Source: Halorubrum vacuolatum (GTDB lineage Archaea > Halobacteriota > Halobacteria > Halobacteriales > Haloferacaceae). Taken from it: 41,366 nucleotides of DNA. A program made the translations under genes and the position numbers. Numbering within the stretch: the stretch's first letter is position 1; each line of letters opens with the position of its first letter. Where the stretch lies: positions 1 through 41,366 of the forward strand of contig NZ_FZNQ01000020.1 of assembly GCF_900188065.1 (NCBI RefSeq), written 5' to 3'. Below are positions 1 through 41,366 of this stretch, piece by piece. The notes beneath the pieces were generated by a model. The model saw nothing but the letters and a program-made list of their open reading frames with translations, did not search any database and was not told the origin of the DNA.

Positions 1-615
1 AACTATAAAGACAATAAAAACGATAGTTTATGGCTAACAGATTCAAACTGGCCGGTAAAAGGACCAGTAGAAGACAGAGTCCTAAGAGACAGACCCAACA
101 GCCGATCATTCGATATAATAGGAAGAAAATTCGTAGATGACAATGGAAATTATGTTGCTTCAGCTGATAATCTTGACTTCAGAGGAATGGCAATAAGAAG
201 CGACTTACCTACTAAAGGAACACGAGTTGGAGATTTAGATTCAGGTAACAATCCAAGACTAGCTGTACACCCTGATGTAGCAGACACCTATAATCAAGAT
301 ATACTAGAGGGAAATGATAGTAAACTTTACTGGAATAGGGCAAGGCCTGCTATTCTTGCATTAAGACATGCTTCAAAGAGAGATTTGTTGGAAGAAAGCG
401 ATATTGCCTTACTAACCTTACCAATTGATGAAATTCCAGAGTTTGAAGGACCTTTAATTGGCAAATTCGATGAAGATGAGGAACAAGTATACCTTGACGA
501 ACAAATTGACAGGCAACAGTTCACAGATTACGTTATGGAACTAGAGAATAGTATAGAGTACTTTAAAAGTGAGGAAGAATACTTCGACATGCTTCGTTCA
601 AAGGCCGGACAATAA
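1..615 (+). CDS. Unknown protein, C-terminal 204 residues (5' end off window)
   Basis: The reading frame is open from the first base to the TAA at 613-615, so this is the C-terminal part of a longer gene. An internal ATG at 187 is possible as a start, but the 62 codons before it read as normal protein, so I take the gene as truncated by the window edge. I recognise no family. The last 60 residues are strongly acidic (a D-E-D-E-E stretch and many E and D) and probably helical. There is no membrane segment or Cys cluster. Arg is mostly AGA and Ile often ATA, unlike the CGN/ATC use of the genes after 3.2 kb, which fits a transferred replicon. It may encode an element function, but nothing in the sequence says which. 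Confidence 0.7.
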   Translation, partial: NYKDNKNDSLWLTDSNWPVKGPVEDRVLRDRPNSRSFDIIGRKFVDDNGNYVASADNLDFRGMAIRSDLPTKGTRVGDLDSGNNPRLAVHPDVADTYNQDILEGNDSKLYWNRARPAILALRHASKRDLLEESDIALLTLPIDEIPEFEGPLIGKFDEDEEQVYLDEQIDRQQFTDYVMELENSIEYFKSEEEYFDMLRSKAGQ

Positions 616-639
616 AGGATCAAGAATAACATGAGTTTT

Positions 640-843
640 TTAAGGAAAGCTATCTTCCTCAAAGCTCGCGTAGTTTGACTCTATCATATCCTTTAGATCG
701 TTGTCTCTATGGACATGCGCTACATCTCCTTCTTCACCACGAGCCTTCTCATTGAAATCAGTTACATCATACCACCACTCACAAGCATAACCCGAGTAAC
801 CACTTGTGTCAACTGTATCAGAAACACTCCATAAATTATGCAA
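640..843 (-). CDS. Possible small acidic protein, 67 aa
   Basis: This small frame lies 66 nt downstream of the Orc1/Cdc6 gene on the same strand and converges with the partial gene on the left. The product is acidic with three Trp and two Cys-free halves, so its composition is protein-like. The only start is a TTG at 843, since a TAA lies seven codons further upstream, and no clear ribosome site precedes it. I do not recognise the sequence. It could be a real small gene of the element or a chance frame; the evidence is composition and position only. Confidence 0.3.
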   Translation of the reverse strand: MHNLWSVSDTVDTSGYSGYACEWWYDVTDFNEKARGEEGDVAHVHRDNDLKDMIESNYASFEEDSFP

Positions 844-909
844 AAGTGTCTGTATCTTACATTATTTCGAAATACGGTATACAAAGCAAACTTGATGAAT
901 TAGGCCTAT

Positions 910-1935
910 TCAAGTGTTGCTGTATGGGTTTACTCTGTTTATTTCGCGTGTCTTTCCTTTTCGCCCGCCGTAGTGGTATTCTGAGGTGATTAGCTTGAGT
1001 TGTTCAAGTTGTTTGAGGTAGTCGCTGGTTCTGCGTTCGGTCAATGGTTTTTGACCGTAGGTTTGGCAGAGTTCTCGGTACTTGAGGTGGACGTCTCCGG
1101 TCCTCACACTGCTTTTTTGATCGGATTCAAGCTTTTCTATGGCTTGGTAGAGGAGTCGGTGGTGCTGCGTGAAGTCTCTCAATTGGGTGGCCGTGTATTG
1201 CTGTAAGGCCTCGCTAATCAAGCGTTTAGTATGTGCCTCAGTAACGACGTTGTCTGCTTGTTGGGCTGAAATGCGGAGCCATGTTAGGGCCGCTGCTAGG
1301 TTCTGGGTTGATGACGCAATGTACGTTAATGCTTCTCGGCGAAGGGATCGAGGCTTCATCGAGTTTTTCGCTCGATCTGCGAGCACTTTGTATATCTCTT
1401 CCCCGGTAAACGGTTCAAACCCTATTCTTTGGGGTTGTAACGTGCTGAATGTGCGCTCCTCTAACTGGTCGCGGAGCTCTCTGTGATTCGCGGTAATCAG
1501 TACTAGGCCTAGATCGGCTTCTATTCGTGAGAGAAAGTAGAGCAGGTCGTCTCCGTCATTCAGGAGAAGAAAGTCGAGATCATCAAGTACTATCGTGGTT
1601 TCTACAGCTTCGACTTGATTCTTCAGCAGTCGTTGAAGCTCTGAAGTGTGGTGGCCTGACCCAACTGTCTTCGAGGTTAGCTCGTTAACCGTTTTCCTCA
1701 AAACCTTATACTGTGTATCTTGTCTTTGACAGGAGATGTAGCATACATTAGTCCCCAAGCTTTCCAACTGCTTCTTAACAATAAGCGTCTTCCCAGTCCC
1801 TCTAGGACCGTGGACGTGAACGTTCTGCCTGTTTTCTAAGGCCTGTCTCAGTTGTTCTGATTCAGTCTCTCTGTCTAAGACCTCTTCTGGGATATATTCG
1901 TTCTTCAATGGTTCTAGGTCGTTGATAGTGCTCAT
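910..1935 (-). CDS. Orc1/Cdc6-type replication initiator ATPase (341 aa)
   Basis: This is an AAA+ ATPase of the Orc1/Cdc6 family, expected to bind origin DNA and load the helicase. Walker A is GPRGTGKT at residues 43-50 and Walker B is IVLDDLD at 115-121. A lid region follows at about 165-245, and a C-terminal winged-helix-like part at about 250-335 that would contact origin DNA. At 341 residues it is a little shorter than chromosomal Orc1 proteins (about 400), as is common for plasmid-borne forms. It is divergent from a second Cdc6-like gene, with 125 nt between them. The ATG at 1933-1935 is the start. Codon use is AT-rich and unlike the chromosomal genes to the right. The most likely role is replication or copy control of the integrated element. 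Confidence 0.85.
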   Translation of the reverse strand: MSTINDLEPLKNEYIPEEVLDRETESEQLRQALENRQNVHVHGPRGTGKTLIVKKQLESLGTNVCYISCQRQDTQYKVLRKTVNELTSKTVGSGHHTSELQRLLKNQVEAVETTIVLDDLDFLLLNDGDDLLYFLSRIEADLGLVLITANHRELRDQLEERTFSTLQPQRIGFEPFTGEEIYKVLADRAKNSMKPRSLRREALTYIASSTQNLAAALTWLRISAQQADNVVTEAHTKRLISEALQQYTATQLRDFTQHHRLLYQAIEKLESDQKSSVRTGDVHLKYRELCQTYGQKPLTERRTSDYLKQLEQLKLITSEYHYGGRKGKTREINRVNPYSNT

Positions 1936-2060
1936 ACAAACATAGTTCGGCGCATTGTTTTACCCCAGTTTGAGAAAGGCAGGTTTCGCATGAACACAAT
2001 TCTGGAATATTAAATATAATAGACTAAGTACTCAAGCGAAACGCGGTGTAATAAATAGTT
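1936..2060. promoter_or_regulatory. Divergent promoter region and candidate replication origin
   Basis: This 125-nt spacer separates two divergent Orc1/Cdc6-type genes, the usual place for an archaeal plasmid origin. It holds an inverted repeat, GTTTCGC at 1983-1989 and GCGAAAC at 2036-2042. The similarity extends outward as GTTTCGC-W-TGA. The arms flank an AT-rich core, TATTAAATATAATA near 2008-2021, that could serve as unwinding element and as TATA box for the rightward gene. No canonical haloarchaeal ORB element was recognised. The origin assignment is inferred from position and symmetry only. Confidence 0.45.
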
Positions 2061-2918
2061 TTGAAACAGTTGGTTACTACACATAATTCATACTGGGAGG
2101 GGAAAAGAAAAACATTGTTCGATAATTCTACATCATCACGGAAAAAGGGAGTACTAAGATCTGAAGCCTATCTAACCACACATTACACACCTGAAAAGCC
2201 GGTAGGCAGAGAAACAGAAATCGGTGAAATCGCAGAGGCCGTCAGGCCTTTAACCCACAGACATGACCCAAATAACTTGATAATATTCGGGCCTGCGGGA
2301 ATCGGGAAGACAACCTGCACAAAGTATGTCATAACTGAATTGGAGAACCAGGCCTCCGTTAAATCAGTGTATATCAACTGCTGGCAATACAACACCCGTT
2401 CAAGCCTCTTAACCGAACTACTGATTCAACTCGGTTATCCAGCGCCCCGGAAAGGCAAATCAATCGACGCACTTCTGTCCAAGGTCAGAGAATGGTTGGA
2501 TAAGAATAGAGGTGTAGCAGTCGCATTAGACGAGTTCGACCAACTAGATGATCAAACCAAAATCATCTACGACCTCCAAATGATTAACGAAGAAGCCGAA
2601 AACCCGATAGGCCTCTTAATGGTCTCAAACCAGCATCCAACCCGTATCACTCTCGATCCCAGAAGCCAGTCCCGCTTAAGCTGTAAAACACTTGAATTCC
2701 ACTCCTACAACGCACCCCAACTAGAAAACATCCTCCAAGACCGAGTAGACAAAGCGTTCAGGCCAGGCACCGTACCCAAAAAAGTAGTCGAACAAATAGC
2801 TGAAACCGTAGCCGAAAACAGCGGCGACTGCAGAAAGGCCCTAACACTATTACTGAATGCAGGAAGAAAAGCAGATCAAGAAGGGAAAAACAAAGTCACA
2901 ATCAACGACATCCAATAA
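2061..2918 (+). CDS. Cdc6-like AAA+ ATPase lacking a winged-helix domain (285 aa)
   Basis: This is a second Orc1/Cdc6-family AAA+ protein. Walker A is GPAGIGKTT at residues 77-85, Walker B is VALDEFD at 154-160, and a sensor-1 like MVSN is at 187-190. The lid domain runs to the C-terminus and ends with VTINDIQ. The protein stops where the winged-helix origin-binding domain normally begins, so it is an ATPase plus lid only; similar short Cdc6/Cdc18-like proteins occur on haloarchaeal plasmids. The start is a TTG at 2061, because an in-frame stop lies three codons upstream and a TATA-like element about 45 nt upstream suits it. Arg is mostly AGA or AGG. It probably works with the divergent initiator, for instance as a regulator or loader. 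Confidence 0.8.
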   Translation: MKQLVTTHNSYWEGKRKTLFDNSTSSRKKGVLRSEAYLTTHYTPEKPVGRETEIGEIAEAVRPLTHRHDPNNLIIFGPAGIGKTTCTKYVITELENQASVKSVYINCWQYNTRSSLLTELLIQLGYPAPRKGKSIDALLSKVREWLDKNRGVAVALDEFDQLDDQTKIIYDLQMINEEAENPIGLLMVSNQHPTRITLDPRSQSRLSCKTLEFHSYNAPQLENILQDRVDKAFRPGTVPKKVVEQIAETVAENSGDCRKALTLLLNAGRKADQEGKNKVTINDIQ

Positions 2919-3163
2919 ACACAGATTCACGGAGAAGGCCTATACACCAATTCCCCAGCCCAGTCAGAATACCATTAACGAAGCATTCTACAAGGACGCG
3001 ACCCCGGTATTTTATACCAAAAGCCACGTTATACTACAAATACACGGAAAGGCCCTATACCCCCAAAATCAAGGGACAGCGCCAAGATCAACACGCCAAA
3101 ACACTTGAGGCCTGATCTGAAACCCTCGAAAAACCGGGTTTCAGGCCTCGAAAAAAGTATTTG
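2919..3163. repeat. Noncoding repeat-bearing tail of the left element
   Basis: No convincing gene lies here. Two imperfect direct repeats of about 22-24 nt, at 2928-2949 and 3043-3066, share CACGGA, AAGGCC and CTATAC-type blocks. Between them is a perfect short inverted repeat, GGTAT-TTT-ATACC, at 3006-3018. A longer hairpin at 3108-3148 lies beside the tRNA fragment. Three AGGCCT palindromes (2936, 3108, 3143) are in this stretch. It could hold iterons, recombinase arm sites or a second origin; the sequence does not decide. Confidence 0.5.
3108..3148. repeat. Hairpin next to the tRNA-Thr attachment fragment
   Basis: AGGCCTGATCTGAAACCC at 3108-3125 pairs with GGGTTTCAGGCCT at 3136-3148 across a 10-nt loop, with a 5-nt bulge in the left arm. 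Each arm is followed by CTCGAAAAA. An AGGCCT palindrome forms the base of each arm. It may be a terminator for the upstream ATPase gene or an arm-type site for the element's integrase. Confidence 0.5.
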
Positions 3164-3207
3164 TCTTGGTAAGGACGAGAGCCCGGGTTCAAATCCCGGC
3201 CTAGGCT
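3164..3207 (+). other. tRNA-Thr(GGT) 3' fragment, attachment site of the left element
   Basis: The sequence reads as a tRNA from the anticodon loop to the discriminator. Loop TTGGTAA (anticodon GGT at 3168-3170) is followed by 3' anticodon stem GGACG, variable loop AGAGC, and T arm CCGGG-TTCAAAT-CCCGG (3183-3199). The acceptor strand is CCTAGGC (3200-3206) with discriminator T at 3207. No 5' half (GCCTAGG, D arm) precedes it. A broken tRNA with the break at the anticodon loop is the usual product of tyrosine-recombinase integration. Because the fragment reads rightward, the element must lie to its left and the chromosome to its right. The intact copy should be off the left edge. Confidence 0.8.
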
Positions 3208-3232
3208 TGTTCTTCGTCGCTGAACTCATAAC

Positions 3233-5236
3233 TCAGTGTTCGGTCCGGAAGACCAGGTCGTTATCAGCGACAGTCGCTCGAAGCCGTCCCGCCGCCATCG
3301 AGGTGCCGTCGACACGTCCGGTCCCGCCGGTGAGTGTGCCCGCATCCCCCAGCAGATCACCCGGGCCGGCGGGCACGATAGCGAAGACGGCTGCGCCGTG
3401 AGCGGGAAGTTCCCGCTCGATAACCGGCCCATCGACGACGTCACCGGCCACCCCGTCCCAGAGAACGTGAGCGTCGATGTCATCGTCGCTGTAGGCATGT
3501 GCATCGAAGACGATCCGCCGGGGCTGGTCCTCCCAGTTGAAGATGGCGACCGTCGTTGCACGGTCACCCGGACGCTCACAGACGACTCGCGAGGGAAACT
3601 CGTTCGTCGTGAGGTCCTCGACGACGCCGGTTTCAGTGGGCGACAGCGAGCGCTCGATCAGTCGCCGGCCGGCGAGGTCGATCTCGGCGAGGCGATCCGA
3701 GAGGATGTTCACGCCCCCCGTGACGGCGACGAGCACGGCGAAGGCTTCCCGTTCAGCCGCGGTGAGGTCGCTCGTCTCCCGGACGAGTTGACAGTCCGGA
3801 TCGTTCAGCCACCATCGCCGGTGGAGGAACTGCCGTGTCAGGGTGTTTCTGACCGCGTTTTTTAACGCCGGTTGACTCGCCGACTCGCCGGGCGTCTCCC
3901 AGACGGGATCGGTGTCGGGGCCGATCCGCATCGCATCGAAGAATCCGACGCTTGGCGCAAGCGGCGCGCCACAGCCCAACAGGAAGACGTCGTCGCCGAC
4001 CGTCTCGGCGATGATATCGAGACCTTTTCGGTAGGCCTCCACGCGCGTCGCCTCGGGGTCGTACCGCTCACCCGGGAGCGCCGCGGCGAACAGGAAATCG
4101 AGTTTGAGATAGCTGAACCCCCAGTCGTGAACGACCGTCTCGAAGGTGTCACGTAACCACTCTTGCACCTCCGGGTGGGTCGTATCCAGCCCATAGAGGT
4201 TCGATCCGGCACGGTAACCTCCATCGACCGGTTCCTGATCCGTCCCCGCCGCGCTTGGTTTCCTAATAAACCACTCCGGGTGGTCCCGATACAGCGCCGC
4301 TTCCTCCTCGACATAAAAGGGGGCGAGCCAGAGCCCCGGCCGGTAGCCGGCCGTCTCGATATCGCGTGCGAGTTCCCCCATCTCGGAGAACCCGTCGGCG
4401 ATCGACCGCCAGTCGCCGAACGCCTCCATGTAGCCGTCGTCGATCTGAACGACTTCGACCGGGACTCCCCACTCCTGTAGCTTGGTCAGGTTCTCCCGCA
4501 CATCGGCTTCGGTGACGTCGGTGAAGTAGTGATACCACGAACACCACCCGGTGGGGACGCTACCCGGAACACGGGCATCCATCCGATCGCCGATCAGATC
4601 CGCGAGCACGGCGAGTCCGTCCTCGATATCGCGGGTCGCGTCGATCCAGAGCGTGGGGAGTTCGAGCGTCCCACCCGGTTCCAATCGACGGCCTTCGAGC
4701 GGACAGACGGCGGCGACCTCCTCGACACCGCGTTCGTCGTCGACGATGTCGAACCGCGTACAGAACCGATCGTGGGTGAGAAAGCCCATCGTCAACGTGC
4801 GTTCCGCCTCAATGAGGCCGATCAAGTAGCTGCTCGTTCGCCGATCGGTCGGAGCGGCGAGATCACGCATCATCGGGGCGTTGTCGGGATTTTCCGCAGG
4901 AAATCGTTCGCCGACCGGAAGGGTGCCCGATGGCGACCATGACTGATAGCCATGGCGATAGATTCGGGCATCGGATCCGAATCCGGTCTCGCCAGATAGC
5001 ACCAGTCGGTCGAGCCGAACGGGATCATCCCCGACGTTTTCGAGATCGAACCCGATGGCGATTCCACCCGCCTCCTTCGCTGCGGACCGGACGGTGATCT
5101 GGACCTCCGAGGACGCATGTGACGTGTCAACATTAATTCCGCCCGAAAGAAGTGTCCCCGTTCCGTCAGAAACTGAAAATACCCCAGCCGCCGGATCGGA
5201 GCAGACGGTGCTTTTCATCGCCGTGATTTCCTGCAT
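3233..5236 (-). CDS. Alpha-galactosidase, GH36 family (667 aa)
   Basis: This cytoplasmic enzyme hydrolyses alpha-galactosides such as melibiose and raffinose-type sugars. A beta-rich N-terminal domain is followed by the catalytic barrel, with GWCSWYHYF at 230-238 typical of GH36 (clan GH-D). The predicted nucleophile is D380 in LKLDF and the acid/base is D441 in RIGPD. Their spacing of 61 residues matches the 60 of Thermotoga maritima GalA. A C-terminal beta domain closes the protein. There is no signal peptide. The start at 5236 lies 28 nt after a TATA-like box; a second Met at residue 7 is possible. It is divergent from the GH42 gene and ends 25 nt from the tRNA-Thr fragment, so the attachment site borders this gene directly. 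The exact substrate is inferred from family. Confidence 0.9.
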   Translation of the reverse strand: MQEITAMKSTVCSDPAAGVFSVSDGTGTLLSGGINVDTSHASSEVQITVRSAAKEAGGIAIGFDLENVGDDPVRLDRLVLSGETGFGSDARIYRHGYQSWSPSGTLPVGERFPAENPDNAPMMRDLAAPTDRRTSSYLIGLIEAERTLTMGFLTHDRFCTRFDIVDDERGVEEVAAVCPLEGRRLEPGGTLELPTLWIDATRDIEDGLAVLADLIGDRMDARVPGSVPTGWCSWYHYFTDVTEADVRENLTKLQEWGVPVEVVQIDDGYMEAFGDWRSIADGFSEMGELARDIETAGYRPGLWLAPFYVEEEAALYRDHPEWFIRKPSAAGTDQEPVDGGYRAGSNLYGLDTTHPEVQEWLRDTFETVVHDWGFSYLKLDFLFAAALPGERYDPEATRVEAYRKGLDIIAETVGDDVFLLGCGAPLAPSVGFFDAMRIGPDTDPVWETPGESASQPALKNAVRNTLTRQFLHRRWWLNDPDCQLVRETSDLTAAEREAFAVLVAVTGGVNILSDRLAEIDLAGRRLIERSLSPTETGVVEDLTTNEFPSRVVCERPGDRATTVAIFNWEDQPRRIVFDAHAYSDDDIDAHVLWDGVAGDVVDGPVIERELPAHGAAVFAIVPAGPGDLLGDAGTLTGGTGRVDGTSMAAGRLRATVADNDLVFRTEH

Positions 5237-5310
5237 ACATCGGCTTCAAAACGGACCCACATATAGGCTGGTATGACAACGCTTAGGTAGGGTCGCTCGG
5301 GCCTGTTCGT
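5237..5310. promoter_or_regulatory. Divergent promoter region between the two galactosidase genes
   Basis: On the minus strand CCTATATGT (about 5259-5267) lies 28 nt before the alpha-galactosidase ATG and is a good haloarchaeal TATA box for a leaderless transcript. On the plus strand only a weak match, CTTAGGTA around 5283-5290, is in the right place for the beta-galactosidase gene. The 74-nt spacer leaves little room for a separate operator, so a regulator would have to act close to both boxes. Confidence 0.55.
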
Positions 5311-7335
5311 ATGCAGACTGGTGTGTGTTATTTTCCGGAACACTGGCCCCGCGAACGCTGGGAAACCGACGTCGAGCAGATGGCCGAGGCGGGACTGGAG
5401 TACGTCCGGATGGCGGAGTTCTCCTGGGGCGTCCTCGAACCCGAACGCGACGAGTTCGCGTTCGAGTGGCTCGATGAGGCGGTGTCGCTGATCGGTGAGT
5501 ATGGCATGCAAGCAGTGTTATGCACGCCGACCGCGACGCCACCGAAGTGGCTCGTCGATGAACACCCCGAAATCTTACAGGAGGATCCCGACGGCACCGT
5601 TCGTGAACACGGCAGCCGTCGACACTACTGCTTCAATTCCGAGCGGTATCGCGAGGAGACCGAACGGATCGTCAGAAGGGTTGCGGAGCGGTACGCCGAG
5701 AATCCACACGTCGCCGGCTTTCAGACCGACAACGAGTACGGCTGTCATTTCACCGTTCGGTGTTACTGTGACGACTGTGCGGCGGCGTTCCGGTCGTGGC
5801 TGAAAGAAAAGTATGACACGATAGCCGAGTTAAATACGGCGTGGGGCAACCGATTCTGGAGCCAACAGTACGATTCCTTCGAGGCGATCGATCCGCCGGG
5901 GCCAACCCCCGCCGAACACCATCCATCGCGGCTGCTCGAGTATGCCCGATTCGCGAGCGACTCGGTCGTCGAGTACAATCGACTCCACGTCGAGTTGCTC
6001 ACCGAGGCGAACCCGGAGTGGTTCGTGACCCACAACTTCATGGGTCGGTTCCCGACGCTCGACGCGTACGCCGTGAGCGAGGATCTCGACCTCGTCTCGT
6101 GGGATTCCTATCCCACCGGCTTCGTTCAGGATCGCCAGCACGACGAAGCGACTCCCGATCAACTGCGGGCCGGTAATCCCGATCAGATCGGCATGGATCA
6201 CGACCTCTACCGGAGCACACTCGACCGGCCCTTTTGGGTGATGGAACAGCAACCGGGCGACGTCAACTGGCCGCCACACTGTCCCCAGCCCGGCGAGGGG
6301 GCGATGCGGCTGTGGGCCCATCACGCGACCGCCCACGGCGCCGACGCGGTCTGTTATTTCCGCTGGCGGCGATGTCTTGAGGGACAAGAGCAGTATCACG
6401 CCGGACTCAGAAAACAGGACGGGTCACCGGATCGTGGCTATCACGATGCCGTCAGAGCCGGCACGGAACTGCAGGCGATCGGCGACGGACCGATCGAGAA
6501 CGTCGACGCCTCCGTCGCGCTCCTGTTCGACTATGACGCCCTCTGGGCGCTGTCAGCGCAACCACACGCCCCGGAGTTCGACTACTGGGAACTGCTTGAG
6601 GCCTTCTACGGCGCGGCCCGATCCCGCGGCGTACAGGTCGACGTCATCCATCCGAGCTTCGCGCTCGATGACTACGAACTCCTCCTCGCCCCGGCCCTCC
6701 ATCTCGTCACCGACGACCTCGCGAAGCGGCTGACCGCATACGTCGAAGAAGGCGGCCGGATCCTCTTCGGTCCGCGGACGGGAGTCAAAGACGAGTATAA
6801 CAAGCTTCGGCCGACCCTGCAACCCGGCCCGCTTTCGGATCTGGTCGGCGCGACCGTCGACCAACACGGGTCGTTCCCGTCACGGATGGAGCGGACCGTC
6901 ACACCGGTGGCCGAGGACGATGAGCAGTATGCCGCCCGGACGTGGGCCGAGTGGCTCGATCCGGACGACGCCGAGTTACGATTTACCTACCAGTCCGAGG
7001 GGATCGAATTCGGACGCCCCGCCGTCGTCGAGAACACGGTCGGCGACGGAACGGTCGTCTACTGTGGCGTCTGGCCGGGTCCGGACCTCGCCGATGAACT
7101 CGTTCGCCCACTCCTCGCGGACGCCTCCCTCCCGTACAGCGAACAGCTCCCCCAAGGTGTCCGGATCGGAGCGCGAGCCGGCCACACGTGGATAACCAAC
7201 TTTTCGAGCGAGCGATACCGGATCGTTGCGCGGACGGACGCTTCGTGGGTCGTCGGAGACGACACGCTGGAAGCCTTCGATGTCGCGGTCGCGGAAGGGA
7301 ATCTGGTCGATGGCCTGTCGATCGAACCGGTCTAG
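5311..7335 (+). CDS. bga: Beta-galactosidase, GH42 family (674 aa)
   Basis: This intracellular enzyme hydrolyses beta-galactosides, as BgaH does in Haloferax. The N-terminal barrel begins with the family signature GVCYFPEHWP. The acid/base is E142 in TDNEYG and the nucleophile is E312 in VMEQQPG. A Cys group (C145, C151, C153, C156) fits the structural zinc site of GH42. A flavodoxin-like trimerisation domain follows at about 390-600 and a small beta domain ends the protein. Length matches the family (660-690). There is no signal peptide. It is divergent from the alpha-galactosidase and converges with the SDR gene, 20 nt apart. It should feed galactose to the oxidative pathway coded by the next operon. 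Confidence 0.93.
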   Translation: MQTGVCYFPEHWPRERWETDVEQMAEAGLEYVRMAEFSWGVLEPERDEFAFEWLDEAVSLIGEYGMQAVLCTPTATPPKWLVDEHPEILQEDPDGTVREHGSRRHYCFNSERYREETERIVRRVAERYAENPHVAGFQTDNEYGCHFTVRCYCDDCAAAFRSWLKEKYDTIAELNTAWGNRFWSQQYDSFEAIDPPGPTPAEHHPSRLLEYARFASDSVVEYNRLHVELLTEANPEWFVTHNFMGRFPTLDAYAVSEDLDLVSWDSYPTGFVQDRQHDEATPDQLRAGNPDQIGMDHDLYRSTLDRPFWVMEQQPGDVNWPPHCPQPGEGAMRLWAHHATAHGADAVCYFRWRRCLEGQEQYHAGLRKQDGSPDRGYHDAVRAGTELQAIGDGPIENVDASVALLFDYDALWALSAQPHAPEFDYWELLEAFYGAARSRGVQVDVIHPSFALDDYELLLAPALHLVTDDLAKRLTAYVEEGGRILFGPRTGVKDEYNKLRPTLQPGPLSDLVGATVDQHGSFPSRMERTVTPVAEDDEQYAARTWAEWLDPDDAELRFTYQSEGIEFGRPAVVENTVGDGTVVYCGVWPGPDLADELVRPLLADASLPYSEQLPQGVRIGARAGHTWITNFSSERYRIVARTDASWVVGDDTLEAFDVAVAEGNLVDGLSIEPV

Positions 7336-7355
7336 GTGATCGCCTGAGCGGATGC

Positions 7356-8201
7356 TTATTCGTCCTCCCGTTCCGCAAGCGCCCGATAATCCGGCAGCGT
7401 ATCGTCCTGCATCACCGCGCCACGGCCACCGTCGACGAGCACCGAACTCCCGGTGATGAACGCGGCGTCCGGGCTCGCAAGAAAGGCGACGGCCCCCGCG
7501 ACGTCCGCCGGGACGCCGATCCGCCCCGTCGGATGAATGGATTCGACGGCCGCGAACTGCCCCTCGGCAAGCTCCTCACGGGTTCGGTCGACTTCGATCC
7601 ATCCGGGTGTAACGGTGTTGACACGAACCGCCGGTCCCAGATCGAGCGCCATCGCCCGAGTCATGCCGTTGACGCCGGCTTTCACCGCGTTATACGGGAA
7701 GTGTGCGGGCATCGTCGCGGTGGCGTGATTCGAGGAGACGTTGATTATCGCTCCTCGATCCATATGCGAGAGCGCGGCCCGTGCCGCGAGCCAGTACCCC
7801 CGGAAGTCGGTTTCGAGGACGAACTCCCAGTCGTCCAGAGTCGCCCCGTCGACGGCGGTTTCGGTCTGGACGGCCGCGTTGTTCACGAGGACATCGACGC
7901 CGCCATAGGATTCAGCCGCCGCCTCCGCAAGCGCGGCGATGTCATCGGGTTTCCGCATATCCGCTCGGACGAACGTCGCCGCACCCGCTGTGTCCGCCGT
8001 CGACGCGTCGGTGATCTGTTCGACGACGGCCTCGCCGCGACCCGTGTCGCGTCCCGACACGACGACGTTGGCCCCCTCGGCGACGAACCGTTCAGCGATC
8101 GCCGCACCGATCCCGCGGGTCGAGCCGGTGACGATGACGGTCCGATCCGCGAAGCGACCGTCGACGGCGTGTTCGACCGGCGAGTCGGGTCGGTGGGTCA
8201 T
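7356..8201 (-). CDS. SDR-family dehydrogenase, candidate galactose 1-dehydrogenase (281 aa)
   Basis: This is a short-chain dehydrogenase/reductase. The cofactor motif is TGSTRGIG at residues 25-32, NNAA is at 107-110, and the catalytic set is S157, Y170 and K174 in YNAVK. The C-terminus keeps the TPGW and FITGSSVLVDGG blocks of classical SDRs. It is the last gene of the leftward operon, 45 nt after galactonate dehydratase. An oxidation of galactose to galactonolactone is the missing step in that pathway, so I infer galactose dehydrogenase, but SDR sequences alone do not fix the substrate. A gluconate or ketogluconate reductase is an alternative. The N-terminal 18 residues before the first beta strand are an unconserved acidic extension. 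Confidence 0.85.
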   Translation of the reverse strand: MTHRPDSPVEHAVDGRFADRTVIVTGSTRGIGAAIAERFVAEGANVVVSGRDTGRGEAVVEQITDASTADTAGAATFVRADMRKPDDIAALAEAAAESYGGVDVLVNNAAVQTETAVDGATLDDWEFVLETDFRGYWLAARAALSHMDRGAIINVSSNHATATMPAHFPYNAVKAGVNGMTRAMALDLGPAVRVNTVTPGWIEVDRTREELAEGQFAAVESIHPTGRIGVPADVAGAVAFLASPDAAFITGSSVLVDGGRGAVMQDDTLPDYRALAEREDE

Positions 8202-8246
8202 CGTCTCACCCGCAGGCGACGTGATCGGCTCGTCCGTGCCTGCATC

Positions 8247-9398
8247 TTACCACTCCGCGACGCTTCCATCGTCGTGTCGCCAGATCGGGTTGTGCCAGTC
8301 GACGCCGCCGGTCTGGTTTCGCACGTACGCCTCGTCGATCTCGATGCCGAGTCCCGGGCCGTCGGGGATATCGACGTAGCCGTCGCGGTACTCGAAGACC
8401 GACGGGTCCGCGAGATAATCGAGCACGTCGCTCGTCTCGTTGTAGTGGATATCGAGGCTCTGTTCCTGGATCAGCGTGTTCGGCGAACACGCGTCGACCT
8501 GAATACACGACGCCAACGCGATCGGGCCGAGCGGACAGTGTGGCGCGATCGAAACGTCGTAGGCCTCGGCCATCGCCGCGATCTTTTTGACCTCGGTGAT
8601 CCCACCCGCATGTGAGAGATCGGGCTGGATCACGTCGACGGCGTTCTCCTCGAAGACCCGCTTGAAATCCCAGCGGGAGTACATCCGCTCGCCGGTCGCG
8701 ATCGGGATCGTCGTCGACGCCCGGATATCCGCGAGCGCATCGTTGTGCTCGGACAGGACGGGCTCCTCGATGAACATCGGCTCGTAGGGTTCGAGCGCGC
8801 GCGCGAGTCGACGGACCATCGGCTTGGCGACACGTCCATGGAAGTCGACGCCGATATCGACCTCGTTTCCGACGGCGTCCCGAACTGCCGCTAACCGATC
8901 GACAGCGTCCTCGACCGCCCGTGGGTTGTCGACGGGGCGAAGTTCGGAGGTGGCGTTCATCTTGAGGGCGGTGAATCCGTCGGTAACCTTCTCGCGTGCC
9001 GCGTCCCCAGCGTCCCGGGGACGATCGCCGCCGATCCATTGATAAACGCGGACGCGATTGCGCGCCTTGCCACCGAGCAGTTCATACACCGGCGCATCGA
9101 GCGTCCTTCCCTTGATGTCCCACAGCGCCTGGTCGACGCCGGCGATGGCACTCATCAGGACCGGACCCCCGCGATAGAACCCGCCGCGGTACATCGCCTG
9201 CCAGTGGTCCTCGATCCGGCTCGGGTCCTCGCCGAGCAGATAGTTGTCGAGCAACTCCTCGACGGCCGTCCGAACCGTTCTGGCCCGGCCCTCGACGATC
9301 GGCTCGCCCCACCCGACGGTGCCATCACTCGTCGTGAGTTTCAAAAACAGCCACCGAGGCGGAACCTCGAACAGCTCGTAGTCGGTGAGTCTGCTCAT
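8247..9398 (-). CDS. dgoD: D-galactonate dehydratase, enolase superfamily (383 aa)
   Basis: This enzyme dehydrates D-galactonate to 2-keto-3-deoxygalactonate. The N-terminal capping domain contains YRGGFYRGGPVLMSAIAG at 70-87, and the barrel carries the active site. D185 and H187 (in GVDFHGR), E211 (in FIEEP), E237 (in ATGERMY) and H287 (in APHCPLG) sit at a constant +2 offset from D183, H185, E209, E235 and H285 of E. coli DgoD. Length is almost the same (382). The start ATG overlaps the stop of the ATPase gene upstream (ATGA), so the two are translationally coupled. Its presence in a sugar-import operon points to De Ley-Doudoroff galactose catabolism. The later kinase and aldolase are not in this window. 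Confidence 0.92.
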   Translation of the reverse strand: MSRLTDYELFEVPPRWLFLKLTTSDGTVGWGEPIVEGRARTVRTAVEELLDNYLLGEDPSRIEDHWQAMYRGGFYRGGPVLMSAIAGVDQALWDIKGRTLDAPVYELLGGKARNRVRVYQWIGGDRPRDAGDAAREKVTDGFTALKMNATSELRPVDNPRAVEDAVDRLAAVRDAVGNEVDIGVDFHGRVAKPMVRRLARALEPYEPMFIEEPVLSEHNDALADIRASTTIPIATGERMYSRWDFKRVFEENAVDVIQPDLSHAGGITEVKKIAAMAEAYDVSIAPHCPLGPIALASCIQVDACSPNTLIQEQSLDIHYNETSDVLDYLADPSVFEYRDGYVDIPDGPGLGIEIDEAYVRNQTGGVDWHNPIWRHDDGSVAEW

Positions 9399-10513
9399 CG
9401 GACGCCCTCCACCGCGCTTTCGGTCGGCTCGCTCGTTTTCGTCTTCAACGCCTCCCCGTCGTCGACATCGAACAGGTACAGCGAGCCCTCCTCGAACGAG
9501 AAGGCGACCCGGTCGCCGGCTTCAGGACGTTGTTCGGGAGCGATCCGTGCCGTGAGTTCGTGGTCGTCGAGCCGCATGTAACAGAAGTTCTCGTTGCCCA
9601 TCGGCTCGACGACCGCCACGTCGGCGTGGTTCGTTCCGTCCGCAACCAATCGGATATCCTCCGGCCTGATGCCGACCCGAACCCGCTTTCGATCCCGGAG
9701 TGGGGTCGAATCGTCCAGTTCGTAGGCGAATCCGCCCGGCCCTGTGATCGTCGCTCCCTCGACGTCGGCCGTAAAGAGGTTGATGCTCGGCGAGCCGATG
9801 AAGTCGGCGACGAACTCGTTGGCCGGATCCAGATAGACCTCCTCCGGCGGGCCGACCTGCTGTAAGATCCCGCCGTCCATCACCGCGATCCGGTCGCCCA
9901 TCGCCATCGCCTCGGTCTGATCGTGAGTGACGTACACCGTCGTTACGCCGAGGTGCTCCTGGAGCTCCTGGAGCTCCGTCCGCATATCGGATCGGAGCTT
10001 CGCGTCCAGGTTCGACAGCGGTTCGTCCATCAAGAACACCTCGGGCTCACGAACGATCGCCCGACCGAGCGCGACGCGCTGTTGCTGACCGCCCGATAGC
10101 TCCTTCGGTTTGTCCGACAACAACTCGCTGATCCCCAGCGTCCCCGCGACGTCATCGACGCGCTCGTGGATCTCAGCGGACGACAGCGACGTCGAGAGCT
10201 TGAGCCCGAAGCCGATGTTCTCCCGGACGGTCATATGCGGGTAAAGCGCGTAGTTTTGAAACACCATCGCGACGTCCCGCTCGCTTGCTTGATACTCCGT
10301 TACGTCCCGTTCGCCGAATTGGATCCGACCCTCAGTGACGTCCTCTAATCCCGCGATGCAGCGAAGCGTCGTCGACTTGCCACACCCGGACGGGCCGACG
10401 AGGACGAGGAACTCCCCGTCCGTAACGGAGAGGGAGACCTCTTCGACCGCGACGACCGAGTCGCCGCCGGTACCGTACACCTTGGTGAGATCCGATAGGT
10501 TGATTCGTGCCAT
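9395..10513 (-). CDS. MalK/UgpC-type sugar ABC transporter ATPase (372 aa)
   Basis: This is the ATPase of a CUT1 carbohydrate importer. Walker A is GPSGCGKST at 40-48, the signature is LSGGQQQR at 139-146, and Walker B is FLMDEP at 160-165, followed by the D loop and switch His. The last 130 residues form the TOBE-type domain of MalK-like proteins. It is 4 nt from the permease gene upstream and overlaps galactonate dehydratase downstream. CUT1 ATPases are often shared by several importers. The last 15 residues are a variable acidic tail. The substrate is inferred from context to be galactose or a galactoside. Confidence 0.92.
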   Translation of the reverse strand: MARINLSDLTKVYGTGGDSVVAVEEVSLSVTDGEFLVLVGPSGCGKSTTLRCIAGLEDVTEGRIQFGERDVTEYQASERDVAMVFQNYALYPHMTVRENIGFGLKLSTSLSSAEIHERVDDVAGTLGISELLSDKPKELSGGQQQRVALGRAIVREPEVFLMDEPLSNLDAKLRSDMRTELQELQEHLGVTTVYVTHDQTEAMAMGDRIAVMDGGILQQVGPPEEVYLDPANEFVADFIGSPSINLFTADVEGATITGPGGFAYELDDSTPLRDRKRVRVGIRPEDIRLVADGTNHADVAVVEPMGNENFCYMRLDDHELTARIAPEQRPEAGDRVAFSFEEGSLYLFDVDDGEALKTKTSEPTESAVEGVR

Positions 10514-10517
10514 GATA

Positions 10518-11354
10518 TCACTCCTTGAGCGATCCCGCGAGGATGCCGCTGACGAACTGTTTTTGAAGGATCAAAAACAGGATGGCCATCGGAATGATCG
10601 CGAGCGAACTCGCGACCATTATCTGATCGAAGTTCACGCGTCGACTCTCCTCGAGACCGGACAGTGCGACCGGGATCGTGTAGTTCGCCGAGTCCTCCAA
10701 AATGACCAGCGGGTACAGAAAGAGGTCCCACTGGAACAAAAAGAGGATGATGGCGAGCGCGGCAACCGACGATCGCATCGCTGGCAACGCGATCCGGTAG
10801 AAGATCTGGAACTCCGTCGCCCCGTCCATGCGTGCGGATTCGAGCAGGGCGTCGGGGATCGACTTCATGTTCTGTCGCATCAGAAAGATCCCGATCGGGT
10901 TCGCCAGCCACGGGATGATGATCGCCCGGAACGTGTCCGTCCAGCCGATCTGGCTCATCATCAGGAACAGCGGGATAACGAGCAGCTGGATCGGCAGGAT
11001 AAGCGTCGCCAAGATCGTATAGAAGATCGGCTCTTTGAACCGGAACTCGTACTTCGCGAACGCGAATCCGGCCATCGAACACAGAAGCACCGAGAGGACC
11101 GTGTAGACGACCGCGATGAAGACGCTGTTCCAGATCGAGATCAGGAAATCGGTCTCCTCGTGTAACACGGCGAGGTTATCGAAGAACGCGGTGCCGGGAT
11201 ACAGCCGCGGCGGGAACTGCAGGAACTCCTCCTGTGGCAGCGTCGCCGCGACCATCATCCAGTAGAGCGGCACCATCATCCCGAGCGTCATCACGATGAC
11301 GAACGAGTAGGTGAGGAACTTCCAGACGGCGTCCCGTTGGCGCTGTTTACGCAT
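10518..11354 (-). CDS. Sugar ABC transporter permease, MalG/UgpE type (278 aa)
   Basis: This inner-membrane permease has six predicted helices. The cytoplasmic EAA loop, centred on DALLESARMDGA, lies at about 168-192 and binds the ATPase. The stretch EEFLQFPPRLYPG at 43-55 is typical of MalG-type CUT1 subunits. The ATG at 11352-11354 follows a possible GTG at 11355-11357; the ATG shares one base with the stop of the upstream permease (TGATG), which suits coupled translation. It pairs with that permease to form the channel. Confidence 0.9.
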   Translation of the reverse strand: MRKQRQRDAVWKFLTYSFVIVMTLGMMVPLYWMMVAATLPQEEFLQFPPRLYPGTAFFDNLAVLHEETDFLISIWNSVFIAVVYTVLSVLLCSMAGFAFAKYEFRFKEPIFYTILATLILPIQLLVIPLFLMMSQIGWTDTFRAIIIPWLANPIGIFLMRQNMKSIPDALLESARMDGATEFQIFYRIALPAMRSSVAALAIILFLFQWDLFLYPLVILEDSANYTIPVALSGLEESRRVNFDQIMVASSLAIIPMAILFLILQKQFVSGILAGSLKE

Positions 11355-12364
11355 CACTCATCACCTCCGAGTTTGATCTGTGCGATCGAGATCACGCTGA
11401 CGATGGCCACGAAGACCACCGTAAGCGCGCTTGCATAACCGAGGTTCGGACTCCCCACGAACGCCTCCCGATAGATGTACTGGACGATCGTAATCGTCGC
11501 GTTCGTCGGCCCACCGCCGGTGATAACGTATGGCTCCGCGAACAGTTTGAACGTCCCGATCGTCGACAGCACGACGACGAACAGAAGCACCGGCCGAAGC
11601 TGCGGCAGCGTCACATATCGGAACTTCTGCCAGCGATTCGCGCCGTCGATCTCGGCGGCTTCATAGAGCTGTTGGGGTATCGTCTGTAACCCCGCAAGCA
11701 GGATGATCATATTGTAGCCGGTCCACCGCCAAGTGACCGCAGTCACGATCGTTTTGCGTGCCCAGAACTCGCTGCGAAGCCACTCGATGGGTTCGACCCC
11801 GATCGTCGCCAAGAGATAATTGATAAATCCGGTTTCGTTGAAGAGGATCACGAATATCGTCGAGTAGGCGACGATGTTCGCCGAGACCGGCAACGCGATC
11901 GCCGTCCGAAAGACGCCCTTCGCGCGGAGGAACGCCGCGTTCAACGCGATCGCGAGCGCCAGCGCCAACCCGATCATGATCGGGACCTGGATCACGAGGA
12001 TGTACGTCGTGTTGAACATCGCCTGCCAGAACAGGCCGTCGCCGAGCATCCGGCTGTAGTTTCCGAACCCGATGAACTGGAGGTCGGCGATCTCCGGGAC
12101 CTGAACGAAGATCGGCCCGAGATCGATGAAAAAGAGCGTCCCGTCACCGATCCCCTGGTACTCGAAAAACGAGAGGTAGACCGTGTAGACGACGGGGAAC
12201 AACAGGAAGATGCCGAAGATGATGAAAAACGGCGAGATAAGCACATACGCGACCTGTTCACGGGAGAGTGCCGGAAGGGTCGCGGTGATGCGTCTACGAA
12301 TGGTGCGAAATCGGTCCCAGAGTTCGGAACGGGTCCATCCCCGGGATTCGCTGTTCGTCGCCAT
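11354..12364 (-). CDS. Sugar ABC transporter permease, MalF/UgpA type (336 aa)
   Basis: This is the second channel subunit of the CUT1 importer. A basic cytoplasmic N-terminus of about 40 residues precedes the first helix (SPFFIIFGIFLLFPVVY, 44-60). The EAA loop, with YEAAEIDGANRWQKF, lies at 234-248. The TLPQLRPVL that follows is conserved in UgpA-type permeases. It follows the binding-protein gene by 13 nt and overlaps the next permease. Lengths and order (binding protein, MalF-type, MalG-type, ATPase) match standard sugar importers. Confidence 0.9.
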   Translation of the reverse strand: MATNSESRGWTRSELWDRFRTIRRRITATLPALSREQVAYVLISPFFIIFGIFLLFPVVYTVYLSFFEYQGIGDGTLFFIDLGPIFVQVPEIADLQFIGFGNYSRMLGDGLFWQAMFNTTYILVIQVPIMIGLALALAIALNAAFLRAKGVFRTAIALPVSANIVAYSTIFVILFNETGFINYLLATIGVEPIEWLRSEFWARKTIVTAVTWRWTGYNMIILLAGLQTIPQQLYEAAEIDGANRWQKFRYVTLPQLRPVLLFVVVLSTIGTFKLFAEPYVITGGGPTNATITIVQYIYREAFVGSPNLGYASALTVVFVAIVSVISIAQIKLGGDE

Positions 12365-12377
12365 CAGCGCCGGCCCA

Positions 12378-13733
12378 TCAGGCTAACTCGCGGTCGGTTC
12401 GATCGGCGACCTCCTCGGCGGCGTTTTCAACCGCCTCCTCGGGGTCGAGGTCGTCACGGAGCATCGCGAAGAAGTGGTTGTTGATCGCATCGGAGACCTC
12501 AGGCGTGTTGACCGAGTATTCATACTCGGGCATCTCCTCCGCGACATCGGCGAACAGCCGTCGAGCGGGCTGCCCGTCGTAGAAATCGAGTTCCTCATCG
12601 AAGACCTCCTCGTTTTCGTAGGTCGTCTCCAGTGCCGGAAAGAGCCCGTACTCATCGTACATGAGCAGCTGCATCTCGTCGGTCGCGAGCGTCCACGTGA
12701 TGAAATCCCAGGCACGGTCCCGCTCGGCCCCGTCGATCTGTGAGGGGATCATCAGGCTCGATCCGCCCCAGTTCGATGCACGCGGGCCGCCCTCCTCGTG
12801 TGCGGGGATCCGATACACCCCCCAAAGACCGTCCGTCTCCGGCAGCTCGTCCCGAAGCGTGCCCTCCATCCAGGCCGCGGAGGGTAAGGAGGCGATGTCG
12901 CCCGCGCCGTATGCGTCGAACCACGCCGGCGACCAGCCCTCGATCAGGCGGCCGACGTCCTCGTCGTAGAGCCGTTTGATCGTCTCGGCGATCTGGATGG
13001 AGTCGTCGTTGTAGATGTTGACCTCGCCGTCCTCGGTGAACGGCCGGTTTCCGAGTTGGCGGAACTGGTAGCGCCAGACTCCGTCGAGATCGTTCTCGGG
13101 AATCTCGGTCATATAGACGTCGTCGGGGAGCTTCTGACCTTCCTCGATGAAGTCGTCCCACGTCTCGATCGCGTCGGCTTCAAGCCCGTGTTCGTCGTAC
13201 ACGTCCCGACGATAGTAGACCGCCGTCGGTCCGATGTCCCATGGGATCGCGTAGGCCCCATCGTCATCCGTCAACGACGCCCATGCACCCTCGACGAAAT
13301 CGTCCTCGATACCCGCCTCGTCCAGTCGATCGGAGATCTCGAGAATGGCACCCGTATCGATCTCCGCCGGGCCGTCGATCATCTCCAACATCGCCACGTC
13401 AGGTGCCCCCGAACCGGCGGTCAGTCGGCTGCGAAGGTCCTCTTTCATCGCCTCCCGACCGAACTCCTCGACGTTGATGGTCCCGCCGTGCTCGGCTTCG
13501 TATTCCTCCGCGGTCAGCATCATCGCCCGGGCGGCGATGTCCCATCCCCAGACGTCGATCTCGTCGGCCATCCCGTCGGCATCCGCCCCGTCATCGGCGT
13601 CGTCCGCACCGTTATCGTCGTCGGGTTCGGTCCCGACACAGCCGGCGAACGCCGCGAGCCCGAGCGCGGCGCTGCCCTGAAGAAGTCGTCGTCGGTTGTA
13701 TCCTCCGGTGTGATCGTTTGACATCGTATCCAT
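12378..13733 (-). CDS. Extracellular sugar-binding lipoprotein of the ABC importer (451 aa)
   Basis: This solute-binding protein of family 1 captures sugar outside the cell. The N-terminus has a twin-arginine motif (NRRRLLQ at 13-19), a hydrophobic stretch and a lipobox ending at C32 (AFAGC), so it is a Tat-exported lipoprotein. An Asp-rich linker at 36-58 tethers it, which is usual in haloarchaea. The rest is a two-lobe binding fold with WDIGPTAVYYR and a SAAWMEGTLRDE region that resemble family 1 proteins. It is the first gene of the operon, with a strong TATATAAA box 24 nt upstream. A second Met at residue 4 is possible. Specificity for galactosides is inferred from the neighbours. Confidence 0.9.
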   Translation of the reverse strand: MDTMSNDHTGGYNRRRLLQGSAALGLAAFAGCVGTEPDDDNGADDADDGADADGMADEIDVWGWDIAARAMMLTAEEYEAEHGGTINVEEFGREAMKEDLRSRLTAGSGAPDVAMLEMIDGPAEIDTGAILEISDRLDEAGIEDDFVEGAWASLTDDDGAYAIPWDIGPTAVYYRRDVYDEHGLEADAIETWDDFIEEGQKLPDDVYMTEIPENDLDGVWRYQFRQLGNRPFTEDGEVNIYNDDSIQIAETIKRLYDEDVGRLIEGWSPAWFDAYGAGDIASLPSAAWMEGTLRDELPETDGLWGVYRIPAHEEGGPRASNWGGSSLMIPSQIDGAERDRAWDFITWTLATDEMQLLMYDEYGLFPALETTYENEEVFDEELDFYDGQPARRLFADVAEEMPEYEYSVNTPEVSDAINNHFFAMLRDDLDPEEAVENAAEEVADRTDRELA

Positions 13734-13999
13734 CAGGATTAATCAACCACTACTATATAAATGTTTGTATCGTTTGATGAAAAATTACTTACGAAGGCTT
13801 CTTTCGGCGTTCTCTACAAGGAAACGACGTGCATTTATATACTCCATGTGGTGCCATTTCGGCCATTAGCAGGAAATTGTTGCCTCAGCAGTGTTTAATC
13901 CTACCCCAAAATGGCAGAATAATTTAAGCTAACCACCACCGCGTTTAGCCATAGAGAACAAACTTTAGTGACTCCACTCATATGTACTACAAGAGAACG
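13734..13999. promoter_or_regulatory. Divergent regulatory region between the importer operon and iclR
   Basis: TATATAAA at 13754-13761 reads as TTTATATA on the minus strand and is correctly placed for a leaderless importer transcript. A second TTTATATA occurs on the plus strand near 13833-13842, in the middle of the spacer. The AT-rich block TGTTTGTATCGTTTGATG just upstream of the operon TATA box is a plausible place for IclR binding, but it is not a clean palindrome. ACTTTAG near 13962 may serve the iclR gene. Apart from these I see nothing coding. Confidence 0.5.
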
Positions 14000-14773
14000 A
14001 TGGGGGATGACGAGGGTGTTTCCGTTCAGGCCATCGCGACGACCTTCGAGATACTGGAAACGCTTCGCGACCGGGATGGGGCCGGCGTAACCGAGCTGGC
14101 AACGGAAGTCGGCGTGTCGAAAAGCGCCGTCTACAACCACTTGTCGACCCTGTCGGCGCTCGGATACGTCACGCAGGAAAACGGACGATATCGGCTCACC
14201 TACGGGTTCCTTCAGCTAGGACTGGCGATCCGTGAACGGAGTCCCTTATATACTGCCTCCAAGTCCGCGCTGCAGACGCTCGCACGGACGACAAACGAGA
14301 CGGTCAACTTGGTCGTCCCCGAAGGGACCCACGGCGTCTATCTCTACCGTGTCGGCGGCGACGAGCACCCGATCCCCGAAGGCGGCCAGCTGGCGCTCCA
14401 CGCCTCCGCTGCCGGCAAGGCGATCCTCGCCTTTTGGGATGCCACCCGCGTAAAGGAGTTCATCGAAGAGCGGGGCCTCCCCGCGCTGACGGACGGAACC
14501 GTCACCGATCCGGCGGCGCTTCGAGATCAGCTGCGATCGATCCGCGACCGGCGCGTGGCGTTCGATCGTGGCGAACAGATCCCGGACTGGCAGTGTGTCG
14601 CCAGCCCCGTCGTCGTCGAGGGCGACCCGATCGGCGCGGTCAGTGTTTCCGGTCCCGCCGACCGTATGCGTGGCAAGCGGCTCGAAGAGGACACGACGGG
14701 ACTCGTCGTGAGCACGGCCAAATCGATCGAGATATCGCTCCTCGAGTCCGATGGACGCACGAACACCGTGTGA
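14000..14773 (+). CDS. IclR-family transcriptional regulator (257 aa)
   Basis: An N-terminal winged helix-turn-helix spans about residues 5-65, with VTELATEVGVSKSAVYNHL as the DNA-reading part. The IclR effector domain follows, with the conserved blocks LHASAAGKAILAF and VAFDRGEQIPDWQCVASPVV. I chose the ATG at 14000 rather than that at 13982, because the conserved part begins soon after it and the likely TATA box is too close to the earlier Met. The gene is divergent from the importer operon, so it most likely controls that operon and perhaps the galactosidase genes, with a sugar or sugar acid as ligand. Confidence 0.88.
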   Translation: MGDDEGVSVQAIATTFEILETLRDRDGAGVTELATEVGVSKSAVYNHLSTLSALGYVTQENGRYRLTYGFLQLGLAIRERSPLYTASKSALQTLARTTNETVNLVVPEGTHGVYLYRVGGDEHPIPEGGQLALHASAAGKAILAFWDATRVKEFIEERGLPALTDGTVTDPAALRDQLRSIRDRRVAFDRGEQIPDWQCVASPVVVEGDPIGAVSVSGPADRMRGKRLEEDTTGLVVSTAKSIEISLLESDGRTNTV

Positions 14774-14848
14774 GCGCCGGTACGGCATCGCGAACGCTCG
14801 GGCTCGTTGTTTCCCCGTTTCCGGTCACCGATGGCTAGTCCGCCTCCG

Positions 14849-15358
14849 TCACGACATCCTCCCGCGAACCTCCTCGGCAACCCGTTGCATCGTTTCGAAC
14901 GAGTCCTCATCGTAGGCGATCACCCGCACGTTACCCAGCGTCGTCGGGTCGAACGCGATGATCTCCTCGAAGATGTAGCCGCTCCCCTCCTCGAGTGCGA
15001 CACCAGCGATCCCACAACCGAGCGCCGGAAGGACGATGGACTCGCACCCGAGCTCCTCAGCTTTCGAAAGCGCGTTGCGCGTCGCGATTCGGATGCTCGA
15101 TTCGTCCGCTCCGCCACCGAGTTCCATCGTGGCGGCGTGGATGACGTACGTCGCGTTGAGTTCGTATCCCGCCGTCTCGACGGCCGCACCCAAACCGATC
15201 GGCGCTCTCCGGGTCGCCTCGCGCTGGATCGCCTCACCCGCCGCATCACGGATGACACCGGCAACCCCACCGGTCATCTGAAGGTCGGTGTTCGCCGCGT
15301 TGACCAGCGCGTCCGCTTCCTGTTCGGTGATGTCCCCTTGAACCACGCTGAATCGCAT
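14849..15358 (-). CDS. Macro-domain protein, probable ADP-ribose hydrolase (169 aa)
   Basis: This is a single macro domain. The N-terminus FSVVQGDITEQEADALVNAA (residues 3-22) is the classic start. NAAN is followed by MTGGVAGVIRDAAG, the glycine-rich loop, and LPALGCGIAGV forms the second ligand loop. Length matches stand-alone MacroD/YmdB proteins (165-180). Members bind ADP-ribose and remove it from proteins or hydrolyse O-acetyl-ADP-ribose. The start at 15358 is set by homology: the frame is open for 54 more codons upstream, but those are low-complexity and Arg-rich. It converges with iclR, with 75 nt between. Confidence 0.9.
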   Translation of the reverse strand: MRFSVVQGDITEQEADALVNAANTDLQMTGGVAGVIRDAAGEAIQREATRRAPIGLGAAVETAGYELNATYVIHAATMELGGGADESSIRIATRNALSKAEELGCESIVLPALGCGIAGVALEEGSGYIFEEIIAFDPTTLGNVRVIAYDEDSFETMQRVAEEVRGRMS

Positions 15359-15449
15359 GTTCCGATCGACACAGGGAGAACTGGTAAACGTTCGTCCGGT
15401 TGAGATCCCCTGTGGAGCCCTCAGTGAACGGTCGTCGGGGCGGTCGTCT

Positions 15450-16697
15450 TTACTGATCAAGCGGTTCCCGAAGCGACCACGTATCCGTCGCCGGATCGAG
15501 CCGATGCGGCTCCGCACCACGCTCCGTGAGGATGCCGCTGTGAAACAGCATGGCTTTCAGCTGGAACACGGCCGGGGAATGATAGACGGCCCCGTCGGTG
15601 AGCGCGTTCGCCTGCAGGTGACCGTCCTCATCGAGCACTCGGCTTCGGGCGTCCTCGGTTCCACGGACGAACAGCTCAACCGTGAACGTTGGGTGCTGGA
15701 CGTGAAGCCATTCGACCAGATCGATAAGCGATGGGTCCGTAATGCCCTCCTCGTGCATCGTCTGGAGTTCCGCGACGAGCAACCGCGTCGCCGGGTACGA
15801 CCAGACGACGCGACGGACGAGCATCCCCCACTCGGGAGCGAGATCGACGAAGCGTTTCCGAGCGCGTTTCCACCGCTCGAAGGTCGCGAGCGCTGCATCC
15901 ACGGATCCGTAGCGATGCAATGCAAACCGGACGACCTCCCGGCCCAACGGGGAGAGCACGAGTCGATCGGGCCGTTTTTCAATGAGACCGAGAAAGGCCG
16001 CTCCGTCACGGGCGCTATCGGTCGCCGCGACGACGTACGCCGAGAGCACCTCATCGGTGGGCCGCTCGTGGTAGAGCGCGAGCGGATACGCGAGGTAGTT
16101 CTTCGGATGGTTCAGTCCGAACGACTTGTTCGCGACACCCTGGGCGGTAGCCTGAAACCGTATTGCCGTCGCTTCCTCCGACGTTCGATTCCCCACGACC
16201 CGGGGAACCTCGAGGGATGTGACGGCTCCCCGCGAATCGACGCCGAGAACACCGACGTTGAGTTCGCGGGCGAGCGTGCGGCTCGATTGGGAGATCGCAT
16301 CGAGCGGTGCAGTCACGTACGCGACGTTCGCCTCGTGCAGGCGATCGTAGGCTTGGATAACGCCACGCTCGACATCGACCGGTGCGTTCGCTGTGTATCC
16401 TTTTGCCTCGATCGCGATGAGCGGTGGGTGATCGCCGAGTCGGTCGACCGCGAGAAACTCGGAGTCGAGCGGAGCGACCCCGACGAGATCCGGATAGCCA
16501 CCGCCGATCCGGACGTGATTGAACGGCGCGAGTTGTGATCGCACGTCCGCAGCGATCGGCTCCCCGGCGAGCCACTCATCCATCGCGAACTGCGTGTCCG
16601 TCACGGCGTACGTGTTCGGCTCGTCAGGCTCCGGAAAGAGGCGACGTTTGGTGTGTGCGAGGACCTGTGGTTCCGAAAGCGACGCCGCGGAGGCCAT
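15450..16697 (-). CDS. Unknown protein with PD-(D/E)XK-like nuclease core (415 aa)
   Basis: I do not recognise a named family. The N-terminal half contains GGGYPDLVGV at about 85-94 and LIAIEAKGYT at about 113-122. This D...E-x-K arrangement is that of PD-(D/E)XK nucleases, and the following VERGVIQAYDRLHEA looks like the helix that usually comes next. The C-terminal half (about 215-415) is helical, with several Trp/Arg-rich segments, and could be a DNA-binding or effector domain. There is no signal peptide or membrane segment. It is a single gene, 91 nt from the macro-domain gene and on the same strand. A nuclease for foreign or damaged DNA is possible; that is inference from the motif only. 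Confidence 0.8.
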   Translation of the reverse strand: MASAASLSEPQVLAHTKRRLFPEPDEPNTYAVTDTQFAMDEWLAGEPIAADVRSQLAPFNHVRIGGGYPDLVGVAPLDSEFLAVDRLGDHPPLIAIEAKGYTANAPVDVERGVIQAYDRLHEANVAYVTAPLDAISQSSRTLARELNVGVLGVDSRGAVTSLEVPRVVGNRTSEEATAIRFQATAQGVANKSFGLNHPKNYLAYPLALYHERPTDEVLSAYVVAATDSARDGAAFLGLIEKRPDRLVLSPLGREVVRFALHRYGSVDAALATFERWKRARKRFVDLAPEWGMLVRRVVWSYPATRLLVAELQTMHEEGITDPSLIDLVEWLHVQHPTFTVELFVRGTEDARSRVLDEDGHLQANALTDGAVYHSPAVFQLKAMLFHSGILTERGAEPHRLDPATDTWSLREPLDQ

Positions 16698-16802
16698 AAT
16701 TCGACATAAACAGGTGATCTAATCAAACTTCGGTGGCGGACGGCGTGCCGTAGATCGGAAGCGATCCTCACGCGATGTGCTCTCACGAAGGGTATCACCC
16801 CT

Positions 16803-18101
16803 CTATGAGGCGGTCGGCTCCGAATGTTCCCCCACGCGACACACCGCCTCGGCTAGGACCTCCGCACCGATTCGGAGGCTTCGTTCATCGATGTCGAACG
16901 TCGACGTGTGATGGGCGCTCGGGTGATCGGTTCCGATGATGAGGTACGTCGCCAGTCCGCCGTCGTCCTGTACGCGCTCCATGAGGAAGGTGGCGTCCTC
17001 GCTCGCGCCGAAGTCGGCGACCGGAACGACGTCGTCGACGGCATCGACGTCGGCCGCAACCGTCGCGACGTGGTCGATGAGTGCCGGGTCGCTATCGGCA
17101 CGGGGTGATTCGCTGATGACCTCGAAGGAGAGATCACAGCCGTGAGCGTGTGCCGCCCCGTCGAAGGCACGCCGGAGCCGACGTTTCATATACTCCATCA
17201 GTTCGGTCGTCTCCCCGCGCGCTTCCGCTTCCACGTGCGCGTGGTCCGCGATGACGTTGCTCGCGGAACCGGCCTCACAGTAACCGAGGTTGACGCGGGT
17301 CATCCCCTCGCCGTGTCGCGGGATCCCGTATGCGTTCGAGATGGCGGTTCCGAGCGCCTGCATGGCGTTTTCGCCCTCGTGTGGGGCTTTTCCGGCGTGT
17401 GCGGAGATCCCTTCGAACGTCGCGTCGACGTGACACATCGCCAAGGCGCGCTCGATGCCGGCGACGACTCGACCGGTGGGGTGATCGAGCCCGACGTGTG
17501 CCGCAAAGAGATACTCAATATCCTCGATGAAACGGCTCTTCGCCATCGGAAACCCGCCGCCGCTGATCTCCTCGGCCGGCTGAAAAAAGACGGTTAGCCG
17601 CCCGCTGAAGTCGCTCGCTTTCACGCGTTCGAGGACGGCAAGCCCCCACGTCATATGCACGTCGTGGCCGCAGGCGTGCATCGTCCCCTCGACCTCCGAG
17701 CGGAACCCCTCACGCGCCGGCTGGTGAGTCGATGCGTCCGACTCCTCGATGAACAGCCCGTCGATATCGACCCGAAGGCCGATTGAGGGACCTGCACCGC
17801 GGTCCAGCACCGCCACACATCCCGTGCTGCCGCCAGCCATCGATTCGAGGAGGTCCTCGCGGGCCCCACGCTCACGGGCACGCGTTAGCCACGGCTCGGA
17901 GGCGTCGTCGTCGAGAACGGCCATCCGATCCCCGGGATCGTACGCCTCACGACCGACCGCCAACTCGTCGACGCCGATCCGTTCGATCTCCTCGACGAGG
18001 CGGTGGGTCGTGTAGAACTCCCGCCAGCCGGGCTCCGGGTGACGGTGAAACCCACGGCGCAGTTCGACAAGCCGGTCCGAACCGGATTCCGTCATGTCCA
18101 T
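16803..18101 (-). CDS. M20D amidohydrolase, AbgA-like (432 aa)
   Basis: This zinc peptidase-family enzyme carries ACGHDVH at 143-149 and FQPAEE at 173-178, with late His residues in HPSAHHTS. The layout resembles E. coli AbgA, the p-aminobenzoyl-glutamate hydrolase subunit. Both have an early inserted segment after the first helix pair (DRMAVLDDDASEPWLTRARE, then GGSTGCVAVLD) that ordinary M20D hydrolases lack, and the same length (436). The frame is open far upstream, but the Met at 18101 begins the conserved part; a Met 12 codons earlier is possible. It is divergent from the dehydrogenase gene. Release of p-aminobenzoate from folate-like compounds is inferred; other N-acyl amino acid substrates are possible. 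Confidence 0.85.
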   Translation of the reverse strand: MDMTESGSDRLVELRRGFHRHPEPGWREFYTTHRLVEEIERIGVDELAVGREAYDPGDRMAVLDDDASEPWLTRARERGAREDLLESMAGGSTGCVAVLDRGAGPSIGLRVDIDGLFIEESDASTHQPAREGFRSEVEGTMHACGHDVHMTWGLAVLERVKASDFSGRLTVFFQPAEEISGGGFPMAKSRFIEDIEYLFAAHVGLDHPTGRVVAGIERALAMCHVDATFEGISAHAGKAPHEGENAMQALGTAISNAYGIPRHGEGMTRVNLGYCEAGSASNVIADHAHVEAEARGETTELMEYMKRRLRRAFDGAAHAHGCDLSFEVISESPRADSDPALIDHVATVAADVDAVDDVVPVADFGASEDATFLMERVQDDGGLATYLIIGTDHPSAHHTSTFDIDERSLRIGAEVLAEAVCRVGEHSEPTAS

Positions 18102-18218
18102 GCGTGACACATGCACGGGCTTAACGTACACGATCATCGTGTATTTTGAATACAAAAAAGGGTAAGTAACCGACCGACGAAGGGCGGACATCACCGCTTC
18201 ACCGCGGAAGACCCCAGC
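18102..18218. promoter_or_regulatory. Divergent spacer with two small palindromes
   Basis: Between the amidohydrolase and dehydrogenase genes lie CGATCATCG (18131-18139, perfect palindrome) and GTATT-TTG-AATAC (18141-18153, perfect inverted repeat). The AT-rich TTTTTTGTATTC on the minus strand overlaps the second and may be the TATA region of the amidohydrolase. Adjacent palindromes over a promoter suggest an operator, but no regulator gene is next to it. Confidence 0.4.
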
Positions 18219-19220
18219 ATGAGCGAGCATGAGTCCGTCGACGACGATCGCACAGCAGCCGACCATCCCGACATCGTCGTCCTCCGTGAGGGGACGGAAG
18301 GGCTTTCGATGGCGTCGTACGCGGAGACGCTTCGCGAGCGGCTGCCCGACCGGACGGTCGTCCTCGCACGAACCCCACGCGAGGAGCGGGAACTCGTCCC
18401 GAACGCCCGCGTCGTGACCGGGATCACCGTCGAGGCGGATCTGATCGCGGATGCGGATCGGTTGGAGCTGTTCGCCTGCACCTTCGCGGGTACCGACCAC
18501 GTTCCGGTCGAGCGGCTCGTCGACCACGGTGTCGCCGTGACGAACGCGGGCGGGATCCACGCACCCGGTATCGCCGAGCAGTCGATCGCCAACATGCTCG
18601 TCTTCGCCCGGCGACTGCATGAGGGATGGCGCCGCAAATCGAACGCCGAGTGGCGCCACTTTCAGTCGTTCGAGTTCACCGGCAGCACCGTCACCGTGAT
18701 CGGTCTCGGATCGATCGGCCAGGAGATCCTCCAACGGCTGGCGGGCTTCGAGGTCGACACCATCGGGGTCAGATACACCCCCTCGAAGGGCGGGCCAGCC
18801 GACGAGGTGATCGGGTTCGAGACGGACGCGATCCACGATGCGCTCGCACGCAGCGACTACGTCGTCATCGCGTGCCCCTTGAACGACCTCACCCGTGGGC
18901 TGATCGGCGAGGCCGAGTTGGCGACGCTGCCGCCGCACGCCGTCCTCGTCAACGCCGCCCGCGGCGGCATCGTCGACACCGACGCGCTCGTCTCCGCGCT
19001 TCGATCGAGCGGGCTTCGCGGCGCCGCGCTCGATGTGACCGACCCCGAGCCGCTGCCCGCCGATCACCCGCTGTGGGATCTGGAGAACTGCCTCATCACC
19101 CCGCACACCGGCGGACACACGCCGAAACACTGGGACCGTCTCGCGGACATCGTCGCCGACAACGTCGCCGCGTTGGACGGCGACGGCGAACTCAGAAACC
19201 TCGTGGCGGCGCCCGAATGA
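18219..19220 (+). CDS. D-2-hydroxyacid dehydrogenase (333 aa)
   Basis: This NAD(P)-dependent enzyme interconverts 2-ketoacids and D-2-hydroxyacids. The nucleotide-binding motif is GLGSIG at 162-167. The catalytic triad is R248 (NAARGG), E277 (DPEPLP) and H296 (TPHTGGH). The hinge signature around NAGGIHAPGIAEQ (109-121) is conserved. The first 17 residues are a polar extension. Haloarchaeal homologues include the D-2-hydroxyacid dehydrogenase of Haloferax mediterranei. It is divergent from the AbgA-like gene and converges with the TFS gene. The specific substrate is not evident. Confidence 0.92.
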   Translation: MSEHESVDDDRTAADHPDIVVLREGTEGLSMASYAETLRERLPDRTVVLARTPREERELVPNARVVTGITVEADLIADADRLELFACTFAGTDHVPVERLVDHGVAVTNAGGIHAPGIAEQSIANMLVFARRLHEGWRRKSNAEWRHFQSFEFTGSTVTVIGLGSIGQEILQRLAGFEVDTIGVRYTPSKGGPADEVIGFETDAIHDALARSDYVVIACPLNDLTRGLIGEAELATLPPHAVLVNAARGGIVDTDALVSALRSSGLRGAALDVTDPEPLPADHPLWDLENCLITPHTGGHTPKHWDRLADIVADNVAALDGDGELRNLVAAPE

Positions 19221-19243
19221 AATCCTGCCCACAGTGAACGGCG

Positions 19244-19258
19244 GGGGTTCCGCTTTTT
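19244..19258 (+). terminator. Possible T-rich terminator after the dehydrogenase gene
   Basis: A GC-rich stretch (CGGGGGTTCCG) followed by TTTTT at 19254-19258 lies 24-38 nt past the stop codon and before the convergent TFS gene. Archaeal termination needs only a T run, and this one is well placed. No strong hairpin is seen. Confidence 0.4.
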
Positions 19259-19273
19259 GCCGGCTTGTATCCC

Positions 19274-19603
19274 TTAATTATATCCGCGCCACCGTCTTCC
19301 ACACTCCTTGCATTTAAAAAAGCGCGTCGGCGGCTCGTCCGCCGAGGCGGTCTGTTTGATCGTATACCATGCCTCCTCGTGTCCACAGCGATCGCAGTGA
19401 ACGTCGGTCGCGGTCGGTTTTCCCTCGAAGTTCGCGCCTTCCTCGGTCTCGATCACCTCGGCGTCCGTCTGTTCCTCGGTGGACTCGAAGCGCGCCGCCA
19501 ACTCCGCGTCACGATCCGTTCTCGCGCCACAGTCCTCGTTGCGACAGACCATGGCGTCGTCCCGCGAGACCATCATCGTGCCGCACTCCTCACAGAACTG
19601 CAT
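19274..19603 (-). CDS. tfs: Transcription factor S, TFIIS-like RNA polymerase cleavage factor (109 aa)
   Basis: This is an archaeal TFS, which helps stalled RNA polymerase cleave its transcript. The N-terminal zinc ribbon has CEECGTMM and CRNEDCG. The C-terminal ribbon has CDRCGHEEAW, the acidic hairpin ADEP that enters the polymerase active site, then FFKCKECGRRWR. Length matches the family (about 105-112). The start at 19603 (MQFCEECG) is chosen because the ribbon begins there; nine codons upstream are also open. It follows the DPF-repeat gene by 49 nt on the same strand. Haloarchaea often have more than one TFS, and which paralogue this is cannot be told. Confidence 0.92.
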   Translation of the reverse strand: MQFCEECGTMMVSRDDAMVCRNEDCGARTDRDAELAARFESTEEQTDAEVIETEEGANFEGKPTATDVHCDRCGHEEAWYTIKQTASADEPPTRFFKCKECGRRWRGYN

Positions 19604-19652
19604 ATCGCTGCCTACGTGCCCGCACCACAAAAGACCCCCATCCCGGGCGGGT

Positions 19653-20273
19653 TCACGAGTGCGTATCGAACTGTGGCCCGTCCTCGCCGACCATCGGGCA
19701 GTTTCGAACCCGGAACTCGTTGCCCTCGAGCACCTCGAGTATCTCGCCGTCCTCGTGGGTACACGCCGTTTCGGGTGGTTCCGAGAGATGTGGGCAGCGC
19801 TGACAGTAGAGCCGTTTGTTCACGACGTGATCGACCCCGTCGGTCATCGCTCCCGGCCCGACCGTGTCATACTCCTCATCCGCCGCCAGCGCCTCCCAGA
19901 CCTCGTCGTCGTGTAGCTCGTCCACCTCCATCCGCTCGAAGGGGTCATCGATGTCGACGCCGTCCCCCTCGGTCAGCGCGGCGAACGGATCCTCGTCGGT
20001 ACCGACCGCATGGTCCCCAGCCGATCCCGTCGGCGATGACGTATCCCCCTCCTGTATGGCCGCGAACGGATCCTCATCTGCAGGCGGATCGTCCGCGGGA
20101 GGACCGTCCACATCGTCCTCGAGCGCGGCGAACGGATCCTCGTCCGCGGGTTGATCGCCGTCATCGTCCGTCTCCAAGGCGGTAAACGGATCGTCGTCCG
20201 CGGACTGATCGTCACCGTTCGCCTCAAGCGCGGCGAACGGATCCTCGTCCGACTTCCGGTCGTCCCCGCTCAT
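19653..20273 (-). CDS. Acidic protein with six DPF repeats and a C-terminal Cys cluster (206 aa)
   Basis: The first 115 residues are a low-complexity acidic chain carrying six DPF motifs, at 11-13, 28-30, 46-48, 68-70, 95-97 and 110-112. Five have the form (E/D)DPF(A/T)A(L/I). The spacing is irregular, 15 to 27 residues. The rest is folded-looking (DDEVWEALAADEEYDTVGPG) and ends with Cys at 157, 160, 171 and 192 plus two His (CQRCPH, ACTH), likely a zinc site. The ATG overlaps the stop of the coiled-coil gene (ATGA), so the two are coupled. The DNA repeats with CGAACGGATCCTCGTC, so copy number may vary between strains. Function unknown; the motif array suggests multivalent docking. Confidence 0.85.
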   Translation of the reverse strand: MSGDDRKSDEDPFAALEANGDDQSADDDPFTALETDDDGDQPADEDPFAALEDDVDGPPADDPPADEDPFAAIQEGDTSSPTGSAGDHAVGTDEDPFAALTEGDGVDIDDPFERMEVDELHDDEVWEALAADEEYDTVGPGAMTDGVDHVVNKRLYCQRCPHLSEPPETACTHEDGEILEVLEGNEFRVRNCPMVGEDGPQFDTHS

Positions 20274-21316
20274 CGGCGATCATCCCGGGTTCCCCCAGGG
20301 CCCTCCGTCGGTACGCTCCCGGTGTCGTCGGTACCGGATCCCCTCGAACCGGCCGCATCCCCCGAGCCGGCCACCTCCCCCTCCAACGCGGGTGGGTCGC
20401 CAGCGATCAGCCGAGACGTGCCGAAAAAGCCCGATTTGGGCGTCAGGTCGCTGAACTCCCGGTCACAGTGTGGGCAGCGTGGCGCCGTGAGCAACGTCAA
20501 TCGCACCGTCTCCTCACAGTGTGTACACGCCGCCTTCCGGATCCCGTGGGTGTTCGCGAGCGCCGTCAGGCGCGTCAGCGTCTCGGCATCCGTGGTTCGC
20601 CGCTCGACGACCCGAAGCCGTCGTTGGACGCTCACGACCGCGTTCGCGATCCTGGAGAGCTTTTCGGAGACGTCGGTATCGACTTCACCACCTTCGACCG
20701 TCGACTCCATCGATTCGATCCGGTCGGCGAGGTCGGCGACCGTCCCACGCAGCTCCCCTACCGCGTCCGATGTGGCGTTGTCCTCGCCGGCGTCGAACGC
20801 GTCCGCTGGGCTGCCGTCCGTCGTCCGGTCTTCCAGTTCCGCGACGGTTTCGCGAAGCGTCTCCACCGTCGACGCGAGTTCAGGATGGTCGTGGTCCGCG
20901 GGGGCCTTCTGCTCCGCCTCGCGGTAGATCCGCACGAGACGTGTCCGTACGTCCTCGATCTTCTCTTCGGTATCGTTCCGTACCTCCGACAGATCATCGG
21001 ACAGTTCGTCGAGGTCCTCGGCGAGCTCCGACACCTGCGCGGAGAGATCGGCGACATCCTCGTGGAGCTCGGAGATGTCCGCATGCAGGTCCGTCCGGTC
21101 GTCGGTCAGTTCCTCACCATCCGTCGAGCCGTCAGCCGCGGTCTCGAGTTCGACGAGACGGTCCTCTATCGTTTCGAGTTCCTCCATCGACGGCACGTCG
21201 ACGCCCTCGGCCTCCGCGATGGCGATGAGCGCACGCATGAGCACCTCGGTTCGCTCGATGCCGGCGGCCGCCGCGGCTTCGTCGATCACCTCGTCGAATG
21301 CGTCGATATCGCTCAT
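20270..21316 (-). CDS. Coiled-coil protein with zinc ribbon, function unknown (348 aa)
   Basis: The N-terminus (1-40) is a compact helical segment. A long heptad-rich coiled coil runs from about 45 to 135, and more heptads at 145-165 and 185-240. A zinc ribbon follows with C264-x2-C267 and C281-x2-C284, then FFGTSRLIAG and a disordered Gly/Ser/Asp tail of about 40 residues. There is no signal or membrane segment. It is upstream of and coupled to the DPF-repeat gene, and a TATA-like ATACTTAAG lies about 40-50 nt before its ATG. Shape suggests a cytoplasmic scaffold or nucleic-acid-associated protein. I know no established function. Confidence 0.85.
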   Translation of the reverse strand: MSDIDAFDEVIDEAAAAAGIERTEVLMRALIAIAEAEGVDVPSMEELETIEDRLVELETAADGSTDGEELTDDRTDLHADISELHEDVADLSAQVSELAEDLDELSDDLSEVRNDTEEKIEDVRTRLVRIYREAEQKAPADHDHPELASTVETLRETVAELEDRTTDGSPADAFDAGEDNATSDAVGELRGTVADLADRIESMESTVEGGEVDTDVSEKLSRIANAVVSVQRRLRVVERRTTDAETLTRLTALANTHGIRKAACTHCEETVRLTLLTAPRCPHCDREFSDLTPKSGFFGTSRLIAGDPPALEGEVAGSGDAAGSRGSGTDDTGSVPTEGPGGTRDDRR

Positions 21317-21492
21317 CCCGACTCACCAACCATTCTGCCTTCCGTTCGAGCGGCTCACTTAAGTATCCTCCCGCGTAGTTCTCTCGATCGATAGCGCCAC
21401 GACGGGAACGACGATGTCGTCCGTGTCGCGGACGGGTTCGGCCGACCGTTCCGGGCGACGATGCCAGTGAACAATGCCTCCACGTCGCCACC

Positions 21493-22329
21493 TCACCGGA
21501 TCTTTCTGACGTCGCTGATGTCGAATCCACCGTCGTGGATCTCCGTCTCGAAGCGGACGATGTCTTCCTCTTCGATCCGTGCGAGCACGCCGCGGAACTC
21601 CCGCACGACCATCGTCCGGGCCCGTTGTGATCCGCCGCTTTCCCAGGTGAACCGAAACGTCCCGCTCGCGGCGTCCATCAGCGTGCCGAACTCCCTGTCC
21701 GTTAACGCGTCCTCGTTGACCAACACGAGAATGAGCCCGCCCCAGTGATACGCTGCCTTCTTCAATCCGCGCATGACCATCGTGATGTCGCTCCATGCCA
21801 GATCATCGGAGACGGAGGAGACGAGGTCGGTCACCGAATCGATGCAGATCAGGCTCTCTGTCGCGTGGGCGGTGAGGTATTCGCCGAGCGCGGTCAGCAC
21901 GTCGTCTGGACGGTCGCGCTGACCGAGTTCGGCGAGCGAGGTCGTCTGGTCTTCATACCACTCACGTGGAAGCGGGCTGAGCTGGAAGAACTCCGGGGAG
22001 AGGTCCCGGAACGTGATCCCGTCGGCGGCGCTCTCGACGATCTCTTCGGCCATGGTGTAACGCATCTCGCGAATGATGTCGCCCGGATCCGCGGTAAACG
22101 AGAGGTAATGCACCTCGGAGGACACCCGCGCTCCGTCGGCGACCTCGCCGTAGTAGAGGTCGAACAGATCCGTATCAGTTCGTGCCAACGCACTCATCGC
22201 CGCACTCGTGTAAAGGAACTCGCGGGCACCGGCGCCCGATTCGCCGGCGAGAAGCACGACGCTGCCCGGCGGCGAACCGCCGCCGATGATCGAATCCAGC
22301 CGTGCGATCCCGAACGGTACACTCGACAT
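21493..22329 (-). CDS. RecA/KaiC-superfamily protein with degenerate P-loop (HTR-like, 278 aa)
   Basis: The fold is that of RecA/KaiC-like ATPases: FGIARLDSIIGGGSPPGSVV at 6-25 is the usual lead-in. Walker A is changed, with GESGAGAR at 29-36 where GxxxxGK(T/S) is expected, so the catalytic Lys is Ala. Walker B LICID at 160-164 is present. Similar proteins in haloarchaea are annotated HTR-like or RecA-superfamily ATPase. It follows beta-RFAP synthase by 18 nt on the same strand, and the coiled-coil gene is 176 nt further on. It may bind but not hydrolyse ATP, acting as a sensor or scaffold. Confidence 0.85.
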   Translation of the reverse strand: MSSVPFGIARLDSIIGGGSPPGSVVLLAGESGAGAREFLYTSAAMSALARTDTDLFDLYYGEVADGARVSSEVHYLSFTADPGDIIREMRYTMAEEIVESAADGITFRDLSPEFFQLSPLPREWYEDQTTSLAELGQRDRPDDVLTALGEYLTAHATESLICIDSVTDLVSSVSDDLAWSDITMVMRGLKKAAYHWGGLILVLVNEDALTDREFGTLMDAASGTFRFTWESGGSQRARTMVVREFRGVLARIEEEDIVRFETEIHDGGFDISDVRKIR

Positions 22330-22347
22330 ACTACGTATCCCGAGGGC

Positions 22348-23406
22348 TCATCGCTTAGTGTTGTTGCTCGGAACGCGTGTTTTCCGATCCGGGTCCTGCA
22401 CCCGTGCACCCTCGTTGGCGCCACCTACCACCGTCACCTCGCCGTCGACTCCCGCCGCCGACAACGCCGCCGCCCCCGCCTCGCGTGCTGCATCCGCGTG
22501 ATCGACGTCGGTGACGCCGTAGACCGTCGGCCCCCACGAGGACTGCCCGGCACCGAAGACCGCCGGCGACGACTCCAAGGCGGCAACGACGTCCCCGACG
22601 GGGGGGCGATAGACGCCACCCTGCTCGTCGGCATACCACGCCCCGTTGAGTCGACCGATCTCCGCAACCGCGGCGCCGAAGGTCTCCGCACGGCCCTCCG
22701 CGACCGCGGGCAGCACGCGACGCGTCACGATCCCAGAGATCCGATCGGCGAGCTCCGGGGAGGCCCGCTCGACGGCGTCGCGCATGGCGGCGTCCTCGAT
22801 GGCACCGTTTCGTCCCGGCTTCGCGTCCGGACGGACGATGAGGAACCGCCAGCCGTCGGGGATCGGGTGCCGAACCGCGACCGCGGGTACCGACCAGCTG
22901 CCATCGGCCGGCCGCTCCGTCGTGAATCGCGTCGTCGGATGGCCGGCATCCAGGATGAATCCCCCTCCCTCGAAGGCGGCGACCCCAACCCCCGACCGAC
23001 CGCCTCGGCCGAGCGCCGGTGCGCGCCTGCGAACCTCCGGGTCCCGCGCGTGTGCGTGCGAAATAGCGGCGAGCGTCGTCAGCGCGACCTGCGTCCCGCT
23101 CCCCAAGCCGGTATGCCGCGGGAGTGCGGACTCGACCGTGAGCGCCGCGCCCTCGACCTCGAGCAGCGACGTGGCCCGCTCGGCATATGTCCGCACATCC
23201 GCGACGAGCGCGTCCATCGATCCGCCAGCCGCGCCATCGACGGCGTCGTCGGCCACCTCGACGGTTATCGCCCCGGATGGAGCTGCCTCGACGGACACCC
23301 GCGGCTCGGCAAGCGTGATCCCAAGCGCCCCGTAGAGCCGCTCGTGTGAGAGGCTGAGGTTGCAAAACCCGAAGTGCAGCCGGGCGCCGGCGCTGACACG
23401 GACCAT
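22348..23406 (-). CDS. Beta-ribofuranosylaminobenzene 5'-phosphate synthase (352 aa)
   Basis: This GHMP-kinase-fold enzyme (MptG type) joins p-aminobenzoate to phosphoribosyl pyrophosphate, the first committed step to the methanopterin side chain. The N-terminus SAGARLHFGFCNLS and the loop LPRHTGLGSGTQVALTTLAA (115-134) are characteristic, as is GRGGRSGVGVAAFEGGGFI. Length is near the family norm (about 320-350). Haloarchaea lack methanogenesis but keep homologues, so the product may be a pterin-type C1 carrier or another compound. It is cotranscribed with the RecA-like gene downstream. MptA is coded 3 kb away. Confidence 0.88.
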   Translation of the reverse strand: MVRVSAGARLHFGFCNLSLSHERLYGALGITLAEPRVSVEAAPSGAITVEVADDAVDGAAGGSMDALVADVRTYAERATSLLEVEGAALTVESALPRHTGLGSGTQVALTTLAAISHAHARDPEVRRRAPALGRGGRSGVGVAAFEGGGFILDAGHPTTRFTTERPADGSWSVPAVAVRHPIPDGWRFLIVRPDAKPGRNGAIEDAAMRDAVERASPELADRISGIVTRRVLPAVAEGRAETFGAAVAEIGRLNGAWYADEQGGVYRPPVGDVVAALESSPAVFGAGQSSWGPTVYGVTDVDHADAAREAGAAALSAAGVDGEVTVVGGANEGARVQDPDRKTRVPSNNTKR

Positions 23407-23545
23407 CGGTTGGATCAGCTACGTGCGCGGCGGGTAAAACCACCGTGTCGACGGCCGTGCTTGCCGGACAGTCCGACCGCTGTCGACATACCGAGCCGAG
23501 ACCAAAGCTGTCTGAGCGCCCCGAGCGACGCGATCGCCCCGTCGA

Positions 23546-24694
23546 TCACGGCCCCTCGTAGTTTTCCAACCGCCGGACGCTGGGGATATCCGTGACCACG
23601 TCCTCATCGCGGAGTATCCGCCGACCGGCGCGCCGACGTTCGTCACCCTCCTCACGGTTCTCAGCTCGGTTTCGGCCACGGGCCCACTGCTCGTATGCGC
23701 GGGCGCTCGCCTCGTACTCGATCGCCGCATCCGCGAGGGTGCCGGCGATGGTACGGAAGGTTTGATACACACGGTCGAACGGTTCGTGGTCGACCGGATC
23801 CCGCTCAAGTCGTTCTGCGACCGATTCAAACCGATCGGTTGCGCGTTCGAACTCCCGAGCCGCCCGCGACCACGAACGCGATCGATAGGCCCGCTCGGCG
23901 TCGATCCATGCCCGATGGCCCTCGGTGAATGGACGACGCTCATCCGCGACCGCGACCAGCGCATCGCGCTCGGCAGCGAGCTGATCGACCTTCCCGGCGT
24001 ACTCCTCGACGGTCAGTTGTTCGGAGGCGTCTGCCACCTCCGGATCGCTCACCGACGAGAGCGACTCCATCCGTTCGTCCGCGGCCTCGACCCGGTCCTG
24101 AAAGCGGTTCCACGTGACCGTGCTTATCGAGTCGCCCTGATGGGCGATGAGCACCTCGCGAAACGCCTCGAACGCCGGGCCCACTTTGGCCTGCGTTCGG
24201 GCGCTCTCCCGAATGAATTCGCCGACGTCGCGTAGGTCGTCGATCCGTGCGCGTTGGTCGCTGTTTGCCGGTTCCGCCGCTCGATCAAACCGGTCGTTCG
24301 CCTCACGGACGCTCCGCGCGATCGGCACCCAGCGGAACCGCGTCGCCGACGCGCGAACGTCGAGGAAGGAGTCGGCGTTCCCGCTCTCGGCGTACAGTTC
24401 CAACGCTTCTCCGAGCAAGCTATCGCCCTCCTCGAGCCGTTCGAGGGCGACCCGCTCGTCCTCCGTAAGCTCCGGCTCGTCGGCGTCGTCGTGTTCGGCT
24501 TCGTCATCGGCCGGCTCCTCCTCATCGTCCGGTGTGGCCTCGTCGTCGGCCGGCTCCTCGGGCGGTGTATCCTCGTCGTCGGCTGGGTCCGCACCGTCAT
24601 CTGTATCCTCCGCGGGAGGGTCGATGTCGCCACAGCCGGCGAGGACGCCAGCCGCGACCACTCCCAAATACGCACGTCGGTCCATTGTCGTCAT
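23546..24694 (-). CDS. Tat-exported lipoprotein, function unknown (382 aa)
   Basis: The N-terminus has [18 protein letters not shown], with a twin Arg at 6-7 and lipobox Cys at 21, so a Tat lipoprotein is likely. A 50-residue stretch of D, E, P and A (25-78) forms an acidic linker. The remainder is all-helical, with repeated acidic heptads and Arg/Ala-rich segments and no enzymatic motif. A TATA-like GTATATATG on the minus strand (about 24709-24716) lies 20-odd nt before the ATG. It is divergent from tgtA. I do not recognise a family beyond haloarchaeal surface lipoproteins. Confidence 0.85.
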
Positions 24695-24793
24695 GATGCC
24701 TGCTGGTCATATATACTTCGCTGTGATCACTGCGATGACGGGTCACACGAGCGGAACGGAACCCTTACCGCCCGCCTCGCCACACTCGCGAAC

Positions 24794-26275
24794 ATGCGCG
24801 ACCACTTCGAGATCCGGGACCACGACGCCGCCGGCCGGATCGGACGGCTACAGGTCCCCCGGGCGGGTGTGACGGTGGAGACGCCCGCATTGTTGCCGGT
24901 CGTCAACCCGAACGTCGTCACCATCGAGCCCGCGCGGCTTCGTGAGGAGTTCGGCGTCGAGATGCTCATCACGAACGCCTACATCATCACCCAAACCGAC
25001 CGCATCCGCGACCGGGTGCTCGATGTCGGGCTGCACGAGTTTCTCGGTTTCGACGGCGCGATCATGACTGACTCCGGTTCCTTTCAGCTCGCCGAGTACG
25101 GCGACATCGACGTCACCACGGCGGAGATCATCGACTTTCAGCGGCGGATCGGCAGCGACGTCGCCACGCCCGTGGACGTGCCCACGCCGCCGGACGTCCC
25201 CCGCGAGCGCGCCGAACGCGAGCTGGCGGTCACCCGCGAGGCGCTCGCCGACGCCGAGCATGCCGACACCGGCGAGATGCTCATAAATGCGCCGGTGCAG
25301 GGGTCGACGTATCCCGACCTCCGTGAGGCGGCGGGCCGACACGCCGCCGGGACCGACCTCGACGTCTTTCCGGTCGGCGCGATGGTCCCGCTTTTAAACG
25401 GCTACCGCTACGCCGACGCCATCGAGGCGGTGATGGCGGCGAAACGCGGGCTCGACCCGGACTGTCCGGTCCACCTCTTCGGGGCCGGCCATCCGATGAT
25501 GCTCGCGCTCGCGGTCGCGGCGGGCTGTGACCTTTTCGACTCCGCCGCGTACGCCCTCATGGCCCGTGATGGGCGCTACCTTACCGTTTCTGGGACCGAG
25601 CATCTGGAGGCGATGGACTACTTCCCCTGTTCGTGTCCGATCTGTCTCGAACACACTCCAGAGGACGTCCGTGCCGAGGACGACCGCGAGCGCGAGCGAT
25701 TGCTCGCCGAGCACAACCTCCACGTCACCGTCGCCGAGATCCGTCGGATCAAAGCGGCGATCCGTGACGGGAATCTCCTCGAACTCGTCGATCGGCGCGC
25801 CCGTGGTCATCCCGCGATGCTCGACGGCTATCGGGCCTTACTCGATCACGCCGACCAGCTCGAAGCGAGCGACCCGGTCTCGAAGGACGCCTTCTTTTAT
25901 ACCTCACACGAGTCCGCCCGCCGCCCCGAGGTTAGGCGTCACCACGAGCGACTCGCCCGGCTCGCCGTCCCCGACCGGCTCCTTCTCACGGAGTCGAAGC
26001 CGCCCTCGACGCACGAATACGACGAGGTGTGGCGCTTAAAACCCCCGTTCGGGCCGTTCCCGCGGGCGCTCTCTGAAACCTATCCGCTCACGGCGGAGGT
26101 CCCGGAGCGAACGGATCGTGCCGCCCAGGAGGCCGCGGCGGCGGGCGTGCGCCGGCTGATCGAGGAGCACCCCCACGCCGAGGTGACCGTCGGTCACGAC
26201 GGCTGGGATCGATCGGCGCTCGCGCGGTTGCCCGATGCCGTCGTCGCCGAGAATCTGCAGGAATTGGGTCGCTAG
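24794..26275 (+). CDS. tgtA: Archaeosine tRNA-guanine(15) transglycosylase (493 aa)
   Basis: This enzyme swaps guanine 15 in the D loop of archaeal tRNAs for preQ0, the first step to archaeosine. D93 (MTDSGSFQL) and the nucleophile D249 (CDLFDSAAY) match D95 and D249 of the Pyrococcus enzyme. The zinc site begins C279-x-C281-x2-C284. The protein ends after about 490 residues, as in other haloarchaea whose PUA part is on a separate protein (ArcS). The frame is open for 180 codons upstream, but the conserved sequence begins at the ATG at 24794. It converges with mptA, with 17 nt between. MptA makes a pterin precursor from GTP, so both relate to GTP-derived modified bases. Confidence 0.95.
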
Positions 26276-26292
26276 TCGATCAGGCGTCTCGT

Positions 26293-27219
26293 TCAGACGT
26301 TCAATTCGTCACGGAGGTCGCCCATCGTAACCTCACGTTCGGCGTGGGCGTTGTGCTGGTGGATCGATTCGTCGTTCGACTGTTTCATGCGGATCACGGC
26401 GTTGTCGGGGAGGTGATCGAACTCCTCGACGGTGCCCTCCGCGAGCGCCCGCACACAGTCCTCGACGAACTTCGCGTCCGCATGCGCCTCGTAGGTCATG
26501 TGGTCCTCGTCGGGGCGTTTCGCCATATTATAAATCCGCGCGCTCATCGAGTCGCGGGCGATGTCGATCACGTCGCCGAGGTCCACGTCCGGGTGGCCGT
26601 CGGTCGTGATCGTGAGGGTGGCGTGACCGCGCTGGGAGTGACCCGGCTGCGGGACGGCATCGAGGAACGCCTCGGTCGTCTCCGCATCGACGCCGAGTTC
26701 ATGCAGCTTGTCGCGGGCACGTGACTCGCTCATCCCCTGCGAGCAGGGACAGACGGTCATCCCCGTGACCTCCGCGCCGATCTCCTCGCGCGTTCCCCGC
26801 TCCGTCGCCGTCGCGCTGGCGATGATCGTTGCGGTGCTTTGGGTTTCGATGCCCGACGCGGGCGTGCGTTCGCGGGTGACGAGATCGGCGGTCATCGAGA
26901 CCTCCGCCGTGGTCGTGTAGTCGTGTTTCGCGAGCAGCCGTTCGGCGGCGTCGCCACAGACGTCCTCGACGCGATAGGCCTCCTCGCGGGTGATGTCCTC
27001 CAAGATCTCATCGACCGTCGCGAGGTTCCGCGACATGTCGATCCCCTTGCGGCCGCCCGGCAGGTCGACGAACACCTCGAATTCGGCCATCAAGACGATC
27101 GGGCGTTTGTCCGCACGGGCCAACTTCACGAGTTTTTCGACGCCGGTCACACCGACTTGGGAGAGTCCGACGGCGACGTCAGGGGCTGACGCCTGCACGT
27201 CCGGCAGCTGATGACTCAT
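26293..27219 (-). CDS. mptA: GTP cyclohydrolase MptA / FolE2 type (308 aa)
   Basis: This metal-dependent enzyme converts GTP to a dihydroneopterin cyclic phosphate (MptA), starting pterin biosynthesis. The start [20 protein letters not shown] and the segment [11 protein letters not shown] are typical of COG1469. The active-site loop is [12 protein letters not shown], and [12 protein letters not shown] follows. In haloarchaea this enzyme also supplies the precursor for archaeosine and folates. Length fits the family. It converges with tgtA and may share a leftward transcript with nothing else; 60 nt separates it from the membrane-protein gene downstream on the same side. Confidence 0.95.
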
Positions 27220-27279
27220 TGATTACTCAAGGGGAAGCGCGTGATTAGGGCTTTCGATACGGATGACATGCGGTGACAC

Positions 27280-27837
27280 TCACTCCGACTGGTCCCGCCG
27301 GGCCGCATCCGACGGGCTCCCATGAGCCCGCTTGAGCCGTTCCACTTCGGCGTCGATGGCAAGCGACTCGAGTTCGTCGAGGGATCCGACGCGGCGACCG
27401 GAAGCGCCGGTATCGGCCGTCGTGTCGGACGTGGAACTGGCTCCATCTGCCGCGGGTTGTCCGTCGTCGGCTCGACCGCCGGATCGGCCAGCGGCGGTGC
27501 CGTCGTCGGCCGAACCTCCGGAGCCGGGTGTCGAAGCGTTATCGTCGGTCGTCGACTCGGCGTCGCTCGTCGTCACGGACGGCGCCGTCCCGTCGGTGGC
27601 CGACTCATGCGATGTTTCCGTTGCGTCCACACCGTCCGATCCCGTTTGTCCCGATAGACGGGCATCGACCCGGCGAAACACCGCATACGTCACCGCGCCG
27701 GCCCCGACGGCGACGGCCGCGTACATGGTCAACAGCGCCTCTGCACCGAAGCGCGTCTCCAACACCGGCCCGGCGAGCCACGCGAAGACACAGACGGCGA
27801 CGAGGAAGCTGCCGGCGAGCGGGAGCAGTCGATCCAT
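27280..27837 (-). CDS. Small membrane protein with acidic Ser/Thr-rich tail (185 aa)
   Basis: The Met at 27837 starts a hydrophobic segment ([20 protein letters not shown], residues 4-23). A second one follows at about 34-56 ([20 protein letters not shown]). A long D/S/T/G-rich disordered stretch occupies about 65-155. The C-terminal 30 residues ([26 protein letters not shown]) are helical and look conserved. The 57 codons upstream are open but are Arg/Cys/Trp-rich and unlike protein. It is divergent from rpl21e. Function unknown; a hairpin membrane anchor for a cytoplasmic helical tail is the plain reading. Confidence 0.75.
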
Positions 27838-27978
27838 ATCGGGCCATTCGCGGGCGGGACGGATAGCCGCTTTGCTGGTTTCCGGCCATCGCCGCGTCGC
27901 GCCGGAGTACACTCCCGCCGAACACCGCGGTGTGGGCGGTGTGACACCCGTGTACGCCCTCGAACCCGTAACGCACCA

Positions 27979-27985
27979 TTTATCA
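27979..27985 (+). promoter_or_regulatory. TATA-like box for rpl21e-rpoF
   Basis: TTTATCA preceded by ACCA lies about 33 nt upstream of the rpl21e ATG, the right distance for a short-leader archaeal transcript of the ribosomal protein operon. Confidence 0.55.
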
Positions 27986-28014
27986 ATGCGGCAGCGGAAA
28001 GGTGGCACACGAAT

Positions 28015-28308
28015 ATGCCGAGTTCCAATGGCCCTCAGAAGGCGACCCGAAACAAGCTATCGAACAAACCGAGAGATCGCGGCATTTCGCCGCCACAGCG
28101 AGCGATCCAGGAGTTCGATGAGGGGACACAGGTCCACCTCAAGATCGACCCGAGCGTGCAGAAAGGTCGGTTCCACCCTCGCTTCGATGGACGGACCGGT
28201 ACGGTCGTCGGCAAGCAGGGCGCGGCGTTTAAAGTCGAGATCACGGACGGCGGGAAGACCAAGACCCTGATCGTCCGTGCGGCCCACATGCGCGCACAGA
28301 CGAACTGA
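28015..28308 (+). CDS. rpl21e: Ribosomal protein L21e (97 aa)
   Basis: This is a large-subunit protein shared by archaea and eukaryotes. The N-terminus has the usual basic, Gly/Pro/Asn-rich block ([15 protein letters not shown]). It is followed by an SH3-like barrel with [18 protein letters not shown] and [11 protein letters not shown]. Length is standard (95-98). The stop TGA and the rpoF ATG share one base, so the two are translationally coupled, as in many archaea. Confidence 0.97.
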
Positions 28309-28664
28309 TGACGATATTTAAAGAGAAGGTCGACGAGGAGTACGTCACCACCGCGGAAGCGAAGGACATCCTCGCCGAGATCGAAGCCGAGCGCGCGGCC
28401 GACGAGGAGCGCGACCTGCGATACGAGCTGGCGCGCGCCATCGAGCACGTCAACCGATTCGCCCACCTCGATGCCGAGGAGTCCCGCGAACTGGTCGAGG
28501 AGCTCGCGGAACTCGAACGGATCGACGTTCCCACGGCGATCAAGATCGCGGACCTTCTGCCGGCCGACCGCACGGAGCTTCGGTCGGTCTTCGCACAGGA
28601 GCGCTACTCGCTCGACGGCGACGAACTCGACGCCGTGCTCGACATCGTCGCGAAGTACTCCTGA
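28308..28664 (+). CDS. rpoF: DNA-directed RNA polymerase subunit F (Rpb4, 118 aa)
   Basis: This is the archaeal Rpb4 homologue, which pairs with Rpb7/E to form the polymerase stalk. FKEKVDEEYVTTAEAKDIL at the N-terminus and the HRDC-like helical C-terminus (RIDVPTAIKIADLLPADRTE) are recognisable. It overlaps rpl21e by one base. A T run follows the stop codon. The order rpl21e-rpoF-DUF655 is widely conserved in Euryarchaeota. Confidence 0.97.
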   Translation: MTIFKEKVDEEYVTTAEAKDILAEIEAERAADEERDLRYELARAIEHVNRFAHLDAEESRELVEELAELERIDVPTAIKIADLLPADRTELRSVFAQERYSLDGDELDAVLDIVAKYS

Positions 28665-28676
28665 GGGCCCGTTTTT
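28662..28676 (+). terminator. Possible terminator after rpoF
   Basis: The rpoF stop runs into GGGCCC and then GTTTTTCG, with TTTTT at 28672-28676. A T run just after a stop codon is the usual archaeal terminator. The next gene has its own TATA box. Confidence 0.4.
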
Positions 28677-28763
28677 CGTTTCGATCCCCCGACCCGCCGA
28701 GACGGATGTCTCCGGGGACCGACATCGCTCACGTCCGGCATCGCGTGAAAACCCGTTGGGGCC

Positions 28764-28770
28764 TTTTAAG
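28764..28770 (+). promoter_or_regulatory. TATA box for the DUF655 gene
   Basis: TTTTAAG, preceded by GGCC, lies 24 nt upstream of the ATG at 28794, so the transcript is probably leaderless. Confidence 0.6.
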
Positions 28771-28793
28771 TTCTCGCGTGCCTAACGGATGAC

Positions 28794-29411
28794 ATGAGCG
28801 ACCCCGACCCCGACACGGAGACGGACGCGTCGAACGCTGATCCGGGCGACGCCGAGGGGGCCGGGCCCTCCGGCCCGTACGTCGTGGTGCTCGACGTACT
28901 GCCGAACGGCCGTCCCGACGACGGGCGCCCGGGGTATCAGAAGTCGCCGGTCGCATACGGGATCGGCGTCGAGTCGTTTCGCCCGTTCGAGATCGCACTG
29001 AGCGAACTCACCGAGGTCTCGGTGGGCGACCGCTTCCCGCTGGATGACGGATCGGTCACCCGGTATCGCGACGTCGACGTCGACGATCTCACACGGAACG
29101 CGGCGGCGGAGATCGAGTACGCCGTCGAGGCGATCGTTGCGGAGGACGAGCGTCGCTTCGTCGATTTCTTCAACGAGGCGGGTCCGTTGACCCTCCGATT
29201 ACATCAGCTCGACCTCCTCCCGGGGATCGGCGAGACGCTGCGTAACAAGGTCCTCGATGCCCGTAAACGTGGCCCGTTCGAGAGCTTCGAGGACGTAACC
29301 GACCGGGTGTCCGGACTGCATCGTCCGCGCGAGGTGCTCATCGAGCGGATCCTTGCGGAGATCCGCGAGGACGAGCTTAAATACCGGATCTTCGCGCGTC
29401 GAAGGGAGTGA
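28794..29411 (+). CDS. DUF655 family protein (205 aa)
   Basis: After an acidic leader of 27 residues, the DUF655 domain begins at YVVVLDVLPNGRP (about 29-41). An S1-like beta part follows, then a helix-hairpin-helix region (LLPGIGETLRNKVLDARKRG, about 142-161). The protein ends with LKYRIFARRRE, which is typical. The family is archaeal, predicted to bind RNA or DNA and normally coded next to rpoF and the rRNA dimethyltransferase rsmA. Here the next gene is not rsmA. Molecular role unproven. Confidence 0.92.
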   Translation: MSDPDPDTETDASNADPGDAEGAGPSGPYVVVLDVLPNGRPDDGRPGYQKSPVAYGIGVESFRPFEIALSELTEVSVGDRFPLDDGSVTRYRDVDVDDLTRNAAAEIEYAVEAIVAEDERRFVDFFNEAGPLTLRLHQLDLLPGIGETLRNKVLDARKRGPFESFEDVTDRVSGLHRPREVLIERILAEIREDELKYRIFARRRE

Positions 29412-29553
29412 CGGTCCGGTCGCCGTCTACGGGGCGGCCCCCGACACATGAGGGTTGGTGGACAGTGGTGTGGACCACCGATGGCTCCCGTCGCATCCCG
29501 GCACCGTGAGGGCCGCCCGGAACCCATTTGAGCGGTCCCGACGGAGGACAGGT

Positions 29554-30399
29554 ATGATCGATGAGACCGTCGCCGAGATCCGTGCGATGCAGACACACAG
29601 CACGTCGGTCGTGGCTATCAAGGCCACGCGGTCGCTCGCGGAGTTGCTCGACCGCGACTACATCACCGTCGACGAGTTCGAACGGGACCTCGAACACAAC
29701 GCCGGCGTGTTGCGCCGGTCGAACCCCTCCCACGCCGCCCTACACAACGCGATCCGTGAGGTCGAACGCTCGGTCGTCGGCGAGGCGACGACGGTCGAGG
29801 GTGCCAAACAACGGCTTACAGACACCATCGAGCGGGTCGTCGAGGACGTCGAGACGTCGAAGGCGGCGGCGGCGTCCAACGCGGCCGAGCGCATCGCCGA
29901 CGGCGAAACCCTGCTCGTACACGACTACTCGACGACCGTGTTGGAGTCCATCGAAACCGCCGCGATGAGCGGCAAGCACCTGACCGTCTACGTCACCGAG
30001 GCACGGCCGCGAACGCTCGGTCGAAAGACCGCCCGGGCGCTCGCCGCGATGGACCGCGTCGACGCCCATATGGTCGTCGACGGCGCGATGGGCTACGCGT
30101 TACGCGACTGTGACCGCGTCCTCCTTGGGATCACCTGTATCACCGGCGGTACCTACTACAACCGCGTCGGGACCTTCCCGCTCGTCGTGACCGCTCGCGA
30201 GCTGGGGATCCCGGTGACCGCCGTCGGCTCCGGCGCGAAGCGGATCGAGGAGTTCCGCTTCGAGAACGAGTTCCGTGACGCCGTCGAGGTGATGCGCGAG
30301 CCCGTCGAGAACGTTACCATCGAGAACCCGTCCTACGACGCGACGCCCGTCGGCATGATCGACGTGGTGATCACCGACAACGGCGTCGAGGAGCTGTAG
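29554..30399 (+). CDS. eIF2B / ribose-1,5-bisphosphate isomerase family protein (281 aa)
   Basis: The protein belongs to the eIF2B-alpha/R15P isomerase/MtnA superfamily: helical N-terminus (ETVAEIRAMQTHSTSVVAIKA), then a Rossmann-like half. It is often annotated as ribose 1,5-bisphosphate isomerase. By eye, the catalytic Cys of that enzyme (in an H-C-N-S motif) aligns with HDYS here, and the catalytic Asp (G-A-D-A) aligns with GITC. Both residues therefore seem absent, and an eIF2B-like regulatory role is more likely. Length (281) is shorter than R15P isomerases (about 320). A GGAGG at 29543-29547, six nt before the ATG, sets the start; the open frame upstream is ignored. Confidence 0.85.
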   Translation: MIDETVAEIRAMQTHSTSVVAIKATRSLAELLDRDYITVDEFERDLEHNAGVLRRSNPSHAALHNAIREVERSVVGEATTVEGAKQRLTDTIERVVEDVETSKAAAASNAAERIADGETLLVHDYSTTVLESIETAAMSGKHLTVYVTEARPRTLGRKTARALAAMDRVDAHMVVDGAMGYALRDCDRVLLGITCITGGTYYNRVGTFPLVVTARELGIPVTAVGSGAKRIEEFRFENEFRDAVEVMREPVENVTIENPSYDATPVGMIDVVITDNGVEEL

Positions 30400-30442
30400 G
30401 TCGGGCGTCGGCCGCGAAGGTGACCGCTGCGACGTTCCCGTG

Positions 30443-31396
30443 CTACCGGAGCCGGGCGAAGGTTCTGTCATCCCGTTTTTCCACCGCTACCAACCCGTCG
30501 TCGTCGAGGTCGGTCAGCAGGTCCCGAAGCCACTCCCGGCCGTGCTGGCCGTCCGGCGAATAGTCGACCCGTACCCGGGGCCCGAGTTCGTCGAGGCTCA
30601 ACTCATCGTACTCCCCGAGCGTCCGCACGATCCGCCCGCGGAACTGCCGCCGACTGCCCTCGAAGCTCGGTTGGGTCGGTACGTCCGGGGCGGTGAAATC
30701 GCCAGTCTCGTACGCGTGACACCACTCGCGCCACGGACAGCCCGCCTCGTCACACCGCGGCCGTGTCCCGCAGGCGACGCCGCCGAGCTCCATGATCGCG
30801 TTGTTCCAGACGCGGGATTCTCCGTCGGGCATGACGAGCGAGGCGACACGCTCGAACGCCTCGTCGTCGTCCGGGACCCCAAATGCGCGATACAGCACGC
30901 GTTTCACGTTCGTATCGACGACGGCGTCGCCGGCGTTGAACGCGAACGACGCGACCGCGTTCGCGGTGTATGGGCCGACGCCCATCAGCTCCTGAAGCCC
31001 CTCGGGGTCGGTCGGAAATGCCCCGTCGAATTCCGTTTCGACCTGTGTGGCCGCCTCGTGGAGATATTTCGCCCGGTTGTTGTAGCCGAGCGAATGGCTC
31101 GACCAGAACGCGACGACGTCGCTTCGGTCGGCCGCGGCGAGATCCGCCGCCGTCGGCCAGCGTTCGAGGAACGCCTCCCATGCGGGGACGACCCGATCGA
31201 GTTGGGTCTGCTGGCTCATCACCTCGCTCACCAGGATCTCGTAGGGGTCCTCGGTTCGCCGCCACGGGAAGTCGCGGTGATCCGCCTCGTACCAGTCGAT
31301 GAGCGCCGCACGGACGGCATCGAGAGAATCCGGATTCGCGGGGAGTGCCGGCGCGTCGCCCGCCGCGATCGACGTCGTCGGGTCCGGCTCGGTCAT
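30443..31396 (-). CDS. mutY: A/G-specific adenine DNA glycosylase (317 aa)
   Basis: This base-excision enzyme removes adenine opposite 8-oxoguanine. E58 (SEVMSQQTQ) and D161 (VVDTNVKRV) are the catalytic pair, spaced as in E. coli MutY. The helix-hairpin-helix LMGVGPYTANAVASFAF lies between. Four Cys (209, 215, 220, 226) near CDEAGCPWREWC would bind the iron-sulfur cluster; their spacing (x5, x4, x5) differs from the bacterial x6, x2, x5. The C-terminal 90 residues hold a winged-helix-like part rather than a long NUDIX domain. I chose the ATG at 31396 over the TTG two codons earlier. It converges with the eIF2B-like gene. Confidence 0.93.
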   Translation of the reverse strand: MTEPDPTTSIAAGDAPALPANPDSLDAVRAALIDWYEADHRDFPWRRTEDPYEILVSEVMSQQTQLDRVVPAWEAFLERWPTAADLAAADRSDVVAFWSSHSLGYNNRAKYLHEAATQVETEFDGAFPTDPEGLQELMGVGPYTANAVASFAFNAGDAVVDTNVKRVLYRAFGVPDDDEAFERVASLVMPDGESRVWNNAIMELGGVACGTRPRCDEAGCPWREWCHAYETGDFTAPDVPTQPSFEGSRRQFRGRIVRTLGEYDELSLDELGPRVRVDYSPDGQHGREWLRDLLTDLDDDGLVAVEKRDDRTFARLR

Positions 31397-31469
31397 ATTC
31401 AACCCTCTGGGAGCACGTCGCTTAGGAATGGCGCTTCCGGGTGGGGGGTGGAACTGAAGGGTGGCGCGT

Positions 31470-32810
31470 TCAGTTCGCGTCCTCGATCGCGGCCGTCAAC
31501 AGCTCACAGCCGAGTTCGATCTCGCGTTCGGTGACGTCGAGCGGCGGGAGGATGCGGAGGACGTCGTATCCGCACGAGAGCGTCAACAGCCCGCGGTCGA
31601 AGGCGGCGGCCATGACGTCATCACGGAGCGCTTTCGTCTCGAACTGGAGCGCGAGCATCAACCCCTTGCCGCGGATGTCGGTGACGCCATCGAGGTCGGC
31701 ATCGCCAATCGTCTCTTTGAACTGTCGACCCCGGACGACCGCGTTCTCCAGCAAGTCCGCCTCCTCGATGGCGTCGATGGTGAGCGCCCCCTGCAACGAG
31801 GCGATGATGTCGCCGGCACCCCATGTCGAGGAGATCCGGCTCTTTTCCTCCGGGAAAACGTCCGAACGGGAGATCGTCGCGCCGACGCGGAGTCCCTTCG
31901 CGCTCGTGATCACGTCGGGTTCGATGGCGTAGTTGTCCGCGCCCCACATTTCGCCCGTCCGGCCGAGCCCGGTCTGGATCTCGTCGGCGATGAGCGTGAT
32001 GTCGTGTTCGTCCGTCAGCGTCGCGATCTCGTCCATGAACGCGTCGCTCGGGAACCGATAGCCGCCCTCACCTTGGATCGGCTCCAATATCAGATAGGCG
32101 ACCTCCTCGGAGTTGATGTGGCCGCGCTCCGGGTCGAGTTTCCGTCGAAGTCGAGAGACGCCGTCGACGAAGAAGCCACACGAACAGGTGCTCGGATCAC
32201 AGGTCCGGTCCGCACAGAACGGCGCATCGTGGACGGAGCTGATCTCGGGGAACCGCCGACGGTAGACCTCCTTCGAGCGATTGAGCGAGAGCGCGCCGAG
32301 GGTCCGACCGTGAAACGCCCCGTCGAAGGTGATCGCGTACTTGCCGCCGTCGGCGTCGTCGTAGGCGATCTTGATCGCGTTCTCGATCGCTTCCGCGCCC
32401 GAATTCGACAGAAACACCATGTCCATGTCGTAGTGGGCGGTGAGATCCGTGAGCCGGTCCATCAGCCCGGCCGGGCCGGGGAGCGTCTCGCCCGGGAGCC
32501 CGTCGCCGGCGACGTAGAAGTCTTGGCCCGCGATCTTGAGCGGATCGACGAGGTCGAACTCCGCGAGCGGCTCCATGATAAGCGGGTTGTTGTACCCGAG
32601 CGGCGCGGCCGCGACGTGGCTCGTGAAGTCCAATAACACGTTACCGTCCACGTCGGTACAGAACGGACCTTCGGCCGGTGCCGTCCGATCCCAGACGAAA
32701 TCATAGACGTACGTGCTCGGCGCCGCGGAGTCGTGGTGGTGGTCCACCCATCTTCGGGCGCGCGGACCGGGGAACTCGGTCACCTCCGGACGGGCTGTGT
32801 CGCGATCCAT
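31470..32810 (-). CDS. Class III PLP-dependent aminotransferase or racemase (446 aa)
   Basis: This is a fold-type I PLP enzyme of the 4-aminobutyrate/ornithine aminotransferase group. K305 (TSAKGLR) would hold PLP, D276 (IADEIQTGLGRTG) contacts the pyridine nitrogen, and SNSGAEAIENAIK (135-147) binds phosphate. Related archaeal enzymes include broad-specificity amino acid racemases, so transamination or racemisation are both possible. A Cys-rich insert, CADRTCDPSTCSC (199-211), is unusual for the family and could bind metal. The start MDRDT at 32810 is chosen because 17 upstream codons are unconserved. It follows no partner gene; mutY lies 73 nt downstream. Confidence 0.9.
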   Translation of the reverse strand: MDRDTARPEVTEFPGPRARRWVDHHHDSAAPSTYVYDFVWDRTAPAEGPFCTDVDGNVLLDFTSHVAAAPLGYNNPLIMEPLAEFDLVDPLKIAGQDFYVAGDGLPGETLPGPAGLMDRLTDLTAHYDMDMVFLSNSGAEAIENAIKIAYDDADGGKYAITFDGAFHGRTLGALSLNRSKEVYRRRFPEISSVHDAPFCADRTCDPSTCSCGFFVDGVSRLRRKLDPERGHINSEEVAYLILEPIQGEGGYRFPSDAFMDEIATLTDEHDITLIADEIQTGLGRTGEMWGADNYAIEPDVITSAKGLRVGATISRSDVFPEEKSRISSTWGAGDIIASLQGALTIDAIEEADLLENAVVRGRQFKETIGDADLDGVTDIRGKGLMLALQFETKALRDDVMAAAFDRGLLTLSCGYDVLRILPPLDVTEREIELGCELLTAAIEDAN

Positions 32811-33002
32811 GCCCGCGTGTAACGAACGTGGCGAGATAAATACGAGCGTGAGCCGCAACAATTGGATTTTTCTCCAAGATTCACTGCTATCCGTCGACGA
32901 ACGTTCCCCTCGATAGTTTGCACGGATCGACGATCCGCGGGAGGGGGCGAACGGCTGCTCCGCCTGAGGATCGGGAGCGACCGCGCCACCGGTGGCGGTA
33001 AA

Positions 33003-33278
33003 TCAGTGTTCGACGTAGGCGGCCTCCCAGTCAGTTCTGGCGTCGATCTCCCGACTGCCTCGACGGGTCAGGGTGTAGTAGTTGGTTCGTCGGTCCCGCT
33101 GACCCTTCTCGACGAGCCCCTTCTCGACGAGCGTATCGAGGTTCGGGTAGAGCCGACCGTGGTGGATCTCCTTTTCGTAGTAGTCCTCGAGTTCCTCTTT
33201 GATCGCGAGGCCGTGCGGTTCGTCCAATCCCGCGATCACGTAGAGGAGATCGCGTTGAAAGCCGGTAAGATCATACAT
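33003..33278 (-). CDS. PadR-family winged-helix transcriptional regulator (91 aa)
   Basis: The PadR fold is clear: YDLTGFQRDLLYVIAGLD, then GLAIKEELEDYYEKEIHHGR with the recognition helix, LYPNLDTLVEKGLVEKG, and the wing DRRTNYYTLTRRG. It resembles the short haloarchaeal PadR group that includes RosR of Halobacterium, though I cannot show orthology. It lacks a long C-terminal dimer helix. The Met at 33278 begins the conserved part. A TATA box (GATATATTTA on the minus strand, 33311-33320) sits between inverted repeat arms, which suggests autoregulation. It is divergent from the amphi-Trp gene. Confidence 0.9.
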   Translation of the reverse strand: MYDLTGFQRDLLYVIAGLDEPHGLAIKEELEDYYEKEIHHGRLYPNLDTLVEKGLVEKGQRDRRTNYYTLTRRGSREIDARTDWEAAYVEH

Positions 33279-33296
33279 GATGCTGTTTCGCGGTTC

Positions 33297-33338
33297 TTGT
33301 CGAAAAGGAATAAATATATCGTTCCGAGCTATCGACAA
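33297..33338. promoter_or_regulatory. Inverted repeat around the padR TATA box, candidate operator
   Basis: TTGTCGA at 33297-33303 and TCGACAA at 33332-33338 are perfect inverted arms, 28 nt apart. The TATA box TAAATATATC (33311-33320) lies between them. The symmetry over the regulator's own promoter suggests binding by the PadR dimer or tetramer. The same region could also influence the divergent amphi-Trp gene. Confidence 0.5.
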
Positions 33339-33449
33339 ACGTCGTTTTCGGACCGCTCGTCCGGTCGGCGTCGTGAAGCCGGTACTGTCAGTTCAAGAAT
33401 GTTCCCTCGAAAACAGCGGCTTTATTCGTTCGACACGCGTATGACGTGT

Positions 33450-33728
33450 ATGCCAGAAGAGGTGTTGTTCGAAACGGAGCGCACGGAGGACCGAGCGACC
33501 ATAGCCGCGCTGTTGCGATCGGTGGCGGACAAACTGGATGCCGGCGAACCGGTCACGCTGTCGGCCGGCGAGGAGTCGATCACCCTCGATATCCCGGCCC
33601 GTCCGACGTTCGAGGTCAAAGCCGAGCGGGAGACCGGCTCGGGTCCGGACGAATTGAGCGTCGAGTTCGAGATCGAGTGGGACGACGTCGAAGGCGGTGG
33701 CCACGACGGATCGCTCTCGGTGGAGTGA
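33450..33728 (+). CDS. Amphi-Trp domain protein (92 aa)
   Basis: The protein has the small amphi-Trp domain: EEVLFETERTEDRATIAALL, LRSVADKLDAGEPVTLSAG, a beta stretch with IDIP-like ITLDIP, and FEIEWDDVE near the end, including the single conserved Trp. The family is common in haloarchaea and its function is unknown. TTTATTC at 33421-33427 lies 23-29 nt upstream, which favours the ATG at 33450 over the one at 33441. It is divergent from the padR gene. Confidence 0.88.
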   Translation: MPEEVLFETERTEDRATIAALLRSVADKLDAGEPVTLSAGEESITLDIPARPTFEVKAERETGSGPDELSVEFEIEWDDVEGGGHDGSLSVE

Positions 33729-33914
33729 GCGATCGCTCGGTGGACTAAGACGGACGTTAGAACGAGGCGGCAGCTGGACGGTCTATCATCGAAAAGGACG
33801 CACGCCCGACACGGAAAAAAGCCGCGTCAGGCCTGCATCCGAATTGGTCCCCGCTGACGCTTCGGCCCTCCAGACGAAGCGTCATATGTCAGTACCACAC
33901 GGCACGGCTTAAAC

Positions 33915-35240
33915 CTAACGGGGTCCGTTCGCGCGCACGTTTCCACCCGCGACATCGCCGAAGGATGCCGCACCCGTGACCGGATCCCGTTCGTACACGA
34001 CGCTTCCGCGGAGGATCGTCACTTCGGGGAAGACCCCCTGCCACCCCTCGAACGGCGTCCACCCACAGGCGCTGTGCAGCGCCGCGGCCTCGATCTCGCG
34101 TGGATCGGTGAGGTCCACGAGGACGAGATCGGCGTCCGTACCCGGCTCGATCCGTCCCTTTCTCTCCAGTCCGAAGACCTCGGCGGGCGTGGTGGCGACC
34201 GCGTTTCGAACCGTCTCCAGCGCCAGGTTTCCGGTACGGACCGATTCGAGCAGCAGCGGATAGCACGTCTCGACGCCCGGCACACCGCTCGGGGCATCGA
34301 GCAGCCCCTGTCGTTTCTCCGCCGCCGTATGCGGTGCGTGATCGGTTGCGACGATATCGATGGCGCCGTCACGGAGCCGCTCGAACAGCGCCGACCGCCG
34401 TTCCTCGGAGCGAAGCGGCGGGTTCATTCGACCGAACGTACCGAGCCGCTCCGCGTTCTCTCGGGAGAAGAAGAGGTGATGCGGCGTTACCTCACAGGTC
34501 GCATCCGTGTCGGCGACGAGGTCCACCGCCTCCGGCGTCGACGTGTGTGCGATGTGTACCTGTGCGCCTGCGCGGTCGGCGGCCTCGAGCGCTCGTTCGA
34601 CGGCGGCGATCTCCGCCTCCGCGGTCCGATACGCCGACCAGGGCTCCGCGCTCGCGGTGACGCCGGCACCGTTCGAGGCCCCATCGAGCGCGTCCGGATC
34701 GAAGCGCGTCGCGTCCTCGGCGTGGACGGTGACCGGCACGTCGTGTTCGGCGGCCACCGCGAGCGCCGATTCGAACCGGTCGAGTTCGATCCCCATCTCG
34801 CCGGTCGAGTCGGCCAAAAACACCTCACCGAGCGCGAACAGGGGTCGTGCAAAGAGGCTCTCGGGGTCCCACTCCGGCGACACGCCGCCGTTGATCCCAT
34901 ACTCGACGATCGACGCGTCGGCCGCCAGTTCGGCCTTCTCATCGAAGGCGTCGCCGTCGACCGTCGGTGGCGCGGTGTTCGGTTGATCGACGACGGTCGT
35001 GACGCCACCGGCCGCGGCGCTTTGCGAGCCCGACTCCCAGGTCTCCTTGTGGCTCCCGCCCGGTTCACGGAAGTGGACGTGGACGTCGATACCGCCCGGA
35101 AGGAGGTGTCGGCCGCGTGCATCGATGACGCGTTCCTTGGCGACCGGGTCGAGCCCGGACGCCACCGTCTCGATCGTTCCGTCCCGGATCCGTACATCGC
35201 GCACGCGTCCATCCGCCAACTCCGCGCCGGTGATGAGCAT
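33915..35240 (-). CDS. pyrC: Dihydroorotase (441 aa)
   Basis: This zinc amidohydrolase cyclises carbamoyl aspartate in pyrimidine synthesis. H54 and H56 (IDVHVHFREPG) begin the metal site, followed by the segment around GGVTTVVDQPN, then VHAEDA, HIAHTST and the late Asp in VATDHAPHT. Length is typical of class I enzymes (about 430). The start at 35240 lies 22-29 nt after GATTTATCC on the minus strand. The frame stays open across the whole serS gene upstream, but that is an antisense effect of GC-rich DNA. It is divergent from serS. Confidence 0.93.
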   Translation of the reverse strand: MLITGAELADGRVRDVRIRDGTIETVASGLDPVAKERVIDARGRHLLPGGIDVHVHFREPGGSHKETWESGSQSAAAGGVTTVVDQPNTAPPTVDGDAFDEKAELAADASIVEYGINGGVSPEWDPESLFARPLFALGEVFLADSTGEMGIELDRFESALAVAAEHDVPVTVHAEDATRFDPDALDGASNGAGVTASAEPWSAYRTAEAEIAAVERALEAADRAGAQVHIAHTSTPEAVDLVADTDATCEVTPHHLFFSRENAERLGTFGRMNPPLRSEERRSALFERLRDGAIDIVATDHAPHTAAEKRQGLLDAPSGVPGVETCYPLLLESVRTGNLALETVRNAVATTPAEVFGLERKGRIEPGTDADLVLVDLTDPREIEAAALHSACGWTPFEGWQGVFPEVTILRGSVVYERDPVTGAASFGDVAGGNVRANGPR

Positions 35241-35372
35241 GGTCACCCCTCGCGGCGCGTCGGATAAATCGTGGTGATTCGGGATGGAACGGTGACGGGC
35301 TGGTGTAACAGCTGTTGGGAACACACCGAGGCTCCGATACGGTTTTTTAGCCGCCGCTGGAAGCACGGACGA
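35241..35372. promoter_or_regulatory. Divergent promoters of dihydroorotase and serS
   Basis: GGATAAATC at 35262-35270 is the leftward TATA box, read as GATTTATCC on the minus strand, about 25 nt before the dihydroorotase ATG. GGTTTTTTAG at 35341-35350 is the rightward box, 23-30 nt before the serS ATG at 35373. Both distances suit leaderless transcripts. Confidence 0.55.
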
Positions 35373-36737
35373 ATGCTGTCCCGACAGTTCGTCCGTGAGA
35401 ACCCCGATACCGTCCGCGAGGCGCTCGCGAACAAGGGCGTCGACGTGGATCTCGACCGGATACTCGACGTCGACGAGGAGTGGCGGGAGCTCAAACGCCG
35501 CGGCGACGACCTGCGTCACGAACGCAACGAGGTCTCCTCGCGGATCGGCCAGCTCAAAGCCGACGGCGAGGAGGCGAAGGCGCAGGCGGCGATCGAGCGC
35601 TCCAAGGAGCTGAAAACGGAGCTCGGAGCGGTCGAGGAGCGTGCAGACGAACTGGAGGCGACGCTTGAGGCCTCCCTCCTCGAACTCCCCGGGATCCCCC
35701 ACGAGTCCGTCCCGATCGGGGCGGACGAGTCCGAGAACGTCGAGGTTCGCAGGGAGGGATTCGATGACCTTCGCGAACTTCCCGCGGATCTCGTCCCGCA
35801 CTACGACCTCGGCGAGGAGCTGGAGATCCTCGATTTCGAGCGCGGCGCGAAGGTCGCCGGCGGCGGCTTTTATTTCACGAAGGGCGACGGCGCGCGCCTC
35901 GAGCACGCGCTCATCCAGTTCATGCTCGACATCCACCGTGAGCAGGGCTATCACGACGTCTTTCCGCCGCTGCCGGTGAACTCCGCGTCGATGCGGGGCA
36001 CCGGACAGTTCCCGAAGTTCACCGAGGACGCCTATCGGCTCGAAGGGGCGAACGACGAGCCGTACGACGACGACGACCTCTGGTTGCTTCCGACCGCGGA
36101 GGTTCCCGTCACGAACCTCCACCGCGACGAGATCCTGCTCGGCGAGGATCTTCCCCTTAAATACCAGGCCTATTCGCCGAACTTCCGCCAGGAGGCGGGC
36201 GAACACGGCACCGAGACCCGCGGGATCGTCCGGGTGCACCAGTTTAACAAAGTAGAGATGGTGAACTTCGTCCGGCCCGAAAACAGCTACGAGCGCTTCG
36301 AGGGGCTCGTCGACGAGGCCGAGGAGGTGCTTCGACGCTTGGAGCTGCCCTACCGCGTGCTGGAGATGTGTACCGGGGACCTCGGCTTCACGCAATCGAA
36401 GAAGTACGACCTCGAGGTGTGGGCGCCAGCCGACGACATGGCCGACGGCCCCGAGGAGGGCGGTCGCTGGCTGGAGGTCTCCTCGGTCTCGAACTTCGAG
36501 GACTTTCAGGCGCGACGGGCCGGCATCCGCTACCGCGAGGAGCATCACGAGTCGGCCGAATACCTCCACACGCTCAACGGATCCGGGCTCGCGATCCCGC
36601 GCGTCGTCGTCGCGATCATGGAGTACTATCAGAACGACGACGGGACGATCACCGTTCCCGAGGTGCTCCGTCCCTACATGGGTGGCACCGAGCGTATCGA
36701 GGGACACGACGCCGTCGGCGAGTCGAAACTGGGCTAG
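35373..36737 (+). CDS. serS: Seryl-tRNA synthetase (454 aa)
   Basis: This is the common class II enzyme, not the rare methanogen type. The N-terminal arm (about 30-105) is a long antiparallel coiled coil that contacts the tRNA. The catalytic core has motif 2 ([18 protein letters not shown], then [10 protein letters not shown]) and motif 3 ([18 protein letters not shown]). The N-terminal arm begins with the usual [17 protein letters not shown]. Length is slightly above bacterial forms (about 430) because of acidic inserts such as NDEPYDDDD. The ATG at 35373 follows a good TATA box. Confidence 0.97.
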
Positions 36738-37089
36738 CTCGACGCCCGAAACCAGGGAATATCCGGTTCCGCGAACCGACGATGTTCCGCCCCTGATTCA
36801 AGACCCGAGGCTTTCGCGTGAACTGCGCACAAATCTTGTCGACCCACGTAGTTCCTGTCCCGATATGGGGATCGAGGCTATATGCCGGATCTCCGGGCAC
36901 GAATGTCCTCGAGTTCCACTACTTGTCGCTGGACGTGCCCAGAGTGCAATTGTCGTATGTCTCTCGGCACATAGCCATTCACCGTGGCAGTAGCAGATGC
37001 ACACGGCGTAACGTACGCAGAATTATTAGAACACAGACATAGGGACGTGTACAAAGAGACGCTGTCATTCCACTGGGAGGAACACAAGC
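36738..37089 (+). promoter_or_regulatory. Noncoding spacer with promoter and ribosome site of the J-domain gene
   Basis: Base composition drops here and no gene is evident. AATTATTAG at 37021-37029 may be a TATA box, giving a leader of about 40 nt. GGGAGG at 37075-37080 lies nine nt before the ATG, so unlike most genes here this one probably has a Shine-Dalgarno leader. The rest (36738-37010) shows no clear repeat or RNA gene. It marks the change from core chromosome to accessory DNA. Confidence 0.45.
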
Positions 37090-38592
37090 ATGAGTGACGA
37101 TGCACCGCCGTTTTATGCATTTCTCGAAGTCGGGACAGACGCTTCTGCCGAGGAAATTCAAGCTCAGTATCGACAGTTGGTGAAGACGTACCACCCCGAT
37201 CAGGGCGGATCGGAAGATGAATTCAAGAAGCTCAAATCGGCCTATGAGACACTGATCTCAGCCTCGAGTCGGAGTCGGTATAACCGATTAGGGCACGATG
37301 CATACGTTCGCGCAGTCAATCCCAGCGGTTGGGATCACGTAGAATCGGACGACGGTGAGGAGAACAAAGAGAAGACGTCTTCACATGAAGAGTCATCGAC
37401 CGACGATCGGACAGCGTCTGAACGGTCAAGCCAGTCGCAGTCTGGGGCTGAAACTGGTAAGACAAGCCAACAGCGGACAACCAACAGGGGCTACGATACA
37501 TGGGGTCAGGATGCCGGATCGACCTCGACAAGTTCGGGATCGACATCAAAGCGGTCACAAACAGACACCGGCGACCGAGCATACACCACCGAATCTGATT
37601 ATTCAGACGCTGAGAGGACGAACACGCGGTCGACTGAGAGGACGAACACGCGGTCGAACACAAGCACTACGGGGACAGGTGGGTATCGGCATTACCCGTC
37701 AGCGCCAACAGGTGAGACCGACACGGGATATCCCCGGATATTCGCTGGTCTCATCCTGTCATTGGTGCTCTCCAGTGGTCTGGGACACCTCGGCGTACTC
37801 TCAGCCCAAGTCTCAGTTATCATCGGAGTTGTCGCCGGATTTGGGCTGCTCATCGTTCGTGATGTCTTAACGATTCGACGCGCACCCACCCGGAGTGCTC
37901 CAGCGATTGATCCAGCTGATGCGCTAATATATGCGCTGATAACCGGAATTGGACCGATCATTCTGCTTGCCGCCGTCGTTCAAGGGAACTTGAACGGTGG
38001 ACTGGCGTTTAGCCGGTTCGCAGGGATTGTCGTCGGCGGACCACTCTTGATTGGCGGGATCGTTATCGCTTGGGCAGTCTTTTCGCTCGCTGGGCGTCCA
38101 CTGATCGCCGTAACCGCTGGCGCGTTATCGTCGCTGACCGCGTTTGTGATTGAATTTTCACCATACCGGTTTTGGATCCCGTTCTGGGCCATCGAGAACG
38201 AACCTGCCAGCGTTATCGCCCCGTGGGTATCGGTCGGCCCAGTAACAGGCTTTACGCCGGGATGGGCGGTGAATTTCGGATTAGCGATCGTGCTTTTTTA
38301 CGCCCTCCTTGGATCTCTCGCATTCTTCCTGCTCGGATTCTCGGACTTACTTCGGGACGGCCAATGCGGTGGGGCACGCGTGATCGGGTGGGAACTGGTT
38401 GCGGCGGCTCCGTACATCTTAGTGACGACGTGGGTGTTGAGCGGAAACGCTCTATGGGCACTGTGGGGCACTCCCCCGACAACGACGGTCGGTGCTGCCC
38501 TCGTCCTGTTGACATGTGTGTGGCCGCCGGTTGTATTTGTGATCTACGCAATTAGTGAGCGAGTTGTCCGACGGGTGAGTACACGGGGGTGA
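37090..38592 (+). CDS. Membrane protein with N-terminal J domain (500 aa)
   Basis: Residues 7-70 are a DnaJ-type J domain with the Hsp70-stimulating HPD at 35-37 (TYHPDQGG). A polar linker of S, T, G, N and R follows to about 210, with a repeated TERTNTRS-type unit around 175-195. The C-terminal 290 residues contain about seven to eight hydrophobic segments, starting with IFAGLILSLVLSSGLGHLGV. No Cys-rich or Gly/Phe region of classical DnaJ is present. It could recruit the cytoplasmic DnaK to the membrane. Codon use is less GC-rich than the core genes. Similar J-plus-membrane proteins occur scattered in haloarchaea; the role is unknown. Confidence 0.85.
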   Translation: MSDDAPPFYAFLEVGTDASAEEIQAQYRQLVKTYHPDQGGSEDEFKKLKSAYETLISASSRSRYNRLGHDAYVRAVNPSGWDHVESDDGEENKEKTSSHEESSTDDRTASERSSQSQSGAETGKTSQQRTTNRGYDTWGQDAGSTSTSSGSTSKRSQTDTGDRAYTTESDYSDAERTNTRSTERTNTRSNTSTTGTGGYRHYPSAPTGETDTGYPRIFAGLILSLVLSSGLGHLGVLSAQVSVIIGVVAGFGLLIVRDVLTIRRAPTRSAPAIDPADALIYALITGIGPIILLAAVVQGNLNGGLAFSRFAGIVVGGPLLIGGIVIAWAVFSLAGRPLIAVTAGALSSLTAFVIEFSPYRFWIPFWAIENEPASVIAPWVSVGPVTGFTPGWAVNFGLAIVLFYALLGSLAFFLLGFSDLLRDGQCGGARVIGWELVAAAPYILVTTWVLSGNALWALWGTPPTTTVGAALVLLTCVWPPVVFVIYAISERVVRRVSTRG

Positions 38593-38725
38593 GTCACCAT
38601 CACCCGCTCGGAATCGACATCTCACGGAGCGTCCTCCGTTCACGGTGTCTGAAGCGAGTTCTATTTCGCGGTGGATCTACTGATAATCTTGCCAGAGATC
38701 ACAGAACTACAGGAAGAACGCCCCT

Positions 38726-38923
38726 GTGCAACGCTCAGAAGCGGATCAGCAGGTGCTGCTGTCACGAGACATCGAGATACTGTGGTATCTAGCGGATGAG
38801 GGTCCTGCGCGGACGAGCGAGATCGTAGACGCGTTGTCAATCCAGCTGTCCTCGACGACGGTGCGTGAACGGTTAGCCGTGTTGAGTTTGATTGCCCTCG
38901 AACAGGTGTTTACCTCGGGTTAG
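38726..38923 (+). pseudogene. Truncated winged-helix regulator (65 aa)
   Basis: The frame has a GTG start and reads LSRDIEILWYLADEGPARTSEIVDALSI then TTVRERLAVLSLIALEQVFTSG. This is the N-terminal helix-turn-helix of a small haloarchaeal winged-helix regulator. It stops where the wing should begin, and the rest is not obvious in other frames. The stop lies 38 nt before the tRNA-Glu fragment. It is probably a decayed gene at the junction, though a real 65-residue protein is not excluded. Confidence 0.5.
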
Positions 38924-38960
38924 CGACGGTCGAAAATCAACAGAAGGCGAGGGATTGGGA

Positions 38961-39002
38961 TGCTCCGGCGGGGATTTGAACCCCGGTCATTGCCTCGAGA
39001 GA
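38961..39002 (-). other. tRNA-Glu(CTC) 3' fragment, attachment site of the right element
   Basis: Read on the minus strand, the loop CTCTCGA (39001-38995, anticodon CTC) is followed by 3' stem GGCAA, variable loop TGAC, and T arm CGGGG-TTCAAAT-CCCCG. Acceptor strand CCGGAGC follows, with discriminator A at 38961. This matches the 3' part of haloarchaeal tRNA-Glu. No 5' half (GCTCCGG, D arm) is present on the right. The break at the anticodon loop is again the signature of integration. The orientation puts the element to the right of 39002 and the intact tRNA beyond the right edge of the window. Confidence 0.78.
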
Positions 39003-39478
39003 GCAGCCCCTGCCTCGGGAGTAACGTTTTTATAGGTGTTTTCTCCCGTGTTCTGAGGTGCCGGAATTCGGCCATGTGAGCATATCTACGGGCTGGAGAG
39101 CTAAAAGGGGCCCAGATCATTGCCCTGGAGGACAATACGGTTCAGTGAGCCGATCTCGGCCGATTTTATAAACACCCGGATCACTGTTCATCGAGGCAAT
39201 CGAGGGCAATCACACCCTCCCCCCGATTTCGGATTTCTTTAAGTCAACCCAGTTATTTTCACCGTAATAATACCCATATTAATCTAGTTTCCAGCCACAT
39301 TTATAAGTGATCTCGAAATCGGCCTATCCGGTATTATTACACATGTATTTGGACGAAATATAGTCTCAGCGAATATATCTCGGTTCGAGAACCGTGACAT
39401 AGTTCTGATATACTTTGTAGGCTCCGGTTCGACTGTCAAACAATGCAAAAACGGAAAGTGCACTCAAAGTCGGATTCG
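39003..39478. other. AT-rich noncoding DNA with repeated TTGCC(T/C) motifs
   Basis: No gene is visible. CTGCCTCGGGAG (about 39011), CATTGCCCTGGAG (about 39118) and GAGGCAATCGAGGGCAATC (about 39193) resemble the ATTGCCTCGAGAG of the tRNA fragment itself. The first repeat copy (39152-39238) lies here. After 39239 the sequence is AT-rich, with several TATA-like stretches, and runs up to the 3' end of the HEPN gene. The motifs may be recombinase arm sites. Confidence 0.4.
39152..39238. repeat. Direct repeat, copy A, left of the MNT-HEPN module
   Basis: This 87-nt stretch matches 40803-40891 in the same orientation, about 83% by hand alignment with a two-base gap in the C-rich run. Conserved blocks include CTCGGCC, GATCACTGTT, CGAGGC-ATCGAG and GATTTCGGATTTCT. 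The unit has no coding potential. Confidence 0.75.
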
Positions 39479-39973
39479 TTATCCGCAGATGCACTCGTGA
39501 GACAGACCAACCAAATGGACGATTTGCCGGTGGATCCGAGTTGAAAGTGCCGCCATCGTCTCCGCTCGCTCCCGAGTAGCGATAGCGTCCTGATAATACG
39601 TCTGTGCGCGGTTTTCCGTCCAGAGATCGTCAAGCCGGGACGCAACTTCCTCACTGATGAACCCGACTTCGGAACTGCGATTGATTGCAGTCGTATGTGA
39701 CTGTGGAGGGTTCGCGGGATCCTGATGCCCCTCGTAGAGTAGCCAAAACAGGAACGTCTTTTCAATGGAGGTGAATGCTGCTTCGATCGTCAGCGTGTAG
39801 TAGCCATCAGTCAGCAGTTTCTCTGCCCCCGAAAGCGACCGACAGGCCTTACGAAGTTGAACGAGTCCCGCGTCAGAGACGTCAAGCCCTCTCTCCGAGT
39901 TTTGACCACCGTGGCGGAACGCCGCTTCGGCATCGGAAAGTTCCGGCTCAATATCGTCAAGCGTGATCGGCAT
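39479..39973 (-). CDS. HEPN-domain protein, probable toxin of a TA pair (164 aa)
   Basis: The protein is all-helical, with the HEPN-type core ACRSLSGAEKLLTDGYYTLTIEAAFTSIEKTFLFWLL (about 44-79) written as two adjoining helices. Candidate active-site residues are R146 to H153 (R-x6-H, fitting the RX4-6H pattern) or the ENRAQTYY segment at 120-127, whose Tyr could be an AMPylation site. It lies 3 nt downstream of a nucleotidyltransferase gene, the standard MNT-HEPN order. HEPN toxins are ribonucleases neutralised by the partner; that role is inferred from the pairing. Confidence 0.8.
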   Translation of the reverse strand: MPITLDDIEPELSDAEAAFRHGGQNSERGLDVSDAGLVQLRKACRSLSGAEKLLTDGYYTLTIEAAFTSIEKTFLFWLLYEGHQDPANPPQSHTTAINRSSEVGFISEEVASRLDDLWTENRAQTYYQDAIATRERAETMAALSTRIHRQIVHLVGLSHECICG

Positions 39974-39976
39974 TGC

Positions 39977-40660
39977 TCACTCGCCCCCTCGTGCTGATTC
40001 ATACACCGCCTCTCGAACGTCCGCGAGTGCATCGGTTCGTTCCAAAACGATTCCCTCATCGAAAATGTCCTGTAGCTGTTCCCCGTGAGATGCAGCAGAC
40101 TCGATCGTTTCGACGAGCACCTCGAACTGGTACCGTTCACCCCGAAACGTTCGCTCCTCCATGTCCCTGGCCAGCTGAGTTGCGAGACGACGTCCGTACG
40201 TAAGGCCTCCCTTGATGATGACGAGGAGATCAATGTCACTGCTCCGATCGGCGTTTCCACGCGCAACGCTCCCGAAGAGGATGATGCCTACAAGTTCGTC
40301 CACGTCATCAAAGGCTTCGGCATCGCTGGCAAGTTCATCAAGGAAGGCCTGTATCGGCTTTCGAAACTCCCGCTGTGGGATGCTGAACAGTGGGTCAGCC
40401 CCGATGATGTGGTCTTGATCGATCCTGATCTGTGCTGGTTTCCCACTCACGATATCGAGGACACCCATCCGTTCGAGGAGTTCGACAGAGCGCGAGACGG
40501 ATGACACGTCGGAGTCAGTGATCGTCGCTAATTCTTTCTGCGTGAACTCCTCGAACGGATTATTCACCAAATGATGGAGGATATCTTGCATCGCCTGGTA
40601 CCGAAAGACCCGTTCTTCCGGAAAGGGGAAGTCGAGAAGAACCCGCGTCTGTTCTTGCAT
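39977..40660 (-). CDS. MNT-type nucleotidyltransferase with N-terminal winged helix (227 aa)
   Basis: Counting from the TTG three codons earlier, an N-terminal winged-helix domain (FTQKELATITDSDVSSVSRS) spans about 25-90. The minimal nucleotidyltransferase domain follows, with GSVARGNADRSSDIDLLV at 133-150 carrying the metal-binding Asp pair. Such proteins AMPylate and silence the HEPN toxin. The fused winged helix suggests that this antitoxin also controls its own promoter. An inverted repeat overlaps the start codon. I took the ATG at 40660 rather than the TTG at 40669. It is followed directly by the HEPN gene. Confidence 0.85.
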   Translation of the reverse strand: MQEQTRVLLDFPFPEERVFRYQAMQDILHHLVNNPFEEFTQKELATITDSDVSSVSRSVELLERMGVLDIVSGKPAQIRIDQDHIIGADPLFSIPQREFRKPIQAFLDELASDAEAFDDVDELVGIILFGSVARGNADRSSDIDLLVIIKGGLTYGRRLATQLARDMEERTFRGERYQFEVLVETIESAASHGEQLQDIFDEGIVLERTDALADVREAVYESARGGE

Positions 40661-40678
40661 AATAGACAAACTATTGCA
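40656..40678. promoter_or_regulatory. Inverted repeat at the MNT start, candidate operator
   Basis: TGCATAATAG (40656-40665), ACAAA, then CTATTGCA (40671-40678) form an imperfect inverted repeat overlapping the ATG of the MNT gene. Its position suits autorepression by the winged-helix domain of that protein. Confidence 0.45.
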
Positions 40679-40802
40679 GGATGTGCAAAAGTGTTATGCT
40701 CGCCAACATCGTTCGCCTACTTCCAGCAGTCTGGCCATTCATTCAGGCTTTCTGGGAGTAACTAGATATCCTTCACTTCTTGCGTAAAAGGCTCTAATAG
40801 TC

Positions 40803-40891
40803 GGACTCGGCCAATTCCATAACCACTCTGATCACTGTTTACCGAGGCGATCGAGAGCAATCACACCCCCCCCCCCAGATTTCGGATTTCT
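40803..40891. repeat. Direct repeat, copy B, right of the MNT-HEPN module
   Basis: This is the second copy of the unit at 39152-39238, 1651 bases away. It contains a run of 11 C where copy A has CCCTCCCCCC. The similarity ends exactly at 40891, where an IS-like end begins. The rest of 40679-40802 holds no gene. Confidence 0.75.
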
Positions 40892-40950
40892 GGCTCTGTT
40901 GAAATCCTTCAAAGCTGATACGAGGTCGATGCTGAATACAACGCGCGAAT
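40892..40950. mobile_element. Probable solo end of an insertion sequence
   Basis: GGCTCTGTTGAAATCC at 40892-40907 looks like the terminal inverted repeat of haloarchaeal IS elements as I remember them, and the following sequence up to the kinase stop has no other explanation. There is no transposase or second end in the window, so only a remnant is present. The identification rests on memory of the terminal sequence. Confidence 0.35.
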
Positions 40951-40953
40951 CTT

Positions 40954-41366
40954 TCAATCGGCGAGATCGACACCCGTGAATTCAAATCGGGCCCCGTCTG
41001 TCCTGCCATCTGCTACTCGAATAGCCCATCCATGGGTATCGACAATCTCAGCCACGATGGCTAATCCAAATCCAGTACTTTCCTCCCGCGTCGAATATCC
41101 CGGTTCCAAGGCTTTAGTACGCTTCTCCGGTGGTATCCCGGGGCCATCATCTTCGATGAAAAACCCGTCATTCTGGTCTCCAACGATCACAGTCACGTCT
41201 TCACCAGCGTTTTCGACCGCGTTTCTGAATAGATTCTCAAGCACCTGTTGTAACTGACTTCGATTAGCCCGGAGCGTTCGGTCTGTCTCAGAGACAAGTG
41301 TCGCGTCTTTTGTACTGACGTTTGACCAAGATGACTCCACTACCTCGCTCAGCGAGACATCTTCGC
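40954..41366 (-). CDS. Sensor histidine kinase, C-terminal ATPase domain (partial, 5' end off window)
   Basis: The frame is open to the right edge and begins there with EDVSLSEVVESSWSNV. The N box is QQVLENLFRNAVENAG, the G1 box EDDGPGIPPEKR, and the G2 region STGFGLAIVAEIVDTHGW, so the HATPase_c domain is complete. The last residues are FEFTGVDLAD, typical of haloarchaeal sensor kinases. The sensor and phosphorylated His parts lie beyond the window. A GTG at 41340 is not the true start. Confidence 0.88.
   Translation of the reverse strand, partial: EDVSLSEVVESSWSNVSTKDATLVSETDRTLRANRSQLQQVLENLFRNAVENAGEDVTVIVGDQNDGFFIEDDGPGIPPEKRTKALEPGYSTREESTGFGLAIVAEIVDTHGWAIRVADGRTDGARFEFTGVDLAD

Follow-up and report, generated by a model that had tools for sequence, protein, structure and literature searches.

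The hexamer AGGCCT is a palindrome resembling the highly iterated palindromes (HIPs) of cyanobacteria, yet it is confined to one lineage of mobile elements rather than spread genome-wide. The window, the whole stretch of DNA analysed, comprises 41,366 nt of Halorubrum vacuolatum (GCF_900188065.1, contig NZ_FZNQ01000020.1, positions 1 to 41,366 of the forward strand), and its leftmost 3,164 bases form one end of an element that has inserted at tRNA-Thr(GGT) (Table 1). The intact tRNA-Thr(GGT) was found not in the window but on contig C36 of the same assembly (G000), and an intact tRNA-Thr was seen in L015. The remaining pieces of the element lie on three other G000 contigs, C26, C34 and C36 (G000:C36:92811-95919). 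The AAA+/Cdc6-lid ATPase at this end has relatives of 54-69% identity at seven haloarchaeal loci and in Methanohalarchaeum, and 30-34% identical relatives in two DPANN genomes.

Table 1. Features of the element end and its AGGCCT sites, in window coordinates.
Feature	Position	Strand	Basis or remark
Right end of integrated element, GC 44%, 11 AGGCCT	1..3164		Contig end cuts element at position 1
ORF running off contig end	1..615	+	Without family
Cdc6/Orc1-like AAA+ ATPase, C-terminal winged helix	910..1935	-	Pfam Cdc6_C 2e-18
AAA+/Cdc6-lid ATPase	2061..2918	+	Pfam Cdc6_lid 6e-17; gene conserved at this end of sister elements
att repeat copying the 3'-terminal 44 nt of tRNA-Thr(GGT)	3165..3208	+	100% match to C36:92768-92811
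AGGCCT site 1, Arg-Pro phase	343..348		Sequence count
AGGCCT site 2, noncoding	902..907		Sequence count
AGGCCT site 3	1206..1211		Sequence count
AGGCCT site 4	1505..1510		Sequence count
AGGCCT site 5	1839..1844		Sequence count
AGGCCT site 6, Arg-Pro phase	2244..2249		Sequence count
AGGCCT site 7, Gln-Ala phase	2350..2355		Sequence count
AGGCCT site 8, Gly-Leu phase	2609..2614		Sequence count
AGGCCT site 9, noncoding	2936..2941		Sequence count
AGGCCT site 10, noncoding	3108..3113		Sequence count
AGGCCT site 11, noncoding, 22 nt before att	3143..3148		Sequence count

The preliminary description had listed eleven sites in this end, where chance would give fewer than one. All eleven coordinates were exact on recount, the codon phases given for sites 1, 6, 7 and 8 were right, and the zero-order expectation is 0.66 in the first 3.4 kb. 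About seven sites had been reported in the core, and seven were counted between 3.4 and 38 kb (4033, 6599, 8561, 26976, 33829, 35668 and 36166), with three more to the right of it (39844, 40203 and 40345). AGGCCT is the top hexamer of the 3-kb element end (first-order expectation 0.64, Poisson P 1e-10) and again of the element's other half (G000:C36:92811-95919), with 11 sites and 0.72 expected (P 3.5e-10). This half lay outside the DNA first described, and its count is an independent replication of the excess. Gaps near 300 nt, noted earlier among the sites, do not reflect a period, as spacing in the large elements is random (CV close to 1).

The enrichment continues beyond these 3 kb, in other contigs of G000 and in four relatives from other haloarchaeal genomes (G200, G135, G155 and G240), giving five AGGCCT-rich elements. 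The G000 element carries 69 sites in 24.1 kb over four contigs, and the G155 contig 72 in 56.5 kb. The complete element G135:C1:1251313-1288147, with exact 36-bp att repeats at its ends, holds 90 sites in 36.8 kb, compared with 11 in 63 kb of flanks, and the G240 island of about 105 kb holds 191, compared with 8 in 115 kb outside. Density in the rich elements is 1.3-2.9 per kb, about one site per 350-800 letters, from end to end; in the chromosome flanking them it is 0.07-0.17 per kb. One cargo block, apparently a recent acquisition, lacks AGGCCT. The enrichment ends at the element borders, and therefore something acts on the element's own DNA and not on its host.

AGGCCT tops all hexamers in G000, G135, G240 and G155 (P 2e-22 to 4e-68, order 2 Markov), and over 129 kb of rich elements Markov models of order 1 and order 2 predict 28 and 47 sites, compared with 292 observed. 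The order-4 model suggested earlier as a check does come close to the count in the 3-kb end alone (9.7 predicted, 11 observed) but is unusable at that length, because nearly all AGGCC/GGCCT 5-mers there belong to the motif; pooled over the rich elements, it predicts 370 sites against 442 observed. Shuffling synonymous codons yielded 58 +/- 5 sites compared with 297 observed, a five-fold excess. In the large rich elements, 78% of the sites lie inside ORFs, which cover 81% of the length, and sites occur in every reading phase and between genes. Other NGGCCN palindromes are depleted in rich elements (observed/expected: TGGCCA 5/20, CGGCCG 9/20, GGGCCC 2/19), and near-misses are enriched most at the outer positions (CGGCCT 1.9x, GGGCCT 1.5x).

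The trait follows the element lineage, within which it is heritable, and not the hosts. In the VirD4 tree, the rich elements form one clade (support 99/97), a grouping that, of the five shared operon genes, only VirD4 resolves. Monophyly of the rich elements was not rejected for the two neighbour genes of VirD4 (AU P 0.24 and 0.15), and the link to VirD4 may therefore only reflect its slower evolution. Around VirD4, AGGCCT density is 0-0.6 per kb in 23/23 elements with VirD4 identity <=73%, versus 2.0-3.1 in the five rich elements. Host genera g1, g6 and g13 carry rich and non-rich elements alike, and AGGCCT is largely absent from sister elements with the same tRNA site, host genera and GC, several of which (G336, G314) have none in 40 kb. 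General avoidance of AGGCCT by all other elements was rejected, the non-rich group holding 131 sites with 142 expected, even if single elements have none. GC content is 44-52% in the elements and 60-72% in the host chromosomes. A host genome signature was likewise rejected for the sampled Halobacteriota, none of which is AGGCCT-rich (maxima about 0.3 per kb in 226 haloarchaea and about 0.7 in 393 Halobacteriota). The nanohaloarchaeal source considered earlier found no support, because all close relatives found are in Halobacteria, among searched genomes that leave out nanohaloarchaea. Among plasmids and viral contigs, rich relatives were only distant or absent with the AAA/Cdc6-like protein, integrase, VirD4, VirB4 and a backbone protein as queries; distant homologues of the backbone protein common to G240 and G155 do not lie in AGGCCT-rich DNA. 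The earlier proposal of a DNA-level force tied to the source replicon and independent of coding is supported by the spread of sites over every phase and noncoding DNA, their surplus relative to the shuffle, the stop at att and the inheritance with the elements.

The rich elements have an integrase, att repeats at a tRNA gene and defined ends, and encode the type IV secretion ATPases VirB4 and VirD4, the latter a coupling protein (Pfam AAA_10, P-loop_TraG, CagE_TrbE_VirB; TrwB_AAD_bind, TraG-D_C). With VirB4, VirD4 and an integrase they look conjugative, and their gene content suggests that they are probably integrated conjugative elements; no relaxase was recognised in the Pfam scan of element proteins, which covered part of the ORFs. 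Comparison of gene content found no gene that all five rich elements share and other elements lack, two of the five being incompletely assembled. As specificity factors, VirD4 was rejected, having eight diagnostic residues only and no extra domain, and so was the winged-helix protein adjoining it, which has no diagnostic residues. The methylase search covered the C5 family and PF01555. C5 DNA methylases are absent from the genomes of four of the five rich hosts (G000, G135, G200 and G240), and PF01555 methylases occur in 11/12 genomes, rich and non-rich alike. In the complete 36.8-kb G135 element, no methylase was recognised apart from the type I HsdM, which non-rich elements also have. Of the roles proposed earlier, a methylation signal is weakened by the missing C5 methylases and the shared HsdM, and a recombinase signal is unlikely because this tRNA-Thr is also used by related integrases of elements without the motif. 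The pattern of a type II restriction target is not seen either, as AGGCCT is enriched instead of avoided and four hosts lack a C5 methylase.

AGGCCT is conserved beyond its surroundings, with positional turnover of sites. At aligned positions, 45% of the sites are intact versus 17% of in-phase controls. Pairs of rich elements share sites 1.6-5-fold above the local in-phase control, an excess that is not significant alone in 3/10 pairs, and in most rich/non-rich pairs 0-9% of sites are kept versus 3-21% of controls. Codons at the sites fall in less conserved protein columns and depart more often from the family consensus (0.55 vs 0.63 identity, P 9e-4). Site losses are not concentrated at a single cytosine (G2>A 20, G3>A 19).

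These patterns point to AGGCCT as a set of recognition sites for DNA-handling machinery of the element lineage, distributed element-wide, with site density kept by selection, a reading that we favour while rating it slightly below an even chance. AGGCCT would be the highly iterated palindrome of this lineage, a signal distributed over the whole element, and putative machinery tied to the lineage would read it for transfer, segregation, compaction or self-marking of the element. Selection would maintain the density and not single sites; density is taken as the selected trait because sites are spaced at random and single ones are gained and lost. A broader and more tentative proposal is that an archaeal conjugative-element family may possess its own iterated palindrome, read by lineage-specific machinery that moves or partitions the element, or marks it as self, in whatever host it enters, with modules captured from other elements gradually written into the code. 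If true, a mobile element would carry an identity code at the level of the replicon.

The sites could instead be a by-product of little function, left by a GGCC/AGGCCT methyltransferase coupled to strand-biased mismatch repair that turns near-misses into AGGCCT. Such a methylation-coupled ratchet was proposed for cyanobacterial HIPs (Elhai 2015, PMC4390886). The palindromic motif, its random spacing, the near-miss enrichment at outer positions as in HIP1 and a density within the HIP range would suit it, and repair bias without function could also yield site conservation. However, it would have to act on the element yet leave the chromosome around it in that cell untouched, and the absence of C5 methylases from four rich hosts, PF01555 methylases in genomes rich or not and losses without a single-cytosine hot spot make it unlikely. 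The main home of the elements might also be an unsampled archaeal lineage, AGGCCT-rich genome-wide, with entry into their present hosts only recent, as their low GC and the failure to find a cognate factor on them would allow. This is improbable to a similar degree, given that host-genome maxima stay well below the element densities among the haloarchaea and Halobacteriota sampled, and that sister elements matching in GC, tRNA and host genera are not rich.

More doubtful still is a modification-based or Chi-like guard of host or element that modifies AGGCCT or recognises it as self, so that site-rich elements survive. Sister elements without any site (G336, G314) would fit it, and the motif, being a palindrome, could presumably work in both directions, but the non-rich group is not depleted and no guard of this kind was identified. 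Chance, or an ordinary bias of coding or composition, can appeal to the order-4 value for the 3 kb alone; replication in the unseen element half and four relatives, together with the synonymous shuffle, leaves it a negligible probability.

Highly iterated palindromes have long been a puzzle, and whether they are selected or a by-product of repair is disputed. In cyanobacteria, all genes and all HIP sites share one genome. AGGCCT is confined to an element of 37-105 kb in a chromosome without it, and non-rich sisters with the same tRNA gene and host genera serve as controls; the question of selection or by-product therefore becomes testable. AGGCCT is also usable as a tracer of gene flow between elements, because the R-M modules of one non-rich and one rich element agree in their AGGCCT positions.

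A literature search found no paper on AGGCCT in haloarchaea, and the closest likeness is to cyanobacterial HIPs, namely HIP1 GCGATCGC and alternates such as GGCGCC, at about 500-2,500 per Mb (Elhai 2015, PMC4390886). Like these, AGGCCT is a GC-rich palindrome (1,300-2,900 per Mb) and the strongest oligomer, in coding and noncoding DNA, with near-misses biased to outer positions, and is clade-restricted and missing in sisters. Unlike HIPs, which are a feature of entire cellular genomes and are accompanied by cognate methyltransferases, it belongs to an archaeal mobile-element lineage, ends at att in a host chromosome that is not enriched, and has no cognate C5 methylase in 4/5 rich hosts. The elements themselves resemble haloarchaeal tRNA-integrated conjugative-like elements in the att duplication of tRNA-Thr(GGT), the tyrosine integrase adjoining the tRNA, the VirB4/VirD4 operon, the Cdc6-like genes at the far end and the type I R-M cargo, but only the clade of G000, G200, G135, G155 and G240 bears the AGGCCT signature. 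KOPS, SRS, Chi and the TRS repeats of Streptomyces TraB are motor or recombination signals, short, over-represented and distributed, that DNA-handling machines read; they either are asymmetric with an orientation or occur in clusters. AGGCCT is likewise short, over-represented and distributed, and VirD4, whose gene is present in every rich element, is of the same broad class of DNA pumps; AGGCCT differs from all of these signals in being a perfect palindrome, unoriented and randomly spaced.

The preliminary description had counted eleven copies of the palindrome AGGCCT at the left end of the window and about seven in the core, the ~36 kb beyond it; each of the eleven positions and the count of seven were confirmed. 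AGGCCT is the top hexamer of the left 3.2 kb, where GC is 39-48% vs 57-69% for most of the core. The window is the entire contig C21 of the haloarchaeal G000 assembly (3.48 Mb, 72 contigs), and other contigs hold further parts of the element (see the table). The eleven sites on C36 are independent of those in the window; towards the chromosome, the 4.8 kb beyond the tRNA-Thr(GGT) contain none. Contigs C34 and C26 match one and the same relative and complete the assembled part (69 AGGCCT in 24.1 kb); their order in the middle of the element is a putative one, taken from relatives.

Coordinates and AGGCCT content of element parts, relatives and related loci
Feature	Location or size	AGGCCT	Remarks
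Copy of tRNA-Thr(GGT) 3' end	window 3165-3208		44 nt, exact; intact tRNA on C36
Element part with tyrosine integrase	C36:92811-95919	11 in 3.1 kb	directly behind intact tRNA-Thr(GGT)
C34	10.3 kb	29	VirD4- and VirB4-like genes
C26	7.5 kb	18	
G135 element, complete	C1:1251313-1288147, 36,834 bp	90; flanks, 11 in 63 kb	bounded by exact 36-bp att repeats
R-M module, G135 element	15394-24455		
Pilin-like and reverse-transcriptase-like genes, G135 element	L056:17510-18709 (+) and G135:C1:1286832-1287827		
G155 element	56.5-kb contig	72	
G240 element	~105-kb island	191; flanks, 8 in 115 kb	
Stretch in G240 island	G240:C7:2563201-2574767, ~11.6 kb	one internal	includes type I R-M system
MNT/HEPN-like pair	window 39479-40669	three in about 500 bp (39844, 40203, 40345)	lower-GC DNA
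Region of L024 (G000:C43:1-20000)	8048-9651	five in 1.3 kb	GC 41-44%; adjoins 84% identical copy of window 775-891
T-arm-like fragment	window 38967-38986 (-)		at GC drop of right end

Elsewhere in G000, an MNT nucleotidyltransferase/HEPN-like pair, a probable toxin-antitoxin, lies in a region of the window that may derive from a rich element, and the L024 region is probably a further rich-element fragment. Near the right end of the window is a tRNA T-arm-like fragment (GGCGGGGATTTGAACCCC), at which ARAGORN predicted no tRNA, and which is therefore possibly an att remnant.

The integrase shares 91-93% identity with those of G135 and G200 and 67-73% with those of about a dozen other elements, nearly all of which are integrated at tRNA-Thr(GGT). 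A search with the secretion ATPase VirD4 in 170 genomes of the host family and 391 of the class revealed two further rich elements, in G155 and G240. Among the five rich elements (those of G000 and G200 known in part only, from incomplete assemblies), VirD4 identity to the query is 81-100% and AGGCCT density around the gene 2.0-3.1 per kb, vs 73% or less and 0-0.6 per kb in all 23 others. None of 393 Halobacteriota genomes (maximum about 0.7 per kb) or 226 haloarchaeal genomes (about 0.3 per kb) is itself AGGCCT-rich. The signal is INDEPENDENCE from host: genera g1, g6 and g13 each have rich and non-rich elements.

The G135 element also encodes a pilin-like protein (class III signal peptide) whose C-terminal domain is FGE-sulfatase/lectin-like (Pfam 1e-15), followed downstream by a reverse-transcriptase-like protein; together they resemble a diversity-generating retroelement, here carried by a conjugative element of archaea. 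CTCGAG is absent from this element, where 15 copies would be expected, and several sister elements likewise have few or no copies of CTCGAG or CGATCG, a candidate case of restriction-site avoidance.

In 129 kb of rich sequence, 292 AGGCCT were seen where 28 (order 1) or 47 (order 2) were expected, while TGGCCA, CGGCCG and GGGCCC fell below expectation. When synonymous codons were shuffled within each gene, 58 +/- 5 sites resulted vs 297 observed, and the excess holds in all three codon phases (38, 147 and 112 vs 8, 32 and 19 shuffled). Noncoding DNA holds its proportionate share, spacing is random, and the flanks lack a strong consensus, except that T is rare beside the outer A. At aligned positions, 45% of partners are intact vs 17% of neighbouring in-phase hexamers, yet roughly one in three differs at two or more positions; the sites are therefore maintained above background but turning over. 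In non-rich elements at 66-73% DNA identity, they are mostly missing, below control. Conserved protein columns are avoided (23% vs 33%) and residues at site codons depart more often from the family consensus, thus the force is strong enough to alter proteins where tolerated.

Apart from VirD4, the G000 secretion genes show no closer kinship with the rich relatives than with the non-rich ones (VirB4, 32% vs 42%), yet are equally dense in AGGCCT, so density was gained or regained after module exchange. The near-absence of sites from one stretch of the otherwise rich G240 island is as expected of recent cargo. The R-M module of the G135 element shares 85-90% DNA identity with that of the G276 element (L065/L080), where AGGCCT positions mostly coincide though G276 is otherwise not rich, as if this module had once left a rich element. 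AGGCCT is thus a tracer of module exchange between elements.

Of the trees built for five operon genes, that of VirD4 alone brings the rich elements together in a single clade (99/97). We do not claim it as the AGGCCT-reading protein, because the AU test does not reject the rich grouping for its two neighbours and its diagnostic residues are few.

The extent, borders, heredity, DNA-level action and conservation of the signal are established. For the highly iterated palindromes (HIPs) of cyanobacteria, a methyltransferase-coupled repair ratchet has been put forward (Elhai, 2015, PMC4390886). That such a ratchet writes AGGCCT is unlikely: four of the five rich hosts have no C5 methylase, PF01555 enzymes occur in 11 of 12 genomes, rich and non-rich, and a ratchet acting host-wide would mark the chromosome as well. 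We therefore favour, tentatively and as quite possible, putative distributed recognition sites for machinery linked to the element lineage, with selection acting on density. Under distributed recognition, some protein would recognise AGGCCT, and recognition would be beneficial. Among known systems, the cyanobacterial HIPs are the nearest likeness to the AGGCCT signal.
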